Part shown: positions 1-64,000 of the stretch, one piece after another | Layout: the number at the start of each line of letters is the position of its first letter | Position numbering within the stretch: the first letter of the stretch is position 1 | NCBI GenBank assembly: GCA_026413945.1 | Contig: JAOAJX010000001.1 | Coordinates: forward strand, 62,001 to 126,000 | DNA: 64,000 bases | DNA from: Candidatus Iainarchaeum sp. | GTDB lineage: Archaea; Iainarchaeota; Iainarchaeia; Iainarchaeales; DTGL01 | Direction: 5' to 3' | Notes under the pieces: generated by a model | Databases searched by the model: none | What the model was told of the DNA's origin: nothing | Seen by the model: only the letters and a program-made list of their open reading frames with translations | Position numbers and translations under genes: made by a program

Positions 1-511
1 ATTTTCCTGCACCGCTTATACTCAATATTGCAAGGTGCTTTTTTAGCAATTTTGTCATGTTCAGTATTACTGGCAAATTATTTGCTTCAACATCGCCCAA
101 ATACAAGCCATTTTTATCCATTTGATAAAAGCTTTCCAAAAGCGAATTATCCGCAGAATAAACCTTGCTTCCTGGCATGGGTGGCACATATACTCTTTTG
201 GCTTTTTCTTCTGAGAAAATACTGAGAAGCTTTGCTTCTGCAACAGTATACTCCCATTCGCTTGTTGGAAATTGCTCAAGAATTGAAGTTCCTCGCAGCT
301 CAAATTCCTTAACTGAGTCAGCCCTCTCGAAGTATTTATTTGTTTTGTAGATACTCACAACAAGTGAAAGAATAGTGCCTTCTGGAGAGTTGATTTTAAC
401 AAACTGTCCTTTTCTCACTTCTTTTGAGGTTAAGACGAAACAAAAGCGCTCAGTGTTGGGTGAATCTGGGGTAGATATTACAATGCCGAGATAATCTTCA
501 TTCGCGTTCAT
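1..511 (-). CDS. herA: DNA double-strand break repair helicase HerA, N-terminal part (cut by window edge)
   Basis: This is the first 170 residues of a HerA-type hexameric ATPase. It starts at the ATG whose complement lies at 509-511 and runs off the left edge. The N-terminal part reads as a HAS-barrel (YLGIVIST, then a conserved GQFVKI stretch), and the visible sequence ends in a Walker A loop, SISGAGK. HerA is a DNA translocase that works with the nuclease NurA and with Mre11-Rad50 in end resection. It lies 13 bases downstream of nurA on the same strand, the usual archaeal herA-nurA pairing, which supports the call. The catalytic remainder lies outside the window. Confidence 0.9.
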   Translation of the reverse strand, partial: MNANEDYLGIVISTPDSPNTERFCFVLTSKEVRKGQFVKINSPEGTILSLVVSIYKTNKYFERADSVKEFELRGTSILEQFPTSEWEYTVAEAKLLSIFSEEKAKRVYVPPMPGSKVYSADNSLLESFYQMDKNGLYLGDVEANNLPVILNMTKLLKKHLAILSISGAGK

Positions 512-524
512 AAGACCACAAACA

Positions 525-1583
525 TCAATCAAATGGGCGCCTATTCCTCCTCAATCCAAGCACGTTTGGGCGTATTTTGCAAAATAGTCTATCAATAACT
601 GCTTGAACTTCTTCGGGTTTCAGGCGTGCGTGAAGATCTGCTTCAAGCAACACTGAAGGATAACTGTATTCACGGTGTCCTTTGCTAAGAAGGTAAGCAA
701 TACTAGCCGCATTTTCAACGCAACTACTTAAGTTTTCTTTTGAGTTTGCTAAAATTTCGACTCTTAAAGGAACATCATGTTTGCTTGGTCTTATATAAAA
801 AACAAATATTTTTTCGCAGAATTCTTTTTTTATATCCTTAAGCACTGGGTGCTTAGATGGGTTTTTTGAGTATGGGAAAGCAAACGTGCGTTCTCCCTCT
901 TCCATAATGTAGCTCAAAAGTGTTGTATCATACACTGGTTCTTCTGAATGTAGCTCTAAGGTATCCTGAAGCATCGTACCTTTTGAATCTTCAACGCAGG
1001 CAACAAGCAATACTTCGTAACTAAGAGAACATTCGTAAAGCTCCTGAAAAAGAGATAGGGTTTTTTCGTAAAGTGGTTTTAGGCAAGAGTTTTTTCCTGG
1101 TTTATCTGCACTTTGTGGAACTATTGAGCCATCAAGAAAGCAAAAATCTGGCCTGAATTGCTTGATTGTATCACAAGCCAAATTTGCTTCCTTTGTAAGG
1201 CGCAGTAGGCTTTTGTTAACCGAAATATCTTCGTTTTGCATTGCTTTTGTACAAATTATTGGCTCTGGCAAGGGAATGGCTTTAGGCAAATATTCGGCAC
1301 GCTCTAAAGAATTATTCTTGTAAGTAAAAACAGCAGCAATAGCTCTGATAAGAACAATCTCCAATGTTGATAAGCTTAGATTTGTGAAACCTGAGTCAAC
1401 GCCAGCAACTTTTGCGCTTAGTCTTTGCTCTTTTATAGGAATGAAAAGTTCTTTATCTGGTAAAGATAACTTATGAATTCTATTTGTTGAATCAAAAAGT
1501 TTTGAAGCCAATGACTTAATCTTGTTTTCTTGTTCTTTTATTAAAAAAATTGCACGATTCAATGTTTCTTCAAAGCATAGCAT
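525..1583 (-). CDS. nurA: 5'-3' nuclease NurA
   Basis: 352-residue NurA-family nuclease, partner of HerA in resecting DNA ends. Visible family features are the first acidic motif AGVDSGF (near residue 60), FLDGSIVP in the middle, and a C-terminal LLEADLHARLKPEEV stretch typical of NurA. The acidic residues bind Mn2+ in known NurA proteins. An in-frame GTG lies four codons upstream at 1595. I chose the ATG because a GGTG-containing stretch precedes it, but either start is possible. HerA follows directly. Length fits the family. Confidence 0.9.
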   Translation of the reverse strand: MLCFEETLNRAIFLIKEQENKIKSLASKLFDSTNRIHKLSLPDKELFIPIKEQRLSAKVAGVDSGFTNLSLSTLEIVLIRAIAAVFTYKNNSLERAEYLPKAIPLPEPIICTKAMQNEDISVNKSLLRLTKEANLACDTIKQFRPDFCFLDGSIVPQSADKPGKNSCLKPLYEKTLSLFQELYECSLSYEVLLVACVEDSKGTMLQDTLELHSEEPVYDTTLLSYIMEEGERTFAFPYSKNPSKHPVLKDIKKEFCEKIFVFYIRPSKHDVPLRVEILANSKENLSSCVENAASIAYLLSKGHREYSYPSVLLEADLHARLKPEEVQAVIDRLFCKIRPNVLGLRRNRRPFD

Positions 1584-1643
1584 AAGATAAATCACACCAT
1601 GAAGATTTTTTTAAGATTGCTTGGCTTGTTTTCCAGTGAATTT

Positions 1644-2918
1644 TTATCGCTTTGTTATCTTGATCAAAACCCTTTTGTTGCTTGTGCCAACATTTTCAAT
1701 TAGAAGTGTGTGCGTTCCTGGGCCAAGATGAAGGTTGCTGTTTATATCGATTGTTGATTTTGAATAATCTAGGCCTGTTTGCACCTTATATACGCTTTCA
1801 GAAGGATAACAAAAAACAGGGTTAATTCTCTTCAGAAATTCGCCTTCTCTGAAAGCATAACGGTTCTTTTCAATAGAATTGTAAGTGCAAGGTCCAAAAA
1901 CGAAGAAAAACTCTTTTCCGTAACCTGGTGTCCAAAAATGAGTTGCATAGAGGTTGAATATATTTGGATTAACATTGGTTATATTTATTTCATAACAGGA
2001 GCCTGTTGAGGTGAGACCAAAAAAGCTGCTTGTAGACTGAAAGCCAGCATAATCAATATTAAGGCCTGATGTCAGCATTTGACTTGAAACATTGCTTACG
2101 CGGGTTCCATTTATGAAGCTTGGAATGTATAAGTCATAATTCCTATAATTACCATCAAGCTTCACGCCAATTGTGAATGTGTGGTTGGATAACTTTAAAG
2201 CAGCGTAGCTGCTCTTTGTACTTTCAGTGTTACCAGCAATATCAACAGAATAATATTCAATCAAATGGTTGCCATCTTTCACAATAGTGATTATGTTTCC
2301 TGTTTGCCAAAGACCAGAGTCTATTCTGTAATATGTTTTATTACAGCCAGATTTAATATCAGAGCATGTAAGTGTTACATTAAATGAATTTGACTGCCAG
2401 CCAATTGGGGCATTATCAGTGGTTATTGGTGCATTATTGTCTATCATAAAGCCTGAGTTGCTTGAAACAATGCTATTTAGTCCAGTACTATCATGGATAT
2501 TGACATCAATGAAATAATTTCCATCTATAACAGATTCTGTAGTCCAAGAGTATCTGCAAAAAGTAAAATCTTGGAAGTTTGTGTCGTTACAATTAAACAA
2601 GTTTTTGTTGAAAAGATTTCCATCCTTTATTATTAGATTGCTAAAACCACCTTTTGTTGATGAGTAGTATATGTCAATGAAAAGCTCACCGTCCTCTATG
2701 CTAGCTATATCTTCGTCCTTAGCATAAAAATTTATGTCATAAATTCCTCTCAAATATTCTCCGCCATTTGGTGCAACAAGTTGGACTGATGGGGCAGTAG
2801 CTCTTGCTGACAGTTTGCTAAGTATCAAAAATAAGCAAAACAAAAGCAGTCTTTTTGAACAACTAGTTATTTTTTTAATTTTCAAAAAATTTTTATCATA
2901 TGGTTCAATATTTTGCAT
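1644..2918 (-). CDS. Secreted or surface protein with Ig-like repeats
   Basis: 424 residues with an N-terminal hydrophobic segment (LLLFCLFLILSKLSARA) that looks like a signal peptide or anchor after a basic stretch. It carries one copy of an Ig-like module beginning VQLVAPNGGEYLRG and one beginning TTDNAPIGWQSNSFN with SGCNKTYYRID. Both modules recur in the 1,235-residue surface protein at 43234-46941. The C-terminal domain is unique. The sequence is rich in N-x-S/T sites, consistent with a glycosylated exterior protein. No catalytic motif was recognised. An A+T-rich TATA-like stretch lies just upstream of the ATG, so the transcript may be leaderless. Confidence 0.75.
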   Translation of the reverse strand: MQNIEPYDKNFLKIKKITSCSKRLLLFCLFLILSKLSARATAPSVQLVAPNGGEYLRGIYDINFYAKDEDIASIEDGELFIDIYYSSTKGGFSNLIIKDGNLFNKNLFNCNDTNFQDFTFCRYSWTTESVIDGNYFIDVNIHDSTGLNSIVSSNSGFMIDNNAPITTDNAPIGWQSNSFNVTLTCSDIKSGCNKTYYRIDSGLWQTGNIITIVKDGNHLIEYYSVDIAGNTESTKSSYAALKLSNHTFTIGVKLDGNYRNYDLYIPSFINGTRVSNVSSQMLTSGLNIDYAGFQSTSSFFGLTSTGSCYEINITNVNPNIFNLYATHFWTPGYGKEFFFVFGPCTYNSIEKNRYAFREGEFLKRINPVFCYPSESVYKVQTGLDYSKSTIDINSNLHLGPGTHTLLIENVGTSNKRVLIKITKR

Positions 2919-3005
2919 ATAATTTTATAAAAGGTTTATTTATTAATAAACATTTTCATATGTAAAAATCAAGTGTTTTTAAACTCTTTCAGGGAATTAG
3001 CTTTT

Positions 3006-4586
3006 ATGGAGTATTTTGAGCATGCACTTCTGAGGCCAAGCACTGTTGAAAAGAGGGCATACCAAGAGCGGCTTGTAAGAAGCTTTTTGGAAAAGGGCAA
3101 TACGCTAATAGTGGCACCAACAGCCATAGGAAAGACAGTGATAGCAGCAATAATTGCTGCGCATGTTATTGAAAAAGGTAAAAATGTTCTTATTTTAGCT
3201 CCTACAAAGCCTTTAGCAGTACAGCACAACAAAACCTTTTGCAATATTTTGAATGTGGAAAAAAATGCTATTGTGCTAATAACTGGTACCACGCCAGCGA
3301 AGAAGCGTGCATTAGCTTATGGTGGCTCCAAAGTTGTTTGTGCTACACCACAGTGCATTGAAAATGATATAAAAAATGGCTCATTGACGCTTGGAAGATT
3401 TGGCCTCTGCATCTTTGATGAAGCACACAGGGCTGTTGGAAATTATGCATATGTTTTTATAGGCAAAGAGTTTTTGAAATTTGGTGGCAATGTTCTTGCG
3501 CTTACAGCTTCTCCGGGCCATGAGAGAGAACATATTGTAGAGGTATGCAGAAACCTGAATATAAGAAACATTGAGATTGTTACTGAGAATGATCCTGATG
3601 TTAAGCCATATCTTCCAGAGCTTAAGCTTGAATGGCTTAGGGTTTCGCTGCCTGAAGATTTTGTGTCTGTGCAAACGCTTTTGAGAAATTATATAAGGGA
3701 ATCTGGTGAAGCTCTTATAAGATCGGGCTTGCGAATGCGCAAGAATGATTTTTTTAATAGAAGCAGGTTATTGGAAGTGCAAAAAAGGGTTAGCTTTCAA
3801 ATAGCAAAGCACGGTCGTAGAAGGCCTGCTCTTTATGGCATTGCATCGAAAATCGCAGCTATAATAAAAGCAAATCATGCTTTGCTTCTTCTTGAGACAC
3901 AAAGTGTAAACGCGCTTATGAGCTATTTTGAAAGGCTTTATGAGAAAAGAAAAGTTGAAAGAGCAACTGTTAGCCTTTTCAACGATGAAAGAATAAAAAA
4001 AGCTATTGAGATAACAAAGGAATTGCACAATAAGAAAGCTAAGCATCCAAAGCTATTGAAGCTATTTGACGTGATTTCTGAGCAACTCGCACGAAACCCT
4101 GAAAGCAGGGTAATTGTCTTTAACCATTATAGGGACTCTGTAAGTGAGCTTACTGAGGCATTAAATTCAATTAAAGAAGTTCGTGCGAGGGCTTTTGTTG
4201 GACAAGCAAAAAAGTTAGGCAATGGAATGAGCCAAAAGGAACAGACAAAAACTATTGAAGATTTTGAGTCCGGAAAATACAATGTTATAGTGGCAACAAG
4301 TGTTGCTGAAGAAGGACTTAATATACCTTCTTGCGATTTAGTTGTTTTCTATGAGCCTGTGCCAAGTGAGATAAGGCAAATACAGCGCAGAGGTAGAACA
4401 GCACGTTTAAGAAGCGGCCGTGTAGTTATTTTAATTACTAGAGATACTAAGGATGAGTCAGCTTATTGGAATGCCAGAAGAAAAGAAAAAGGAATGTTCG
4501 AGCAACTAAGACAGATAAAGAAAGATGGACTTGAGCAGCAGAGCCGCATTACAGATTATGCTTCCTTGGGTGATAATGGTGAGTGA
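3006..4586 (+). CDS. Hef-type superfamily 2 helicase (helicase half)
   Basis: 526-residue DEAH helicase matching the N-terminal half of archaeal Hef (XPF/FANCM-like). It has motif I APTAIGKT, motif II DEAH, motif III TASPG, motif VI QRRGRTAR, and the helical insert between the two RecA domains that Hef and FANCM share. Hef unwinds stalled forks and branched DNA. In Pyrococcus the helicase and ERCC4 nuclease form one polypeptide; here the frame stops and the nuclease is a separate gene overlapping by 11 bases. I chose the ATG at 3006; the longer frame would use GTG at 2973. Confidence 0.88.
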   Translation: MEYFEHALLRPSTVEKRAYQERLVRSFLEKGNTLIVAPTAIGKTVIAAIIAAHVIEKGKNVLILAPTKPLAVQHNKTFCNILNVEKNAIVLITGTTPAKKRALAYGGSKVVCATPQCIENDIKNGSLTLGRFGLCIFDEAHRAVGNYAYVFIGKEFLKFGGNVLALTASPGHEREHIVEVCRNLNIRNIEIVTENDPDVKPYLPELKLEWLRVSLPEDFVSVQTLLRNYIRESGEALIRSGLRMRKNDFFNRSRLLEVQKRVSFQIAKHGRRRPALYGIASKIAAIIKANHALLLLETQSVNALMSYFERLYEKRKVERATVSLFNDERIKKAIEITKELHNKKAKHPKLLKLFDVISEQLARNPESRVIVFNHYRDSVSELTEALNSIKEVRARAFVGQAKKLGNGMSQKEQTKTIEDFESGKYNVIVATSVAEEGLNIPSCDLVVFYEPVPSEIRQIQRRGRTARLRSGRVVILITRDTKDESAYWNARRKEKGMFEQLRQIKKDGLEQQSRITDYASLGDNGE

Positions 4587-5262
4587 CAAGCAGAGTACTC
4601 TTACAAAATATGTTGTTTGTGAAAAACCGGTTATTTTTTGTGATGATAGGGAAACGAGCTGCAAAGTTGTTCTTTACTTGAAAAAAATGGGTGCAGATAT
4701 CAAAAGCATTCGCTTGGACATTGGTGATTATCTTATATCTGAGAAGATTGTTGTTGAGAGAAAAACATCGGCAGATTTTCTCAGCAGCTTATGCGATGGG
4801 CGTCTTTTTGAGCAAGTTAAAAATATTACATCCTATGAAAAGCCAATTTTAATAATAGAGGGAAGCCCTGAAAGCTTGTTTGCGATTAGGGATATAAACA
4901 AAAAGGCAATACTTGGTGCACTTATAGCTATTAGCATTGACTTTGGCATCTCAATTTTATTTTCTCGGGATGAAGCACAGACTGCGGAGATATTGTATTT
5001 GATTGCAAAAAGAAATCAGCTGGGGCCTAATAAAGAGATTGTGCTTAACAAAAAGAGAAAAATGGGTCTTCTGGAACAGCAACAATTCATAGTGGAATCA
5101 TTGCCATTGATAGGTCCAAAAACAGCAAAGGAGTTATTAAAGAGATTTGGGTCGGTAAGAGGTGTTTTCAGTGCTAACGAGAAAGAGCTTGAAGATGTAA
5201 GCAACATTGGCCCAAAAAAAGCGAAAAGAATAATAGAGGTTCTGGACGCAAAATATAATTAA
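4576..5262 (+). CDS. XPF/Hef-type ERCC4 nuclease with helix-hairpin-helix tail
   Basis: 228-residue structure-specific endonuclease. The ERCC4 catalytic motifs are clear: DDRE, GDYLIS and the metal-binding VERKTSADF. The C-terminus carries a double helix-hairpin-helix (LIGPKTAKELLKRFGS and NIGPKKAKRI) for DNA binding and dimerisation. It cleaves fork and flap structures. Its ATG lies inside the last codons of the helicase gene, so the two are translationally coupled and presumably form the two halves of a Hef-like enzyme. It resembles crenarchaeal short XPF in size, but the neighbouring helicase shows the origin as a split Hef, or an unfused ancestor. Confidence 0.92.
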   Translation: MVSDKQSTLTKYVVCEKPVIFCDDRETSCKVVLYLKKMGADIKSIRLDIGDYLISEKIVVERKTSADFLSSLCDGRLFEQVKNITSYEKPILIIEGSPESLFAIRDINKKAILGALIAISIDFGISILFSRDEAQTAEILYLIAKRNQLGPNKEIVLNKKRKMGLLEQQQFIVESLPLIGPKTAKELLKRFGSVRGVFSANEKELEDVSNIGPKKAKRIIEVLDAKYN

Positions 5263-5284
5263 AACAAAATATCTAAAGAGACAA

Positions 5285-5355
5285 GCGGCTGTGGTCTAAT
5301 GGCAGGATACCAGCTTCCCAAGCTGGTTGTCCGGGTTCAAATCCCGGCAGCCGCA
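5285..5355 (+). tRNA. tRNA-Gly (anticodon CCC)
   Basis: A 71-base cloverleaf. The acceptor GCGGCTG pairs with CAGCCGC, discriminator A. The anticodon stem CCAGC/GCTGG encloses TTCCCAA, giving anticodon CCC. The T arm CCGGGTTCAAATCCCGG is perfect. No CCA is encoded. Confidence 0.96.
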
Positions 5356-5363
5356 CTCCAAAG

Positions 5364-5915
5364 GTGTTCTTCTTGGCTGATTTGCTTGAAGAAAACAGTG
5401 AGTTGCTCGAATACTATAACTCAGCCGGCTTTTTTAAAGGCCTTGCAGATAGAAAAAGTATACATAATAATGGTCTTTGGCATAAAGGAGTTCATGTTTG
5501 GCTGTTTAATAGCAAAGGCCAGCTTTTCCTTAAAAAAAGGTCAAAGTATAAAGAGATGCATCCTTTGCACTGGGAAGACGTTGGCGAACATTTAAAGCCA
5601 AATGAAGATTTCAGAAGCGCAGCACTAAGAGGTCTCAAAGAAGAGCTTGGCGTTGAAGAAGAAAAAATAAAAGAGGTTTATAAGGTTTCAAGCCAAAGAA
5701 TGGAATTTGGCAATGATCGGGAGTTTATTGAATTGTGGTTCTGTATATACGATGGACCGATAATCGAGTCTAAGGAAAGCTTTTCCGGAAGATTTTTCGA
5801 AAAGGAAGAAATAAAGGAAATGATAAGAAAAAGAAGCTTAATAACCCCTTGGTTCAAAGAGCTTTTTTATTGGTGTTTGAAGGAAGATATATGGATAAAG
5901 CAAAAAACTCTCTAA
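5364..5915 (+). CDS. NUDIX hydrolase family protein (YfcD / IPP isomerase-like)
   Basis: 183 residues starting at a GTG only 8 bases after the tRNA. It has the layout of YfcD/IDI-like NUDIX proteins: a GLWHKGVHVWLFN strand, LFLKKRSKYKEMHP, and a degenerate NUDIX box beginning GEHLKPNEDF and ending LRGLKEELGV. The spacing between the first Gly and Glu is one residue longer than the canonical box, and the usual REL is RGL, so hydrolase activity is uncertain. Isopentenyl diphosphate isomerase is an alternative role, though its usual catalytic cysteine context is not evident. The 3' end overlaps the start of the Rpr2 gene. Confidence 0.75.
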   Translation: MFFLADLLEENSELLEYYNSAGFFKGLADRKSIHNNGLWHKGVHVWLFNSKGQLFLKKRSKYKEMHPLHWEDVGEHLKPNEDFRSAALRGLKEELGVEEEKIKEVYKVSSQRMEFGNDREFIELWFCIYDGPIIESKESFSGRFFEKEEIKEMIRKRSLITPWFKELFYWCLKEDIWIKQKTL

Positions 5916-6280
5916 AAGATGAGATGAAAAGTGTTGCTCTGCAGAGGATAAGAAAACTCTTTGAGCTTGCTGAAGCAAACTTTGATGAGAGGCCCGAACT
6001 TAGCAAACGCTATGTGTGGATTGCAAGAAAGATAGCAATGCGCCATAATGTAAGATTCGATTTCGAAATTAGAAAAAAATTCTGCAAGAAATGTGGTGCA
6101 TTCCTTTCTGTTGGCAAAAATGCAAAAGTTAGAGTGGGGGGCGGCATAGCAAAATTATCATGCATTGAGTGCGGTTTTGTAAGGAAGATATGTTTAAAAA
6201 GAAAACAAAAGGTCAAGGAAGCTAGGAAAAATCCAAGAGACCAAGATTCCAAAAAGAAGAAATGGTGCAAAAGGCGGTAG
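5891..6280 (+). CDS. rnp4: Ribonuclease P protein component 4 (Rpr2/Rpp21)
   Basis: 129-residue zinc-ribbon protein. It has an N-terminal helical pair (ALQRIRKLFELAE, RYVWIARKIAMRHNVRF), then zinc-ligand pairs FCKKCGAFL and SCIECGFVRKIC, the Rpr2/Rpp21 arrangement. The protein joins the archaeal RNase P holoenzyme that trims tRNA 5' ends. The ATG lies inside the NUDIX gene (25-base overlap). The last 87 bases, encoding a lysine-rich tail, overlap the 3' end of the prepilin peptidase on the other strand. Confidence 0.88.
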   Translation: MDKAKNSLKDEMKSVALQRIRKLFELAEANFDERPELSKRYVWIARKIAMRHNVRFDFEIRKKFCKKCGAFLSVGKNAKVRVGGGIAKLSCIECGFVRKICLKRKQKVKEARKNPRDQDSKKKKWCKRR

Positions 6281-7024
6281 GTTTCTGTAAACAGGTACTT
6301 TCTTGATTCCTTTTTTTTTCAATAGCTCTTTTTCTTTCTCAGAAATCACACCTTTAAATGATCCAAGTAATTGGAGGGCATCTTTTTCGAGATATTCTTT
6401 TGCAACTATTTCATCTTCATCAAGTTGGTTTATATTTACCCATTGCAAAAAAAGCTCTTTCTGTATTTGGCTCTTGAAAGCAATAAAAATGAGTGAGAAA
6501 AATAGAGGTAATGAAATTGCTAGAAGCGCAAATAAACTTATGGCATTTAGCACAAAATAAAGAAAATACAAGTAAGCCACAACAAAGATGCCTAAAGCCA
6601 AAGCTTTAAAAGATTCTTTGTCAAGTTTTATTTTCTTCTTATTTTTCGACAGAAAAACCTTAATTATGCTTTTTAGCGGTATCACAAATGCGCTTGTTAG
6701 GGATGCAATAAGCACTACACTGAGCACAAAAATTTTTCCCTTGTAAAATGGCAGAAGCAGTGAAAGGCCTAAAAGAAACTTGACATCGCCACCACCAAGT
6801 TTGCCGGCATAATAAAGCACATATGTGAAGGCAAAGACTAAAGCAGGGATAAAAATAATTATGAGGCTTTCACCCAAAATTATATCTGCTGTAACAAAGA
6901 AAGCACCTAAAGCTATCATTGGATAAGTGACTTTGTCATAAATTAGGCCTTTCTTTATATCAGTATAAGTAGAGATTAAGGCACAAAGTAATATTATTCC
7001 AAACCGGAAATCTTCAAGAAACAT
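6194..7024 (-). CDS. Prepilin peptidase, A24 family (archaeal PibD/FlaK-like), copy 1
   Basis: 276-residue polytopic membrane aspartic protease. The two catalytic Asp motifs are STYTDIKKGLIYD near residue 20 and the GGGD motif in KLGGGDVKFLLGLSLLL near residue 85. After six or so hydrophobic segments there is a soluble insert (NINQLDEDEIVAKEYL) and a final hydrophobic pair. The enzyme cuts class III signal peptides of pilins and archaellins. Its ATG follows the srp54 stop by one base, so it is the last gene of the SRP superoperon. An upstream in-frame ATG at 7114 would lie inside srp54 and is unlikely. A second, related peptidase is at 32260-33330. Confidence 0.88.
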   Translation of the reverse strand: MFLEDFRFGIILLCALISTYTDIKKGLIYDKVTYPMIALGAFFVTADIILGESLIIIFIPALVFAFTYVLYYAGKLGGGDVKFLLGLSLLLPFYKGKIFVLSVVLIASLTSAFVIPLKSIIKVFLSKNKKKIKLDKESFKALALGIFVVAYLYFLYFVLNAISLFALLAISLPLFFSLIFIAFKSQIQKELFLQWVNINQLDEDEIVAKEYLEKDALQLLGSFKGVISEKEKELLKKKGIKKVPVYRNLPPFAPFLLFGILVSWIFPSFLDLLFSF

Positions 7025-7025
7025 G

Positions 7026-8357
7026 CTATCGCCAAAATTTTTTCTTTTTCTTCGCTGAAAACTTTTTAAGTATTTTTTCCATGTTAACATCTTCCAAGGA
7101 ATCGGTCTTTGCAATCTTTTTTATCTTACCAAACATGCGCTCCATTTTTTTGTAATTTCTTAATAGTTCTCTTACGCTGGCTTCAGTGCTCCCCGATCCT
7201 TTTGCTATACGCTTTATCCTGCTGCCATTTATAATATCTGGCCTCTTTCTTTCTTGTTTAGTCATGGAATCCATTATTATTTTAAATTTTTTTAGCTTCT
7301 CGCCAGTTATCTCAATCTGTTCTTTTGGCAGCGTTTGTTTGAGGCCCAGCATTTCAGCAACTTTATCAAGAGGTCCCATGCTCATTGTTGCCTTTAGCTG
7401 CTTGTAAAAAACATCTAAGTTGAATTCATCTTCAAATAGCTCTTCTGGGCTTTCAAGTTCAATTTCCGCTGCTTTCTCTAGTAAGCCTTTGAGATCGGGG
7501 TAGCCCATTATTTTGGCAATGTAGCGCTTTGCATCGAAAAGCTCCAACTCATCTGGTTTTTCTCCAGTTCCAACAAAATAAACTGGTGCCTTTGTTTCTG
7601 CACAAGCAGCAATTGTACTACCCGCCTTGGCAGAGCTGTCTGCCTTTGAAATTATTATGCCATTGATGCCAACAGCATCATGAAATGCTTTTGCCTGTTT
7701 TTTTGCAAGTTGTCCGATATCCGCACTTAAAACAAGCCATATCTGGTCTGGTTTTAGCACGTCTTTTATATCTTTTACTTCATCAATAAGCTCGGAATCT
7801 AACGCAGATCTTCCTGCAGAATCAACAATAACAAGATCTTTTTTCTTCATCGTGCTTATTGCCTGTCCAACAATCTTCTTTGCGTCCTTTTCACCTTTTA
7901 TCCCAAAAAAATCAACCCCAACTGCTTCTGAAAGTTGCTTGAGTTGTTCATAGCTTGCTGGTCTATGAACATCAGCACACACGAGCCCAACGCTTAGCCC
8001 ACGCTTCTTATAGAATCTTGCAAGCTTTGCAGCTGTTGTCGTTTTGCCTTGCCCAAAAAGGCCCAGAAGAAGTATTGTTTTAGGCTGCTCAGGTACAATT
8101 GGAGTGCCACCAAGTAAGGCTGAGAGAAGCTCATAAGTATTCTTTACTATGAACTCTTTTCTGGAGAGGCCTTCGGGTGGCTTTTTTTTGGAAAGAGCAC
8201 GAATCTCATTTGCGAGATTGTAGACGAGGTTAACATCAACATCGCTTGCAATTAGAGCTCTTTGAATGTCCTTTATTGATTCTTCTATTGTCTCATCGCT
8301 AAGGAATCTCGCCGAATTTATTCTTTCAAGTGCTTTCCTAAGGTTTTCGCCTAACAT
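7026..8357 (-). CDS. srp54: Signal recognition particle 54 kDa protein
   Basis: 443-residue SRP GTPase. It has an N-terminal four-helix domain, then the G domain with GLFGQGKTTTAAKL (P loop), ADVHRPAS, DSAGR (G3) and SKADSSAKAG (G4/G5), then a methionine-containing M domain (STMSMGPLDKVAEMLGL). It binds signal sequences and 7S RNA and targets ribosomes to the membrane through FtsY, encoded just upstream in the same operon. Length and all GTPase motifs are normal. Confidence 0.97.
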   Translation of the reverse strand: MLGENLRKALERINSARFLSDETIEESIKDIQRALIASDVDVNLVYNLANEIRALSKKKPPEGLSRKEFIVKNTYELLSALLGGTPIVPEQPKTILLLGLFGQGKTTTAAKLARFYKKRGLSVGLVCADVHRPASYEQLKQLSEAVGVDFFGIKGEKDAKKIVGQAISTMKKKDLVIVDSAGRSALDSELIDEVKDIKDVLKPDQIWLVLSADIGQLAKKQAKAFHDAVGINGIIISKADSSAKAGSTIAACAETKAPVYFVGTGEKPDELELFDAKRYIAKIMGYPDLKGLLEKAAEIELESPEELFEDEFNLDVFYKQLKATMSMGPLDKVAEMLGLKQTLPKEQIEITGEKLKKFKIIMDSMTKQERKRPDIINGSRIKRIAKGSGSTEASVRELLRNYKKMERMFGKIKKIAKTDSLEDVNMEKILKKFSAKKKKKFWR

Positions 8358-8408
8358 ACAAGAATAGGTTGTGCAAAATATTAAAAGAAGGTTTGCTTTT
8401 ATATTATT

Positions 8409-9398
8409 TTATATTATTCTCTCAATTATTTCTTCTGGATCAAACCTTTTCAAGGCATCGTAGCTTTGACCTGTGCCAATAAAAATTATCGGCTTCTTAA
8501 GTTCGTGGAGTATGCTGAGCATCGTGCCGCCTTTTGGATCTGCATCGACTTTTGTCATTATGAAAGCATCTATACCAATTGCGTTATCAAATGACTTTGC
8601 CTGTTCAATAAGTGTCTTTCCGGCGAACGCTTCTCCAACAAAAATTTTAATATTTGGCTCAGTTACCCGGGTAATCTTTTTGAGTTCTTGTATAAGATTC
8701 ATGTTTGTTTCTTGACGACCAGCAGTGTCAATCATAACAATATCTATTGATTTTGCTTTTGCTGAATTTATGGCATCAAATGCAACCGCGGCTGGATCAG
8801 CTCCGTATTTGTGCTTTATAAGTGGCACACCTAGCTTCTTTGCGTGCTCTTCTAATTGCTCAATTGATGCCGCTCGGAATGTGTCTGCAGCAGCAAATAT
8901 TGTTGTAAGACCATTTTCACTGAAAAGCTTTGATAGTTTTGCCATTGTCGTGGTTTTCCCGGCGCCGTTTGGTCCTAAAAAAAGTATTTTGAATGGTTTT
9001 TGTGAGGACTTTGCTTTTTCGATAATGTCTATTTGATCAACATACATCAGTTCTTTCAGTGTATGCCTTATGGTTTCCTTGACAAAAGAATCCACGCTTT
9101 TCTTAGGGACGCTCTTGCTCAACAATCTATGTTTGATTTCCTCACAAAATTTTTTTGCAGTATCTTCGTGTACATCTGCCTCAAGCAAAGCTAGCTCTAA
9201 TTCACAAAGGGACTCTCTTAAGTCTGCTTCTCTAAGTCGAACCTCTTTTTCAAAAAGAGCCCTTACCTTTGTTATTGCTTTAAGCTCTGGAGTAAAATCG
9301 CGTTTGTCAGGAATTTCTTCCTTTTTTTCTTCTGGTGCTTTTTTTGTGACACCAGCAACAAAAGCTGAAAGCTTGTTTTTGAGTAAGTCAAACATCAT
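8409..9398 (-). CDS. ftsY: Signal recognition particle receptor FtsY
   Basis: 329-residue SRP-receptor GTPase. A short basic and acidic N-terminal region precedes the NG domain: GPNGAGKTTTMAKLS (G1), AADTFRAAS (G2), DTAGR (G3), TKVDADPKGG (G4 region) and FIGTGQSYDAL near the end. It docks SRP-bound ribosomes at the membrane. The start has two ATG codons in tandem (9398 and 9395). It sits between pfdA and srp54, a common archaeal arrangement. Confidence 0.97.
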   Translation of the reverse strand: MMFDLLKNKLSAFVAGVTKKAPEEKKEEIPDKRDFTPELKAITKVRALFEKEVRLREADLRESLCELELALLEADVHEDTAKKFCEEIKHRLLSKSVPKKSVDSFVKETIRHTLKELMYVDQIDIIEKAKSSQKPFKILFLGPNGAGKTTTMAKLSKLFSENGLTTIFAAADTFRAASIEQLEEHAKKLGVPLIKHKYGADPAAVAFDAINSAKAKSIDIVMIDTAGRQETNMNLIQELKKITRVTEPNIKIFVGEAFAGKTLIEQAKSFDNAIGIDAFIMTKVDADPKGGTMLSILHELKKPIIFIGTGQSYDALKRFDPEEIIERII

Positions 9399-9403
9399 GG
9401 CAC

Positions 9404-9889
9404 CTATGCTACGCCTGGCGTGCTTTCTTGAGCCATTTTTTTCTGCGCTTCCTTAATGATTTTTTCAAGTTGTGAGAGGGAAGTTATTGCTTGCATTTTT
9501 CTCTTTGATACTTCTTTGAGGTTTGTCTTTAGCTGTGATTTTCTGGCCTCCAGACGTTCAATTGCTTTTAAAGAAGGCATCTTTTCGAAATAGTTGTTTC
9601 CTATTTCTAGCTTTACTGATTCTGGTTCGGAAATTTTTGCATAGGCAAATACGCCCGCGCCCAGAGGCACTAAAATGCTTGTGTCTTTTTCAGAAGTTTT
9701 TATTTCTCTGATTGCATTCTGTGCTGCGTCAATTTCTGCAATAATATTATTTATAAAGCTTTCTTGTGATAGTGCTGCCTCAAGCAGTTGCTGGTTCTGT
9801 TGATACATTGCGAGCACTTGCTCAAATGATAACTTTATCTCTTTCTTTTGTGTTTGCTCTTCGCTACTTTTTTCCTTCTTTTTCACCAT
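9404..9889 (-). CDS. pfdA: Prefoldin subunit alpha
   Basis: 161 residues. N-terminal and C-terminal heptad-rich helices (SFEQVLAMYQQNQQLL and LEARKSQLKTNLKEVSKR) flank a beta-hairpin segment containing ILVPLGAGVFAYAKI, the signature of the prefoldin alpha class. It forms the alpha2-beta4 co-chaperone jellyfish with beta subunits. The start is the ATG at 9889, preceded by GGAGTGATTTT; the longer frame would overlap the L18Ae stop. Confidence 0.93.
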   Translation of the reverse strand: MVKKKEKSSEEQTQKKEIKLSFEQVLAMYQQNQQLLEAALSQESFINNIIAEIDAAQNAIREIKTSEKDTSILVPLGAGVFAYAKISEPESVKLEIGNNYFEKMPSLKAIERLEARKSQLKTNLKEVSKRKMQAITSLSQLEKIIKEAQKKMAQESTPGVA

Positions 9890-9893
9890 AAAA

Positions 9894-10091
9894 TCACTCC
9901 TTTCTATCTTCCACATGCTTTACTTTCTGCACTGATTCTATCTTAACGAAGCGCCTTGGTAAGCCATGTTCTGAGCCGAAAAGGCCAAAAAGTTTTTCTT
10001 TTGCAAAGTTTTCTGTTGGCGCATTCACAACCCTACAAAAAGACCTCCAATTGCCCTTGATCCTTATTTTGCCTTTAAACTCAAATTCCAT
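9894..10091 (-). CDS. rpl18a: Large ribosomal subunit protein L18Ae (LX)
   Basis: 65-residue protein with FEFKGKIRIKGNWRSFCRVV, FAKEKLFGLFGSEHGLPRR and a KIESVQKV tail, matching the short archaeal LX/L18Ae domain. Small RNA-binding protein of the 50S subunit. A GGTGATTGA Shine-Dalgarno precedes the ATG. It lies between aIF6 and prefoldin alpha, the conserved archaeal order. Confidence 0.93.
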   Translation of the reverse strand: MEFEFKGKIRIKGNWRSFCRVVNAPTENFAKEKLFGLFGSEHGLPRRFVKIESVQKVKHVEDRKE

Positions 10092-10100
10092 TCAATCACC

Positions 10101-10757
10101 CTACCCAAAAAAATCATGAATCCTTAAAATCTCATAAGTTGTTGTTCTATTTCCTAAAAGCATTGCCTTTGAGTTCATTACTGCACTGTTGCCAACAAAT
10201 TTGTCACCATAATTAAGAGTGCAGCCAATTCCATCGGTGCCAAAAGCCTTTTTTAGAACCTCAAGCTCTTTCTGCTTGACATTCGGGTTAACAATAAAGC
10301 CATTTTCACAAGCAATTGTGCATGATCCAACTATGTCAAGAGAAGCAATTTTTGTCTGGTAAAAATTAATCCCAAAAAAATATTCTATTGAAGACAATTG
10401 CTCTTTCGTTAGAATCATACTTGCAATGCCTCCTTTTTTACTAACCCTGATCAGATTTCCTATGGCGGTAGTTCCTTCGATTCTTTTTATTTCTAGGCCT
10501 AATGACTCTAATTGCTCAATCTCAGAATCGAGCGCAAGCTCTGAGACAACAAACTTTTTATCCATTCCTGAGCAAAGCACACCGAGCAAAGAACTGTCTG
10601 AAAGTTTTGTCTTTATAATTTCAACGTCAAAAATGTTCTTTAACTTTGCTTCCTCTTTGGGCAGTATTCCTGAAGGAACCAAAGCAACGGTATCTGTAAG
10701 TACAATGAAAACGCCTACAAAGGGGCTTGAATTAACTGTTCCTTTATCAATTTTCAT
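10101..10757 (-). CDS. eif6: Translation initiation factor 6 (aIF6)
   Basis: 218-residue pentein-fold protein of aIF6/eIF6 length. Recurrent pseudo-repeats are visible: SPFVGVFIVLTDTVALVP, GTTAIGNLIRVSKKGGI, and the ending NSAVMNSKAMLLGNRTT. aIF6 binds the 50S subunit and prevents premature joining with 30S. Its neighbours are L31e upstream and L18Ae downstream, the standard archaeal cluster. Confidence 0.95.
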   Translation of the reverse strand: MKIDKGTVNSSPFVGVFIVLTDTVALVPSGILPKEEAKLKNIFDVEIIKTKLSDSSLLGVLCSGMDKKFVVSELALDSEIEQLESLGLEIKRIEGTTAIGNLIRVSKKGGIASMILTKEQLSSIEYFFGINFYQTKIASLDIVGSCTIACENGFIVNPNVKQKELEVLKKAFGTDGIGCTLNYGDKFVGNSAVMNSKAMLLGNRTTTYEILRIHDFFG

Positions 10758-10777
10758 AAGAACCTATTAACCTGCAT

Positions 10778-11263
10778 TTATTTATCCTGCCTTCTTTTTA
10801 TTGCTGTTCTTTGCGCTGCCTTTTCTCGTTCTTTTTTATCCTCAAGCATCTTTTTCTCTTCTACTTGCTCAATCTTATCCTCTTTTTTTTGCTCTCTTTC
10901 TGATTTTTCTATTTTGGCCTCTTTTTCTTTAGCTTTTTCCTCTTTTGGCTCCTTCTTTTGCTCTTTTTTCTCTTCCTTCTTTTTCTCCTTTGGCTCTATC
11001 TTCTCACTCTGCAGGTATGCTCTTACCTTATTCTCCTCTGAAATGACTTGAAGCTCAAGCATGCGTGGTATTTTTTGCGGCCCTCTTGCAAAGATTGTTT
11101 CATTTATTTTCTGTGAGATGAAAACACTATCTTCAGAAACCTTGTGTTTCTTTGCTAAGTAACGCCTTAAGCGAAGAATTGCTCGCCTTGCTCTTTTCGT
11201 ACAAGGGTGATCAAATAACTCTTTGAGGGGAAAATTAATCTTTTCTGGTTTTGCTTCAGCCAT
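10778..11263 (-). CDS. rpl31e: Large ribosomal subunit protein L31e with long charged tail
   Basis: 161 residues. The L31e core is in about residues 8-95: FPLKELFDHP, KRARRAILRLRRYLAKKHKV, FISQKINETIFARGPQKIPR. The remaining 65 residues are almost entirely Lys and Glu, so the protein is nearly twice the usual L31e length. Similar charged tails occur on the S19e gene of the same operon. The tail probably lies on the ribosome surface; whether it has a role is unknown. Confidence 0.92.
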   Translation of the reverse strand: MAEAKPEKINFPLKELFDHPCTKRARRAILRLRRYLAKKHKVSEDSVFISQKINETIFARGPQKIPRMLELQVISEENKVRAYLQSEKIEPKEKKKEEKKEQKKEPKEEKAKEKEAKIEKSEREQKKEDKIEQVEEKKMLEDKKEREKAAQRTAIKRRQDK

Positions 11264-11264
11264 A

Positions 11265-11459
11265 TTATGCCTCCTTTTTTAATTTTCTATATTCTTTTCC
11301 AAATTCGCATGTTTTCCAGGACCTTTTCTGTTTTGAGCTAAATATTCTTTTGTTTGCTTTTTGAAATATCCATACGGGTGTGCTACCTATACCGGGGCGT
11401 ATGCTCCTCCTCTTACTTATAATAAAATCTTTGAATTTCTTTTCCTTGTTTGAAGACAT
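11265..11459 (-). CDS. rpl39e: Large ribosomal subunit protein L39e
   Basis: 64-residue basic protein. The C-terminal 40 residues match L39e (STPVWIFQKANKRIFSSKQKRSWK, shown in shorter pieces as TPVWIF and KQKRSWK). L39e lines the exit tunnel. The family is about 51 residues, so there is a short N-terminal extension. I chose the ATG at 11459, with AAGTGATTTT in front. It lies one base upstream of L31e and directly after the PDCD5-type gene. Confidence 0.88.
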   Translation of the reverse strand: MSSNKEKKFKDFIISKRRSIRPGIGSTPVWIFQKANKRIFSSKQKRSWKTCEFGKEYRKLKKEA

Positions 11460-11463
11460 AAAA

Positions 11464-11772
11464 TCACTTTCTAACAATTCTTGTCTCTCTTTTTTCAGAT
11501 AGTTTTATTAATAGCTTTTTAATGGATTCATCATCAACAGGCACTGAAATCCTGCCTGTTTTGGCAGCAGCAACAATTGATTGCACAACCTTATAATAAA
11601 GTTCTGGGTTCACGAGACGGACATTCTTAAGGCGTTGTCTTGCTTGTGTAGTTAGCAGCTGCCTTAAAACTAAATTTAGTTGCCTTTCTGCTTCTAGTTG
11701 TTGGGCAATTTCCTTTTGAGCCTTATAATATTTTTTTAGATCCTCATTTTGGTTGTTATCTGTGCCATTCAT
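11464..11772 (-). CDS. PDCD5-family DNA-binding protein
   Basis: 102 residues of the TFAR19/PDCD5 family. It has a basic and acidic helical N-terminus, then RQLLTTQARQRLKNVRLVNPEL and a three-helix core ending LIKLSEKRETRIVRK. Archaeal members bind DNA non-specifically; the precise cellular role is not settled. The start overlaps the end of rps19e by four bases, and L39e follows, a conserved archaeal gene order. Confidence 0.93.
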   Translation of the reverse strand: MNGTDNNQNEDLKKYYKAQKEIAQQLEAERQLNLVLRQLLTTQARQRLKNVRLVNPELYYKVVQSIVAAAKTGRISVPVDDESIKKLLIKLSEKRETRIVRK

Positions 11773-12413
11773 TCCGATACCTTGCCTTCGGCATACTTAT
11801 TTTCAGTCGGGGCCTTAGCAAGCTTCTCTTTTAGCTCTGAGATGACATCTGTACTTTTCTGCTTCTTTTCCGATAGTGGTTGTTTTTGTTCTTTGCCCTT
11901 TTCTTGCTTCTGAGCATCTTTCTTCTGTGTCGATTTTTCCTCAATTGCTTTTTTTGCACCAAGTTCTTTTTGCTGCAAAGCAACCTTTATCTTTTCTTCC
12001 CAGTTCTTTTTTGTTTTTGAAGCAATTTTTGAAAGGTATTGCTGACCTTTTGGCGTTAGAATGCGGCCTTTCTGCACCTTCTTAACAAAGCCAAGTGTTT
12101 CCAATTGCTGTAAACCATGCCTTATTATTTTTCCGCCAGCACGCATAAACTTATGCTTTCTCCTGCCTCTATTCTTCTTACTACCATAATACGTGCGCAG
12201 TGCACCAACACCAAGAGTGCCTTCTTTAAGTAGTCTGTAAAGCATTGAAGCCAATCTTTTGTAATACCAATCTCTTTGCATTGGAACTCTTTCTTTCGAG
12301 GGTGCTGTTTTTACGAAAGGAGCAAAATTTGGCTGCTCAACCCTTAGGTTATTCTTTAAATCATCCGCTACTGCCTCTATAAGTTCATTTGCAGGCACAT
12401 CAAATGGGTTCAT
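11769..12413 (-). CDS. rps19e: Small ribosomal subunit protein S19e with charged C-terminal extension
   Basis: 214 residues. The first 145 are S19e: VPANELIEAVADDLKNN, RDWYYKRLASMLYRLL, GVGALRTYYGSKKNRGRR and RHGLQQLETLGFVKK (winged-helix fold). About 65 Lys/Glu/Gln-rich residues follow. It is required for 30S maturation in homologs. It is the first gene of the superoperon. Its GTGATTTTATG start lies just after two predicted leader hairpins at 12422-12460. Confidence 0.93.
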   Translation of the reverse strand: MNPFDVPANELIEAVADDLKNNLRVEQPNFAPFVKTAPSKERVPMQRDWYYKRLASMLYRLLKEGTLGVGALRTYYGSKKNRGRRKHKFMRAGGKIIRHGLQQLETLGFVKKVQKGRILTPKGQQYLSKIASKTKKNWEEKIKVALQQKELGAKKAIEEKSTQKKDAQKQEKGKEQKQPLSEKKQKSTDVISELKEKLAKAPTENKYAEGKVSE

Positions 12414-12510
12414 AAAATCACGCTTCTTTCGAAGCCATTGCTCTACGCTTTAAGCGGAGCAAAAACAGGCCTCTTTTCTAAGTAAAATGCATGCAAATAT
12501 TTTTAACGCT
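12414..12510 (-). promoter_or_regulatory. Promoter and structured leader of the rps19e superoperon
   Basis: Reading on the minus strand, a TATA-like GTTAAAAATATTT lies near 12496-12508. The leader then contains two potential stem-loops: GCTC-CGCT/AGCG-GAGC with a TAA loop (12440-12460) and GCTTC/GAAGC with a 4-base loop (12422-12435). The second abuts the GCGTGATTTT ribosome binding site. The position suggests control of translation of the first ribosomal protein gene. This is inferred from pairing only. Confidence 0.45.
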
Positions 12511-13665
12511 TTACCTTTTTTCTTGCCTTACAAAAAACAAAAGCACAAATGAAATGAATGTTAGAGCCAATGAAATGCAGAATGGCGCCTCAATACCAAA
12601 AGAATCCCAAAGAAGGCCTGCAAAGGCAGATGCTGGCAAAGCACACAAACCAACAACCATTTGGAAAGTGCCCAAAGCGCTTGCCCTGTGCTGTTGTGGA
12701 GCCAGCTCAGAAACAAATGTTTTTTGCACTGGTTCGAGAGCGCCCTTATGAAGGCCGTAGAAGATAAAGGCAATCAAAATTGCCTCAATGCTTTTGAAAT
12801 AAATGAAGATAAAACACACGACGGCCCAAAAAACATACGAAACCATTATCAGTGGCTTCCGTCCTATTCTATCTGATAATTTACCTGCTGGCAATGAGAA
12901 TACTGATGCAATAAATGTGAATAGAAGGTAAAGAACTGGAACAAAGAAAATTTCAAAGCCAACGCTCTTAGAAAAAACTAATAAGAAAGAATAGCTAAAC
13001 GATCCAAATGCAAAGATGGCGCTCAAAAAGAGGAAAAGCTTAAAATTATTGGAAAGATCTTTAATCCTAAAGCCCTTGTAGATTCTTGTCTCTGCTTTTG
13101 TTTCCTTTATTATAAAGATAACAAGCAGTGCTGCCAAAAATGATGGTATTGATGCTAATATAAAAAGGTTCTTATAGCCAAGGATTGGGAAAAAAACCAA
13201 ACAAACTATAATGCCGAGAACAGCGCCAAGGTTATCCATTGTACGAAGCAATCCGAAATTTCTTCCACGATTTTCGTTGCTTGATACATCTGCAATCATT
13301 GCATCTCTCGGTGCACCTCTGATTTTGCCAGCCCTGTCAAGTATCCTAAATGGCACTAAGTGATGCCAAGCTGTTGAGAAGGCATAACCAACTCTTGAGA
13401 CAGCACCGAAAACATAGCCAGTCCAAATGAAAACCTTTCTGCGCCTTAGCTTGTCTGAAGCATATCCTGAAATTGCCTGTGAAATTGAAACCAAAGCTTC
13501 ACCTAAGCCATCTATAAAGCCCAAAATAGCCATATTTGCGCCCAAAACAGAGGTAACAAATATTGGCCATATTGGATAAATTATGTCAGAGCCAAGGTCG
13601 TTCAGAAAAGAAGCTAAGGCAAAGGTACGCACTGTTTTCTTTTCTTCTTTATTCAAAAGAGACAC
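12511..13665 (-). CDS. Major facilitator superfamily transporter
   Basis: About 384 residues with twelve hydrophobic segments. The MFS loop 2-3 signature is present (ISGYASDKLRRRKVFIWTG), followed by DRAGKIRGAPRDAMIADVS, typical of a prokaryotic MFS subgroup of unknown substrate, and a second SDRIGRKPLIM motif between helices 8 and 9. The frame extends back into the upstream tRNA, so the start must lie after 13684. I take GTG at 13665; TTG at 13656 is the alternative, with GGTG ahead of it. The substrate cannot be inferred. Confidence 0.82.
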   Translation of the reverse strand: MSLLNKEEKKTVRTFALASFLNDLGSDIIYPIWPIFVTSVLGANMAILGFIDGLGEALVSISQAISGYASDKLRRRKVFIWTGYVFGAVSRVGYAFSTAWHHLVPFRILDRAGKIRGAPRDAMIADVSSNENRGRNFGLLRTMDNLGAVLGIIVCLVFFPILGYKNLFILASIPSFLAALLVIFIIKETKAETRIYKGFRIKDLSNNFKLFLFLSAIFAFGSFSYSFLLVFSKSVGFEIFFVPVLYLLFTFIASVFSLPAGKLSDRIGRKPLIMVSYVFWAVVCFIFIYFKSIEAILIAFIFYGLHKGALEPVQKTFVSELAPQQHRASALGTFQMVVGLCALPASAFAGLLWDSFGIEAPFCISLALTFISFVLLFFVRQEKR

Positions 13666-13683
13666 CGTAAAAATGCGCCAATA

Positions 13684-13755
13684 TGCGGCTGCCGGGATTT
13701 GAACCCGGGCCACCAGCTTGGCAAGCTGGTATCCTAACCACTAGACAACAGCCGC
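13684..13755 (-). tRNA. tRNA-Gly (anticodon GCC)
   Basis: A 72-base cloverleaf on the minus strand. The acceptor GCGGCTG/CAGCCGC is identical to that of tRNA-Gly(CCC). The anticodon stem CCAGC/GCTGG encloses TTGCCAA, giving GCC. T arm CCCGGGTTCAAATCCCGG. Discriminator A, no CCA encoded. Confidence 0.96.
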
Positions 13756-13803
13756 ACAGTAATAAATTTTCATAGAATTGTTTTTATAATGTTTTTATAA
13801 GTT

Positions 13804-13876
13804 TGGGCCTGGGCAGAATTGAACTGCCGACCTCCACCTTGTAAGGGTGGCGTCATAACCACTAGACCACAGGCCC
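13804..13876 (-). tRNA. tRNA-Val (anticodon TAC)
   Basis: A 73-base cloverleaf on the minus strand. Acceptor GGGCCTG/CAGGCCC, anticodon stem CCACC/GGTGG with loop CTTACAA (anticodon TAC), T arm GGCAGTTCAATTCTGCC. Discriminator A. It lies 48 bases upstream of tRNA-Gly(GCC), probably one transcript. Confidence 0.95.
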
Positions 13877-13923
13877 TCAGAAAAAATATTGTAGGTGCAA
13901 TTTAAAATTTGTGCTGAGAAGTT

Positions 13924-14664
13924 TTATTTTTTTGGCTTTTTATCTGCTTTAAAGCCAATTGAAATGTGTGTTCCGTCGCAAAATGGTTTGTTGCTAGAAG
14001 CACCACATCTGCAAAGCGTAACCCTGTTTCTTTTCTCATAATAGAAGCCTTTTGACGACTTTATGGGAATGCCGCCTTTTACCCAAATGGGGCCCGAGCA
14101 TTTAGCTTGTGGATCTTCAACAAGAGCAATGCCTTTTTTGTGCTTTGGCTCAATCTTACCTCCGTTTTTTTCGAGAGCAACAAGACGCCCTGAAGGGCAA
14201 TTGCAAGCGGATTCTATTGCAATTTTTCTCATTTTTTTGTCAGAGGATTTTTTAATTAAGTTCCATATGCCATTAGCTCTATGGCAAAACCTTGCTGAAG
14301 CGCAAAGCTCAGGCCAGTCGAGTAAGTCAAGCTCTGGGCCGGAGTATTTTTTAGCTTTCTCTATATAAGATGCGTTATCAGCTGTTTCTGTGCCATCAAA
14401 GTTTATAAGTATGTGAGTGCCATCGCAGTACGGCTTATTTTTTGATCCACCGCACCTACACAAAGCATAGGTTTTTTTGCTTTTAAAGGCCTCTGCTTTC
14501 AACCATTTCTGTGGCTCATTATCCGAACCTATTGCAATGATTTCCTTGCGCAAAGGCACGCGGCCCGAGACAATGTAAGGCCCATTTTCGGTTATATTTA
14601 TTTCAGCGAAAGTTCTTCCCTTTTGCATATTGGCTTTTTTAATATTTTTATTGGAAGAATCCAA
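13924..14664 (-). CDS. Protein with two CDGSH iron-sulfur domains
   Basis: 246 residues. Two CDGSH-type 2Fe-2S motifs are seen: CRCGGSKNKPYCDGTH near residue 80 and CRCGASSNKPFCDGTH near residue 225, each with three Cys and one His ligand. Between them is a Cys-containing segment (ELCASARFCHRANG and ACNCPSGRLVALE) resembling the divergent 4Fe-4S domain found fused to CDGSH in prokaryotes. Likely role: redox or Fe-S handling; no partner is evident. The start is TTG with GGGTG upstream; ATG at 14628 is the alternative. Confidence 0.88.
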   Translation of the reverse strand: MDSSNKNIKKANMQKGRTFAEINITENGPYIVSGRVPLRKEIIAIGSDNEPQKWLKAEAFKSKKTYALCRCGGSKNKPYCDGTHILINFDGTETADNASYIEKAKKYSGPELDLLDWPELCASARFCHRANGIWNLIKKSSDKKMRKIAIESACNCPSGRLVALEKNGGKIEPKHKKGIALVEDPQAKCSGPIWVKGGIPIKSSKGFYYEKRNRVTLCRCGASSNKPFCDGTHISIGFKADKKPKK

Positions 14665-14699
14665 AAAAACACCCGTATTAATAATTCATATTAAACTAC

Positions 14700-14731
14700 A
14701 AAAAAGAAAAAAAGAGCGGGCAAAGCCCGCA
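14700..14731 (-). terminator. Hairpin terminator after the MopE-like gene
   Basis: The perfect stem GCGGGC/GCCCGC with a 3-base loop (14716-14730) is followed on the minus strand by TCTTTTTTTCTTTTT. It sits 33 bases beyond the stop codon of the secreted protein gene, as expected of a terminator. Confidence 0.7.
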
Positions 14732-14763
14732 TTTTTTAGTTAAGTTTTCGTTCTTCGTTTGCT

Positions 14764-15885
14764 CTAGTCTGGTGCCAGATAGTATAGGAAATCTTCTACT
14801 ACGCTCTTGCTGCAGCCAAACTTCCTGTGGCCTTCCATTTTGCCGTAAAGCGCTGGGTTATATTTTTGCAGGATGTCGAGTATTTGAGTGCAGCTGCAAC
14901 CGTTTGTCATGTCAAGTGTAAACGCTGACTGTGCTGCAAAGAAGTTCGTCTTGCCTTTCACTGTTTTTGAAGACAATGTAGTGAAGTAGTCATCCCATGA
15001 ATAAGCATCTGTCCACATGAGCCTGTTTACACCTAAGTAGCCTGCAGTCCCTATGTATTTGCCGTTAATCTTCCATGGGTCTTTTTGCGTTATCTCGCAA
15101 TACCAATTGCACGCATGCTTGTCAACAGCGCCATCGCAGTCGTTATCCAAAGTATCACAGATCTCTTCGGCCCCGGGGTTTACATTTGATTTTGTATCAT
15201 CACAGTCTGTGTTGTCTTCAACATAGCCTTCTGAACATTCACCACAGAAATCTTTAGAATTGTATGGATCTCCAAAGCCATCTTCATCATTGTCGGCATA
15301 GCATGTTACTAAAGGCAATTCTTCATAGCTTATCTCTGCCTTGTAAATCAATCCTGTTGGGTTTGTCTGTGGAGTGCTTCCGGCCATAGCGTAGTTTCTG
15401 ACAATAACCTGCAATTTGTTTTTGCCAGGTTGCAATCCGGTTAAGGGGTAATCCCAGACAGTATTCCATTCTTGGTCATCAGTGAAAGGCCCATCAATTT
15501 CACCATCGTGGCCAATTAGTGCTCCATTCAAGTAAGCTTCTTCTGCGTTATCTGAAGTAATGCTAAGTTTGCCGGACAGGTTGATTGCACAAACGGGGAG
15601 TTCAAACTCTCTTTCAAATAATCTCCAGCTGTCGTTTATTGGGTCTTCTGTGTTATAAGCGCTTGAAATCCAGCTTGCATTTGGTATCGTTGGCCAAGAA
15701 GAATGCACCCATGTTAAAACTGCTGCTTTTGAAGTTACCCAATCTGAAGAATCAATTCCAGCATAGTGATCTATTGGGCCATAAACATTTGTGCTTGTGT
15801 CGCTGACTATTGTCATTGTGCCTGCCATTGTAGTTGCTGCTAACAAAAGCCCCACAAAAAGAACCCCAAATAGTTTTGCTTTCAT
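14764..15885 (-). CDS. Secreted protein with MopE-type metal-binding motif
   Basis: 373 residues. A clear signal peptide (KLFGVLFVGLLLAATTMA) comes first. About 170 residues of beta-rich sequence follow (ITSDNAEEAYLNGALIGH, LQPGKNKLQVIVRNYAM), resembling galactose-binding-like folds. Then comes a Cys/Asp-rich MopE-type motif (CYADNDEDGFGDP, NTDCDDTKSNVNPGAEE, CDTLDNDCDGAVD) known to bind calcium or copper in related proteins. The C-terminal 110 residues are unassigned. A strong GGAGG ribosome binding site precedes the ATG. It is last in line after the peroxide-stress operon but separated from it by hairpins. Confidence 0.8.
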   Translation of the reverse strand: MKAKLFGVLFVGLLLAATTMAGTMTIVSDTSTNVYGPIDHYAGIDSSDWVTSKAAVLTWVHSSWPTIPNASWISSAYNTEDPINDSWRLFEREFELPVCAINLSGKLSITSDNAEEAYLNGALIGHDGEIDGPFTDDQEWNTVWDYPLTGLQPGKNKLQVIVRNYAMAGSTPQTNPTGLIYKAEISYEELPLVTCYADNDEDGFGDPYNSKDFCGECSEGYVEDNTDCDDTKSNVNPGAEEICDTLDNDCDGAVDKHACNWYCEITQKDPWKINGKYIGTAGYLGVNRLMWTDAYSWDDYFTTLSSKTVKGKTNFFAAQSAFTLDMTNGCSCTQILDILQKYNPALYGKMEGHRKFGCSKSVVEDFLYYLAPD

Positions 15886-15917
15886 CTTTATACCTCCTTC
15901 ATTTATACCTTTTAAAT

Positions 15918-15942
15918 TAAATTGGGCAACAAACCCAATTTA
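15918..15942 (-). promoter_or_regulatory. Nine-base-pair hairpin upstream of the MopE-like gene
   Basis: TAAATTGGG and CCCAATTTA pair perfectly across a 7-base loop. It lies between the peroxiredoxin stop and the MopE-like start. It may terminate the operon above or form part of the leader or operator of the gene below. No clear T run follows. Confidence 0.4.
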
Positions 15943-15946
15943 GCTT

Positions 15947-15964
15947 TAACCTATGATAAGGTTA
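15947..15964 (-). promoter_or_regulatory. Second inverted repeat upstream of the MopE-like gene
   Basis: TAACCT and AGGTTA are perfect inverted arms around ATGATA, directly next to the hairpin at 15918-15942. Two adjacent dyads in 47 bases suggest a regulatory or termination site. Confidence 0.35.
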
Positions 15965-16000
15965 ATATTCCCGATCTAATGCTTTTTTTGTTTCAGTTCC

Positions 16001-16756
16001 CTATTTTTTCTCCTTCTTGAAGCAAAGAAACCAATCAATGCAGTGCACATCTGCTTGCTTTTTCTCTGCTCTTTCCTTGGCTGCGCCGCATGATCCTGGT
16101 GCGGGAATAATGACATCTTCGCCTGGCTGCCAGTTTGCTGGCGTAGCAATTCCTTCCTTATCTGATTTTTGCAATGATAAAAGCAGGCGCTTTATTTCCT
16201 GCATATTCCTGCCTGCTGATAAGGGGTAATAAAGTATTGCCCTTATTTTTGCCTTGTCATCTATTATGAAAACAGCCCTTACGGCTTGTGTGCTTGAAGC
16301 GTTTGGCTGTATCATGCCAAATTTCTTTGCGACTTCCATCTTTATGTCCTCAATTACAGGAAACTTTACCTCAACATTTTTGCGCCCTTTATACTCAATC
16401 TTCTCCTTGATTGTTCTTAGCCAAGCGATGTGCGCATATATGCTGTCTATTGAAAGCCCAATGAGTTCCGTATTGAGTTTCTTAAAATCCTCGTGCATTG
16501 AAGCAAACTCTATGAATTCTGTTGTACATACAGGCGTAAAGTCAGCAGGGTGGCTGAATAGAATTACCCATTTGCCCTTGTAATCCTCTGGAAAGTTTAT
16601 TTCGCCCATTGTTGTTCTTGCCTTGAAGGAAGGCGCATCATCGCCTATTAAAGGCATCTTGTTGCAGGAGCATTCGTGCTCACTGCAGCATTTGCATTCG
16701 CAACAACATTTGCAGTGGCATTCACTGCATCCACATTTGCATTTTTGCTCTTCCAT
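16001..16756 (-). CDS. Peroxiredoxin with N-terminal cysteine-rich metallothionein-like extension
   Basis: 251 residues. From about residue 33 it is an AhpC/Prx6-class thiol peroxidase: the peroxidatic cysteine is in FSHPADFTPVCTTEF, and RAVFIIDDKAKIRAILYYP and TPANWQPGEDVIIP are typical of archaeal members, with further Cys near the C-terminus. It reduces hydrogen and alkyl peroxides. Residues 5-32 hold 13 cysteines and 2 histidines in C-x-C and CCC clusters, absent from ordinary peroxiredoxins and metallothionein-like. The ATG at 16756 is preceded by a G-rich ribosome site (AAGGGGG). Last gene of the Fur-controlled operon. Confidence 0.9.
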   Translation of the reverse strand: MEEQKCKCGCSECHCKCCCECKCCSEHECSCNKMPLIGDDAPSFKARTTMGEINFPEDYKGKWVILFSHPADFTPVCTTEFIEFASMHEDFKKLNTELIGLSIDSIYAHIAWLRTIKEKIEYKGRKNVEVKFPVIEDIKMEVAKKFGMIQPNASSTQAVRAVFIIDDKAKIRAILYYPLSAGRNMQEIKRLLLSLQKSDKEGIATPANWQPGEDVIIPAPGSCGAAKERAEKKQADVHCIDWFLCFKKEKK

Positions 16757-16766
16757 AAAAACCCCC

Positions 16767-16916
16767 TTATTTATATTTTTTAAGTGCTTTTTCAATGCTA
16801 TATTCCTTTCTTTCAGAAAATTCCTGCCTTTTGCCATCGTTCCAATTTTGGACAGGCCTGTAATAGCCAACAACTCTTGAATAAACCTCTGTCCTTCTTC
16901 CGCATTTCTCATTCAT
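16767..16916 (-). CDS. Small protein like the NrdD C-terminus (49 residues)
   Basis: The ATG overlaps the rubrerythrin stop (ATGA), and the frame encodes MNEKCGRRTEVYSRVVGYYR continuing PVQNWNDGKRQEFSERKEYS to TAA at 16767. This matches the glycyl-radical end region of anaerobic ribonucleotide reductases (EVYSRVVGYYRPVQNWN.GK..EF..R) but stands alone. Free-standing small proteins of this kind are annotated in anaerobes, often beside redox genes, with no proven function. The Cys-x-x-Cys pair usual in full NrdD is reduced to one Cys. Its place between rubrerythrin and peroxiredoxin points to oxidative stress. Confidence 0.8.
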   Translation of the reverse strand: MNEKCGRRTEVYSRVVGYYRPVQNWNDGKRQEFSERKEYSIEKALKKYK

Positions 16917-17440
16917 ATTGCGCCACGCTCTTCAGATAATTGCAAGTGATCGGTTTCAACCTCAACTAATGCCTCGAATATCTGCTTTACCCTTGGGTTT
17001 TTTGATTCTGAAGCTGCTCTGCTGTAAAACTCGATAGCTCTTGTTTCCCTTGCATGCGACTCCTTAAGGTTATCAAGATAATTCACTGAGCAAGAGTCAT
17101 TGCTTTGGGGTATTTCTTTGAGCTTTAATATCTTCTTCCATATGCTTGCGTGCTCTGCCTCAACTTTGCCCAAGGCCTTGAAAAGCTTTTTAGCTTCTGG
17201 ATCATTTGTTTTATCTGCAGCGCAGAAATAAAATGCAGAGTTGCTTACTTCAACTTGCAAAGCATATTCTGCATTTTTCTTGTCCTTTGCGTTCAGCTCA
17301 ACATCGAAGTTTGGCTTTGCGTCGCTGAATGCTTTTACATGCCTTCCACGAGCTCCGCAAAAAGGGCAGCATGTTGGCGGCGCATAGCCAATGTAAGGAT
17401 CTCCACAAATTTCACAAATCCAAAGCTTGGCGTTTGCCAA
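16913..17440 (-). CDS. Rubrerythrin
   Basis: 175 residues. An N-terminal rubredoxin-like zinc/iron site, WICEICGDPYIGYAPPTCCPFCGA (two Cys pairs; key residues C at about 9, 12, 24 and 27), precedes a ferritin-like four-helix domain with diiron ligands (E in ALQVEVSNSAF, KVEAEHASIW, SHARETRAIEFY, VEVETDHLQL). It reduces peroxide. The start is a TTG: GAGGTGATTTTTTG places a strong Shine-Dalgarno ahead of it, and that site contains the Fur gene's own TGA. The domain order is reversed relative to classical rubrerythrin, as in reverse rubrerythrins. Confidence 0.9.
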   Translation of the reverse strand: MANAKLWICEICGDPYIGYAPPTCCPFCGARGRHVKAFSDAKPNFDVELNAKDKKNAEYALQVEVSNSAFYFCAADKTNDPEAKKLFKALGKVEAEHASIWKKILKLKEIPQSNDSCSVNYLDNLKESHARETRAIEFYSRAASESKNPRVKQIFEALVEVETDHLQLSEERGAI

Positions 17441-17444
17441 AAAA

Positions 17445-17831
17445 TCACCTCTTTTCAGAACATTTTTTGCAAAGGCCTTCAACACACATTATTACTGATT
17501 CTACCTTGAAGCCTCTCATATTTGGCACATCTGATAGCTTTGTACAGAGCTCTTTGTCATTATGGTCTATTATAGAACCGCAGCACCTACAAACGAAGTG
17601 AACATGGCTGCTTCTGTCGCAATCAAACCTATATTCATTATTTACTTTAAATCTTAATATTTTCCCATCATCCGCAAGCTTGTGAAGATTTCTATAGACT
17701 GTTGCTAAGGTTATGGACGGAATTTCCTTGCGGACATGTTCAAAAACCATTTCAGCATTTGGGTGGCTTCTAACGCTGCAAACATATTCCTTTATTTTTT
17801 GCATTTGAATTGTTTTTCTTACCTTCGCCAT
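17445..17831 (-). CDS. Fur/PerR-family metal-dependent repressor
   Basis: 128 residues. The winged helix contains HPNAEMVFEHVRKE and SITLATVYRNLHKLADDGKI (recognition helix). Metal-site residues follow in HVHFVCRCCGSIIDH and CVEGLCKKCSEKR, the two CxxC zinc pairs. Gene content downstream (rubrerythrin, peroxiredoxin) argues for a PerR-like peroxide sensor rather than iron uptake control. A 17-base imperfect palindrome at 17843-17859 just upstream suggests autorepression of the whole operon. Confidence 0.9.
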   Translation of the reverse strand: MAKVRKTIQMQKIKEYVCSVRSHPNAEMVFEHVRKEIPSITLATVYRNLHKLADDGKILRFKVNNEYRFDCDRSSHVHFVCRCCGSIIDHNDKELCTKLSDVPNMRGFKVESVIMCVEGLCKKCSEKR

Positions 17832-17842
17832 ATAAGCCCCTA

Positions 17843-17859
17843 TTGAAAACGATTATCAA
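17843..17859 (-). promoter_or_regulatory. Candidate Fur/PerR operator
   Basis: On the minus strand TTGATAATCGTTTTCAA is an imperfect dyad (TTGA-AA / TT-TCAA, 12 of 17 positions symmetric) and resembles Fur-type boxes rich in GATAAT. It lies 11 bases upstream of the regulator's ATG, over the expected transcription start. Confidence 0.6.
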
Positions 17860-17958
17860 ATAATATCCATTCTTATTTAAAACCTTTCTGTAGTGTGAAT
17901 CTCAAAAGGTTTAAATATACCTTAAGCCCTATTATCTAAATAAAGTAAAGGTGTTATT

Positions 17959-18399
17959 ATGCTGAAAAAAAGGGTTTACTATATAAGCGAAAAAAATTTG
18001 CATCTTGTGCGCCTAATAGGCTCATTCATATTTTTTGGTGCAATAATAATGATTCTTTATTCTGCGGCAATGATGTTCGAAGATTGGGATGCGATTAGAG
18101 AATATGAGAAATGTTCAGCAAGCGAATGCAAAGAGATTCTTTACAAAACAACAGGAGTTTACCCAAGCGGCTTTGCTCTCAACACAAAGCAGAAATTCAT
18201 GATAATGGTAAAGCCAATTGCAATGCTCTTCTTCTGGGCCATTGTTTTCTTTTTAGGCCTTTTGCTTTATGGTTGCAGAAGAATTAGCATTGCATTCTAT
18301 GAGGCTGAGAATGCTGAACATTTGCTGCACACAACACTAAAGCGTGGCGAAACGAAAGATGAGAAAGAGGTTGAAAAGAAAAAAAGTAAAGCACAATAG
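17959..18399 (+). CDS. Membrane protein, two transmembrane segments, unknown
   Basis: 146 residues. Two hydrophobic segments (LIGSFIFFGAIIMILYSAAMM and IAMLFFWAIVFFLGLLLYG, each about 20 long) flank a 50-residue loop containing two cysteines (EKCSASECKEI). The C-terminal tail is charged and probably cytoplasmic. AAGGTG before the ATG gives a ribosome site. It diverges from the Fur operon, and a TATA-like TTTAAATATA lies near 17910. No family recognised. Confidence 0.7.
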   Translation: MLKKRVYYISEKNLHLVRLIGSFIFFGAIIMILYSAAMMFEDWDAIREYEKCSASECKEILYKTTGVYPSGFALNTKQKFMIMVKPIAMLFFWAIVFFLGLLLYGCRRISIAFYEAENAEHLLHTTLKRGETKDEKEVEKKKSKAQ

Positions 18400-18423
18400 C
18401 TTATTGCGGTTATTGATTTTCTT

Positions 18424-19614
18424 TTACTGAACTTCTGTTAGTTTTAATTTCTTCGGCTTTGCATCGAGTTTTCCTATCTTCGCACCAACTATTTCCGTTA
18501 CGCCTGCTTCTTCTGCTATATCAACTAAGCGTTTAGTTATTATGCCGTCCAACACAATAACTTTCGCACCTTTTGTTTCGTTGATCGTCTTAAGCAAATC
18601 CCTCACAGCTACCGTTTTAAGCTCAGTCAGATTATCACCAAATATTTTTGCTTTAAGTGTGCCTCTTAGTTCGGCCATGACAGCAGCATAAGGGCTTTGG
18701 GTTTCCAATGCCGGTGGTGCGTTCATTTCTTTTGTTATTGCACTCAATTCTGCAGCAATATTTTCCGGAATATCTTCAGCTAGTTGTGGGGCAAGCTTAA
18801 TCTCGCTAGAGGGAACTTTCTTGCGTAATGCCATAACTATCTCTTTGTTTGTCAGTTCTTCAACTTCTTTACCTTCTGGGGCCCTTGCAACAAAGTCGAT
18901 CTTTGCTAGCTGCATTAGTTTCCTGAGTATGAGTTCTCCGCCACGGTCGCCATCAACAAAAGCAACTATTTTTTTACGTTTTGAAAGCTCCGCTATTGTG
19001 GGGGATATCTTTGAGCCATCCATGCCTATTACGTTTCTTATGTTGTTTTTGAGCAGTGTAAGTACGTCAGCCCTACCTTCAACAACAATAACATGATCAG
19101 AAGACTCTATGGCATCTCCCGCTGGCAGTTTGTCGGGCCCGTATTCTGCTAAAGAGGATACCCTTAAGCGTTCCTTTACTGTTTTTATAAGCTCCTCCGT
19201 CTCTGGAATTTGCTCGTGCATTGCTTTGTCTAAAAGCTCCTGTGCTCTTGATACTATTTGCTCCCTTTTCCAAGTTCGTTTGTCCTTTATATTCACAACT
19301 TTGAATGTCGCATTACATGGACCAACTTTGTCAACAGTCTCTATAGTTGCGCCTATAATGCATGTTTCCACTATGTCCAAAGAACTTGGTACAACAAGAT
19401 TACCTGTTGTTATGCCATTTTGCACGTTTGCAATTATTTCTATTCTACCAATCTTACCATTTTTTTGAAGTTCTCTTAAGTCTAAGTCTTCTCCGAGGAG
19501 CCCTTCGCTTTGGCCAAATATTGCTCCAACAACATCGTGCTTATCAACTACGCCCTCAATCTTGAATACGGCGCTTATTTCATACTTTGTGGAGTTAATA
19601 TATGTTTTTGCCAT
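18424..19614 (-). CDS. dnaG: Archaeal DnaG-like primase / exosome subunit
   Basis: 396 residues. The N-terminal archaeal DnaG domain (FKIEGVVDKHDVVGAIFGQSEGLLG) precedes a Toprim domain: VIVVEGRADVLTLLKNN (catalytic Glu) and AFVDGDRGGELIL (DxD-type), near residues 165-235. In archaea this protein associates with the RNA exosome and can prime DNA. I chose the ATG at 19614, three codons inside the longest frame, because GAGGTGAAATTA precedes it. Convergent with the membrane protein gene at 17959-18399. Confidence 0.95.
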   Translation of the reverse strand: MAKTYINSTKYEISAVFKIEGVVDKHDVVGAIFGQSEGLLGEDLDLRELQKNGKIGRIEIIANVQNGITTGNLVVPSSLDIVETCIIGATIETVDKVGPCNATFKVVNIKDKRTWKREQIVSRAQELLDKAMHEQIPETEELIKTVKERLRVSSLAEYGPDKLPAGDAIESSDHVIVVEGRADVLTLLKNNIRNVIGMDGSKISPTIAELSKRKKIVAFVDGDRGGELILRKLMQLAKIDFVARAPEGKEVEELTNKEIVMALRKKVPSSEIKLAPQLAEDIPENIAAELSAITKEMNAPPALETQSPYAAVMAELRGTLKAKIFGDNLTELKTVAVRDLLKTINETKGAKVIVLDGIITKRLVDIAEEAGVTEIVGAKIGKLDAKPKKLKLTEVQ

Positions 19615-19720
19615 TAATTTCACCTCTTTTTTGCTTTTTAGAATTAGGCAATCGAAATACGCTAAAAACTCAGATTATTGGATAAAAATGAATATGACAT
19701 GCTAATGATTGCCTTTTTCT

Positions 19721-19730
19721 TATAAATACC
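19721..19730 (-). promoter_or_regulatory. TATA-like element upstream of dnaG
   Basis: GGTATTTATA on the minus strand lies about 107 bases upstream of the dnaG ATG in a 167-base non-coding gap. No open reading frame longer than a dozen codons was seen in that gap. Confidence 0.35.
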
Positions 19731-19781
19731 TTCCCTAAAAGGGTTTTTAAGGTTGACTTTGGCGTTGAAATTAAAAATAAA

Positions 19782-20810
19782 TTATCTTGTTGGTAGCTGA
19801 ATGCTAGTTTCCTTTTGCAGTTTTTTTCCACCAGTGGTTACAAAAGAAACCGCTAAAGTGCATTTTTCATAAGAAATTGTTTGGCCTGATTTTGGGGTAA
19901 GATTCATATCAGAATAGTTTGCGCTGAAATAGTAGCTTATTGCCTCTCCAAGATATGGGTTGGTAAAAACAAAGTCCTTTGGCTTTATTTCTCTGCGATC
20001 TTCGAAAATAATTGCGCCATTTGAATTAGAAATCTTTGTTTCGAGAATGCCAGCAGCGGCAACAAATGTGGAGCTTTTTAAGAAGCGGACAATAATAGTG
20101 ATGCCATTGGTGCTTGCATTTGAATAAATACCTTCTATCTTCTCTGGTTCACAAGAATAATTCTCAATATCAAGAAACTCCTTGACGCTATTGGTTTTTT
20201 CGAGCTTGTTGTAGTTTGCACTACTCAGCACTTTTTTCCCGTCTTGAGCATTAAATTCTACAATCACATAGCCCCTAGAATCAATGCTTTTGTTTATGTC
20301 GCTCTTATTTATCTGAATTTCGTATTGAGTATCCTTAAATTCTTTTGTTTCAGCATAGAATGTTTTAGTGTAGAGCAGTTTGTCAAAGAAATTCCTGACC
20401 TCAATTGTTACTACACCATCCTCAACAGCCTCGGCTCCAGAGTAATCAAGGAGCTTAAACTTTACGATTAATGCATTTGAGTCCTCAACTGAAATTGATA
20501 TGCTCTGAACAGAGCTTTTCTTTTCAACAGGCGTCATTGTTACTTCTGCTGTCAGTGTCTTTTCCGGAGTCCTATTTTCTTTTGTTGCTTCCGGTGTCTT
20601 AGATGTAATTGTTGGTCTAATTTCTCTTTGGGAAGTGCTTGAGAAAAAAACAAAATAAACAAATGATGCGCTTAAAATTATTATTGCCAAAATAGAAAAA
20701 AGGAAGATCTTATTGTTGCTTTTTGGTTTCTCTTCTTTGTTAATGACATTTGCTATGGTTGGTTTTACTTCATTGTTAGTGGCTGGGTCATCATATATTT
20801 TGAAAATCAT
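19782..20810 (-). CDS. Membrane-anchored protein with extracellular beta domains, unknown
   Basis: 342 residues. About 35 polar residues precede one transmembrane helix (IFLFSILAIIILSASFVYFVFF), then a Thr/Pro/Glu-rich linker (residues 60-95) and about 240 residues of beta-strand pattern (ALIVKFKLLDYSGAEAVEDG, VTIEVRNFFDKLLYTK). Topology suggests a cytoplasmic N-terminus and an exterior domain on a stalk. AGGTG precedes the ATG. No family recognised; it may be a cell-envelope component. Confidence 0.65.
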   Translation of the reverse strand: MIFKIYDDPATNNEVKPTIANVINKEEKPKSNNKIFLFSILAIIILSASFVYFVFFSSTSQREIRPTITSKTPEATKENRTPEKTLTAEVTMTPVEKKSSVQSISISVEDSNALIVKFKLLDYSGAEAVEDGVVTIEVRNFFDKLLYTKTFYAETKEFKDTQYEIQINKSDINKSIDSRGYVIVEFNAQDGKKVLSSANYNKLEKTNSVKEFLDIENYSCEPEKIEGIYSNASTNGITIIVRFLKSSTFVAAAGILETKISNSNGAIIFEDRREIKPKDFVFTNPYLGEAISYYFSANYSDMNLTPKSGQTISYEKCTLAVSFVTTGGKKLQKETSIQLPTR

Positions 20811-20880
20811 TTTGTTAACACCTGTGCATTTTTGATTAATGCAATCCTTATTAAAAAATCTTTCGTATTACCACAATTTC

Positions 20881-21282
20881 ATGGCACGTTACAATAAAGG
20901 TGCGAACGCTGAGAGAGAGTTGTTGGGCATGTTCTATAGCGCTGGCTTTGCTGTTGTACGTGTAGCAGGCTCTGGAGCCTCAAAATATCCCGAACCGGAC
21001 TGCCTTGCATTAAAAAAAGAAAAAAAATTTGCATTCGAGTGCAAAGCTCGATCTGGCAAGTATCTAAACATACCAAAGGAGCAGCTTGAAAGCTTGGTTG
21101 CATGGGCCAATCAAGCTGGTCTTACTGCATATATCGCTTGGAAAATGCCTAGAAAAGGCTGGCTTTTTATAAAGCCGGCTTGTTTTGTGCTGAGAAAAAA
21201 AGGTTATGCTATCAGCATGGATGCAGCCTTGCGACTTGGTCAAACATTTGAAGATATTTCTCAAAAGGAGGTGAAAAAATGA
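20881..21282 (+). CDS. hjc: Holliday junction resolvase Hjc
   Basis: 133 residues with the archaeal Hjc nuclease motifs: ERELL (Glu), PEPDCLAL (Asp) and FECKAR (E-x-K), plus GSGASKYP. It cuts four-way junctions during recombination. The start is the ATG at 20881 (MARYNKGANAERELL); 14 upstream codons in frame are not needed. Diverges from the gene at 19782-20810 over about 70 bases. A 38-residue gene overlaps its stop codon. Confidence 0.93.
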   Translation: MARYNKGANAERELLGMFYSAGFAVVRVAGSGASKYPEPDCLALKKEKKFAFECKARSGKYLNIPKEQLESLVAWANQAGLTAYIAWKMPRKGWLFIKPACFVLRKKGYAISMDAALRLGQTFEDISQKEVKK

Positions 21283-21395
21283 GCATGGACGAGGAAAAGC
21301 TTAAGACACTTAAAGGTATATATCTTAACACGATTGCAATATTGGTTCTAAATAGTATCATGGTTGGGGTTATGCTCGCAAAGCTCATCCTCTAA
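21279..21395 (+). CDS. Small single-pass membrane protein (38 residues)
   Basis: The ATG overlaps the Hjc stop (ATGA) and has a very strong ribosome site (AAGGAGGTGA) six bases ahead. Sequence: a charged N-terminus (MSMDEEKLKTLKG), then one hydrophobic helix (IYLNTIAILVLNSIMVGVML) and a short tail. It ends at TAA 21393-21395, overlapping the end of the opposite-strand gene by four bases. The strong ribosome site and coupling argue that it is translated. Function unknown. Confidence 0.6.
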   Translation: MSMDEEKLKTLKGIYLNTIAILVLNSIMVGVMLAKLIL

Positions 21396-22039
21396 ACAAC
21401 AGATGCACTAAAAAACATCACTGTGCCTGTGATTGAAATTGTAATTATAAGTATTAGCAAGTCCATTGTAAGGTATTGGAATTGTGTTATTAGCAAATAA
21501 AGTGCTGTAACGAAAAAGGCAATTCCACCAAGCACTAGCAAAAGAGCAACCCACTCATTTTTTGTGCCTAAGCGTCTCATCTTCATATCTTTTACTTCTT
21601 GCCTTAAAGCAGCAACTTTTTCTTCAATGCTTCTTGTCTTTTCGATTGAAGTGTTATTAAGATCATGTAAAAGATTTATGTCGCGCTTAATGTCTTCTCG
21701 TATTTCGGCAAGACCACCCCTAAGTTCACTTTTCATTTTGCTTTCGAGGTCACTTCTAAGCTGGATTAAAGCGCGGTCAAGGTATGTTTGAATCCTCGGA
21801 AGCTCATTGTTTATCTGTTCTCTAGCGATTTTGCCTATCTCCGCCTCTAAAAGAGCAAAGGTATCTGCCTGTGAAACAGACAGCAAACGTCTTGCTTGGT
21901 TTTCAGTAATGCCTGTCTGAACAAGAGTTCTTATTATGGAGTCCTCACTTTCACCTGCGCGCATCAAGTCTTTTATTATCTTTACTACATTTGTCTCTTT
22001 CTGCTTGAAATCTGGCATAGGCGTTTCTTCCAAAAACAT
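21392..22039 (-). CDS. Coiled-coil membrane protein, unknown
   Basis: 215 residues. A small N-terminal helical domain (EDSIIRTLVQTGITENQARRLL, UBA/CUE-like in pattern) is followed by about 90 residues of coiled coil (LESKMKSELRGGLAEIREDI, TRSIEEKVAALRQEVKDMKM) and two C-terminal transmembrane helices (VALLLVLGGIAFFVTALYLL; LLILIITISITGTVMFFSAS). The N-terminal part is probably cytoplasmic. The ATG shares its A with the upstream stop (TGATG), so it is coupled to the gene at 22039-22668. Confidence 0.7.
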   Translation of the reverse strand: MFLEETPMPDFKQKETNVVKIIKDLMRAGESEDSIIRTLVQTGITENQARRLLSVSQADTFALLEAEIGKIAREQINNELPRIQTYLDRALIQLRSDLESKMKSELRGGLAEIREDIKRDINLLHDLNNTSIEKTRSIEEKVAALRQEVKDMKMRRLGTKNEWVALLLVLGGIAFFVTALYLLITQFQYLTMDLLILIITISITGTVMFFSASVV

Positions 22040-22668
22040 CACGCTTCTATTCCAATTTTTTTAGCAATTTCTTTCTTGAAAAACTCCCCAGTAACAATAA
22101 AAATAATTTCTGTGTTTCCACTTTTTATAGGCAAATACTCAAATGCAGTCTTCCTGCAACCACCAGCCTTAACATCAAATAATATAGTTTTGTTTTCTTC
22201 TTTTATAAAGGTTGCGTCGTGCGTTTCGGAAACCGTTATGAAGATATCTTCAGAGGTTTTGTTGCATATGTTAAGGTATATCTTAAATTTAGAACCGACT
22301 TTTGCATTTTCTTGATCAACTTCAATGCTCAGCATGGCCTCTGGCGATTCTGCGAAGGCATATTGTTTTGCTTCTTTATGAAATGGTGCCTTTGCTATTA
22401 CAAAACCAATTTTCCTATCAGATGGCACATAGATGCGTGTTTTTTGGTATGGTGCAAGCACAGGTATGCAGTCAATTATTAGCCCAGAATCTGTCTCAAC
22501 GGTTATATTCTTTATTACATGGCTGCTTTCATTTTTAAGGTAAAGTTTCTCATTGATAATTTCAAATTTCAGTCCTGGCGCAAAAAAAATCAGATATATG
22601 GCTAACGAAGAGTAAGCTACAAAAACAAATGAAAAAACAGCTAGTAGGCGCTTAACTTTTTCATCCAT
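22039..22668 (-). CDS. Membrane-anchored beta-domain protein, unknown
   Basis: 209 residues. A signal anchor (LLAVFSFVFVAYSSLAIYLIFF) is followed by two beta-sandwich-like halves (LYLKNESSHVIKNITVETDS; LSIEVDQENAKVGSKFKIYL), like Ig-fold or CARDB-type exterior domains. Translationally coupled to the coiled-coil membrane protein downstream, so they may act together at the membrane. No family assigned. Confidence 0.65.
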   Translation of the reverse strand: MDEKVKRLLAVFSFVFVAYSSLAIYLIFFAPGLKFEIINEKLYLKNESSHVIKNITVETDSGLIIDCIPVLAPYQKTRIYVPSDRKIGFVIAKAPFHKEAKQYAFAESPEAMLSIEVDQENAKVGSKFKIYLNICNKTSEDIFITVSETHDATFIKEENKTILFDVKAGGCRKTAFEYLPIKSGNTEIIFIVTGEFFKKEIAKKIGIEA

Positions 22669-22710
22669 AGTTTATATATAGAAATACTTTATTTATATTT
22701 TTAACCAGAT

Positions 22711-23064
22711 TCACAAAAGCTTTAGATCTGAAAAAATCTTATCTAAAATCTCTGATGGTGCTGGGCCTGCTGCAAAACACGTTAAAGTGCCTGGCTTTGT
22801 CTGTGTAATACCTGCGTCCTTTATAAGCGCTGCAGGAACAAGCCTCTTTGATTGATGATAGAGTTTCAAAAGAGTTTCTTCATTTGGAACCTTAAGCACG
22901 ATCTTTGCTTTGCCGCCTTTAGCCCAGGCAACAGCCCACTCTGGCTTTTCTTTCAGAACTATCTCATAAGCCTCAAGTGATGCATGCGCTGCTTGAGCTG
23001 CAACCTTGCCTTTGCCCAGCTTTAGATCTGATCTGACAACTATTGTCTGCTTGAACTCGGCCAT
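22711..23064 (-). CDS. pth2: Peptidyl-tRNA hydrolase, archaeal type (Pth2)
   Basis: 117 residues matching Pth2 along its whole length: QTIVVRSDLKLGKGKVAAQAAHAS (key K and H residues), GGKAKIVLKVPNE, LIKDAGITQTKPGTLTC and a final GPAPSEILDKIFSDLKLL. It releases peptides from peptidyl-tRNA. The ATG at 23064 starts the conserved region; five upstream codons are dispensable. Diverges from the membrane protein gene at 23149. Confidence 0.96.
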   Translation of the reverse strand: MAEFKQTIVVRSDLKLGKGKVAAQAAHASLEAYEIVLKEKPEWAVAWAKGGKAKIVLKVPNEETLLKLYHQSKRLVPAALIKDAGITQTKPGTLTCFAAGPAPSEILDKIFSDLKLL

Positions 23065-23119
23065 ATGTAAGCAAACCATATTTATTATTAAAAAAGTTGC
23101 TGGGTGTGTGAGGCAAAAT

Positions 23120-23130
23120 TTATATTTAAA
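23120..23130 (+). promoter_or_regulatory. TATA box of the gene at 23149
   Basis: TTATATTTAAA centred about 25 bases before the ATG would place the transcription start at or next to the start codon, a leaderless arrangement. No ribosome site is visible. Confidence 0.5.
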
Positions 23131-23148
23131 TAGAATTATAGTATATTC

Positions 23149-24870
23149 ATGCAGCTTAGGAAAATATCTTTGTGCTTTATCTTATTTTGTCTGCTTGTGC
23201 AGTGCTTTGCCGAAGTTGACTCTGATAACGATATGGTACCAGATGAACATGAGCTTTTAGACAAAACAGATCCGAACAATGCAGCAGATAATGCCTTGGT
23301 ACTTAAAATCCGTGGCGAAATTGCTTTAGATAAAACCATTTTTATATCAGTTGAGCACCCAGATCTTGGCAAGATGAAAGGTGTTGAATTTTCAATAAAG
23401 ACAAAATCTAAAATAACAAATTTGAATAGCGCTAATTTGGGGGAAGTAGAATATAAGATTGAAGAATCCGGCATTCATTATATAAGCGCAAAAAAAGGAA
23501 ATTTTTATCTAATGCAATATATTATTCCTGCCTGTGGTTATGAACAAAAAGAAAAAAGTTTTGTGCCTTTAGCTGTTCTGTTAACAGTAAATTTTACAAA
23601 TATTATTGTTGCCCTAATATTCTTCGTCTTTTTTATGACACTGCTTAAGGCGTATTTTACAGACTCGGAGGACATAGCGGCACTAATTGCCGGGTTTGGG
23701 GCTTTTAGTATATTTTATGCAAATTATTCTTTGCTATTGCCCATTCTTGCTAAAGAACGCTTGGTTGTTCAGGCATATCTTCTTGTTGAATTTCTTTTTG
23801 GGCTTTTCGCTACAAATCTTGTTAAGACAAGTGCTGCTAAGAGAATTGCTGAAAAAGAGGTGCTTGCTGCGGATAGAAAGCCTTTTTCTTTTGGTGGGCT
23901 TTTTGCAAATCTTTTTATCTGGAAGCGGGATTTGAAGGCCAAAAAAGTTTTTGAAATGAAAAAAGATATTGCTAAAACAAAGGCAAAGCTAGGTAATGCT
24001 ATTATCGAAGCTAGAGCTGCTGAAAGTAAGGAAGTTATTCAGGAAAAGATGGGGGCCATCAGCGAACATATTGAAAACTTGCAAAAAAATCTTATTGAAG
24101 CAAAGCTCATGAAAGACGAGGCAGAGAAAAAAGAGGCAAAAACAATTGATGATCTACGCACTGAAAAAGAACTTGAGCTTATGATTGAAGATATAAGCAA
24201 AGTGCTTGCATCCGAATTGCAAATCAGCGAACTACCTGAAAAGATAGAGCCCATTGAGGAGAAAAAAGGCTTTTTTAGCTTCTTGAAATTGAATAGAAGA
24301 GGCGAATTAAAAAAATTAGAAAAAGCAAATGTTTGCATATCACTATCTGATGTTTATGGCCAGGCACTGAACGCGTCAAACGCATCTTTTTTTATAGGTG
24401 CAAATGAAGTAAAGCCCGTAAAAATTCTTGCTGAGAGGGCTTATTTTTACTTTACGGAAACTGTGGTTGAACTCTATGTGCGCTATCTTGGCTACACTGA
24501 TGCACATAAGATGATTGAAACCAGCGATTCTATGGGGGAAGTTGAGATAAAAATGAAACATTCTTTGCTTCTCAAAATAACTGATGCCGCTGGCAAAGAG
24601 CTCAGGGATGTATTTATAACAATAACCGATGACTCTGGTAAAAAAGTAGAGGATATACAAAAGAACAGCATATGGAAAACTCCTTGTCCGATGAATGCTT
24701 CCGATGGCACAGCTGCGATCGCTCTTAACCCTGCAAACTTAAGGGGCAAGATGTTGAAAGTAAATGTCGTTAGGGCTGGTTTTAAAAATGCAGAATTGCT
24801 TATACCATCGTCAAAGATTTCAACTGAGGAGCAAACAATTAAGGCAATTATGCTCGAAAGAGCAAAGTAA
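23149..24870 (+). CDS. Membrane protein with calcium-binding type motif and coiled coil
   Basis: 573 residues. A signal peptide (LCFILFCLLVQCFA) is followed at once by a thrombospondin type 3-like Asp-rich motif (DSDNDMVPDEHELLDKTDP). An exterior beta domain comes next, then about four transmembrane helices (residues 140-230), then about 130 residues of Glu/Lys coiled coil, and two C-terminal carboxypeptidase-regulatory-like beta domains (VCISLSDVYGQALNASNAS; LLKITDAAGKELRDVFITIT). Convergent with the gene at 24873-26459. The combination looks structural; function unknown. Confidence 0.65.
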   Translation: MQLRKISLCFILFCLLVQCFAEVDSDNDMVPDEHELLDKTDPNNAADNALVLKIRGEIALDKTIFISVEHPDLGKMKGVEFSIKTKSKITNLNSANLGEVEYKIEESGIHYISAKKGNFYLMQYIIPACGYEQKEKSFVPLAVLLTVNFTNIIVALIFFVFFMTLLKAYFTDSEDIAALIAGFGAFSIFYANYSLLLPILAKERLVVQAYLLVEFLFGLFATNLVKTSAAKRIAEKEVLAADRKPFSFGGLFANLFIWKRDLKAKKVFEMKKDIAKTKAKLGNAIIEARAAESKEVIQEKMGAISEHIENLQKNLIEAKLMKDEAEKKEAKTIDDLRTEKELELMIEDISKVLASELQISELPEKIEPIEEKKGFFSFLKLNRRGELKKLEKANVCISLSDVYGQALNASNASFFIGANEVKPVKILAERAYFYFTETVVELYVRYLGYTDAHKMIETSDSMGEVEIKMKHSLLLKITDAAGKELRDVFITITDDSGKKVEDIQKNSIWKTPCPMNASDGTAAIALNPANLRGKMLKVNVVRAGFKNAELLIPSSKISTEEQTIKAIMLERAK

Positions 24871-24872
24871 TG

Positions 24873-26459
24873 TTATTCTTTAAGATTATTATAATACAAG
24901 AAATAATATCTGCTTTTATTGGCGCTTGTGCTACCTTTAACCAAAAACCAAATGGTTGAAAGCTTTGTCTGTTGGTTATAGTTGAGGTCCCAATCTATGC
25001 CTTTTACGAGAAGACTGACTGGCGCCCCTGAACCTAAGCTTGAAACTTCGATAAGTGCCAAGCTTTCAAGATTTAAGTCACAATTTTTACAACCAACTGA
25101 AAGGAACTCAGCATCAAAATTTATGTCTAGCAAGACATTTGTATCTTGCCTTGAAGTTTTACCTGCATTAAAAGCCAGTGGCAAACGATAACTTACATTT
25201 GCTGAAAGCCATTCTTTTTCCTCGATGTTCTTTATTGAAAACTGCACTGTTTTTGGGTTAAATATAAATGCTTGGCTTGCAGATCCTAAGTAGGTTGTTA
25301 CATTTGTGCTCTCTGCATCGCCACTAACTATTGAAAGTTGGCATTCTGGTTCAGTGTAATTTAAGTTAGCGTAAGCTGGTCTATCTTTTCTGTATGGCAA
25401 GAAATCGAAGTAAAGGTAATAAAGCTTTGTTGAGTTTGCTGGAACCGTGCCAGGCATCTGCCATTTAATTATTGCTTTTTTAGATGTTTCAGAATATGAA
25501 ACATGGAAGGGGATTGGCTCCACTTCGTTTGTATCTGGATCATAGTCGACAGGGCTAAAATTCTCATATTCTATGAGTCTAAAGCTATTTTTGTCAAGCT
25601 CTGCTGAAATATTTAGCTTTTGCATTATTTCATTGAGGTCAATTGTTTTTTGTAAAATTGCATTTGTTAGATCGCAGCTCAAAGTGTTTACAGCAATAGG
25701 TATGCGGTAATGCCACCAATAATCATCATCTTTGTTGTAATCCCACCATTCTGCTGAGCTTAGCACACCGATAGAGTCACCAATTTGCCAATTAGTTGCT
25801 GAACTCTGTATGTTAATTTGTATATCGGTGGGCATATCAATCCAAAACTCGTTTGTGTTTGGGAAAAAGATGAAGCTGAAGTTCCTGTCAGGATCACCAA
25901 TTATTATAAGACGATCAGAATTCTTTAGTAAAGACATGTTCATATCAGGATACCTAATTACGATATCTGGTGAGTTTGAATCTATAAAATGAACGCTTGC
26001 AAAAGTATTCGAAACATTTATATCAAAGTATGGGTTCAAAACCCTATATTTGCCTGTGATCAGTGCTTCTGCTTTAAGACTTGTATTTTCATCATACATT
26101 GGTTCTATTAGACCTTTTGGCAATACGTATACGCTATGAATTTCTCCCGTTGGAATGACAAAAAAAAGCCTGTTAAGGTATTGATCAAAAGGCCTACTTA
26201 CAAGATAATTGTAATCAGTATTTACATCAAGTAGCACTGGAAATTGTCTATTACAATCATAACGCTGTGAGTTGCAGTCAGTTTTTAGAAGTATTGCCTT
26301 TGCTTCTATTTTGTTTGCGATATTGTTCATGATATTTTGCATCTCTGTTTCAGTTATTGTTGGAGCATTTATAGACATAAGCCAAGGTATTGCAAAGAAT
26401 AAACCGACGATTAAAAAAACAAATATCACTGAACTTATTATCCAGTCGGTTGATTCCAT
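24873..26459 (-). CDS. Membrane-anchored surface protein with DUF2341-like domains
   Basis: 528 residues. The N-terminal anchor helix (SSVIFVFLIVGLFFAIPWLM) has pilin-like character but no class III cleavage site. The exterior part has two modules of the DUF2341 kind, beginning WWHYRIPIAVNTLSCDLTN near residue 245 and SANVSYRLPLAFNAG near residue 420, each ending in a Lys/Tyr strand such as STKLYYLYFDF or NKSRYYFLYYN. Such domains occur in large archaeal and bacterial surface proteins. Function unknown. Confidence 0.65.
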   Translation of the reverse strand: MESTDWIISSVIFVFLIVGLFFAIPWLMSINAPTITETEMQNIMNNIANKIEAKAILLKTDCNSQRYDCNRQFPVLLDVNTDYNYLVSRPFDQYLNRLFFVIPTGEIHSVYVLPKGLIEPMYDENTSLKAEALITGKYRVLNPYFDINVSNTFASVHFIDSNSPDIVIRYPDMNMSLLKNSDRLIIIGDPDRNFSFIFFPNTNEFWIDMPTDIQINIQSSATNWQIGDSIGVLSSAEWWDYNKDDDYWWHYRIPIAVNTLSCDLTNAILQKTIDLNEIMQKLNISAELDKNSFRLIEYENFSPVDYDPDTNEVEPIPFHVSYSETSKKAIIKWQMPGTVPANSTKLYYLYFDFLPYRKDRPAYANLNYTEPECQLSIVSGDAESTNVTTYLGSASQAFIFNPKTVQFSIKNIEEKEWLSANVSYRLPLAFNAGKTSRQDTNVLLDINFDAEFLSVGCKNCDLNLESLALIEVSSLGSGAPVSLLVKGIDWDLNYNQQTKLSTIWFLVKGSTSANKSRYYFLYYNNLKE

Positions 26460-26525
26460 TTTGGCACCCGTGTAAATAAGTAGCGCTTGTAGTTAAAAAA
26501 TCTTTTCTTGGGCATTAGCCAAAAG

Positions 26526-27125
26526 CTAAATTATCTTTTGTTTCCATAGCTCTTGGAAGAGGTTTGTTGCTGCAAATGCGCTGTTGTCGCAGACAAGATC
26601 TATAACTGTTCTAACCTTGTTGGTGTACTTATAATCAGAATCAGAAACAAAGTCAAGGGGCAAGTCAATGCTATAGAGGCACAAGTTTGTTTTGTCGCCT
26701 GGCATTGCTGCAAGCTTTTCAATTAAGTTAGTGTCCTTTTCAGTAAGATATGCGCAGATTCTCTTTGTCTTTACATTATTGCAATAGTAGCTTAAAGCAC
26801 TATCCAAACAAAAAACGCTGTTATGCTTTATCATTTCCTTCACTGCCTGTGGCGCAATTGAAAGGTTAAATCTTGCGATAATAGTTTTCTCCATAGACCT
26901 ATATGCGGCAATTTCGCTTATTATTGAAAGCGCATCTTTTATGAAATAGCCGTTTTTTCCTTTTTCGATGGAACCTTTTTGCTGGAAGTATTTCACAATC
27001 TTATTAACTTGCCCCAAAGATACTTTTAAGTTTTGGCTCAAAGAAAGCTGTGTAAATTCCTTGCATTCAAGCATCGCATTAACTATGTTGAAGCTCACCG
27101 GCTTGCTGAAATCAAGCGTTGACAT
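26526..27125 (-). CDS. Winged-helix protein, possible transcription regulator
   Basis: 199 residues. Residues 10-75 form a winged helix (FTQLSLSQNLKVSLGQVNKI as recognition segment, KGSIEKGKNGYFIKD as wing). The C-terminal 120 residues, with LDSALSYYCNNV, RICAYLTEKD and VRTVIDLVCDNSAFAATNLF, resemble in outline the C-terminal domain of AbiEi-type antitoxin regulators, but no toxin gene is adjacent. Diverges from the thioredoxin-fold protein at 27205. Confidence 0.55.
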   Translation of the reverse strand: MSTLDFSKPVSFNIVNAMLECKEFTQLSLSQNLKVSLGQVNKIVKYFQQKGSIEKGKNGYFIKDALSIISEIAAYRSMEKTIIARFNLSIAPQAVKEMIKHNSVFCLDSALSYYCNNVKTKRICAYLTEKDTNLIEKLAAMPGDKTNLCLYSIDLPLDFVSDSDYKYTNKVRTVIDLVCDNSAFAATNLFQELWKQKII

Positions 27126-27204
27126 ATTTGGATTTTAACCAAAAAAATATTTAAAATGATGCAATTAATAGTTTTTTTGCTAAAAAGCATTTTAGGGATG
27201 CAAA

Positions 27205-28383
27205 ATGGGTTTTGGATTGAAATTTAGTAGAAGAAATGCATTGATGCTTTTTTTGATAATTCTTACAATGTTTTTTTTGATTTTTTTCGGGACTAGCTTT
27301 ATAGGGTTATTACTCGGAAAAGAAGGGTGGGAAGAAAAGGTTGAAAGTATCGACGAAAAATCGATTATTAATACTGCCCCAGAAGAAATAAAAGCCCATA
27401 TTGAGATCGTTGAAATAACATTGCATGACTGCAATGGCTGCCTAAATTTTGAATATCTAAAAGCCCAGCTCAAAGACATGGACATTCGCTTAGATGAGAA
27501 AAAAATTTATTATCCAGATGATGAGGCAAAAAAATTAATTGGTAAATATTCAATAAAAGCGCTTCCGACAATTATAGTAAGAGGCGACTTTAAAGGCCTC
27601 GATATATTCAAAAATTGGTCTTCTTTTGGCTATGTGCTTAATGATGCCCTTGTCTTTGACAACAATATTCCTGTATACTATGATTTAGATTCCAAGAGAT
27701 TTGTTGGTGCAGTGAGGATAATTGAGCTTGTTGATGGTTCTTGTGAGCAGTGTAAAGAGCCATTTGAGTTGCTTTCAGCACTTACATCTCAATCTGGAAT
27801 AAATGTTGTTGATTTTAAGCGCATAGATGTAAACACTGATGAAGGAAAAGAGCTTGCCAAGAAACATTACATTGATTTTGTGCCTTCTTTGATATTTTCA
27901 AAAGAAATAAGCGATTACAATCTTGGCGAATATATTGGAATTGGCACTTTTGGTCCAGATGGTTCCTTCGTTGTAAGGGAAAAGTTTCCTCCATACAAAG
28001 ACTTGAAAAGCGGCACAGTAAAAGGCCTTTTATATGTTACTATAATAGAGCACAGCTTCTGTTGGGCTTGCCAAGGTGCAAAAGAAATGCTTGCTTTCCT
28101 CAGAAACAACCTTGGATTGAGCTTTAAGGAAATATTAGTATATGATTTCAATTCACCAGAAGCGAAAAAGCTAATTGAAAACTATGGAATTAGTTACATA
28201 CCTGCTGCGCTTGTTTTCGGTGATACCTCTGAGTACAAGCTTTTTTCAGAGCATTGGCCAAAGCTTGGAATTGTGTTCAAAGATGGGGTTTATATGCTTG
28301 ATGATTACAAGCTTCTAGGCGAAGGCTATTACTTTGACTTGAACAGTTATCAGATTTTCCATTATGGGAAACATGAAGGGTAG
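27205..28383 (+). CDS. Membrane-anchored protein with three thioredoxin-fold domains
   Basis: 392 residues. An N-terminal signal anchor (LMLFLIILTMFFLIFFGTSF) is followed by three consecutive thioredoxin-like units. Each has a CxxC pair near a strand end: HDCNGCLNF (about residue 75), GSCEQCKEP (about 184) and SFCWACQGA (about 285). Each is followed by a helix and a cis-Pro-like motif (KALPTIIV, DFVPSLIF, SYIPAALVF). The predicted location is outside the membrane. It likely handles disulfides in the many Cys-containing secreted proteins here. Three active-site pairs in one chain is unusual. Confidence 0.78.
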   Translation: MGFGLKFSRRNALMLFLIILTMFFLIFFGTSFIGLLLGKEGWEEKVESIDEKSIINTAPEEIKAHIEIVEITLHDCNGCLNFEYLKAQLKDMDIRLDEKKIYYPDDEAKKLIGKYSIKALPTIIVRGDFKGLDIFKNWSSFGYVLNDALVFDNNIPVYYDLDSKRFVGAVRIIELVDGSCEQCKEPFELLSALTSQSGINVVDFKRIDVNTDEGKELAKKHYIDFVPSLIFSKEISDYNLGEYIGIGTFGPDGSFVVREKFPPYKDLKSGTVKGLLYVTIIEHSFCWACQGAKEMLAFLRNNLGLSFKEILVYDFNSPEAKKLIENYGISYIPAALVFGDTSEYKLFSEHWPKLGIVFKDGVYMLDDYKLLGEGYYFDLNSYQIFHYGKHEG

Positions 28384-28445
28384 CGAAAAAAATATTAATA
28401 TAGAAGTATATTATAGAAGTAAACAGTTTTGCTGAGAGTGTTTAA

Positions 28446-29738
28446 ATGGCAGTGAATGTAAAGTTGTGCAGCAAAGCATCTCTTCTGCTTGTACTTATTC
28501 TAATATGCGCAAACGCATTTGCAACAGTGCCAAGGTTGCTAACAGTCCAAGGCCGCCTTAAAGACGGCACTGTGCTTGCGCATGGAGACTATAACATGAC
28601 ATTTTACATTTACAATGCCTCTAGCGGCGGCACTTCTCTATGGAGTGAGCAGCATTTCAATGTTCCTGTTGACAGGGGCTACTTTAGTGTCATACTTGGG
28701 GAAAGCAATCCAATAACGCTGCCTTTCACTACACAGTATTGGCTTGCAATAAGAGTAAATAATGAAGCTGAAATGACACCACGCTTAAAGCTGACAAACT
28801 CAAGCTATGCTTTTTATGCAATAGATGCAAATGTAAGCCCTTCGCAATGGATAACCTCGGGAAGCAATATTTATTATAATCTGGGCAATGTTGGAATAGG
28901 AGTGACTTCGCCTTCGTATAGATTAGATGTCAATGGCCCGTTGCGTCTTATGCCTGGCACTGCTCCGACTGGCGCGAATGGTGTGATTTACTATGACACA
29001 AGCACAAACAAATTCAGGTGCTACGAAAATGGTGCATGGGTTAATTGCATAAGCTCTGGTGGCGGCTCAATAATTTCCGCAGGTGACTCAAATGTTGAGG
29101 TTGTCGATGCTGGAGATGGTTATATTGTGCTCAGGGAAGACAATGCTGAAATAATGAGGGTTTCCGGTGGTAATATAGGCATTGGAACAACAAACCCCGG
29201 AACTAAACTTGATGTGTCCGGAGGCAGCATCCGTACTTCCGGGCAATTGATTTCAACAGTTGCAACCGGCACTTCGCCACTAGTTGTTTCCTCTACCACG
29301 GTGGTAACAAATTTAAACGCAGACATGGTGGATGGTTACCATTCATCTTCCTTGGCGAGAGCAAAGACAATATACCTTACAAGTACAACTTTTTATGGTA
29401 ATCATAACTGTGATGATGTGCCCACTAACTGCTGCGCTTCTGGCTACAGGATGTGCAGGTTGGGTGACTTGATGTCATACAGACCTGAACAAGACATAAT
29501 TGAATATAGTGGCACCGGCAGACACACTAGCCCATGGTTGTATGTCAATGGTTGGGTAGATGCAACATATTACAATTGTAATAGCTGGACTTCCAGTGAG
29601 GATGGAGTTTATGGAAGTATTGTGCAGCTCTATGGCCAAAGTGCAACAAAATTAGGCGGTTTTGGTTATTGGAATTATCCTTATTATACACAAGGTTGCT
29701 TATACGCTGCAAGGATTTGGTGCTGCAAAGAAGTATAA
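28446..29738 (+). CDS. Secreted protein with tail-fibre-like repeats
   Basis: 430 residues. Signal peptide (LLLVLILICANAFA). The N-terminal domain has the pattern RLLTVQGRL..GDYNMTFYIY..GTSLWSEQHFNVPVDRGYFSVILG, found in secreted bacterial proteins with fibre repeats. Two fibre-like repeats follow, GNVGIGVTSPSYRLDVNG and GNIGIGTTNPGTKLDVSG, and a NADMVDGYHSSSLA motif as in phage tail fibres. The Cys-rich C-terminal 130 residues (NCCASGYRMCRLGDLMSY) look like a lectin or adhesin head. No terminal S74 chaperone domain is seen. Transfer from bacteria is plausible. Confidence 0.7.
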   Translation: MAVNVKLCSKASLLLVLILICANAFATVPRLLTVQGRLKDGTVLAHGDYNMTFYIYNASSGGTSLWSEQHFNVPVDRGYFSVILGESNPITLPFTTQYWLAIRVNNEAEMTPRLKLTNSSYAFYAIDANVSPSQWITSGSNIYYNLGNVGIGVTSPSYRLDVNGPLRLMPGTAPTGANGVIYYDTSTNKFRCYENGAWVNCISSGGGSIISAGDSNVEVVDAGDGYIVLREDNAEIMRVSGGNIGIGTTNPGTKLDVSGGSIRTSGQLISTVATGTSPLVVSSTTVVTNLNADMVDGYHSSSLARAKTIYLTSTTFYGNHNCDDVPTNCCASGYRMCRLGDLMSYRPEQDIIEYSGTGRHTSPWLYVNGWVDATYYNCNSWTSSEDGVYGSIVQLYGQSATKLGGFGYWNYPYYTQGCLYAARIWCCKEV

Positions 29739-29820
29739 GGCATATAGCTCTAAAACCTCTTTGTTTTTTATAAAAGGCAATTTAATGGGCTTTATTAATT
29801 TTTCCGGTTAAATTTTAAGT

Positions 29821-30753
29821 ATGCCAATAAAGCGCCTTGATCTGAAGCTTGGCTTCAGGTGCAACAACAATTGCCTTAGCTGCCCTCAGGCACATAGGAG
29901 GCATCTTGGTGACTTGCGCCTTGAGGAAATAAAAAAACTTCTTGAAAAAGGCCGTGAGCATGAAGCCAATGAGGTTGTGCTTACAGGCGGAGAGCCAACA
30001 GTAAGGCCTGATATCCTTGAAATAATTGCTTACGCAAAAAAAATTGGCTATGAGTTTATACAGCTTCAGACAAATGCAAGAATGCTCTATTACAAAGAAT
30101 TTTGCGAGAAGCTTGTTGCAGCAGGCATAACTGATTTTGCACCTGCAATCCATGGTCCTAACGCTCAAGTTCACGACTATTTGGTGCAATCTCCAGGAGC
30201 ATTTGAACAAGCAATAAAAGGTGTTAGAAACCTCAAAGAACTGGGCCAATATGTGATAATGAACTCTGTCATAAACAAAATAAACTATGTGCTGCTTCCT
30301 GAAACAGCAAGGCTTTTTGTTGACCTTTGCGTAGACCAATACCAATTTGCATTTATACATTGTGTTGGAAATGCGAAAAAAAATATTGATCTTTTGCTGC
30401 CCAGGAAAAGTGAGGTTAAGCCTTATCTGCACAAAGCGCTTGATATTGGAATAAATGCTGGAATAAAAGTAATGGTTGAGGCATACCCTTATTGCTTTAT
30501 GCAAGGTTATGAAAAGCATTGCTCTGAGCTTTATATGCCAAATGCAGAAATTATGGATGCTGAAGGCATAGTTGAAGATTTTGAAAAGCTTAGGAAAGAG
30601 ACAGGCAAGCTAAAGGGAGAAAATTGCGAAAAATGCCGCTATGACCTTATTTGTGAAGGTCCTTGGAAGGAGTATCCACAAAAATTTGGCTGGAAAGAAT
30701 TTGTGCCTGTTAAAGGCAAAAAGATAATAAGCAAAAAGGAGTTGCTTGGATAA
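29821..30753 (+). CDS. Short radical SAM protein, Hxs-type cluster paralog 1
   Basis: 310 residues. The cluster motif is FRCNNNCLSCPQ near residue 15 (CxxxCxxC), with LTGGEPTVRPD as the SAM-binding GGE motif, LQTNARML, and IHGPNAQVHDYLVQSPGAFEQ. The C-terminal part has PYCFMQGYEKHC and CEKCRYDLICEGPWKEY, a likely auxiliary Fe-S site shared by all short paralogs in this window. It opens the plus-strand operon and overlaps the HxsB-like gene by eight bases. It is probably a peptide-modifying enzyme acting on the HxsA-like protein; the chemistry cannot be read from sequence. Confidence 0.85.
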   Translation: MPIKRLDLKLGFRCNNNCLSCPQAHRRHLGDLRLEEIKKLLEKGREHEANEVVLTGGEPTVRPDILEIIAYAKKIGYEFIQLQTNARMLYYKEFCEKLVAAGITDFAPAIHGPNAQVHDYLVQSPGAFEQAIKGVRNLKELGQYVIMNSVINKINYVLLPETARLFVDLCVDQYQFAFIHCVGNAKKNIDLLLPRKSEVKPYLHKALDIGINAGIKVMVEAYPYCFMQGYEKHCSELYMPNAEIMDAEGIVEDFEKLRKETGKLKGENCEKCRYDLICEGPWKEYPQKFGWKEFVPVKGKKIISKKELLG

Positions 30754-32251
30754 GAGAAATGAGTTAATTGTTTTAAAAAGATTGCTCGCAATTCCTAATA
30801 TGGTTGAGCGCATGAAAGAAAAAAGCATCGACTTTGATTCTTGCTATTTGCTTAATCAATACAACACAAAAAAACTAAGAGATAATGCATATTTGATAAC
30901 AACAGAACATGGCGCATGGGCCTTATTGAACAAAAAACAGTACAATCTGCTAAGGCTACAGCGGCTAAGCAAAGACAGAAAGCTCTTTGATGCGCTTGAG
31001 AAGAAGGGCATAGTGTTAACTGAAAATAATGTACAGAGCATAGTAAAGGCCTATGCTGTGAGAAACTCATTTCTTTTTCAGGGACCGTCATTGCACATAG
31101 TTGTGCCTACGTTGAGATGCAACCAGCGTTGCATATATTGCCATTCAAGAGCAGAGCCAGAAAGCGGCAGGGGCTTTGATATGGACAAAGATACAGCAAA
31201 AGCAGTTGTTGATTTCATCTTCAAGAGCCCTTCAGAGATTCTAATAATAGAGTTTCAGGGCGGCGACTGCCTTCTAAACTTTGAAATAACTGAGTTTATA
31301 ATAGACTATGCAAAAGAGCTTGCAAAAAAACATAAGAAAAAAGTTGGATTTTCAATTGTAACAAACCTCACAAAGATGGATGAAGATATAATAAGAAGCT
31401 TGAAGGAAAGGCACATAATGGGCTTAGCAACCTCCCTCGATGGTCCAAAGTATTTGCATGACAAAAATAGGCGTTATCTCGGTGGCAAAGGCACTTATGA
31501 AGATGTTGTGTATTGGATTAAAAGGATTAAGGAAGAATGGAAATACGATTTCAACCTAAATGCGCTTTGTACAATAACAAGGTACTCTTTACCCTATGGG
31601 AAGGAGATTGTTGATGAGTATTTGCGCCTTGGCTTTGATGGTATTTGGCTCAGGTTTATGAACAATATTGGTTTTGCTGCAGAAGCTTGGGGTAAAATTG
31701 GTTATTCTCCAGAGGAATATCTTGGCTTTTATGAAAATACACTTGATTACATTGTGAGCAAAAACACCAAAGAGAAGCATTTCACTGAGCTTATGGCTTT
31801 GATATTTCTTAAAAAAATACTCGGTGAAAGAGATCCCTATTTTACAGATATCCAAAGCCCTTGTGGAGCAGGAATAGGGCAACTGCTTTACAAATACAAT
31901 GGCGATATACATACGTGCGACGAAGGAAAGCTATTCGAGGAGTTTAAGCTAGGCAATGTTTTTACATCTAAGTATGAGGAAATATTCAAAAATGATACGC
32001 TAACAACAATGATTGATATATCATCAAAAAAGAATTATCTGTGTGATGCATGTATTTGGAGCCCATATTGTGGAATATGTCCGCTGCACACTTATGCAAC
32101 ACAAGGCACAATAGTTTCAAAGCTCGCTTTGGATGAACGATGCAAAATAATGAATGGCCTCATAAGCAGGATCTTCGAGAGGCAGTTGTTCTCAAAAAGG
32201 CACAGGGCTGTTTTCGGGAGATGGGTCGAAAAAGATGTTGTCTTTAAGTAG
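30746..32251 (+). CDS. HxsB-like radical SAM/SPASM maturase
   Basis: 501 residues. The N-terminal 115 residues hold a PqqD/RRE-like domain (YLITTEHGAWALLNKKQYNL) that could bind a leader peptide. Then comes LHIVVPTLRCNQRCIYCHSR (CxxxCxxC), EFQGGDCLLN and a TIM-barrel core. The C-terminal SPASM-type Cys set is CGAGIGQLLYKYNGDIHTCD, then CDACIWSPYCGICPL and ERCK. Layout and the RCNQRCIYC sequence fit HxsB of His-Xaa-Ser systems. The start is TTG with AAAGGAG upstream, inside the previous gene. A prepilin peptidase gene follows after 8 bases. Confidence 0.82.
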   Translation: MDKRNELIVLKRLLAIPNMVERMKEKSIDFDSCYLLNQYNTKKLRDNAYLITTEHGAWALLNKKQYNLLRLQRLSKDRKLFDALEKKGIVLTENNVQSIVKAYAVRNSFLFQGPSLHIVVPTLRCNQRCIYCHSRAEPESGRGFDMDKDTAKAVVDFIFKSPSEILIIEFQGGDCLLNFEITEFIIDYAKELAKKHKKKVGFSIVTNLTKMDEDIIRSLKERHIMGLATSLDGPKYLHDKNRRYLGGKGTYEDVVYWIKRIKEEWKYDFNLNALCTITRYSLPYGKEIVDEYLRLGFDGIWLRFMNNIGFAAEAWGKIGYSPEEYLGFYENTLDYIVSKNTKEKHFTELMALIFLKKILGERDPYFTDIQSPCGAGIGQLLYKYNGDIHTCDEGKLFEEFKLGNVFTSKYEEIFKNDTLTTMIDISSKKNYLCDACIWSPYCGICPLHTYATQGTIVSKLALDERCKIMNGLISRIFERQLFSKRHRAVFGRWVEKDVVFK

Positions 32252-32259
32252 GGGTTTGC

Positions 32260-33330
32260 TTGTTTGAGTTCTTTTTTGTTTTTGCAATGCTGATTTCTTT
32301 TGCTATTGCACTCGAAGATATCCGTCATGGAAAAATACCAAATAAGCTAATAGTTTTACTTTATGCTCTTGGTATTTTTTATCAAGTGTTTTCAGCGACT
32401 GAGTACATGAAAGTAGTTTACACTTTTTTTTATGCACTAGCAATATCTTTTTTCCTTTGGCTTATCGGAATATGGCCTGCTGGCGATGCAAAGCTTTTTT
32501 CTGTTCTATTCTTGCTTTTGCCTCAGGCACTTTACAGCTCGACGACCCTAACTTTTGATTTTATGGTGAATTGCTTCGTGCCGATATTTTTCAGTATGTT
32601 TTTTGTTATAATAGCAAAGAGCCGCTTTTCGGTATTAAAAGATGCGATTAAGTTTACATTACAGCCATACAGAGTAACGATTCTAGCTTTAGCTTTGCTT
32701 GGCTTTGTTTGGTTTATCTCAAAAGGATTAAGCTTTCTCGCTTTTGGGCAAGCAATTTTCAGCGATTATTTTGTAATGTTGCTCTTGCTTTTTTTAACAT
32801 ATGAAGTCCTGAGGCGAATGTTAAGTGCAAAGGTTGAGCTTATTTTATTTTTTCTTGCTGTTCTGAGAGTTTTTCTTGATTATAGAAATGTATACTCGCT
32901 CACTTTCATGCTTAACTTCGGAAAAATGATTGCTGTATTCCTTCTCTTCCGCTTTTTTATAATATACCTGGCCTTTAAGCTTTACACAAAAAGTGTTGCA
33001 ATAAAGAACCTCAAGCCAGGCATGTGTCCTGCGGAAATGATTTTGCAGAAAGGCGATGAATTCGAGAGGATAAGCTTTCTGAATTCAGGCCTTTTGACAT
33101 TTGGCCATGAAAAGAAGGGTGAGCTAATACACAGCATTGACTACCTGTCAGAGGAGGATATAAAAAGGATAAAAAAACTGCGAAAGGAAAATAAGATTCC
33201 TTTCAATGACATGCTGATAAACTTCACGCAGCCATTTGCAGTATTCATTGTTCTCGGTTATGCGCTTACTGTGCTTTTTGGTACAAACTTTGTGCTTTAC
33301 ATTACAAAGACCGTCATGCTTTCCCAATGA
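32260..33330 (+). CDS. Prepilin peptidase, A24 family, copy 2 (within the Hxs-type operon)
   Basis: 356-residue polytopic membrane protein. The catalytic Asp sites are ALEDIRHGKIPNK near residue 22 and PAGDAKLFSVLFLLL near residue 75, where AGD replaces the usual GGGD. Several more helices and a soluble segment follow (IKNLKPGMCPAEMILQKGDE, EEDIKRIKKLRKENKIPFND). The architecture parallels the copy at 6194-7024 but the sequences have diverged strongly. It starts with TTG after AGTAGGGG. Its place between two radical SAM genes suggests it processes a product of this cluster; the pilus operon at 46976-56269 is the alternative client. Confidence 0.82.
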   Translation: MFEFFFVFAMLISFAIALEDIRHGKIPNKLIVLLYALGIFYQVFSATEYMKVVYTFFYALAISFFLWLIGIWPAGDAKLFSVLFLLLPQALYSSTTLTFDFMVNCFVPIFFSMFFVIIAKSRFSVLKDAIKFTLQPYRVTILALALLGFVWFISKGLSFLAFGQAIFSDYFVMLLLLFLTYEVLRRMLSAKVELILFFLAVLRVFLDYRNVYSLTFMLNFGKMIAVFLLFRFFIIYLAFKLYTKSVAIKNLKPGMCPAEMILQKGDEFERISFLNSGLLTFGHEKKGELIHSIDYLSEEDIKRIKKLRKENKIPFNDMLINFTQPFAVFIVLGYALTVLFGTNFVLYITKTVMLSQ

Positions 33331-33380
33331 TTTTTTCCTTCTTAGATAAATTAAAAACAATTATTTGAGGTAATTTAAAT

Positions 33381-34295
33381 ATGCCTGAAACAAAAACTGC
33401 GCTGCTTTTGGGATACAAGTGCAATAACAACTGCAGGTTTTGCTATGCTGCTGATAAGCGTGAACTATATGCAATGAGCACCGAAGAAGCAAAAAAGCAC
33501 TTAAAGGCAGCTGTGGAAAGAGGCTCAAGCTTTGTTGACTTCCTTGGCGGTGAGCCAACTATAAGAAAAGATCTTATTGAGCTAATCTCTCATGCAAAAG
33601 ACCTCGGCTTTAAAACGATAAGCATTACAACAAATGGAAGAATGCTTTCAAATATTGAATATGCTAAAAAGCTTTACAATGCTGGTTTGAATTCAGCGGT
33701 CTTTTCTGTGCATGGGCATAATGCGGAGCTGCACGATTATCTTGTGAATGTTAAGGGCGCTTTTGATCAGCTCGTGAAAGGCATGCAAAATTTTAGGGCA
33801 TTATCAGATGATGTTTACATATGCACTAATACCGTCATTGTAAAGCCGAATGTTTCTTTTTTACCCGATATAGCAGAGCTAAACGCGAAGCTTTTGGCTA
33901 ATGGCATGGAATTTATTTTTCCGCATCCGAGAGGCAACGCATACAAAAATTTTGAAGAAATGGTGCCAAGGTTGGAACAGCTTATAGGCGTTGTTCAGAG
34001 AACAATAGGAGTCTGCACTTCACAAGGCATAAAACACTGCTATTTTAGGTATGTCCCATTTTGCTACATGTACGGCGCAATAAATTTTATAAGCGAGTAT
34101 GCTGCAAAGGAGTCCCTTAAGGAAAATCATATAGGCCCGGAATTTGAGGATCTTGACGTTGAAAAAAACCGCGCAAAGTATGGCCGAATAAAAGGGCCTC
34201 AATGTTTTGGGTGCAAGTACAACAACGTTTGCGAAGGCATCTTCAGAGAATATGCTGAGAAGCGCGGTTTTGAGGAACTTGTGCCAGTACCGTGA
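33381..34295 (+). CDS. Short radical SAM protein, Hxs-type cluster paralog 2
   Basis: 304 residues, paralogous to the protein at 29821-30753. Motifs: GYKCNNNCRFCYA (CxxxCxxC), FLGGEPTIRKD, TTNGRML, VHGHNAELHDYLVNVKGAFDQ. The C-terminal Cys set is PFCYMYGA and CFGCKYNNVCEGIFREY. GAGGTAATTTAA precedes the ATG. It sits between the A24 peptidase and a single-pass membrane protein on the same strand. The predicted substrate is the His-Xaa-Ser protein or a related peptide; the reaction is unknown. Confidence 0.85.
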   Translation: MPETKTALLLGYKCNNNCRFCYAADKRELYAMSTEEAKKHLKAAVERGSSFVDFLGGEPTIRKDLIELISHAKDLGFKTISITTNGRMLSNIEYAKKLYNAGLNSAVFSVHGHNAELHDYLVNVKGAFDQLVKGMQNFRALSDDVYICTNTVIVKPNVSFLPDIAELNAKLLANGMEFIFPHPRGNAYKNFEEMVPRLEQLIGVVQRTIGVCTSQGIKHCYFRYVPFCYMYGAINFISEYAAKESLKENHIGPEFEDLDVEKNRAKYGRIKGPQCFGCKYNNVCEGIFREYAEKRGFEELVPVP

Positions 34296-34308
34296 GCAAG
34301 GTGTTTTA

Positions 34309-34764
34309 GTGGAACTAAAAATATTAGTTAAGGCCTTAAGAAGGAAAGAGTTTGCAATTCCGATAGCTTTCCTTTTGTTCCTTTTGTTTTTTGGAGCAAT
34401 AATGCTTCTGGTTGATACTACAAAAAATGTTAAAAACATTGAAAGAGCAAGGATTTCTGGCTGCGTTTTGGAGTATGGGCCTTGGCAATGTATTGATGAT
34501 AAAATAGCTGTACCTTTTTATAATTCCGGGGTTTTAGACATAACAATGGTAAGACTTAGATTTCCTGTAAGAAATGGCTGGAATGTGTATGAGGCAAGTG
34601 GCATGCTCAGAAAAGGCGAGGCTGGAACATTGCTAACTGAAAGCTGTGCAGATGCGATAATGGAAGGCACAAAAGTTGAGTGGTGTTGCTCAAGCGATTG
34701 CTTTATCAGTGACCTTAAAAACCCAAACCAAAATGTTTTAGTAAAAATAAATTCTTTTGGTTAA
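34309..34764 (+). CDS. Single-pass membrane protein in the Hxs-type operon, unknown
   Basis: 151 residues from a GTG start 13 bases after the radical SAM stop. A basic N-terminus (KALRRKEF) leads into one helix (AIPIAFLLFLLFFGAIMLLV), then an exterior beta domain with paired cysteines (SGCVLEYGPWQCIDD, WCCSSDCFISD). The frame could extend upstream into the radical SAM gene, but the GTG fits the hydrophobic start better. Possibly an export or anchoring partner of the cluster product; no family recognised. Confidence 0.62.
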   Translation: MELKILVKALRRKEFAIPIAFLLFLLFFGAIMLLVDTTKNVKNIERARISGCVLEYGPWQCIDDKIAVPFYNSGVLDITMVRLRFPVRNGWNVYEASGMLRKGEAGTLLTESCADAIMEGTKVEWCCSSDCFISDLKNPNQNVLVKINSFG

Positions 34765-34765
34765 T

Positions 34766-35404
34766 ATGGCAAAAATATTTTTTGGAGATGAACACCTTCC
34801 GGTTTGTGAGACAAATATCGAAGCCATAAGTAAAAACAGCAAAGCGGTATTAAGCTTTACTTTTAGAGAAGTTTTTCAACAAAAAACATTTGCGGAGAAT
34901 GCTAAACTGCTTGAGATTTGCCTAAAAGCAATGAAATATAAGGGAATAAGATTTTTTAGTGTGCCTTTTTGTGTCGCTGAGCCAGAAAAGGTTTCTGTTT
35001 TCAATAGCTTAGCTCTTAAGGTAAAGAGTGGGTTCTACTTTGAAGGTGCATATATGGTTCCTTTAGATAGTTGACCAGGAAAATTACCTGCCTTAAAAGT
35101 ATACGATTGCTGTTTCAGACGCGGTTTATTCGATGTATTAATGGCAATTAATTCTTTTAGTCATTTTAAGGATCCGGCTAAGAGTGTCATTGAAGCTAAG
35201 AGAGTATTGAAAGAAGGCGGCTTATTTATTTTGGTGGAAAATGAAATGGCTGAAAGAGATTTTGGGAGTAGAGATGGCTTTGATTCACATAATAGCCTAA
35301 AAAAGAAGCAGATAAAGGAGTTATTTCTGAAAAATGGGTTCATGTTAAAGACACAAAGAAAGGTTAGGCCTTACTACTTTTTGATGTTTGAGAAGGTTAA
35401 TTAA
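34766..35404 (+). pseudogene. Methyltransferase-like gene interrupted by an in-frame TGA
   Basis: The ATG follows the upstream stop by one base. The frame runs 102 codons to TGA at 35072-35074 and then continues open, in the same frame, to TAA at 35404. The second part encodes FDVLMAINSFSHFKDPAKSV and KRVLKEGGLFILVENEM, the central and post-III motifs of class I SAM methyltransferases. The first part (residues 1-102) shows no glycine-rich motif I. A restart at the ATG at 35141 could give an 87-residue fragment. Either a decaying gene, a sequence error, or two genes; selenocysteine is unlikely. Confidence 0.6.
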
Positions 35405-35414
35405 CAAGCTGAGA

Positions 35415-35436
35415 TGCTTGGGATTTCGCTCAAGCA
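35415..35436. terminator. Weak hairpin between convergent genes
   Basis: TGCTTG and CAAGCA (6 pairs) enclose a 10-base loop between the interrupted methyltransferase and the convergent gene ending at 35450. A shared terminator is possible, but no strong T run follows. Confidence 0.3.
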
Positions 35437-35449
35437 CCTACTTTATAAT

Positions 35450-36391
35450 TTAGCTTAGCAAAATAGCAATTGCGCATTGGCATTGAATGTCTTCTATTTT
35501 TTCGTATTTTTTCAAAATAGCATCTTTTACTTCTTTTTCTTCTTTTTGCTCTAGTAGTGGCTTTGCCTCACAAAGCTTCTTTATAAGCAGATAATCACGA
35601 ACAAAACATAAGTCTTTTGTTTTTTCTTTAATAATTATTTCTCCCATGGTATTGCAAATATTTTGTTCAAAAATGGCAGCCACCTTGCTGTTTTCTTTTC
35701 TGAGTTCTGAAAGGTTTTTGTCAAAAATGTTTAGTGCGGTTGTTGCTTTTGTTTTGAGTTTTCTTAGTTGCTCAGAAGGATCAGTTTTGTCAATTTTTAT
35801 TTCAAGTATTTTGAGTGCAATGTTTTTATCCAAAAAGTTTAAATCTCCGCATTCTTTCTCCGCTGTGACATAGCCGTACAAAGAGTCTAAGTCGTCTTCA
35901 GCGAGTTGTTTCTTTTTAAAATATTCTCTCCAGTAAGTCAGGGCTTTTGAAAACTTTGAGTTATCTAAGATTCTTTGCTTAATTTCTATCCAATTACTAT
36001 CTCTATTAAGCACTCTGATGCTAAAGCAGTATCCACCAAGTACTTTGTTTGGGTCACAAGATTCGGGCACCACACATTTTTTTTCAAACGATGCTTCTAT
36101 TAGCTTTATATGTTCTGGTTTTGTTTCTGCCAACCTTCGTTTAGCTTCAGTATCGCCTGCGAGAAAGGCAAATGTCGATTTCACAACAATGGTGTTGTGT
36201 ATTGCCTGAGGGGTGTTTTCATCAGATAATTTCATAGGTATTTCATCATAGCTGTAAAGGTAAACTTCATAACCTTTTTTTGTTGGATTTATTAGGTGCA
36301 TAATAACAAGTATTAAGGAGATAGCAAAAATTAGCAGCAGTAAAAGCATAACTAAGAACTTCTTTCTGCGATTTAGCAGAATCACGGCCAA
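35450..36391 (-). CDS. Membrane-anchored protein in the Hxs-type operon, unknown
   Basis: 313 residues. An arginine/lysine-rich start (LNRRKKF) leads into one long helix (LVMLLLLLIFAISLILVIM), then a 275-residue exterior domain with helices and eight or so cysteines (KKCVVPESCDPNKVLGGYC, QCQCAIAILLS). It is the last gene of the minus-strand operon, 42 bases after the large radical SAM gene. The start is probably TTG with AAGGTG in front. It could tether or process the mature product outside the cell; no family recognised. Confidence 0.62.
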   Translation of the reverse strand: MAVILLNRRKKFLVMLLLLLIFAISLILVIMHLINPTKKGYEVYLYSYDEIPMKLSDENTPQAIHNTIVVKSTFAFLAGDTEAKRRLAETKPEHIKLIEASFEKKCVVPESCDPNKVLGGYCFSIRVLNRDSNWIEIKQRILDNSKFSKALTYWREYFKKKQLAEDDLDSLYGYVTAEKECGDLNFLDKNIALKILEIKIDKTDPSEQLRKLKTKATTALNIFDKNLSELRKENSKVAAIFEQNICNTMGEIIIKEKTKDLCFVRDYLLIKKLCEAKPLLEQKEEKEVKDAILKKYEKIEDIQCQCAIAILLS

Positions 36392-36433
36392 ACACCTTTC
36401 TTTTGGATGATATTTATATGTCCAGTGCCCTAT

Positions 36434-38287
36434 TTAAACCTTTTTTATTTGGTTTTGCAAAAAGTATTTTTCGTAAAGGGTCTTGCGATCTAAAATATTG
36501 CCAATTTTTGGCCCGGGGCGGTCATTGCAAAACTTTATCTTTCCATCTTGTACAACTTTAAAAAGCTCTAAGCAACCAAAACAGTCCGAAGGGATTCTAA
36601 ATTCGCTGTAGAATTTCTTTTCAGCCTCTTTGCTCATCTCTTGGACAAATATTGGTTTTGTGACTAAAAAAAGCACTCTTGCGGCTTTCAAGTTGTATAG
36701 GAACTCTTTGAAAACAATTGTTTCTCTTGGATTTAATTGTTGTTTGCAAATTGGTGAAAGCAAAACCAAGCCCAATCCTTTTGATCTTTTGTTGAAACTT
36801 ACTATTTCAAAGAATAGCCTGTCAAAATCTTCCTTTTGAGGATCAAATTTAATCAAAAGCACGTCCTTCTTTATTGCAGAGTGGATACTTTGGGAAATGG
36901 TTGCTATGAAGTAATGCCCAAGCAATCTCAAGCCATCTTTGCCATCTTCTAGATAAGGTCTTAGCTTAATTGTTTCTTTATTTGCAAGGTATCTAAAATA
37001 TTCTAAAATCTCCTCTTTTCTATCATCACAATGCATCTTATCTGGAATATAAATTGTTTTGTTTTCTCTCAGGTTTCTTAGCAGACAGCCTCCCCAGCAT
37101 AGCTTAAAATCACATTTTTGGCAAAGTTTAACTTTTTTGTACCAATTTCTTAACTCTTTTAGCTTCTTGTAATCTAAAACAATTTTTTTACTTTTAACGT
37201 CATATCTGCCGAAAATCAAATATGAAGCACCATGATTGAGTATATCTTCTTTATCTCCGAGCATCGCACAGGGAGTTATAAAACCTTCGGGTGTCACCAA
37301 AAAAGTGTTGCATACAGCACACCCGCAAGCAAACTTGTTTCCTAAAGATTTTTGTGCCGGAACAAGACAGCGCAGGTTAACAAGGTCGCACATTTCTTTT
37401 ATGGCAAGCTGCGATCTGATAAGCTTTCTGTAATAATTCATGTGCCTTTTTTTGTTTTTTTTATTTGTAGCTGCTTTACCCATACAACCTACAATTGACA
37501 CAAATATTTTTTCTACACCAAGTGAGTTGAAATACTTTACGGTCTTTTGTTCTTTACCAATATGTGCATATGTCAAAGTTATTTTTATAGTAAAGTCTTG
37601 ATTTTTTGAAACGAGCGCTCTTATATGATTTTCCACTATAATACTACTTTTACCTTCATTCGTGAAAGGTCGCACTTTGTCTTGTATCTCTGGTGGCCCG
37701 TCACAAGATATTTGAAAAGAATCACCAAAATAGTTTTCTTTTAATACAGCCAAATAATTTGAAGGCGAAATGGTACCATTCGTAGAAAGTTTGAATTGTT
37801 TTACGTTAAGCTTCTTTTTTGCATAATTTATTGTTTTTAAAAATAGGTGTTCATTGAGAAGTGGTTCTCCTGAAGTTACGAAGTCAATCAACATAGGCCA
37901 ATTTTGATGCTTGGCCAAAAAATCAGTCGAAGCTTTTATTAATTCAAACGAGGAATCTTTGCCTTTCTTAATACCACCATAACCAACGCAATAACTGCAG
38001 TTCAGGTTGCATTTAGTAGTTATTACAGGAATAAAGTTTTCGAATCTGCTTATTTTTGCAAATGGCTTTTTTGAATTTATGGCAATATATTTTCTTCCAA
38101 ATTTAAGAAAAGCTTCTTCATCCATTAAAAAGAAGTTTGAGGTGTTGCTGCATATAAAGAAAAAAAAGCTTTTTCTTTTGAAGAGCATATGGAGAAAAGG
38201 CTTTCTTTGTATTAGCTCTTTTTTCACTGTCACAAGATTGCTGCTATTAAATTTTTCATTGGAGCCTTCAAAAATCTTTAAAAGCAT
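36434..38287 (-). CDS. Large radical SAM maturase next to the His-Xaa-Ser precursor
   Basis: 617 residues. An N-terminal 85-residue domain precedes the radical SAM core, with TTKCNLNCSYCVG near residue 95, VTSGEPLLNE, LSTNGTI and QISCDGPPEIQDKVRPFTNEG. A SPASM-like set follows: CGCAVCNTFLVTPEGFITPC and LCQKCDFKLCWGGCLLR. A C-terminal 170-residue domain ends in another Cys module (SDCFGCLELFKVVQDGKIKFC, then GNILDRKTLYEKY). It starts 16 bases after the precursor's stop with an AGGTC ribosome site, so precursor and enzyme are co-transcribed. It is the prime candidate for modifying the repeats. Confidence 0.85.
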   Translation of the reverse strand: MLLKIFEGSNEKFNSSNLVTVKKELIQRKPFLHMLFKRKSFFFFICSNTSNFFLMDEEAFLKFGRKYIAINSKKPFAKISRFENFIPVITTKCNLNCSYCVGYGGIKKGKDSSFELIKASTDFLAKHQNWPMLIDFVTSGEPLLNEHLFLKTINYAKKKLNVKQFKLSTNGTISPSNYLAVLKENYFGDSFQISCDGPPEIQDKVRPFTNEGKSSIIVENHIRALVSKNQDFTIKITLTYAHIGKEQKTVKYFNSLGVEKIFVSIVGCMGKAATNKKNKKRHMNYYRKLIRSQLAIKEMCDLVNLRCLVPAQKSLGNKFACGCAVCNTFLVTPEGFITPCAMLGDKEDILNHGASYLIFGRYDVKSKKIVLDYKKLKELRNWYKKVKLCQKCDFKLCWGGCLLRNLRENKTIYIPDKMHCDDRKEEILEYFRYLANKETIKLRPYLEDGKDGLRLLGHYFIATISQSIHSAIKKDVLLIKFDPQKEDFDRLFFEIVSFNKRSKGLGLVLLSPICKQQLNPRETIVFKEFLYNLKAARVLFLVTKPIFVQEMSKEAEKKFYSEFRIPSDCFGCLELFKVVQDGKIKFCNDRPGPKIGNILDRKTLYEKYFLQNQIKKV

Positions 38288-38302
38288 TTTAAAGACCTAA
38301 GC

Positions 38303-38701
38303 TTAGTAGCAGTAAGCTGCATCACAGGCACCGATTCCACTATAATGGCTGCTGTGGCTTCCGTGGCTGCCGTGGCTTCCGTGACTTCCGTGGCTTCCGT
38401 GACTTCCGTGGCTGCTGTGGCTGCTGTGGCTGCTGTGGCTTGCGTGACTTGCATGGCTTGCGTGATGGCCGTGGCTAGCGCTAATATTGCCTGCATTCCA
38501 TCCAACGCTAAAGTAGTTTGTGTGTGTTGCTGCCACTTCAGGCAAAATATTGAGTATTGAAATCGACCCCAAAAAAGCACCAAGGGCAAGCATTTTGTGC
38601 TTTGAAATGCTGCCACGCTCTTCTAGAACAAATGATTTTATAGTTTTTTTTACTTTTGGAAGCAGAGATTCGTTTTCAGATGATTTTTCTTTTTTGGGCA
38701 T
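38303..38701 (-). CDS. HxsA-like His-Xaa-Ser repeat protein (candidate RiPP precursor)
   Basis: 132 residues. Residues 1-36 are charged (MPKKEKSSENESLLPKVKKT), 37-55 form one hydrophobic helix (MLALGAFLGSISILNILPEV), then AATHTNYFSVGWNAGNISASHGH. Residues 80-121 are fourteen uninterrupted His-Xaa-Ser units, grouped HAS x3, HSS x3, HGS x6, HSS, HYS. The tail is GIGACDAAYCY. This is the hallmark of HxsA, the substrate of Hxs radical SAM enzymes in bacteria. The likely leader contains ERGSIS before the helix. It has its own promoter and is followed at 16 bases by the large radical SAM gene. Confidence 0.85.
   Translation of the reverse strand: MPKKEKSSENESLLPKVKKTIKSFVLEERGSISKHKMLALGAFLGSISILNILPEVAATHTNYFSVGWNAGNISASHGHHASHASHASHSSHSSHSSHGSHGSHGSHGSHGSHGSHSSHYSGIGACDAAYCY
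38339..38464 (-). repeat. Tandem 9-base repeats encoding fourteen His-Xaa-Ser units
   Basis: Fourteen 9-base units with near-identical sequence, differing mainly in the middle codon (Ala, Ser or Gly) and in a few synonymous positions. Blocks of identical units suggest growth by slippage or unequal exchange. Confidence 0.9.
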
Positions 38702-38731
38702 CTATTAAATAATAGATATACTTATTTAAAA
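38702..38731 (-). promoter_or_regulatory. Promoter and palindrome of the His-Xaa-Ser precursor gene
   Basis: On the minus strand a TATA-like TTTTAAATA (38723-38731) stands about 25 bases before the ATG, implying a leaderless transcript. Between them lies CTATTA-TT-TAATAG (38702-38715), a perfect 6-base inverted repeat touching the ATG, well placed for a repressor. Confidence 0.5.
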
Positions 38732-38759
38732 TATTTCCTAAAAGTTGAATGGCTGAAAA

Positions 38760-39602
38760 TCATATAATTGGGTTGAATTCTTCTTCGCCAGCAAGGGGTA
38801 TGTAACTTTTCCATATTTTTGGGCATTTTTCCTTAACCTTGCAGATTTCGCACGCTTCAATTAGCGTTAGTTCTGTTTCTTGCTTAGTTATTCCTTCTGC
38901 GAGATGCCAATACTTTTTGTCCATTATACAAAGAGGAAAATGAAACAGCATTACTTCAAAATTTGCCCTTAGTAAAGTTTCTGCTGCCTTCTCTACAAAT
39001 GGCGCTGCTTTGCTATACCTCACAAAAACCTTGCGCCTGTTGATGAACGCATTACCAGTGTATTTTAGGTTGATAAAAACAACCCTTTCAAGTCCTTTGA
39101 AGTTTTTCACAATGAATTCAGCGGTTTTTTTTAGATGCTTATAATTTATCTTCTCCACAAGAATTCTTAACTCAACTTTGAACCCTTTTTCCAGAAGTTT
39201 TTTTATACCATTCACGGTTTCATTCCAGCTTCCCTTGAATTGTGTTATGGAATCATGCACTTCTGGCTTGTGGCTGTACAAAGCTATGCCAAAACGTATT
39301 GGTTCAAGCTTATGCTTGCTTATCTTATCCACAAAGTCTTTACCTGAAAACTTTCGCCCATTGCTGACAACAAATATGAACTTATTAGGGTGTTTCTTTC
39401 TTGCGTATGCTAAGATATCAACGAAATCTTCCCTGAGTGTTGGCTCTCCGCCGGTAACGCCAAAAATCTCGGTTTCCGGAATCTTGTCTATAATCTCAAA
39501 TAATTTTGCTTTGCTTTGCTGCCCCAACCAGCAAGTCATTCTTGTATCAATTATGCAGCTTATGCAATTATTATTGCATTTGAAGGTTAGTGGCCACTCC
39601 AT
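38760..39602 (-). CDS. HxsC-like short radical SAM protein
   Basis: 280 residues. Motifs: TFKCNNNCISCII (CxxxCxxC), VTGGEPTLRED, VSNGRKF, then IALYSHKPEVHDSITQFKGS, followed by the KVELRILVEKINYKHL and VVFINLKYTGNA stretches. The ALYS..HD..T...GS pattern and the ELRILVEK segment match HxsC of His-Xaa-Ser systems better than the other short paralogs here do. C-terminal Cys set: PLCIMDKKYW and CEICKVKEKCPKIWKSY. The start overlaps the upstream radical SAM gene by 16 bases; the precursor gene is 58 bases downstream. Confidence 0.82.
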   Translation of the reverse strand: MEWPLTFKCNNNCISCIIDTRMTCWLGQQSKAKLFEIIDKIPETEIFGVTGGEPTLREDFVDILAYARKKHPNKFIFVVSNGRKFSGKDFVDKISKHKLEPIRFGIALYSHKPEVHDSITQFKGSWNETVNGIKKLLEKGFKVELRILVEKINYKHLKKTAEFIVKNFKGLERVVFINLKYTGNAFINRRKVFVRYSKAAPFVEKAAETLLRANFEVMLFHFPLCIMDKKYWHLAEGITKQETELTLIEACEICKVKEKCPKIWKSYIPLAGEEEFNPII

Positions 39603-40489
39603 TTTAAGTCATCTCCAAGCAATTCTAAGCCTCTAAAGGCAACATACTTCTTGGATATACCAGGGCAATTATTTGCAAAGCGGCAATCTTTACAAATTTT
39701 CAGCTTTTCACAACTGCTTTTTATTTTCGTTTCTAAGTCAACTTTCATATCAAACCAGTACATCTTTGTCTTTAATTGGCCACAAGTAGCGCTGTCCTTG
39801 TTCTTCTTCAATGAGCATGGAGGCATATTCATTACCCAAACTGTAATGCCATGATTTTTTAGTATTGACGCAGCCGAATCCACACTTTCAGAAACCTGTG
39901 CAAACGTAGGTATGAGCCATTTGTTATTAAGCAAGTTACCGTCAATATCCGGGAATATTATGCACATTGCACGAATTTGGTAATTATTGCAGAGGAATTC
40001 TGCTAATTTAGGTAACTCATTGAAATTTATTTTATTTAATACAAAATTTACATCAATGGTAAGGTTTGCTTTTGATGCATTTTCCAGGCCTTTTATTGCT
40101 TTCTCAAATGCGCCTTTAACATTGCAAAGGAAGTCGTGCGTTTCCGGATTTAAGCCATGGATTGAAAGTATTACACCGGTTAGTCCTGCTGCAATCATTT
40201 GATCCAAAAATGCTTTATTTGAAAGCAAAAGGCCGTTTGTTGTAATCCTAACTTCTTTGGCCCCATTTTTTCTTGCAAATGCTATTAGCTCACACAGATC
40301 TTTGCGTATTGTTGGCTCGCCACCAGTAAAGTTAATCTCCTCAGCAAAGTCTTTACCTAACGCTAACATAATTTCCTTCTTTATCTCCTCTGTGCTCTTA
40401 TTCTGGTTCCTATTCCCAACAGAGCAAAAGAGGCAATTGTTGTTGCATGCAAAGCCCAAAACAATTTCAACTTTTCCTAAGTATGTCAT
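39587..40489 (-). CDS. Short radical SAM protein, Hxs-type cluster paralog 3
   Basis: 300 residues. Motifs: GFACNNNCLFCSVG, FTGGEPTIRKD, ITTNGLLL and IHGLNPETHDFLCNVKGAFEK. C-terminal Cys set: PPCSLKKNKDSATCG and CKDCRFANNCPGISKKY. It lies between the DUF483-like gene (15 bases upstream) and the HxsC-like gene, which it overlaps. AGGTG stands ahead of the ATG at 40489. Expected to install a radical-dependent modification on a peptide; substrate inferred from context only. Confidence 0.85.
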   Translation of the reverse strand: MTYLGKVEIVLGFACNNNCLFCSVGNRNQNKSTEEIKKEIMLALGKDFAEEINFTGGEPTIRKDLCELIAFARKNGAKEVRITTNGLLLSNKAFLDQMIAAGLTGVILSIHGLNPETHDFLCNVKGAFEKAIKGLENASKANLTIDVNFVLNKINFNELPKLAEFLCNNYQIRAMCIIFPDIDGNLLNNKWLIPTFAQVSESVDSAASILKNHGITVWVMNMPPCSLKKNKDSATCGQLKTKMYWFDMKVDLETKIKSSCEKLKICKDCRFANNCPGISKKYVAFRGLELLGDDLKWSGH

Positions 40490-40504
40490 CAAAGCACCTG
40501 TGCA

Positions 40505-41389
40505 TCAGCTAAATTGCAGCAACAGACCTTTTTCAATTTCCCCAACAAACTTTTTGCCAGAGTAAACTCTTAAAGAATCTTCTTTTGCAATAATGGAGTT
40601 TCCTTTGGATAAGATACCTTTAAACCCACTGAAGTCAATGGATAATTCACCAATAATTGAAGAGTATCTTATTGAATCACCTTCTTTGTGGCCTTCAAAT
40701 GTGCAAAACTCATGATCATTCCACACGATAATTGGCTTCTTTAAAAAATGTTCTGCGCTCTTGCAGAAAGCGGGTATTTGTTTGCTTAAGATATGTTGCA
40801 TTTTTCTTCCAAATTTTAGGCTTTCCTTACAGTCAAAAGAACATGGTTGGTGTGGTATGAAAAAAAGGTTATAAGTGCTTATCCTAATAAAATTTTCATC
40901 ATTGCCAATCAAAGCATAGTCGCCTTTGCTAGAGAAATTGTATGTTGAGTTAAGAAGGAAGTTAAGCTTTTTGCTGTTTTGGAAGATCCTTTCAATAAGG
41001 TTGTAGTCATACTTACCGCCCTGTTTTGAACAGGGGTTTTTTTCAGACAAGGTTTTAATGAAAAAGGAAGTGCAGCAAGGCGGATAGCCAAAAAGGTCAC
41101 CAACATCTATTCTATTGGCATTAGCTTCTGCTCTGGCTGCTTTTTCAATATCTTGCCTCGATTTTGAAATATATGCCAGAAGCATGCTTTCTTTTGTTTC
41201 GTAAATTTTAATCCTCTTTACTTCGCATTCTAAGCCCCAGCCCTTTGCGAGTTTTTTTACGCTTCCCTTGTCATTTTCTGATATTCCTGTTCGCGAAACC
41301 GGCTTTAGGTCATAAACTACTCCAAAAAAATCCACTGGTGAAAAGAACCCAAGCCAAGTTGGTTTTTCAAATAAAATTTTGCTACGCAT
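40505..41389 (-). CDS. DUF483-like protein in the Hxs-type operon
   Basis: 294 residues. The conserved motifs are DVGDLFGYPPCCTSFFIKT (near residue 105) and RISTYNLFFIPHQPCSFDCKESLKFG (key residues YNLFF, PC and C-x-x-C in SFDCKES), the pattern of archaeal DUF483 proteins. Function unknown; Cys placement would allow a metal site. The ATG at 41389 follows the upstream radical SAM stop directly, with AGGAG in front. Its fixed place between two radical SAM genes makes it a likely cluster component. Confidence 0.72.
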   Translation of the reverse strand: MRSKILFEKPTWLGFFSPVDFFGVVYDLKPVSRTGISENDKGSVKKLAKGWGLECEVKRIKIYETKESMLLAYISKSRQDIEKAARAEANANRIDVGDLFGYPPCCTSFFIKTLSEKNPCSKQGGKYDYNLIERIFQNSKKLNFLLNSTYNFSSKGDYALIGNDENFIRISTYNLFFIPHQPCSFDCKESLKFGRKMQHILSKQIPAFCKSAEHFLKKPIIVWNDHEFCTFEGHKEGDSIRYSSIIGELSIDFSGFKGILSKGNSIIAKEDSLRVYSGKKFVGEIEKGLLLQFS

Positions 41390-41390
41390 A

Positions 41391-42353
41391 TCAATACTCC
41401 TGCAGCTTAAATTCTTCTGTGGTAATTTGTTTTCCTTCAATAGGCTTGAATTCTGAAAAGCCCCTTACACGAGTATATTCCTTGAAAGGGCCAACGCAGA
41501 GTAAAAAATATTTGCATTTTTTGCAATTTGCGCCTTTGCTTCTGTACTTCTGCCTGTTTTTTTGTATGTCTGCCCTGAACTTTGGCCCAATCAAAATTGT
41601 GTTTGTGACAGTGAGCTCAGACATAATGTTTGTGTAGCTTGGCAATATGCAAGGATACATATTATGCAAAAAAGGCTTTCCACCCTCTTTGAGTAGAATA
41701 TCACACGCCTCTTTGATGTAAGAAGCAGCTTCATCTATCCTTGGAACCATTCGCTCGAAATCCTGTTTAGCGAAGCCGTCTGGTATTGCAAAATTTAAGT
41801 GATAGCTTTTGGTGTTCTTCTTGAACTTGAGAAGGAAAGCAGCCATTTCAGGCAGTTTTTCATAATTGTAGGTGTTTATTACCGTGCTTGTGCGCTTTTC
41901 AATGCCAAGATCTTCAAGATTTTTCAAGCCAGCAACTTTGTCATCGAAAGAACCTTTTGTTTGCGTAAGGAAATCCTCTAATTTTGCATTTGGCGCGTGT
42001 ATTGATACGAGTACTCGGTTTACACCTAAATCAAAAATTTTCTTCGCATAGTTACGGTACTTAAGCATGCAGCCATTTGTCTGGATCTCAATGACTTCAA
42101 AACCAAGCTTTTTTGCATATCTTATTGCCTCAAACAAATCTTTCCTTATAGTTGGCTCGCCGCCGGAAAAAGATATTATGTCTGCGCCGCATCTCTTGGC
42201 AAACTCCAAATCCTTTTTTATTTCCAACCAGCTTTTTGCGCGGCCATCTGAAACAAGCTTGTGGCCTACCGAGCAAAAAATGCAGCGCTGATTACATTGC
42301 CAATTAACCAGAATTTCAACCTTTTTAAGCCCAATTTCAGCTCTTTCATTCAT
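41391..42353 (-). CDS. Short radical SAM protein, Hxs-type cluster paralog 4
   Basis: 320 residues. Motifs: VNWQCNQRCIFCSVG, SFSGGEPTIRKD, QTNGCML and IHAPNAKLEDFLTQTKGSFDD. C-terminal Cys set: YPCILPSYTNIMSEL and CKKCKYFLLCVGPFKEY. Similar in layout to the three other short paralogs and to the HxsC-like protein. It follows the two HxsD-like genes and precedes the DUF483-like gene. I chose the ATG at 42353; a TTG two codons earlier is possible. Confidence 0.85.
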   Translation of the reverse strand: MNERAEIGLKKVEILVNWQCNQRCIFCSVGHKLVSDGRAKSWLEIKKDLEFAKRCGADIISFSGGEPTIRKDLFEAIRYAKKLGFEVIEIQTNGCMLKYRNYAKKIFDLGVNRVLVSIHAPNAKLEDFLTQTKGSFDDKVAGLKNLEDLGIEKRTSTVINTYNYEKLPEMAAFLLKFKKNTKSYHLNFAIPDGFAKQDFERMVPRIDEAASYIKEACDILLKEGGKPFLHNMYPCILPSYTNIMSELTVTNTILIGPKFRADIQKNRQKYRSKGANCKKCKYFLLCVGPFKEYTRVRGFSEFKPIEGKQITTEEFKLQEY

Positions 42354-42371
42354 TTTCAATACCGCATAAAA

Positions 42372-42608
42372 TCAAGGTGAAGCGCCCTTTATTAGGCTCA
42401 AGACATAATTGCAGAACTCAAGGGTTAACTTTTCAGCAGAAACAGCCTCTGTTTTCATTGTAATGTGAAAATATCTGCCGGACTCTTTTTTTGTTATTTT
42501 TGCGCCTTTAACCTCTTTAAGCGCCTTATTAACTATTTTTCTTGGGTAAAAGGCCTTTGAAAGGTTTAATGTTGCTTTTTTTCCATCTTCTTTTACTTCC
42601 AATAACAT
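42372..42608 (-). CDS. HxsD-like small protein, copy 2
   Basis: 78 residues: VKEDGKKATLNLSKAFYPRK, then IVNKALKEVKGAKIT, a short strand pair, and SAEKLTLEFCNYVLSLIKG. The pattern of a short strand, a YP motif, a helix, strands and a final helix with a FCNYVL motif parallels the larger HxsD-like protein encoded just upstream. These small proteins may act as peptide-recognition partners for the radical SAM enzymes. AGGGTG precedes the ATG at 42608; an in-frame GTG is three codons earlier. Confidence 0.65.
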   Translation of the reverse strand: MLLEVKEDGKKATLNLSKAFYPRKIVNKALKEVKGAKITKKESGRYFHITMKTEAVSAEKLTLEFCNYVLSLIKGASP

Positions 42609-42641
42609 TTTAAGCACCCTGCATGGGCAAATGCTAAACCT

Positions 42642-43124
42642 TTAGCCCTTTGGCTTCTTAAGCCCTTTTGCCTTTTCAGGAGTCCACGGCTTAGCTATGC
42701 CTTCTGGGTCATCTATGAACAAATCATCAGTTGGCATTTTTATGTCGGCTGCTTTTTCTTTAATATTTTCCTCCTCAGCGCATTGGGGGCAGTAGTTTTC
42801 AGTTAGGTTTGTTGCTAAGGCACGCTTTATTATTGCCTCTCTAATCGGCTGGTTTCTTGCTGCTTGTATCGCATAAGCAGCATAGTTTATCAATTCATCA
42901 TGGAGTTTCAAAGCAAGGCTTTCAAGCTTCTTTCTGCTAAGCGCCTCTTCTTTCGGCTTTATCAATATTTTAATCTCTTTTTGCGGGTCGCCATCAAGTA
43001 TAAAATATGCCCTATCAAGAAGAACGTAGCAGGCAGCATAAACAACTTCAAGCGGGAAAACTTTTGGGTTTATGCTTAATATTGCTTCGTTTTTATCTGG
43101 AAATAGTTCAATGCCATGTACCAT
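42642..43124 (-). CDS. HxsD-like protein, copy 1
   Basis: 160 residues. The first 100 match HxsD in outline: AILSINPKVFPLEVVYAACYV, LLDRAYFILDGDPQKEIKIL, LALKLHDELINYAAY and RNQPIREAIIKRAL, comparable to the EL-NDY...LRE signature for which HxsD is known. A Cys pair (NYCPQCAEE) and an acidic, Lys/Pro-rich tail follow. First gene of the minus-strand operon. The start at 43124 has a textbook GGTGATTTTATG. Role inferred: accessory or leader-binding protein of the maturation complex. Confidence 0.75.
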   Translation of the reverse strand: MVHGIELFPDKNEAILSINPKVFPLEVVYAACYVLLDRAYFILDGDPQKEIKILIKPKEEALSRKKLESLALKLHDELINYAAYAIQAARNQPIREAIIKRALATNLTENYCPQCAEEENIKEKAADIKMPTDDLFIDDPEGIAKPWTPEKAKGLKKPKG

Positions 43125-43233
43125 AAAATCACCTGTGGAATAAACATTTATCAACAGAAAGTTTAATTAATAACAATAATTAAATATATAAAAACGTTTA
43201 TATTTTGCTTGCAAAATAAAAATAGTGAAAAAT
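43125..43233. promoter_or_regulatory. Divergent promoters of the Hxs-type operon and the giant surface protein
   Basis: Minus strand: TATATATTTA (43181-43190) with a ribosome site GGTGAT next to the HxsD-like start, giving a leader of about 30 bases. Plus strand: TTTATATTTT (43197-43206) about 30 bases before the ATG at 43234. The two TATA elements are 6 bases apart. Confidence 0.5.
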
Positions 43234-46200
43234 ATGAAATTGCGAAGGGCTTATTTATTAGGAATTATTTCAGCTGTCATGTTGGTCTGCTTACCAAACT
43301 TTGCTAATTCACAAACCTGTTATGGTGGACTTTCTGGAAGCAATTTGCAAGATTGTTTTGGCTCTTCTGATTATCCTTGTTACTATTGTGATGTTAGTGA
43401 TATGGACTACGAAATAAGGGCTCCTAATGGCGTTACAACAACGGGCTGGCGCGATATGAGTTATTCTACGCAGGTTGGAAGTTGTAGTGTAAGCTGTATA
43501 CAAAAGACTTGGACTGCAAGCTATCTTTGGTGTCCGCAGGAAGGCACTTATTCAATAAGAACAAGAGCTTATTCTCAAAGCGGAAGTGGTTATGCTTGGG
43601 AAACGAGTGATTGGAACACAAATGCATATACAGTAAACTATGATTATGAACAACTTTGGTGTACCTGTAAAGGTGGCACATGGGTTTCTGGTGCAACATA
43701 TTGTGGTAGCCTTGGATGCCAAGGCGGAAGATGCTGTGGAGACGATGGAGCAAATGATAATTTTTGTGTAGCTGGGGGCGGAAGTTGTGTTGCTGGAACC
43801 CATAGGTCTAATCATTGTTCGGATGGGGTAAAAAATTGTGATGAGCAGGGCATTGATTGCGGCGGAGCTGACTGTGCTTCTTGCGTGAGTGTAATTGTAA
43901 ACGCACCAAATGGCAACCAATACATAAGAGGTACATATTATATTGATTTTAATGTTTATGACCCAAACAATGGGGAACTGCATGCGAAGATTGCATATTC
44001 TACATCCCCGGGCTTGTTTTCTAACATAATCGTTTCCGACCTTAACCTGAATAATGACCCAAACATCAGTGCTTTAACCTGTGACAAAACTAATTGGAGC
44101 ACAACAACGAGATGCATATATTCCTGGAATACCACAACCGCAAATGATGGAAATTATTATATTGATATTAACTTATGGAGCGTTTCTGGCGGCTTTTCAA
44201 TTGACTCAAGCAATGCTTCCTTTGCAATAGACAATACTGCGCCTACTACAAATGCGACTGCAAAGAAGAGTGATGACAGCAACTATGTGTTTGGAGAATG
44301 GAGCAAACTAAATGTTACTGTGACTTTGCAATGCATAGATACGACCTCTGGCTGTAAGGCGACATACTACTGCCTTGGCTCTGGCTGTACTCCGAATACA
44401 ACATATTCATCAACAATAACAATATCCTCAGAAGGAACTACTTACTTAAGATTCCGTTCGGTTGATAATGCTGATAATAATGAAAGTGTTCAGGAGAAAA
44501 TAGTAAAGGTTGACAATACTGCGCCTACTACAACAGACAATGCTCCTGTAAACTGGCAAACCACTGACTTTAATATAACACTCACTTGTAATGACGGCTT
44601 AGGCATTGGCTGCTCTGAAACATATTATAGGATAAATAGCGGCGCCTGGCAGCTATATTCTGGAAGCATAAGTATAACACAAGATGGCAATCATCGTGTG
44701 GATTATTACAGCAAAGATCTACTAAATAATACAGAAGGCATGAAAACATGCTATGCGCCATTAGACAAAAGTCCGCCAACCATAGATGTTAATTCTCCGC
44801 TAAACAATGAAGTTATAGAATCAACCATTTACGTAAGATTTAGGGCTAACAAAGGTGTTGGATCACCTTTAAGCTTTGGCTCAATAATTGTTCTTTTAGA
44901 TGGCTCACAAAGCGATGATTTTAATAGGTCAGTGCATTGTATAGAAGCTAGCGGCGATTATATTTGTGCCTATTATGAATATGTTAATACTGCAAAGGAT
45001 TATAATCTATCAATAAGAGTAAGTGATCAAGTTGGTTGGACGGTACAGCGGGACATTAATTTCTTTTATTTGGGCCTTACAACCTTCAATATAGAAGGAT
45101 ACACAATAGAGCCAAGCACTGCAATGAAAGGTGTTATTTATTCAATGGTAGATGTTGGCTTGAGCTCATTTGGTGGCTCTTCTTGTGCTGGAACAAAATA
45201 TATTGAGACTGGCTTTCCCGGAATATTCAGAAATATCCCGCCGGTTCTTGTTTATGCTGGCTATGAGGAAGGGTATTTTAGTGGTGATCTAAACATTAGA
45301 TTCTATGCTGCTGACTATGAAATGGGTGAATTGCATACCAAGATGGCATATTCTATTGCAAAGGGATCGTTCCAAAATAGCATAGTTAATGACCTTAACT
45401 TAAACAATTATCAAAATATTCCTCAGCTGAACTGCGCAAGTGCTGACTGGCGTTATGCGAGGTTATGCACATATGCTTGGGATACCACGCAAGCAAATGA
45501 TGGAAATTATTACCTTGACTTAAACCTCTGGGATGAACATGGCGCAAGCAGCAGCTATTCTACAACAAAGACTCTTTGCATAGATAACACAGCACCAGAT
45601 ATAAACTTAATCAAGCCAAAGCCGAACGAATTAATTGAAGAACCTTGGTTTATGTTTAAAATATCCGAAAATGGTTGCGCTCCATTGGCTTTGGGCGGAA
45701 TATCGGTGTTATTGAATGGTGAAGCGACCAGTTTTGAGTATACTAGGGATTGCAACAAAAGCGGCTCAGAATATACTTGTGGTTTCAATATACTTGGGCT
45801 TATTGAGAGTGACTATAATTTTAGCATAATTGTAACTGATCTGGCAAAAAACGGGAGGCAGGCCGATGTTAACTTCCGCTTTATTCCAAAGATTTCCGTA
45901 AGTGCTATACAGCCCAGCGGAACTTTAGAAACTGGCGACATAACAATATCATTCAATGTTTATAACACAGCCCTCAGTGAGTTGCATGCGAAGATATATT
46001 ACAGCTCAATACATGCTGGAAAACTTGGCTTTGAAAACGCTATTGAAACAGACTTAAACCTTAATAATCATGCACAGATTGAAAATCTAAACTGCACTTC
46101 AAATTCTTGGTGGCCCCCTGTGCAATGCACATACTACTGGGACGCGAGAAACGTAGAAGATGGAAACTACTACATAGACATAAATATTTGGACGAATGGT

Positions 46201-46941
46201 GGTTTAACAGCATCCGGTTCTTCATTGAAGCAATTCTTAATTGACAATACGCCACCATTGGCTAGCGTCACAGATGTTTCCGAAACAACAACATTTGAGG
46301 ATACTGTCTATCTCAACTGCATTGACTCTTTTTCAGGATGCAAAAAAACAAGATGGTATTATTTCAGCGAAACCAACAATTGTTCAAATAACAAGAATAA
46401 CTATATACACAGTACCAATAAAAATAGCATAACTATTGTCGAAGATAACAACAACTATATCTGCTTATGGGTTGAGAATAATGTTGGTCTTAGCTCAAAA
46501 GCAGCATCTCCGAGGTTAAATGTAATCTCAAGCAGTTGGGGTCTTACAAAAGGCCCTAGTGAAACAATAAATGAGGCTGCTTTGGATTTGAACAATGCTT
46601 GCTCTTTTTATGTGAGTTCTGATATTAATCTTGCCTGTGAATACCAGAGCTTTGTTAAGATAAGAAGCTACAACGTGGACATAGGCAGAGTTTATCCTTT
46701 ATCTCCAGCAATAATAGAATCTTCAGAGCGGCCTCTTGAAGTTTTGCTTGAATCATCTATAGCGAATTTTTACGATGAAAGATATTACATTATATTTGAA
46801 GGAGAATTTTCCAGGATAACAAGCAAGGGAATTGAAAAAGATTACCCCAATGTTATTGTAAGGCGAAGAATGGTGCCATTGCTAAAAGCAAATGGTCGTC
46901 TTGAGCTTGGAACATTGGTTATAAAAGCAGGAAAAAGGTAG
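43234..46941 (+). CDS. Giant secreted surface protein with Ig-like repeats
   Basis: 1,235 residues. Signal peptide (AYLLGIISAVMLVCLPNFANS). A Cys-rich N-terminal region (to about residue 215) includes HCSDGVKNCDEQGIDCGGAD. Three copies of one module begin near residues 217 (APNGNQYIRGTYYIDFNVYD), 668 and 889, each with GELHAKI-type, DLNLNN and DGNYYIDINLW motifs and ending IDNTAP. Between them are chitobiase-like modules (TTDNAPVNWQTTDFNITLTC). The same modules occur once in the protein at 1644-2918. No C-terminal anchor seen. Probably an S-layer or adhesion component. It diverges from the Hxs-type operon. The longest frame starts at GTG 43225. Confidence 0.78.
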   Translation: MKLRRAYLLGIISAVMLVCLPNFANSQTCYGGLSGSNLQDCFGSSDYPCYYCDVSDMDYEIRAPNGVTTTGWRDMSYSTQVGSCSVSCIQKTWTASYLWCPQEGTYSIRTRAYSQSGSGYAWETSDWNTNAYTVNYDYEQLWCTCKGGTWVSGATYCGSLGCQGGRCCGDDGANDNFCVAGGGSCVAGTHRSNHCSDGVKNCDEQGIDCGGADCASCVSVIVNAPNGNQYIRGTYYIDFNVYDPNNGELHAKIAYSTSPGLFSNIIVSDLNLNNDPNISALTCDKTNWSTTTRCIYSWNTTTANDGNYYIDINLWSVSGGFSIDSSNASFAIDNTAPTTNATAKKSDDSNYVFGEWSKLNVTVTLQCIDTTSGCKATYYCLGSGCTPNTTYSSTITISSEGTTYLRFRSVDNADNNESVQEKIVKVDNTAPTTTDNAPVNWQTTDFNITLTCNDGLGIGCSETYYRINSGAWQLYSGSISITQDGNHRVDYYSKDLLNNTEGMKTCYAPLDKSPPTIDVNSPLNNEVIESTIYVRFRANKGVGSPLSFGSIIVLLDGSQSDDFNRSVHCIEASGDYICAYYEYVNTAKDYNLSIRVSDQVGWTVQRDINFFYLGLTTFNIEGYTIEPSTAMKGVIYSMVDVGLSSFGGSSCAGTKYIETGFPGIFRNIPPVLVYAGYEEGYFSGDLNIRFYAADYEMGELHTKMAYSIAKGSFQNSIVNDLNLNNYQNIPQLNCASADWRYARLCTYAWDTTQANDGNYYLDLNLWDEHGASSSYSTTKTLCIDNTAPDINLIKPKPNELIEEPWFMFKISENGCAPLALGGISVLLNGEATSFEYTRDCNKSGSEYTCGFNILGLIESDYNFSIIVTDLAKNGRQADVNFRFIPKISVSAIQPSGTLETGDITISFNVYNTALSELHAKIYYSSIHAGKLGFENAIETDLNLNNHAQIENLNCTSNSWWPPVQCTYYWDARNVEDGNYYIDINIWTNGGLTASGSSLKQFLIDNTPPLASVTDVSETTTFEDTVYLNCIDSFSGCKKTRWYYFSETNNCSNNKNNYIHSTNKNSITIVEDNNNYICLWVENNVGLSSKAASPRLNVISSSWGLTKGPSETINEAALDLNNACSFYVSSDINLACEYQSFVKIRSYNVDIGRVYPLSPAIIESSERPLEVLLESSIANFYDERYYIIFEGEFSRITSKGIEKDYPNVIVRRRMVPLLKANGRLELGTLVIKAGKR

Positions 46942-46975
46942 CTGTGGTTATATTTCCGGTATTCTGTTTTAAGAG

Positions 46976-47836
46976 TTATGCTGGTGCTAAGAAAGAGATT
47001 GCGGTTATATAAATAAATAATGACGTTATGAGGAGTATTATTGAATGCTTTAGTCCTGACACAAAACTGTCTTCTGCAATTTTACCTATCATCGGGCCCG
47101 CAAAAAGTGCTTGTATTATTATAAGCCGAGTAAAATGCTCTTGGTAATCAACCTCTTTTGCGGTGGACCGTGATTCAATTGGCTGTCCAGTTATATCTAT
47201 TCCACCTTCAAGAACTTGGCCAATATTTACGCCAACCTGCTCTTTAAGCATTGGGATGAAGAAAACATATATCAGTATTATTATAATGACAAAAACGTAA
47301 AACATAAGGTATGAGTTTATTAGTGCGGAGGTTGTTCTTGATTTCCTCTGGCTTTTAAGCTTTTCAACTTTGTCAACATAGTCAATAGCAACAGAGAAAA
47401 CTTTCATGAAATTACCACCAGCACGAAGGGTCTGGTTTATAGCAACAGTTGTTTTCTTTATTAGGGGGCTATTGATGCGCCCGAATGTTATGAGCATTGC
47501 TTTTTCCATTGGAACCCCCAAGCGAACCTTTGCAGCAAGTCTTTTTACGTATATTGTTAATGCACCATAATCATTCCTAGCTGTTATTGCCAAGGCATCG
47601 CTGATATTAACCCCGCCTTGCAGAAGATCTTTTAGGTCATCTAAGAAAACCCTAAAATTTTCTTCGATTTCCTTGACGATTTTAGTTTTTGTATAGAAAG
47701 CATACATTGGTGGTATGAAGAGAAGAGTAAATGGCACTAATGAAAAGCTTGTATTTTGCAATACAAGATATGCTGCCAAAAATAGTACTATGCTGATAAA
47801 AAACCACTTTCCATAATATTTCAAATCGATTAGCAT
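46976..47836 (-). CDS. TadC/GspF-type pilus assembly membrane protein, copy 2
   Basis: 286 residues with N-terminal helices (WFFISIVLFLAAYLVLQN), a T2SSF domain (FRVFLDDLKDLLQGGVNISD, GVPMEKAMLITFGRIN, LRAGGNFMKVFSVAIDYVD) and about four more helices. It is the membrane platform on which the secretion ATPase acts. GAGTGATTTAATG gives the start. Last gene of the pilus operon, four bases after the first TadC-type gene. Confidence 0.85.
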   Translation of the reverse strand: MLIDLKYYGKWFFISIVLFLAAYLVLQNTSFSLVPFTLLFIPPMYAFYTKTKIVKEIEENFRVFLDDLKDLLQGGVNISDALAITARNDYGALTIYVKRLAAKVRLGVPMEKAMLITFGRINSPLIKKTTVAINQTLRAGGNFMKVFSVAIDYVDKVEKLKSQRKSRTTSALINSYLMFYVFVIIIILIYVFFIPMLKEQVGVNIGQVLEGGIDITGQPIESRSTAKEVDYQEHFTRLIIIQALFAGPMIGKIAEDSFVSGLKHSIILLITSLFIYITAISFLAPA

Positions 47837-47840
47837 TAAA

Positions 47841-48710
47841 TCACTCTTCAGACATCATATACATTACAAACATGAATATAATATTTGCGATTGGCATTCC
47901 AAAAACAACCCCATAGAAAAGAATCTCATCAACAGTAAGTCCGAACATTTTGCCTGCCGAAAAGAAATTAAGCATCATTATTGTAAAAAATATAAAAAGT
48001 GGTGCAGCAATCATTAGAATTGTGTATATTTCCCCCATTGTTTCTGCTCTATCTGATGCTCTCTCAAGCATGAGGCGGTATCTAAAATATGCATCATCAG
48101 CTCTTTTACTCATGAATTCACGCAAATCACCACCACTCTTTACAGTAGTATTAAGCTCTTTGAGAAAAGTTTTGAATGATGGTGATGGTGTTATTTCGGC
48201 CATTTTATCGATGGCCTTGGTAAAGGATAGGCCAAGTTGGTTCATGAAGCGCTCAATCTTCCTGCATTCGTGCTTTAGCCGCGGATATTCCTCACTGTTT
48301 GCCAAAACCTGGAACATGTATTGCGGTGGAGCTCCTGCCTGTGTCACTGTTGACATGGTGAGTATCGCTAGTGGCAAGCTTGCCTCGATATTTTTCTTTT
48401 TTCTTCCTAGGTCAAAATCAGGCCAAATTACCGCAATTATGCTTACAGATACAGCAACGATAAATGGAATAAAAAGCAATATCGTATTTTTGACCAAAAA
48501 TATAAAAGTGACAATGCATAAAGAAAAAGAAATAAAAAAAGCAAAAAATATGGCAGTCAAGGAATATGCGATATACATTGCTTCAGGATAGGGATAATCA
48601 ATCATTCCAAGCTTTTGTCGAAGCTTTGTGTTTTCAAAGCCTTTTAAAAGCTTATAGAAGCTCTTACTTGCGAATTTGTGAAGTGTTTTGGATATTATAC
48701 TTCTCATCAT
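47841..48710 (-). CDS. TadC/GspF-type pilus assembly membrane protein, copy 1
   Basis: 289 residues with the same layout as the following gene: two N-terminal helices (TAIFFAFFISFSLCIVTFIF, LLFIPFIVAVSVSIIAVIW), a cytoplasmic T2SSF domain (LPLAILTMSTVTQAGAPPQY, KTFLKELNTTVKSGGDLREF) and C-terminal helices. A tandem pair of TadC proteins is common in archaeal type IV pilus loci. Its start (two ATGs at 48710) overlaps the ATPase gene by 47 bases. Confidence 0.85.
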   Translation of the reverse strand: MMRSIISKTLHKFASKSFYKLLKGFENTKLRQKLGMIDYPYPEAMYIAYSLTAIFFAFFISFSLCIVTFIFLVKNTILLFIPFIVAVSVSIIAVIWPDFDLGRKKKNIEASLPLAILTMSTVTQAGAPPQYMFQVLANSEEYPRLKHECRKIERFMNQLGLSFTKAIDKMAEITPSPSFKTFLKELNTTVKSGGDLREFMSKRADDAYFRYRLMLERASDRAETMGEIYTILMIAAPLFIFFTIMMLNFFSAGKMFGLTVDEILFYGVVFGMPIANIIFMFVMYMMSEE

Positions 48711-50916
48711 GCAGATACGCCTCTAATTTCTCAGAAAAGGAAATATAATCAAGCTCACCTTGTTCGCTGAGGTTCTTTAGAAATTTCGCTCTGCGCCTTA
48801 TCTTTTCTTCCATCGTTGAGAAAGGAATTTTGTTCTCGTCACATATTCTCTTTAGAACAATGCTTCGACCAACAATCGAATATAGATCAGCAATATCCTC
48901 TATTCGAAGCTGTTCTTTAGTGTTGGGTATTGTGGGCTTAAGCATAATGTCGTTGTATTCCAAGCGCTGATCTTTTGCGTTATATCTTATCACTTCTGCA
49001 ATGCTTTTTATAGTCCTTCTTGTACCTTCTTCACCCATAAAACCAATGTTTATTATTATGTCAGCAGATTCCAGCAGCGAGGGGGATAAGTTTATCGGTG
49101 GGGTGATTAGCCTGCTCATAACATCATTAACTGACCTTGCATGCATTGTTGCTAAAGAGCAATGCCCAGATGCCATTCCCTGGAACAAAACAAAAGTCTC
49201 TTTCCCACGAACTTCACCAACTATTAGATAGTCAGGTCTTTGCCTAAAAGATTCTTTTATAAGAGTCATGAGGTCAATTTCACCAAAGCGCTTACCACTA
49301 GAGTCTGGTGGTCCAAAGCCCTGCCTTGCAACTTGTGGGAGCCAATTATCATGCTTCAAATTTAGCTCACGAGTATCCTCTATTGAGACAATTCTTTGTG
49401 AGTGTGGTATAAACATTGCAAGTGCGTTGAGTAGGGTTGTTTTTCCACTTGCAGTAGCGCCTGTGATGATTATTGACTTCTTAAAATCTAAGGCAATCCA
49501 CAGATAGGCCATTATCAATGGATCAACAGTTCCGTTGGATATTAAAGTGGTTGGCGGCAATGGTTTTTCTGGAAAGAGACGTATTGTAAAGCTTGGCCCT
49601 CTAGTTGAAACTGATCCTGTAAGTACTGCATTTACACGTGAGCCATCTGGAAGAACAGCATCGAGCAATGGTGAAGCATAGGAAACATAGCTTTTGGATA
49701 ATTGTGCCATCTTTATTATAAAATCCTCCAAAGCCTCGATTGTCTGGAATGTTATATTGGTTGCAATGTGTCCTTCTTTTTTGTGGATTATGTAAATTGG
49801 CACATTTATTCCATCACATTCAATATCCTCAATAAAGGAATCGTGCATTAGTGGTTCAATTCTTTCCAAGCCGAGCAGATCTCTTGAAAGATAATACATC
49901 AGCTTGTGCCTACCTTGTCTTGTGAAGGTATAGCCACGCTTTCTAATTATTTCTTCAACCTTTGAGAATAGTTTCTCTTTTGTTAGTTCTTCTATTGTAA
50001 GAACTTCTATGAGCTCTGCTTTTATCAATTCTATCTTTTTGAGCTCATCTGAGCTAAGGTCTGGTTCAATTACGAAGTAAACTTTACGGCCTTTTGTTTG
50101 CTCTACTATCTTTGCATATGCATAGCCTGGTATCAAAGTGATTACATCAGGAAGCTTCGCTGTCACTTCTGCTTTTTCACCTTCCGCAAAAAGCTTATCT
50201 TTTAAGCTCACTATTGTTTCATGTTCTGCTTCAGCTGATTGTTTGCGCTTAACATCCTGAGATGTTCCAAGGTCTGCTAACCCGGAATCTGTTGCAAAGG
50301 CAGGTATGTAAAAATGCTCATCAAACTGCTCTTCTTCAAGCGGTGATTGGCTTACTTTTTTAGATAGGGTTTTTAATTTGCTTAAAATAGTCTTAAAGCC
50401 AGATGGCTTAGTCAATTGCTCTTCTTCAACTGCATTTTGTTTTTCTGATTCGTCTTTATATTTGGCTCTATTATACGTTAAAATGCTACCTAAAACAGAT
50501 ATTGCTGCTTTTCCACCCCGCACAGGTGGTGGCTTTGCTTCGCTCTTTATAATTTTACCTCTTAGCACCTCAATTTTTCCCTTTTTTGGCACTAACTCAA
50601 TGTAAAGTGGTTCAAGTCCAGCAGCTTTTTTTGCTCTGTTAAGCAATTTGTGTGATTCGAGAAATGTTTTCAGTATTTCTTCATCAAGAAAATGTCTGTT
50701 GAGAAATGAGCTTTTCTTAAGGACTACGGATAGGTTCTCGTATGTCGCTTTAGAAATCATTTTTTCTTCAAAGCTTGCTTTTAGCTCTCTTAAACATGCC
50801 TCTTTACTAAGTGCACCTTTCTTGAAGCGCTCGAGAACAAGAAGAGATTCTAAGCGCTCTTTAAGGTCAGAAACTTCTAGTTCAATCCTCGCTATGTCTT
50901 CCAGGTTTTCAAACAT
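48664..50916 (-). CDS. TadA/GspE-type secretion ATPase
   Basis: 750 residues. A long N-terminal region (residues 1-260) of helices and low-complexity sequence is followed by the ATPase: TGATASGKTTLLNALAMF (Walker A), SIEDTRELNLKHDNW (Asp box), YLIVGEVRGKETFVLFQGM (Walker B) and SGHCSLATMHA (His box). It powers pilus assembly through the two TadC proteins. I chose the ATG at 50916 (GGTGATAAAAATG), eleven codons inside the longest frame. It is longer than typical TadA because of the N-terminal region. Confidence 0.92.
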   Translation of the reverse strand: MFENLEDIARIELEVSDLKERLESLLVLERFKKGALSKEACLRELKASFEEKMISKATYENLSVVLKKSSFLNRHFLDEEILKTFLESHKLLNRAKKAAGLEPLYIELVPKKGKIEVLRGKIIKSEAKPPPVRGGKAAISVLGSILTYNRAKYKDESEKQNAVEEEQLTKPSGFKTILSKLKTLSKKVSQSPLEEEQFDEHFYIPAFATDSGLADLGTSQDVKRKQSAEAEHETIVSLKDKLFAEGEKAEVTAKLPDVITLIPGYAYAKIVEQTKGRKVYFVIEPDLSSDELKKIELIKAELIEVLTIEELTKEKLFSKVEEIIRKRGYTFTRQGRHKLMYYLSRDLLGLERIEPLMHDSFIEDIECDGINVPIYIIHKKEGHIATNITFQTIEALEDFIIKMAQLSKSYVSYASPLLDAVLPDGSRVNAVLTGSVSTRGPSFTIRLFPEKPLPPTTLISNGTVDPLIMAYLWIALDFKKSIIITGATASGKTTLLNALAMFIPHSQRIVSIEDTRELNLKHDNWLPQVARQGFGPPDSSGKRFGEIDLMTLIKESFRQRPDYLIVGEVRGKETFVLFQGMASGHCSLATMHARSVNDVMSRLITPPINLSPSLLESADIIINIGFMGEEGTRRTIKSIAEVIRYNAKDQRLEYNDIMLKPTIPNTKEQLRIEDIADLYSIVGRSIVLKRICDENKIPFSTMEEKIRRRAKFLKNLSEQGELDYISFSEKLEAYLHDEKYNIQNTSQIRK

Positions 50917-51241
50917 TTTTATCACCGTGTCCAAGATCTTTAAATTCACCGATTGAATTTTTGAAGCGTTCGTTATATTTTGTCTTAAGCTTGTCCATAC
51001 TCTCTGATAGTGTTATAATTCGGTTTATTATGTCCTTTCTAAGGTCAGATATTACTGCATCAATGATATCTGCTTCATGCAATATTCGAGGATCTTCTCT
51101 TTTGCTCATTGCGGATTCGATAAGCTCAGACTCGATCTCTTTTCGCCTGTTATCTGCCTTTCTTAGCTCACTTATCGAGCGCAATATGTTCTCACTCTGC
51201 AAGATGAGATCGCTTATGATATCTATGAATTCTTCAGACAT
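50909..51241 (-). CDS. Small coiled-coil protein of the pilus operon
   Basis: 110 residues, nearly all helical and charged (LILQSENILRSISELRKADN, LRKDIINRIITLSESMDKLK). No signal or membrane segment. The end overlaps the ATPase start by eight bases and the start overlaps the pseudopilin by eight bases, so translation is coupled. Likely a cytoplasmic accessory factor of the ATPase; no family recognised. Confidence 0.65.
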   Translation of the reverse strand: MSEEFIDIISDLILQSENILRSISELRKADNRRKEIESELIESAMSKREDPRILHEADIIDAVISDLRKDIINRIITLSESMDKLKTKYNERFKNSIGEFKDLGHGDKNV

Positions 51242-51944
51242 TCAAATCACCCATATAAATTCTTACAAAATCAAAACCAGATTCAAGTATAAAGTTTATC
51301 TTATAGGAATATGCACTACCATAAACATTTGCAACGATGTGTGCTTTGCCGATGTTATAGCCGGATTCAATAAATTCTGTTGAAACGTCGACTGTTGAAC
51401 CGATATAATTATCAAGGTAGAAATCGAGTTTTCCTTGGAAGATTTCATTTGTGTCTATGCGCCTTATTTGATACACGAGCTCGTCTAATTTTATTGGTGT
51501 GTTTCTATCTAGTTTTCGAACAGCAAACAAAAGATGCTCGTTTTCCATTATAAAGACATTGACATCATTAATCTTTGATTCGTATGCATTTACAGAGAGG
51601 TTCGCACCAATGAAAAAATTGCCCTCGGATTTTTTTCGTCTTGGGCTTATGATATCAGCGATTGTCTTCTTTTCGCTAAAGATCATATCGGAAGCTGAAT
51701 TGATATCAAGAGCGTCTGATAAATTTATGGTTAAGAGTCTTTTCGAACCCTCTCCTTCAGAGGAAACCATCGAAATTACAGAATCAATGTTTTTCATTGT
51801 GGCTTCTGCCTGCTTTAGTTCGTTGTATTCCTTTATCTTAGTAAGGTAAGGAAGACCAACTTGGAGTATAAGTGAGACAACAACTAAGCTTATAAGGGTG
51901 TAAAGCACTGCGCTTACAATTGTTGATTGCCCTTTACTTTTCAT
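51234..51944 (-). CDS. Pseudopilin-like protein with class III signal peptide
   Basis: 236 residues. The N-terminus MKSKGQSTIVSAVLYTLISL carries a class III motif (KG then a Q-S-T start) followed by a hydrophobic helix. Helical and beta-rich exterior domains follow. Cleavage by an A24 peptidase after the Gly is predicted. The end overlaps the coiled-coil gene. Probably a minor pilin. Confidence 0.75.
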   Translation of the reverse strand: MKSKGQSTIVSAVLYTLISLVVVSLILQVGLPYLTKIKEYNELKQAEATMKNIDSVISMVSSEGEGSKRLLTINLSDALDINSASDMIFSEKKTIADIISPRRKKSEGNFFIGANLSVNAYESKINDVNVFIMENEHLLFAVRKLDRNTPIKLDELVYQIRRIDTNEIFQGKLDFYLDNYIGSTVDVSTEFIESGYNIGKAHIVANVYGSAYSYKINFILESGFDFVRIYMGDLNV

Positions 51945-52474
51945 TTTGCAATTACCTCCGCGTTGCGCAGAAGCTCTAACCTGTACTTAAACTTGTTTTT
52001 AAGGTTAAAGCTTGCGTCACAAAAATTAAATAAATAGTCATTTAAAAGTGTTTCTTTGCTTATAATAACTGTTGTTCCATCAGGCACTGTGCCTGAAACA
52101 ACGCTGCTATAATAATTGCAATCCTCACCAGTGTAATTGCCAAAAACGTACTGCCTATTATCATCGTATGCTACAAAAGCAAGCTTCATTGTGAGGCCTT
52201 TGGTTGCAAGATAGTTCTTAAATCGCAATGCTGTTTGGCTCATAACTGAGTTTAGGTCATTTAAGTAAATGCCGGATGCTCTTGCTATTGCTAATTCTTT
52301 CTTTATGTTTTCAATCTCAAAAGCCCCTGTTGTTTTAAATGTTGATGCAGTGCGTATTGAAACTATAGCAGCCAATACAAAAGCAGCCAGTATGAATGTT
52401 ACTAATAGATATGCTTGTGCTTTTTTGCCGCATTGGTTCAGATTATCCTTACTGAGAATCGTATGGTCTAGCAT
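51941..52474 (-). CDS. Pseudopilin-like membrane protein
   Basis: 177 residues. After a polar stretch, GKKAQAYLLVTFILAAFVLA forms a pilin-like helix with basic residues ahead, though the cleavage motif is atypical. The exterior domain contains several Asn/Tyr-rich strands and two Cys (EDCNYYSS, FNFCDASF). It overlaps both neighbours by a few codons. The start within the previous gene is uncertain; a downstream start near the helix is possible. Confidence 0.65.
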   Translation of the reverse strand: MLDHTILSKDNLNQCGKKAQAYLLVTFILAAFVLAAIVSIRTASTFKTTGAFEIENIKKELAIARASGIYLNDLNSVMSQTALRFKNYLATKGLTMKLAFVAYDDNRQYVFGNYTGEDCNYYSSVVSGTVPDGTTVIISKETLLNDYLFNFCDASFNLKNKFKYRLELLRNAEVIAK

Positions 52475-52838
52475 ATAGTTTCATCACCACAAGTTTATGA
52501 TGTGTTATGTTTCCGTCAAAAAGGTATGCTACAAGTACATAGTTTCCAGATTCTGGCTTTTGTCCTATGCATTGATTGTTCTCATCGCATATTTGAACTT
52601 CAAAAGGGTATTTTATGTAACGTGACATTTGTTCCTTTATTGCGAGCAAAGAGTTTTCATCGGAGGCGGCTATAATTGAAGCCCTGAGAGAATTGTCCTC
52701 GGCTATGGAAAGAAGAGCTGATTCGCAGTTTGCTCTGACTTCAGAATATTTTGCTTGTGGAGTAATAGTTGGTATGGAGAGCATAGCTAACATGCCAATT
52801 ATGATAACGCCTGCAATCATAACCTCAAAAGTTTTCAT
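52449..52838 (-). CDS. Pseudopilin-like membrane protein, short
   Basis: 129 residues. MKTFEVMIAGVIIIGMLAML is an N-terminal helix of pilin type with no clear cleavage site. An exterior beta domain follows, with Cys pairs (VRANCESALL, VQICDENNQCIGQ). The ATG shares its A with the upstream stop (AGGTGATG), so it is translationally coupled to the large fibronectin-type protein. Confidence 0.65.
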   Translation of the reverse strand: MKTFEVMIAGVIIIGMLAMLSIPTITPQAKYSEVRANCESALLSIAEDNSLRASIIAASDENSLLAIKEQMSRYIKYPFEVQICDENNQCIGQKPESGNYVLVAYLFDGNITHHKLVVMKLYARPYDSQ

Positions 52839-54868
52839 CACCTTTTGAGCCTCCTTATAAAAATGAACATTAGAATTGAAATTAATATAAGAATAAAAAG
52901 TGTAATAAAATCAAAATTTTTGTATTTATTTATAAAAGTCATTTCTGCATTTATATCTTCAGACGGCACAGGGATGTTGAAATTCGAGATCTCTATTTTT
53001 AGCCCATTAAATTCATCTTCTGATAGTATTTTTCCACGGTATTTCAACTCAGTGCTTTCATTTGGCTTTAAGGCCATAATCTCAATAGAAATTTTTTTTG
53101 ATGACTGATTTATTTGGGCTGGATAATTGCTTTTTATCTCATTAATATCTTTATCAATTATTTCAGGAATAAAGTCAATCAAATAAAATTTGCTTAATGG
53201 CTCAGAACCGGTGTTTTTAATTGAAAGAATAATCAAAATGGCGTAACTTTTTCCTTGTATTGAGTTTATTTCTAAGATTTGAACTTCTCTTTTTATTGCA
53301 AGTGAGTTCCAGATTTTTTCTGTAGAAGTTGGGATTGTTTTAAAATAATCTTTGAGCTTTTCATAGAATAAAATCTTCTCTTCATCGTAATCTATAAGGT
53401 AACTTTTCAATAATGAAATTTTGGCTATCTTTGAGCTTAGCTGTTCAAGGCCGCTCTTTAATTCTACAAGAGAGGTTCTTGCGGTTTCATAATCGCCATA
53501 GTTTATTTTCTCTTTTAAGGCAACAATCTTGTTTTTTAGGTTTAGCAGCTCTTCTTCGGCTTCTTTTTGTTCAAGCAAGGCCAGAGCATTGTTCTTTGAA
53601 ATTTTTTCAGAGATTTGTTCTGCAAGCTTCTCAAGGTCTTTTGCTTTGGACTCTGCATTTAGCAGGATTATTTTTTCTGATTCAATTTCTGCTTTGTTTA
53701 AGGCAGCATCAAAAGCAGTAAAGTGCAGCATTATTTTCTCGGAAGTTGTATTGTTTAGATTGATTTTCAAAATCGACTCTTTAGATGAATCACTTGGTTC
53801 CTGCTTAAATATCTGTTGTTGCTTGTCAAACGACACAATTATTTTGAAAACATCACCGGAATGGTTTAATTTAGCAGTTAGCTCATTTCTGTCTGTTTGT
53901 GTTATTGAAATAATATTGATTTCGGGCGGCTTAGAATCAACAAAGAAGCTAATTGTTTGGGTGCTATTTAAGTCCAGTTCATCTACTAAGGTTACAGTTA
54001 CCTTGGCCTCACCATCTATGCTCTTCAGCTCAAACTCAGAAATAAAGCCTTTTTCAGTCTTTACGAAGCTTAGCTTTTCTGTTTCGGTACCTTGCGTTAT
54101 TATCCCAGAAATGCTTTTTATGTTAGCGTTTGAATCGAAGGGCTCAACAATAACATTAACCCTCTCTGCTGAAAAATACCTCAAGCCGTTTAAATCTCTG
54201 TGACTCATGTTTAAATCTAAGATACTTAGAGCAAATTCTGGACCTTTGGTTGAGGTTACTAAGCAGCTTTCTTTTTGGCTTGTAGAGCTATTTCCAGCCA
54301 CATCATAAGCCGTTACTGTATAACAGTATTTTCTTCGCTCAAGTGCATTGTGCTCGTATTTTGTTTCATCTGAAGGTACCTTTATATAGAATTCCTTTTT
54401 TATCACACCAAATTCAGTGATCTTAATAACATAATAATCAATGCCACTCAAATCAGAAGCTGCGGCCCATGAGATATTCGCTTTTTTATCTGAAAGAAAC
54501 GCTGAAACGTTTGAAGGTGCTGTTGGTGCCTTTCTATCTAAAATTATGCTTGCCGCAGCAAGAGCTTCGCTATTGGAATCTCGTGCTTTAACATATATTG
54601 TTTTGTTTCCATCTGCCAAATTGCAACCATATGAATCGGTAAGTAAAAACTTCATCTTTTGTGAATATGGTTGCCAATTTGTCCAGCTTTCTGAATCACA
54701 AGAAAAGCAAATCTCCTCAGCATTAGCAATTATTGAAACATTTAGCTTAAGGTCATTTGTGTATTTATTACCGTCTTCGATCAAAACATAATCTATGTGG
54801 GCAGCTATAGAAAAAGATTGGCAAATAACAAGAGCAAAAATGCAGTAAACTAGTGATTTATTATCCAT
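52838..54868 (-). CDS. Large membrane-anchored protein with fibronectin type III-like domain
   Basis: 676 residues. Signal peptide (LVYCIFALVICQSFSIAAHI), Ig-like strands, then a fibronectin type III-like domain (APTAPSNVSAFLSDKKANIS, RRKYCYTVTAYDVAGNSS). Further beta domains are followed by a helical coiled region (residues 410-490), a conserved IKNTGSEPLSKFYLIDFIPE segment, and a C-terminal helix (FDFITLFILILISILMFIFI) ended by RRLKR. Type I topology. In this pilus operon it may be an assembly or anchoring protein. The start is ATG at 54868; TTG three codons earlier is possible. Confidence 0.7.
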   Translation of the reverse strand: MDNKSLVYCIFALVICQSFSIAAHIDYVLIEDGNKYTNDLKLNVSIIANAEEICFSCDSESWTNWQPYSQKMKFLLTDSYGCNLADGNKTIYVKARDSNSEALAAASIILDRKAPTAPSNVSAFLSDKKANISWAAASDLSGIDYYVIKITEFGVIKKEFYIKVPSDETKYEHNALERRKYCYTVTAYDVAGNSSTSQKESCLVTSTKGPEFALSILDLNMSHRDLNGLRYFSAERVNVIVEPFDSNANIKSISGIITQGTETEKLSFVKTEKGFISEFELKSIDGEAKVTVTLVDELDLNSTQTISFFVDSKPPEINIISITQTDRNELTAKLNHSGDVFKIIVSFDKQQQIFKQEPSDSSKESILKINLNNTTSEKIMLHFTAFDAALNKAEIESEKIILLNAESKAKDLEKLAEQISEKISKNNALALLEQKEAEEELLNLKNKIVALKEKINYGDYETARTSLVELKSGLEQLSSKIAKISLLKSYLIDYDEEKILFYEKLKDYFKTIPTSTEKIWNSLAIKREVQILEINSIQGKSYAILIILSIKNTGSEPLSKFYLIDFIPEIIDKDINEIKSNYPAQINQSSKKISIEIMALKPNESTELKYRGKILSEDEFNGLKIEISNFNIPVPSEDINAEMTFINKYKNFDFITLFILILISILMFIFIRRLKR

Positions 54869-54919
54869 AGTTCTCAATAGAATACGCTCTCTTTGTTTAA
54901 AAGCATTATCGGAAATTGA

Positions 54920-55312
54920 CTATGCTTTTGAAAGAGCGATTATTTTACTTTTAAGCCACATTTCATCTAAGCTTAAGCTCAAAGTTTCGTTGCCTAAAAT
55001 AAAACAGGGCACTTGTTTTAATTCAATGCCATAAGCATTTAGCTTTTCTGTGCTAATATCAACAAATATGACCTCATAAGTAAATTTTTCAGCCAATTCT
55101 TTGTCTAAAGACAATTTTTTTAGCATTTGTTCGAATCTGGCTGACTCAGAATCATCTGATTTCAAGAAAGCTATAATCTTTATTTTACTCTTAGCTTTTG
55201 GGTCTTGAGTAATGCTCTGGTTTATGAAAGATGGCAAAAAAACTGCAAAAAAGAAAAGCGAAAAAATAAGCAAAAGAACAATTGAAACCTTGACAAAGGG
55301 CTTTAGCGCCAT
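54920..55312 (-). CDS. Membrane-anchored thioredoxin-fold protein lacking CxxC
   Basis: 130 residues. A signal anchor (VSIVLLLIFSLFFFAVFLPS) is followed by a thioredoxin-like fold: IKIIAFLKSDDSESARFEQM where CxxC would be, then FTYEVIFVDISTEKLNAYGI and KQVPCFILGNE with the cis-Pro site. The active-site cysteines are replaced by Asp/Ser-rich sequence, so a redox role is unlikely. Sits between the pilin genes and the large anchored protein. Confidence 0.6.
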   Translation of the reverse strand: MALKPFVKVSIVLLLIFSLFFFAVFLPSFINQSITQDPKAKSKIKIIAFLKSDDSESARFEQMLKKLSLDKELAEKFTYEVIFVDISTEKLNAYGIELKQVPCFILGNETLSLSLDEMWLKSKIIALSKA

Positions 55313-55345
55313 AAAAATGCCTCTTTCTTGTTTATTTTTGTCGTT

Positions 55346-55786
55346 TTAGCTGCATGATGATGTTGTGTCGCTAATTGTATCGCATTGTAATGGAATTATC
55401 TTAATCTCTGAAACTGTTTTTTCATGATTTGCAGTCAGATATGCAATGCCTGTTGCCCCAACATCAATGTAAAGGTTGCTGTTCTTGTTTGAATCTGAGC
55501 TATTATCAGCATACTTTGCAATAACCTTGAAGCCATTTAAGTCAACAGAACCTGTGTTTTCTATCTTGACTGAGACAAGCTCGCTTCTGCCTTTGTCATA
55601 AGTGCAAGAAATTATTGTTATGCCAGCATTGCTGCAGTTTATTCTTTTTCTGCCAATTTCTTCGCCTTTGGTTATACTTTCACCAACAAAACTGTGAAGC
55701 CAACCAAAATACGTGGCTGCCAAGATAACACTTACAAGTACTAGTAAGACAGTAGCAATTATTGGGCTTATGCCTTTTTGTGACAT
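55346..55786 (-). CDS. Type IV pilin with class III signal peptide
   Basis: 146 residues. MSQKGISPIIATVLLVLVSV is the classic archaeal pilin N-terminus: KG before the cut, then a hydrophobic assembly helix. The exterior beta domain has Cys at several sites (RINCSNAGITIISCTYDKG) and ends TSSCS. The ATG at 55786 starts the signal; the eight upstream codons are probably not used. Expected to be cut by one of the two A24 peptidases. Confidence 0.88.
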   Translation of the reverse strand: MSQKGISPIIATVLLVLVSVILAATYFGWLHSFVGESITKGEEIGRKRINCSNAGITIISCTYDKGRSELVSVKIENTGSVDLNGFKVIAKYADNSSDSNKNSNLYIDVGATGIAYLTANHEKTVSEIKIIPLQCDTISDTTSSCS

Positions 55787-55852
55787 GTGAGTGTTTAGCA
55801 TAGGTAGCATAGGAACACATAAAAAATAAAAAAATAATAAATTTAAGTATAT

Positions 55853-56269
55853 TTAGCTTGTGCAATCTCTTTCAGCATATATTTTTGGATATTCAACAGA
55901 AGTCACTCTTACTCGAGTTGTTGTTGCAGTGCATGTCGCTGTCTTAGTATCAGTTTCTTTTGGTGAAAGCACATCAAAAGAAATCGTGGCTGTTGCTTTT
56001 GTTGCTCCTGTTGAATCTAAGCAGTTTACAGTGAAGTTATTGAGGTCGGTTGTACCTGTGTTATCCAATAAAAGAGTTATTGTTGTTCCGGAACGAGTGC
56101 AAGTCTTAATCGCAAAACTTCCTCCAAGGCCTTTTAAGTCTTCCCCTGTTTTTGCAGTAGTTTCTTGTGTTGTGCTCATTAAGAAAGGAAGTAAAACCAT
56201 CACCAGTGCAACCGCAACTAAAACTAAAAGAACTGTTGCAATTACTGGGCTGATGCCTTTTGAGTTCAT
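55853..56269 (-). CDS. Type IV pilin with class III signal peptide, first gene of the pilus operon
   Basis: 138 residues. MNSKGISPVIATVLLVLVAV again is a canonical archaeal pilin start, followed by a Thr-rich beta domain (SGTTITLLLDNTGTTDLNNF) with Cys (IKTCTRSG, VNCLDSTG, RDCTS). A GAGGTGATATAATG ribosome site makes this the best-initiated gene of the operon, consistent with a major pilin. Promoter expected in the 110 bases upstream. Confidence 0.9.
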   Translation of the reverse strand: MNSKGISPVIATVLLVLVAVALVMVLLPFLMSTTQETTAKTGEDLKGLGGSFAIKTCTRSGTTITLLLDNTGTTDLNNFTVNCLDSTGATKATATISFDVLSPKETDTKTATCTATTTRVRVTSVEYPKIYAERDCTS

Positions 56270-56381
56270 TATATCACCTCATATAAGTTTATTTGCTGAA
56301 GTATAATAAGAATTCGTAGTTTATAATCTTTTCTATTACATTTTTCAAACTAGAAAATCCGTCAGTGTGCTGAGATTATTT

Positions 56382-56786
56382 CTATTTGTTCTCTTCGAGA
56401 AGCTTTGCTTGTACAATGCCATTCTGCCCAGGCCTACTTGTAACAATAGCTTTGAGCTTCTTGCCTTCGTGCTCAACCTCTATGATCGCACCTTTTGTTA
56501 TAACATTTTGCCTTGCGTATTGCCTATTTGCATCATTCTTTATTACTTGTTTTATCTCTGCAGTGAAAACTTTGCCATTATTGCTTATAGATGCCATTCT
56601 TGCCTTTTGGAGCTTTACTTTTTGTGTTTTTCCTCGAGCTTTTGCCTTCTTCCTTTGCTCTTTTTCTGCAACCTTAGTCATTGTTGGTGGATTACCTTTC
56701 CAAGCAAGTTTCTTGTCGCAACGTTCAGTGCTATGCCTTAGGCCACCGCTAACTTTCCTTTTTGACTTTAACATATATTCTGCCAA
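56382..56786 (-). CDS. rps8e: Small ribosomal subunit protein S8e
   Basis: About 134 residues. Matches archaeal S8e: VSGGLRHSTERCDKKLAWKG, NVITKGAIIEVEHEGKKLKA and TSRPGQNGIVQAKL. GGTGATTTTTTTG places a TTG at 56786 at ideal distance from the ribosome site; ATG at 56774 is the alternative, giving MLKSKRKVSGG. Diverges from the Cgi121 gene. Confidence 0.9.
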   Translation of the reverse strand: MAEYMLKSKRKVSGGLRHSTERCDKKLAWKGNPPTMTKVAEKEQRKKAKARGKTQKVKLQKARMASISNNGKVFTAEIKQVIKNDANRQYARQNVITKGAIIEVEHEGKKLKAIVTSRPGQNGIVQAKLLEENK

Positions 56787-56841
56787 AAAAATCACCTAAA
56801 AACATTAAAACATTTTTGTAAAAGCATTAGTATAGTCCAAC

Positions 56842-57357
56842 ATGGCTCGAAAAAAAATTTTTCTGCTTTTAAGTAAAACAACTTCTGATTTAAATAGTTT
56901 GATGCCAAAAATTAATAAATGTTTGTCTTACTATAAAAAAGACGTTTGCTTTGTTGCTATAGTTCCTGCCAATAGCATACTTAGCAGAAGACAAATTTTA
57001 AGTGCTGCTGAAAAGTCTATTGAATCGTTCTGCTCTAAACAGAGATTTTCGAAGAAGCTTGATATCGAATTTTTACTATACCTTTATGGAAAAACAAAAA
57101 TTGATGAAGCCATAAAAATTGCTAATTCTGGGAAAAGAGATTTGCTCATTGCTATCTCAGAGAAAAAATCTTTTATAAAATGCCTAAAAAAAGAGGGCTT
57201 GGGTAGAAGATCGTTTTCTCTTAAACCAAAAATTGCAGAAATGAAAAAAATATATAGTGACGCTATAAAACACATCCGTGGCAAATTATGTAAAAATGAG
57301 TTAGAGCTTGCGGTTATAGAAATGCAAACTATGCTCTTGGCAAGGACTTGCAAATGA
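56842..57357 (+). CDS. cgi121: KEOPS complex subunit Cgi121
   Basis: 171 residues. The central LDIEFLLYLYGKTKIDEAIK followed by GKRDLLIAISEKKSF matches the Cgi121 core in which the complex binds tRNA for t6A synthesis with Kae1-Bud32-Pcc1. The N-terminal 60 and C-terminal 50 residues are divergent but of normal length. The ATG is probably leaderless. Followed by L44e. Confidence 0.75.
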   Translation: MARKKIFLLLSKTTSDLNSLMPKINKCLSYYKKDVCFVAIVPANSILSRRQILSAAEKSIESFCSKQRFSKKLDIEFLLYLYGKTKIDEAIKIANSGKRDLLIAISEKKSFIKCLKKEGLGRRSFSLKPKIAEMKKIYSDAIKHIRGKLCKNELELAVIEMQTMLLARTCK

Positions 57358-57415
57358 AAAATTTGTGAATAGTTTTTTAATTTTTGCCAATCACTATTGG
57401 TTATGCGGTGATTTT

Positions 57416-57691
57416 ATGGAATTTCCAAAGAAAATGAGCAGATACTGCAAGAAATGTAAGAGGCATACCGAACATAACATAAAGGAATACAAAGGCGGCA
57501 GAGCTAGAAAAATGGCAAAAGGCACAAGAAAGCACGAAAGGAACAATCTTGGTTATGGTGGCAAATATCAAGCAGTAGCGCATAAAAAGAAACTTAACAA
57601 AAAACCAACATTTAGTGCAATTTGCAATGTCTGTGGCGCAAAGAAGGTCTTTACTATAGGAAAAAGGTTAAAGAAGCCGCAGCTTGTTTAG
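57416..57691 (+). CDS. rpl44e: Large ribosomal subunit protein L44e
   Basis: 91 residues. Zinc-ribbon features are RYCKKCKRHTEH near the N-terminus and AICNVCGAKKVF near the C-terminus, with GTRKHERNNLGYGGKYQAVA between, typical of L44e. The ATG at 57416 has GCGGTGATTTT in front; an in-frame start 17 codons earlier is not needed. Confidence 0.94.
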   Translation: MEFPKKMSRYCKKCKRHTEHNIKEYKGGRARKMAKGTRKHERNNLGYGGKYQAVAHKKKLNKKPTFSAICNVCGAKKVFTIGKRLKKPQLV

Positions 57692-57737
57692 CTAAAAAAT
57701 GAAAGTGGTTTAAAGCTTGCTTATTTAAAATATTAAC

Positions 57738-58517
57738 ATGGTTTCAAAGGAAGCTGTGCTGTTAATCCTGAAACAGAGGCAAGGCATCAAGTATAATGAT
57801 GTTTTGTCGAGCATACTAAGCGATTATTCAAGCATAAATTCTGCAAGGGCTGCATTAAGTAGAATTGTGAGGTATTTTTCTGCTCTTGGCTACATAACAA
57901 GAAAGTCCGGATCTCTTTACATTACTGATAAAGGAAATGCTTATTTATACAGTAGGATGAAAAGTAAGCTTATAATAAAGCTTAACAGTAGCATAAAAGA
58001 AAAAAATGTAAACGAAACTGTGAAGCAACTTTCTGTTTTAATTGAGCGCAGCAAAATAGAAGATGGACTACTTGATATTGCAAGAAAAAATGCTGGATTT
58101 TACTTATGTGAAGTCGAGCAAATTTGGTGTGAGCTCGACAAGCAATCAAAGCAGCTAGCTTATTTGAGTGGCGTACTTAAAAAGCAAATCGAGATGTTGA
58201 GGGAAATGGATTTTCCAAACAAGAGAGTTTTCAGCAGGGATTTATTGAAGGAAATCTTTGCAAGATTATTTGAGCGTGGGGAAAAAGATACTTTAGTTAT
58301 AACTGCACCAAAGCAGACTTTAGATACAATTGCGTTGAAGATTGGTCTCCAGACACAAGCAAACACATTAGCAGTACCACCAGATAAGGCGTTTGATTTG
58401 TTAGATTTTTTAGAAGAAAAAAATGTAAGGGTGAGTATTGCTTTGCATGGTTTTTTGTTTTCAGTTGGTGAGAATATAGAAGTTGTTGCACCGGCCAGCA
58501 AACTTGATCTACTTTAG
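57738..58517 (+). CDS. Winged-helix protein, unknown
   Basis: 259 residues. An N-terminal winged helix (NSARAALSRIVRYFSALGYI, then RKSGSLYITDKG) is followed by about 180 residues of helices and a mixed domain (RLFERGEKDTLVITAPKQTL; DKAFDLLDFLEEKNVRVSIA). No membrane segment. Looks like a DNA-binding regulator specific to this lineage. Ends 24 bases before tRNA-Gly(TCC) on the other strand. Confidence 0.5.
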   Translation: MVSKEAVLLILKQRQGIKYNDVLSSILSDYSSINSARAALSRIVRYFSALGYITRKSGSLYITDKGNAYLYSRMKSKLIIKLNSSIKEKNVNETVKQLSVLIERSKIEDGLLDIARKNAGFYLCEVEQIWCELDKQSKQLAYLSGVLKKQIEMLREMDFPNKRVFSRDLLKEIFARLFERGEKDTLVITAPKQTLDTIALKIGLQTQANTLAVPPDKAFDLLDFLEEKNVRVSIALHGFLFSVGENIEVVAPASKLDLL

Positions 58518-58541
58518 GATAATACTAGGGGGTCTTAATAA

Positions 58542-58612
58542 TGCGGCTGCCGGGATTTGAACCCGGGCTAAGAGCTTGGAAGGCTCTCGTGCTGCCACTA
58601 CACCACAGCCGC
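58542..58612 (-). tRNA. tRNA-Gly (anticodon TCC)
   Basis: A 71-base cloverleaf on the minus strand. Acceptor GCGGCTG/CAGCCGC, anticodon stem AGAGC/GCTCT with loop CTTCCAA (anticodon TCC), T arm CCCGGGTTCAAATCCCGG. Discriminator A, no CCA encoded. Confidence 0.96.
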
Positions 58613-58677
58613 GTTATGATTGATACTTCACTAAAATTGTTTTTTATTTGTTTTTGTTGTATATATTTGGGGGTTTG

Positions 58678-59289
58678 ATGGGGTGTTTTATAGTCTTTGA
58701 AGGGATAGATGGTTGTGGTAAAGGAACGATGCTTTCGCTTGCTGCAAAATGGCTTTTCTCTATGGAGTTTGATAACATACTCCTTACAAGAGAGCCAACT
58801 TATTCAGGTATTGGCAAACAGATCAGGAGCATATTGAAGTCTGATACAAACCCCATAGAAAAAGCAAAGATTATGTTGAGCTTGTATATCGAAGATAGAA
58901 AAGAGCATGTTGAAAAGGTTATAAAGCCTGCTTTGCGGCTAAACTCAATCATACTATGTGATAGGTATAAGTACTCGACAATGTGTTATCAACATGCTCA
59001 AGGAATCCCTATTGAAAAAATAATTGTTGCACATAAGAGAATGCTTGTTCCAGATCTTGTCCTTGTGCTTGATGTTGATGTGGAAATCGCGATGGCCAGA
59101 ATGAGCTTAGAAAGAAAGAAGAAAGAAAAGTTTGAGCATAGAGACTTCCTAAAAGAAATCAGAGAAACTTATCTTGAAATACCGAAGCTACTTCCTGATG
59201 AAAACATAAAAGTAATAGATGCAAACAGAAGCACTGATGAAGTATTTGATAGTGTAAAGAGAGAAATATCTAAAGTATTGAAGGATTAG
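58678..59289 (+). CDS. tmk: Thymidylate kinase
   Basis: 203 residues. P loop FEGIDGCGKGTM near residue 7, LTREPTYSGIG (substrate loop), LCDRYKYSTMCYQHAQGI (DRY/DRH-type motif), and LVLVLDVDVEIAMARM. Phosphorylates dTMP to dTDP. The ATG at 58678 sits just after GGGGG (the 10 upstream codons are not needed). Length is as expected. Confidence 0.93.
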   Translation: MGCFIVFEGIDGCGKGTMLSLAAKWLFSMEFDNILLTREPTYSGIGKQIRSILKSDTNPIEKAKIMLSLYIEDRKEHVEKVIKPALRLNSIILCDRYKYSTMCYQHAQGIPIEKIIVAHKRMLVPDLVLVLDVDVEIAMARMSLERKKKEKFEHRDFLKEIRETYLEIPKLLPDENIKVIDANRSTDEVFDSVKREISKVLKD

Positions 59290-59305
59290 CATAAGGCAGT
59301 TGCTA

Positions 59306-61210
59306 CTACAATTGGTCTTTAAATTTTTCCCTGAAATGACTCCAAGTTATGAGAAAGACGCCGTGAGCTGGCAAGTATGGTTCTAATATGTGGGCGATAT
59401 TGTTTGTGTAGTCTGGGTGCTTTCTTGTGCCTTCAATCATCAATAGGGTTTCTCTGTCAATAAGACCCGCGTCATTTAGATCCGAAACTAATGCTTCGAA
59501 ATCCTCTTTTGTAGAAATATACTTTGGCAATTTCAAGTCAGCTGAAACACTTAATATCCACTGCATGTAATCTTTTGCTTCATCAAAATTGTTTTGTGAT
59601 GTGTGGTAATCAGCCAAAAGCATTGTGAAAAAGGTACTTGCCCCTACGCCGCTGCTTTCTTGACCATAAGTTGGTGGATAATCCATAATTCCGCCCAAGG
59701 CACTGTACTTTAAGTTTTTTTCTGTGAAATCAACTGTGCTTTTTAGTCGTTCATCATTGCTTGGGAAAACATTAAAAAATGACAATGCAAGCACTGATGC
59801 ATCTGGGCCAGTGATAACACTTGTTGCGTCTTCAACTTTTATTGTTTTTATAAAGGTGTTGAGTCGGCTGTTCCACATGAATGACATTATAGATTCGCGA
59901 AGGAGATTCTGCTTGTCTAAAGGCGGATATTGTAATCTTATTCGATCGGCCACCGCACTCAACTCCCTAAGTGCTGCACAACACACTGCATTGCACCATA
60001 TTTCATAGCCGTAATCCATTGGGCTATAATCATGTATTGATGATGGTGTAAGAACAAGGTTTTTGCCAGGTATTATTTTTGAATTTATAAAATCAACTGA
60101 TTTTTCAATGCGCTCCCAATTATGCTCAGCAAACTCATAATCTGAGCTTTTAGAGACATACTTAGCAAAAGCGTATAAGAAAAGTGCTGTGCAATCTGGC
60201 TCAACTTTGCGGTAGCTTGCATCATTACCATGATAATCCCATCTTTGTGGCAACGCACCTGTGTGTCTATTTTGACCTTTTATTGCAAATGAAAGCGCTT
60301 TTTTTGCCTCTTCGTACTTTCCGGCATAGACTAGGCCGAGTGTTGAAAGTAAGTGTGATCTGGGGTATATGTAATTAAGCATGGCGCTTAAGCCTGAAGT
60401 TATTCCACCATTTTCCAGCTGTGCTTTTGTGATGAGTTCAATGGAGTTCTTGAAAAGCGCTTCGGCGTTTTCTTTATCAAAAGATACGATAGATATACTT
60501 GCTTTTTTCTTTTCTTTTTTCTGCTTTTTTTCCTGTAAAATTGGCCTTGCAATTACTTCTTGCTGTTCTATTGGCATTTCTTCTTTTTCCTCTTCTGTGA
60601 GGGTTTGTGTATCTTTACTTTCAGAAGCGAATTCCTCAAATACGCTTTTTACTTCTTTCTGTGTTTTATCACTCATATAATAGTTATCGCTTTTTGGCAC
60701 TGAATAAGAGATTGTTTTTTGAAGTGGTTGCTTCTGAAGTGGCTTTTCTTCAATTATGGGCTCAAATGCATTTGAAATTTTTTCTTTAGGAATCACATCT
60801 TTTGGCTCTTGTTTTTCTTGGTCTTCAAATAAAGTCTTTTCAGCACCAATCTCCTGACTTGGAAAATCTGTTTCAAGAGGACTCTCTTGGATGGTTTTTT
60901 GGTCTTCGATGAGAGGCTTTTTTATCTTACTTCTAAGCTCTTCCAGGGCATCGGCTGATTCCACTGCTTCTTTTTTCGGTAGGCGTTGCTCTATGTTGTC
61001 TGCTAGGAGCGTAGCGCGCTTTAAAGCACTTTCATCGCCGCTCTTGGCCTTTTCAAGCTCTTTTTCAAATTGATAAAGAAACATTGAAATGGAATCATCT
61101 TGTATTTCTTCTTCAACAACTTTCGCCTTAAGGTAATTTAATTTTTCTTCAAGCGGTTTTACTCGATCTAAGTTAAAATCTTTTTTGCTAGGGACAAATA
61201 GTTGGACCAT
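59306..61210 (-). CDS. GH15-like glucoamylase-fold protein with charged N-terminal region
   Basis: 634 residues with no signal peptide. The first 240 are Glu/Lys/Gln-rich low complexity. From about residue 250 there is an (alpha/alpha)6-barrel of the glucoamylase/GH15 type: GLSAMLNYIYPRSHLLSTLG, GQNRHTGALPQRWDYHGND, VEPDCTALFLYAFAKYVSKS, then YGYEIWCNAVCCAALREL and PPTYGQESSGVGASTFFTML. Acidic residues that could be catalytic are present (EPD, YGYEIW). Probably a cytoplasmic alpha-glucan enzyme or a relative. GGTGATTGAATG start, TATA at 61246-61257. Confidence 0.75.
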   Translation of the reverse strand: MVQLFVPSKKDFNLDRVKPLEEKLNYLKAKVVEEEIQDDSISMFLYQFEKELEKAKSGDESALKRATLLADNIEQRLPKKEAVESADALEELRSKIKKPLIEDQKTIQESPLETDFPSQEIGAEKTLFEDQEKQEPKDVIPKEKISNAFEPIIEEKPLQKQPLQKTISYSVPKSDNYYMSDKTQKEVKSVFEEFASESKDTQTLTEEEKEEMPIEQQEVIARPILQEKKQKKEKKKASISIVSFDKENAEALFKNSIELITKAQLENGGITSGLSAMLNYIYPRSHLLSTLGLVYAGKYEEAKKALSFAIKGQNRHTGALPQRWDYHGNDASYRKVEPDCTALFLYAFAKYVSKSSDYEFAEHNWERIEKSVDFINSKIIPGKNLVLTPSSIHDYSPMDYGYEIWCNAVCCAALRELSAVADRIRLQYPPLDKQNLLRESIMSFMWNSRLNTFIKTIKVEDATSVITGPDASVLALSFFNVFPSNDERLKSTVDFTEKNLKYSALGGIMDYPPTYGQESSGVGASTFFTMLLADYHTSQNNFDEAKDYMQWILSVSADLKLPKYISTKEDFEALVSDLNDAGLIDRETLLMIEGTRKHPDYTNNIAHILEPYLPAHGVFLITWSHFREKFKDQL

Positions 61211-61761
61211 TCAATCACCTTTAAAATTCTATACATATATAACATGCGGTATATAAAAACTTATCGCATTGGGGCTATAATTTTATTTTTTCAGCAACTC
61301 ATGAAAAGATGTTTTTATCAACAAAGGTTGTAATTTGTGAATAGTGAAAGAAACACTTTTCCCTGAAATTTGTGATTTTTGTTACATTTTTCTGGGCTAA
61401 GTTTAATTAAGGCTATTTTTATGTGTATGCTGATTGTTTCTATATGATTAGTGATCAAACATTAAGCATTTTTTGCATAATTTGGAAACGTTCTTGTATT
61501 GCGTTTTAGCAATTTTTTGGTTAAATGTTTAAAAGAAGAAAAGCTATGAGAATAGCGTTTCGGTATTTTGTGAAAAGGTTTGTTTACTAAGCTTCTCTCT
61601 TATGTCTCTTATGGCTTTTTTTAGTTATATCATTAAACCAAAATCACCTATTCTCTCTTGTTTCGGTTTCTACAAAAAAGCAATAAATTTGCATGAGGGC
61701 GTAATTTGTTTTTATTTGATGCTGTGCAATAATTATTAATGTTTTTACAGCAGTTTTACAT
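61211..61761. other. 551-base non-coding gap
   Basis: It holds the minus-strand promoter at 61244-61269: a TATA-like TTTTTATATACC flanked by ATGCG (61244-61248) and CGCAT (61265-61269) as an inverted repeat. Near 61728-61740 is a TATA-like element for the epimerase. The 450 bases between are A+T-rich and show no convincing open frame, tRNA or hairpin terminator. A small RNA cannot be excluded. Confidence 0.4.
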
Positions 61762-62658
61762 ATGAATAAAAAAATTCTAGTAACTGGAAGCAGCGGTTTT
61801 GTCGGAAAAGCCCTTGTTAGTGAATTAAAGCGAAGGGGTTTTGAGGTAAAAGAATTTGATCTGAATAATGGCATGGATATTCTTAATTATCATGATTGTA
61901 AAAAAGCAGTAAAAGGATGCTATGCTGTTGTGCACTGTGCGGCAATTCTCGATGAAAGCTCCAAAATGCTTTTTAAAGTAAATGTTGAAGGTACTGAAAA
62001 TATTATAAAGGCGGCTTCCGAAGAAAAAGTGGAGAGGTTTTTGTTTATAAGTACTGCTGGCGTTCATGGTCCGCAAGATGGCAAAGTAAGTGAAGAAAGC
62101 CCGGTATTACCACAAACAAAGTATGAAAAATCAAAAGCCATGGCTGAAGAAAAAGTTGAAGAGTTTCAAGAAATGATACATATTACAATAATAAGGCCCG
62201 CAATTGTTCTCGGACCAAACGAATATTGGAAAAAGATATTTAAAATGATAAAAAGTGGTTTTCCTCTCATAGGCTCAGGGAAAAATAAATGGCAAATAAT
62301 ATACATAGATGATCTTATAGATGCAATTGCTTTTTGCTTGGAAAATGAAAAAACCTCTGACGAAAAGTTTATTGTTGCAGAAGAAAAAGCACTTACTCTT
62401 GAAGAACTTTGTCTGGAAATAAGAGTTGCTTTGGGCCTTGAAAGAAAGATTATGAAAATTCCTGTTTGGTTAGGAAAGTTAATTGCTTATTTATACATAA
62501 TACCTTTTGGGAAAAAGATAATAACTCCCGCACATGTTGACAGGCTGATAAGGAATCGAGAATATTCTATTGAGAGAATAAAGAAAGCTGGTTGGAAACC
62601 TAAGTGGGATGCAAAAAAAGGTATTCTGGCATTGGCGAAATCTGCAAAAATGCATTAA
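61762..62658 (+). CDS. NAD-dependent epimerase/dehydratase (extended SDR)
   Basis: 298 residues. The Rossmann motif is ILVTGSSGFVGKALVSEL (TGxxGxxG), with VVHCAAI, SKMLFKVNVEGTENI, the catalytic KYEKSKAMAE (YxxxK) and IRPAIVLGP. This is the extended short-chain dehydrogenase fold acting on nucleotide sugars or related substrates; the exact substrate is not clear. The C-terminal part (IPVWLGKLIAYLY) is moderately hydrophobic. It overlaps the end of the GGGP synthase gene by four bases, convergently. Confidence 0.87.
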   Translation: MNKKILVTGSSGFVGKALVSELKRRGFEVKEFDLNNGMDILNYHDCKKAVKGCYAVVHCAAILDESSKMLFKVNVEGTENIIKAASEEKVERFLFISTAGVHGPQDGKVSEESPVLPQTKYEKSKAMAEEKVEEFQEMIHITIIRPAIVLGPNEYWKKIFKMIKSGFPLIGSGKNKWQIIYIDDLIDAIAFCLENEKTSDEKFIVAEEKALTLEELCLEIRVALGLERKIMKIPVWLGKLIAYLYIIPFGKKIITPAHVDRLIRNREYSIERIKKAGWKPKWDAKKGILALAKSAKMH

Positions 62659-63455
62659 TTTTTCTTTCTGCTTTTTGCACCGTCCTCAGCTGATTTTACC
62701 ATTTTTGCCAAGTGCTTTTTTGCTTTTTCTAAATCATTTGAAAGTTTCTCTATTGCTGCACCAACATGTAAAATGTCAGCACCTGCTTTTGTACAATTTT
62801 TTGCTTGTTCACATGTTTTTATACCACCAGCAACCACTATAGGTATATCTACCATGGACTTGGCTTCAAAAATCATGTCTATTGGCACGGGCTCATGAGC
62901 GCCGCCACCCGCTTCCAATATTGCGATGTGTGCGCCCATGTATTGGCCTGCAAGTGTAGTGACTGCTGCAAGGTAAGGCAGTTCTCTTGGAATTAGCTTT
63001 GCCCTACCAATCCAACCAGCCGCTCTCCCAGGCTCCACGAGTATGTATGATGTTGGTATTACTTCTATGCCCGCTCGCTTTACAGGATAGCTTGAGGCAA
63101 TCTGTGCACCGCTTATATAGTATGGGTCTAAAGAATTTAGCATGCTCATAAAATATATCGCATCGGCTTTTGGGGATATTGTTGCAATGTTACCTGGAAA
63201 AAGAATTACTGGGATGTTTGTGTTATCCTTTATTTTTTTTATTGTATCGTCAAGCAATGTTCCCTGGGCTCCAACTGAACCACCAACACTTATTGCAGAA
63301 ACTCCGGCTTCTTCAGCTATTTTTGCTAACGAACCAGCCTTCTCTGGCTCTTGGTTTGGAGGATCAATTACTAAAAATATAAGCCCCTTTCTTTCCTCAA
63401 TCCTATCCAGAACTTGGCGATAAACCTTACCAAAATGCTTCTCAAATATTTTCAT
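62655..63455 (-). CDS. Geranylgeranylglyceryl phosphate synthase
   Basis: 266 residues, TIM-barrel GGGP synthase. It contains FLVIDPPNQEPEKAG, GVSAISVGGSVGAQGTLLDD, IPVILFPGNIATISPKADAI, YILVEPGRAAGWIGRAKLIP, LEAGGGAHEPVP and VAGGIKTCEQA, covering the phosphate-binding and aspartate motifs. Joins glycerol-1-phosphate and GGPP, the first step of archaeal ether lipid synthesis. The sequence looks like the larger group II enzymes. Its presence supports an archaeal source. Confidence 0.94.
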   Translation of the reverse strand: MKIFEKHFGKVYRQVLDRIEERKGLIFLVIDPPNQEPEKAGSLAKIAEEAGVSAISVGGSVGAQGTLLDDTIKKIKDNTNIPVILFPGNIATISPKADAIYFMSMLNSLDPYYISGAQIASSYPVKRAGIEVIPTSYILVEPGRAAGWIGRAKLIPRELPYLAAVTTLAGQYMGAHIAILEAGGGAHEPVPIDMIFEAKSMVDIPIVVAGGIKTCEQAKNCTKAGADILHVGAAIEKLSNDLEKAKKHLAKMVKSAEDGAKSRKKN

Positions 63456-63467
63456 AAAAACACCACA

Positions 63468-64000
63468 CTATAAGTATTTGGCCTTAAGGGTTTTTAAGAC
63501 GAAGTCAATGTTTGCTTTTTGGTCGCTTTTTAGAATAACCCCATGTCCTGGAAGTAGCAACTTGAAATCAATATTTTTAAGCATTGAAATTGAGTTTAAA
63601 AGTTTTTTTTCGTCACCACCCGGAAGATCTGTCCTACCACAATTACCTGCAAAAAGAGTATCACCCGAAAAAAGAAGCTTTTGCTTTTGTTCGTAGTAGC
63701 AGACAGAGCCTTTTGTGTGTCCCGGCGTGTGAATAATCTTTAGTGAAAAAGGTTCGATATTTATGTTTTCATTCCCTGAGAGATGCTTATCTATATTGAA
63801 AATAATTTCTTGGCCAGTGATGTTTGCCAGAGTATAGTGAAGGTCACCAAGTTCAATTGCTTCAGCATCTTTTTCATGCATGAATTTCTGAGAATTTCTA
63901 AAAAGGTTAGCGCAGCCTATATGATCTGCATGTGCATGAGTGAAGAGAAGTATTGAAACATCTTCTGGTGAGATGTGTAGCTCAGAGAGACCTTCTTTAA
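63468..64000 (-). CDS. Metallo-beta-lactamase fold hydrolase, glyoxalase II-like (cut by window edge)
   Basis: At least 177 residues, open to the right edge. The metal motif HAHADH (HxHxDH) falls in ILLFTHAHADHIGCANLF, followed by IIHTPGHTKGSVCYYEQ (second His), FSGDTLFAGNCGRTDLPGGD (bridging Asp) and LLLPGHGVIL (last His). This is the glyoxalase II/persulfide dioxygenase type. An internal ATG at 63881 would lose the HxHxDH motif, so the start lies outside the window. Confidence 0.9.
   Translation of the reverse strand, partial: KEGLSELHISPEDVSILLFTHAHADHIGCANLFRNSQKFMHEKDAEAIELGDLHYTLANITGQEIIFNIDKHLSGNENINIEPFSLKIIHTPGHTKGSVCYYEQKQKLLFSGDTLFAGNCGRTDLPGGDEKKLLNSISMLKNIDFKLLLPGHGVILKSDQKANIDFVLKTLKAKYL

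What the first reader, a model, noticed from the sequence alone, without database searches (positions are those of the whole stretch)
29821..43124. Expanded archaeal His-Xaa-Ser (Hxs)-type RiPP maturation cluster
Two operons on opposite strands encode seven radical SAM proteins around a His-Xaa-Ser repeat protein, with two HxsD-like small proteins, a DUF483-like protein, an A24 prepilin peptidase and two single-pass membrane proteins. Bacterial Hxs systems are known as HxsA (repeat protein), HxsB, HxsC and HxsD; to my knowledge the modification is not established. This version appears to keep the core set but adds four extra short radical SAM paralogs, a 617-residue radical SAM protein fused to an extra Cys domain, and export genes. 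Seven radical SAM enzymes in 13 kb on one candidate precursor is exceptional. Seen: repeats, CxxxCxxC motifs, gene order. Inferred: common function.
Basis: partly seen in the sequence, partly recalled or inferred. Interest (0 to 1): 0.96.

Follow-up and report, generated by a model that had tools for sequence, protein, structure and literature searches.

The report
Archaeal His-Xaa-Ser system with prepilin peptidase
A tiny-genome archaeon carries an enlarged gene cluster that probably modifies a histidine-rich repeat protein with seven radical enzymes and then trims it with its own pilin-type protease, a combination also present in many related archaea but absent from the bacterial versions examined.

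Summary
Window 29.8-43.2 kb encodes seven intact radical SAM enzymes around a protein with 14 uninterrupted His-Xaa-Ser triplets. HxsB passes its NCBIfam cut-off. The best short paralog groups with bacterial HxsC in a tree. HxsD is below cut-off and HxsD_rel above. So this belongs to the known Hxs kind.

I think it is the key. Across 56 archaeal HxsB loci (three groups), 45 carry an A24 gene, 40 on the same strand within 2 kb. These A24 proteins form one clade (100/99), separate from the two A24 lineages of ordinary genomes. HxsA carries a conserved leader, PKIKKKISSFLxxExG|KISK: Gly at -1 in 40 of 42, Glu at -3 in 41. It resembles a class III (prepilin) signal peptide and is found in 18 of 20 genomes with HxsB and 0 of 67 without. 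Ten bacterial Hxs loci have neither.

Best explanation: HxsA is modified in the cytosol, clipped after Gly by a dedicated prepilin-type peptidase and displayed on the cell surface. The modification is unknown; His-to-Ser i/i+2 cross-links, as in triceptides, are my preferred guess. No chemistry was tested.

The parts
29821..30753 (+). short radical SAM protein (HxsC4-like, group rS1), CNNNCLSC plus C-terminal C...CxxCxxxxxC
   Evidence: PF04055; NF038332 152 bits, below cut-off; ortholog group across three archaeal groups
30746..32251 (+). HxsB, radical SAM/SPASM maturase
   Evidence: TIGR03978 429 bits > cut-off 370; SPASM PF13186
32260..33330 (+). Hxs-type A24 prepilin peptidase, both catalytic Asp present (EDIRHGKIPN, PAGDAKLF)
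   Evidence: PF01478, PF06819; catalytic Asp conserved; own clade 100/99
33381..34295 (+). short radical SAM protein (group rS3)
   Evidence: PF04055; ortholog group
34207..34764 (+). single-pass membrane protein (start more likely near 34309)
   Evidence: one hydrophobic helix; homologs next to or near rS3 in L036, L037, L039, L041, L042, L043
34757..35404 (+). methyltransferase pseudogene: N- and C-terminal parts of a 315 aa methyltransferase, about 116 residues missing, in-frame TAG
   Evidence: translation; blastp to L037:10726-11673; relative matches PF08241
35450..36391 (-). single-pass membrane protein
   Evidence: hydrophobic N-terminal helix; homologs in L036, L038, L181
36434..38287 (-). 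617 aa radical SAM protein, SPASM-like Cys and a C-terminal extension with a further C..C...C motif
   Evidence: PF04055; Cys positions; relatives of 613-651 aa in L036, L041, L043, L056
38303..38701 (-). HxsA: conserved leader (about residues 7-30, ends ...LEERG|SISKH), hydrophobic stretch, then 14 HxS tiles ending HYSG and a Cys-containing tail
38760..39602 (-). HxsC
   Evidence: TIGR03977 204 bits, below cut-off 268; groups with bacterial HxsC, 100/100
39587..40492 (-). short radical SAM protein (group C2)
   Evidence: PF04055; ortholog in L036
40505..41440 (-). DUF483-like protein with GYPxCC and CxxxC motifs
   Evidence: weak PF04467; Cys conserved in six aligned sequences
41391..42359 (-). 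short radical SAM protein (group C3)
   Evidence: PF04055; orthologs in L036, L038, L042
42372..42617 (-). HxsD_rel (HxsD-like small protein)
   Evidence: NF038315 43.3 bits > cut-off 41; homologous to HxsD, hhalign 98.5%
42642..43154 (-). HxsD
   Evidence: TIGR03976 40.2 bits, cut-off 50; AlphaFold2 mean pLDDT 84
43225..46941 (+). large secreted surface protein, divergent from hxsD in this family
   Evidence: Ig-like PF13750; beside hxsD in L036, L038, L042 and near it in L043
46976..54877 (-). type IV pilus operon (two TadC-like, TadA-like ATPase, pilin-like proteins); linked, probably not an Hxs component
   Evidence: ORFs; same order beside the surface protein in L180, L186, L188, L189, L190

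Best explanation
This is an archaeal version of the His-Xaa-Ser (Hxs) peptide-maturation system. HxsA is made with a leader of about 20-30 residues. In the cytosol the SPASM enzyme HxsB, HxsC and further one-auxiliary-cluster radical SAM paralogs modify the HxS tiles, with the HxsD/HxsD_rel pair probably acting as substrate or partner adaptors. The hydrophobic stretch after the leader then carries HxsA into the membrane, with the repeats outside. The dedicated A24 peptidase removes the leader on the cytosolic side after the conserved Gly, as prepilin peptidases do. The product is a membrane-held or surface-displayed modified repeat protein. My best guess for the chemistry is a row of His(i)-to-Ser(i+2) cross-links, one per tile (about 0.3 on its own). 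Shown: gene content, synteny, conserved leader, distinct A24 clade. Inferred: cleavage, order of steps, location, chemistry.
For: HxsB over cut-off and the rest of the Hxs set present. 56 archaeal HxsB loci: A24 in 45, same strand within 2 kb in 40; HxsD in 51, HxsD_rel in 48. Hxs A24s form one clade (29 rows, 100/99) apart from two other A24 clades. In a sample of 22 genomes the four Hxs genomes have three A24 genes; the others have one or two, except one with a sub-threshold third match. Catalytic Asp pair kept. Leader: Gly -1 in 40/42 (Ala in 2), Glu -3 in 41/42, Lys +4 in 41/42. Leader in 18/20 genomes with HxsB and 0/67 without (Fisher 1e-16). A24 and leader co-occur across loci (38/8/3/7, p=0.002). 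A class III signal peptide is a 6-26 aa hydrophilic leader ending in Gly, then a hydrophobic tract, cut by a dedicated prepilin peptidase (PMC4471445; Flp G/XXXXEY, PMC4322843). Ten bacterial loci have no A24 or leader. Number of Hxs radical SAM genes tracks HxS count, rho 0.70, n=41. i/i+2 cross-links from His, and to Ser, are known for triceptide enzymes (PMC11002830).
Against: No experiment exists. The leader differs from classical prepilins: Glu +5 in only 9/42, polar +1, acidic -2/-3, and the hydrophobic stretch starts about +7. Pfam finds no pilin family in it. AxA-like sites after the hydrophobic stretch in many HxsAs would also fit ordinary signal peptidase. Five of 56 loci have A24 elsewhere than same-strand within 2 kb and 11 have none, some at contig ends. 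HxsB does not fall in a characterised cyclophane family. The rho of 0.70 and the Fisher tests are not corrected for relatedness.
Confidence: 0.6

Rival explanations
1. Ordinary export: HxsA has a Sec signal peptide cut at an AxA-like site by signal peptidase I, and the A24 enzyme next door processes other proteins, such as pilins of a linked pilus system. The conserved leader is only a docking site for the maturases.
For: AxA-like ends in many HxsAs, e.g. PEVAA|THT, KEVNA|QT; bacterial HxsAs have plain signal peptides; a pilus operon is linked in this family.
Against: The leader ends in Gly (or Ala) in all 42; the Hxs A24 is an extra copy with its own clade; it accompanies hxs genes in groups where no pilus operon is adjacent; A24 and leader co-occur.
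Confidence: 0.25
2. The HxS repeat binds metal (Cu, Zn, Ni) through unmodified or lightly modified His, and the radical SAM enzymes mainly modify other residues such as the Cys-containing tail or the HxHH motif before the repeats.
For: Some archaeal HxsAs have few or no HxS (L115, L117, L129) yet keep the leader; HxsA tails in this family contain Cys.
Against: HxS tiles are the constant feature across bacteria and archaea, with x free and H and S fixed; HxS count tracks enzyme number.
Confidence: 0.25
3. The extra radical SAM enzymes serve other substrates (glycan, lipid or cofactor tailoring), and only HxsB and HxsC act on HxsA, as presumed in bacteria.
For: A relative's cluster includes a glycosyltransferase, a PMT-type mannosyltransferase, a sugar dehydratase, a class V aminotransferase and an acetyltransferase.
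Against: The extra enzymes best match HxsC4/HxsC and share the same four C-terminal Cys as HxsC.
Confidence: 0.3

Closest known systems
Bacterial His-Xaa-Ser system (HxsA/HxsB/HxsC/HxsD)
   Same: HxsB over the equivalog cut-off; HxsC ortholog in tree; HxsD; gapless HxS tiles, with HYS as last tile in several bacteria too
   Different: adds A24 peptidase, HxsD_rel, four extra short radical SAM proteins, a 617 aa radical SAM, DUF483-like and membrane proteins; HxsA has a distinct leader; ten bacterial loci have no A24 or leader
NCBIfam HxsA3, HxsA4, HxsC4, HxsD_rel models
   Same: best or near-best matches of HxsA, the extra paralogs and the small HxsD-like protein; the HxsA3 model covers the leader
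   Different: only HxsD_rel passes its cut-off; the curators' descriptions of these variants were not available to me
Type IV prepilins with dedicated A24 prepilin peptidase (TadV-Flp, EppA)
   Same: hydrophilic leader ending in Gly, hydrophobic stretch next, adjacent A24 with both catalytic Asp
   Different: Glu +5 not general, hydrophobic stretch starts late, no pilin domain
Triceptides (three-residue cyclophane RiPPs)
   Same: SPASM radical SAM enzyme and an aromatic residue at i with partner at i+2; His and Ser each have precedent
   Different: HxsB is not in a characterised cyclophane-forming family; no product known

Membership tests
His-Xaa-Ser (Hxs) system | HxsB equivalog (TIGR03978) | tested here: met
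   429 bits, cut-off 370
His-Xaa-Ser (Hxs) system | HxsC (TIGR03977) | tested here: inconclusive
   204 bits, cut-off 268, but groups with bacterial HxsC at 100/100
His-Xaa-Ser (Hxs) system | HxsD (TIGR03976) | tested here: inconclusive
   40 bits, cut-off 50; match covers nearly the whole model
His-Xaa-Ser (Hxs) system | co-located protein with His-Xaa-Ser repeats | tested here: met
   14 gapless tiles, 6 kb from hxsB
His-Xaa-Ser (Hxs) system | chemical modification of HxsA | not testable with these tools
   needs mass spectrometry
A24 prepilin peptidase | domain match and two catalytic Asp | tested here: met
   PF01478 36.7 bits, cut-off 26.5; Asp pair
Class III signal peptide (type IV prepilin) | hydrophilic leader ending in Gly before a hydrophobic tract | tested here: met
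   Gly 40/42, Ala 2/42; leader mostly 18-30 aa
Class III signal peptide (type IV prepilin) | Glu at +5 and hydrophobic tract starting at +1 | tested here: not met
   Glu +5 in 9/42, tract starts about +7; [quoted passage not shown]
Class III signal peptide (type IV prepilin) | cleavage by the A24 enzyme | not testable with these tools
   needs expression assay
RiPP recognition element (PqqD-like) for HxsD | three-stranded sheet followed by three helices | tested here: not met
   model is b-b-a-b-b-a; no confident PDB match, weak ones are Rpb11/Pcc1/DCoH-type
Triceptide (3-residue cyclophane) RiPP | maturase in a characterised cyclophane-forming family | tested here: not met
   best matches of HxsB are HxsB and PapB
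Triceptide (3-residue cyclophane) RiPP | aromatic-x-X motif in precursor | tested here: met
   HxS tiles of period 3; His and Ser precedent

The most novel reading that the evidence does not exclude
A RiPP-type pathway whose leader peptidase is a dedicated prepilin-type intramembrane aspartyl protease, producing a membrane- or pilus-displayed ladder of tandem His-Ser cross-links, spread across several lineages of small-genome archaea.
Probability: 0.3. Interest if true: 0.9.

Novelty: new variant of a known kind. Interest (0 to 1): 0.74.

Why it matters
The Hxs modification and the fate of HxsA are, to my knowledge, unknown. A conserved, short, well-defined leader with a predicted cut site and a dedicated peptidase makes both directly testable. 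If right, it joins RiPP maturation to the type IV pilus processing pathway; I found no held paper combining prepilin peptidase with RiPP leader removal. It also shows that small-genome archaea invest heavily in this system, with up to about 12 radical SAM genes in one cluster.

Tried and rejected
HxsD as a classical RRE: predicted fold does not fit and PDB profile and fold searches gave nothing. DUF483-like protein: low-confidence model (pLDDT 65), no fold match. Leader as a known Pfam pilin domain: no match. PDB homologs of the A24 protein and HxsC: none by sequence. Leader or Hxs A24 on plasmids: none. Recent tandem duplication of the short radical SAM genes: rejected, they are separate lineages. 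Pilus operon as Hxs-specific: not supported, it also occurs in two same-genus genomes without detected HxsB, though these are incomplete. A first test of A24-leader association within 5 kb gave p=0.03; the whole-locus test gave p=0.002.

Full report
What is there. The window lies in a 0.95 Mb, 92% complete genome. Between 29.8 and 43.2 kb two gene groups on opposite strands encode seven radical SAM proteins with intact CxxxCxxC, the repeat protein HxsA, HxsD and HxsD_rel, an A24 peptidase, a DUF483-like protein and two single-pass membrane proteins. HxsB and HxsD_rel pass their NCBIfam cut-offs; HxsC, HxsD and HxsA score below theirs, but those families are their best matches. The four extra short paralogs match HxsC4 or HxsC best. 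All 66 short paralogs from the archaeal and bacterial loci share the three cluster-binding Cys and, in 98-100%, four C-terminal Cys that look like one auxiliary cluster.

Relatives. I read 56 archaeal loci with HxsB in three groups: the window's own group (87 genomes held), Fermentimicrarchaeum (Microcaldota) and the Woesearchaeota group (32 of 371 sampled genomes over cut-off). The commonest order is A24 - HxsD - HxsD_rel - HxsB - HxsA. A24 is in 45 loci, on the same strand within 2 kb of HxsB in 40. The number of radical SAM genes varies from one to about twelve; the largest cluster, in a same-genus genome (L037 and L038, one 32 kb contig), also has glycosyltransferase, aminotransferase and methyltransferase genes. 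In the window's family the cluster lies next to a large surface protein, and that protein lies next to a type IV pilus operon in every family member whose contig reaches it.

The four extra paralogs. The tree separates a clade holding bacterial HxsC and window 38760-39602 from the rest (100/100). The other four window paralogs fall in four different ortholog groups; rS1 is shared with Fermentimicrarchaeum and Woesearchaeota. So the expansion is old, not a local duplication.

The A24 peptidase. Hxs A24 proteins from the window's group and Woesearchaeota form one clade (100/99) apart from the two A24 lineages of ordinary genomes of this order. In 22 sampled genomes the four with Hxs have three A24 genes. 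Both catalytic Asp are kept.

The leader. 42 archaeal HxsAs share a leader of consensus PKIKKKISSFLxxExG-K-I-S-K, with Gly (40) or Ala (2) at the presumed -1, Glu at -3 in 41 and Lys at +4 in 41. It occurs in 18 of 20 genomes with HxsB and in none of 67 without. [quoted passage not shown] It is not a textbook case: Glu +5 is present in only 9 of 42, and the hydrophobic stretch starts late. Ten bacterial loci have neither the leader nor A24; the bacterial HxsAs that I read have plain signal peptides.

The repeats. HxS tiles run without gaps for up to 27 units; x is mostly Ser, Gly or Ala, and the run often ends with an aromatic residue, as HYS or HxS-Y/W, in archaea and, as HYS, in bacteria. 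The spacing equals the i/i+2 unit of triceptides, where His-to-Ala, His-to-Arg and Phe-to-Ser links are known (PMC11002830). This makes a His-to-Ser cross-link per tile a reasonable guess, not more: HxsB does not fall in a characterised cyclophane-forming family. HxS count tracks the number of Hxs radical SAM genes (rho 0.70), uncorrected for relatedness.

HxsD and HxsD_rel are homologous. The HxsD model (mean pLDDT 84) is a b-b-a-b-b-a fold without confident PDB match; weak matches are dimerising adaptor folds. A heterodimer acting as adaptor is a guess.

Verdict. A genuine, conserved archaeal Hxs variant whose distinguishing parts are a dedicated prepilin-type peptidase and a matching leader. 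New variant of a known kind. Shown: gene content, synteny, clade, leader. Not shown: cleavage, modification, location.

Noticed in passing
34757-35404: Methyltransferase pseudogene: N- and C-terminal pieces of a 315 aa methyltransferase intact in a same-genus relative (L037:10726-11673), middle missing and an in-frame TAG.
   Followed up: yes
6194-7114: A second, ordinary A24 prepilin peptidase in the window; a third lies outside it on the same contig.
   Followed up: yes
46976-56269: Type IV pilus operon with pilin-like genes, conserved in order in seven genomes of the family, next to the large surface protein wherever the contig reaches it.
   Followed up: partly
L037:1-20000 and L038:1-12687: A same-genus relative has about 12 radical SAM genes in one 32 kb Hxs cluster, with a glycosyltransferase, a class V aminotransferase, a sugar dehydratase and a CAAX-type protease gene.
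   Followed up: partly
L052:5337-6176: A different HxS-rich precursor (35 HxS, PHSSS-type period 5) beside HxsB in a same-class genome, without A24 and without the common leader.
   Followed up: no
L046, L047, L050, L051, L053: In another family of the order the A24-HxsD-HxsD_rel-HxsB-HxsA operon follows a gene for a surface protein of about 2200 aa, and a protein of about 670 aa lies nearby (in L050: CarboxypepD_reg repeats and an NHL propeller).
   Followed up: partly
27205-28383: Membrane-anchored protein with repeated thioredoxin-like domains and CxxC motifs just upstream of the cluster.
   Followed up: no
L061-L065, L194: Bacterial hxs operons are common on plasmids (520 records with a match to HxsB, 318 from Klebsiella); function there unknown.
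   Followed up: no
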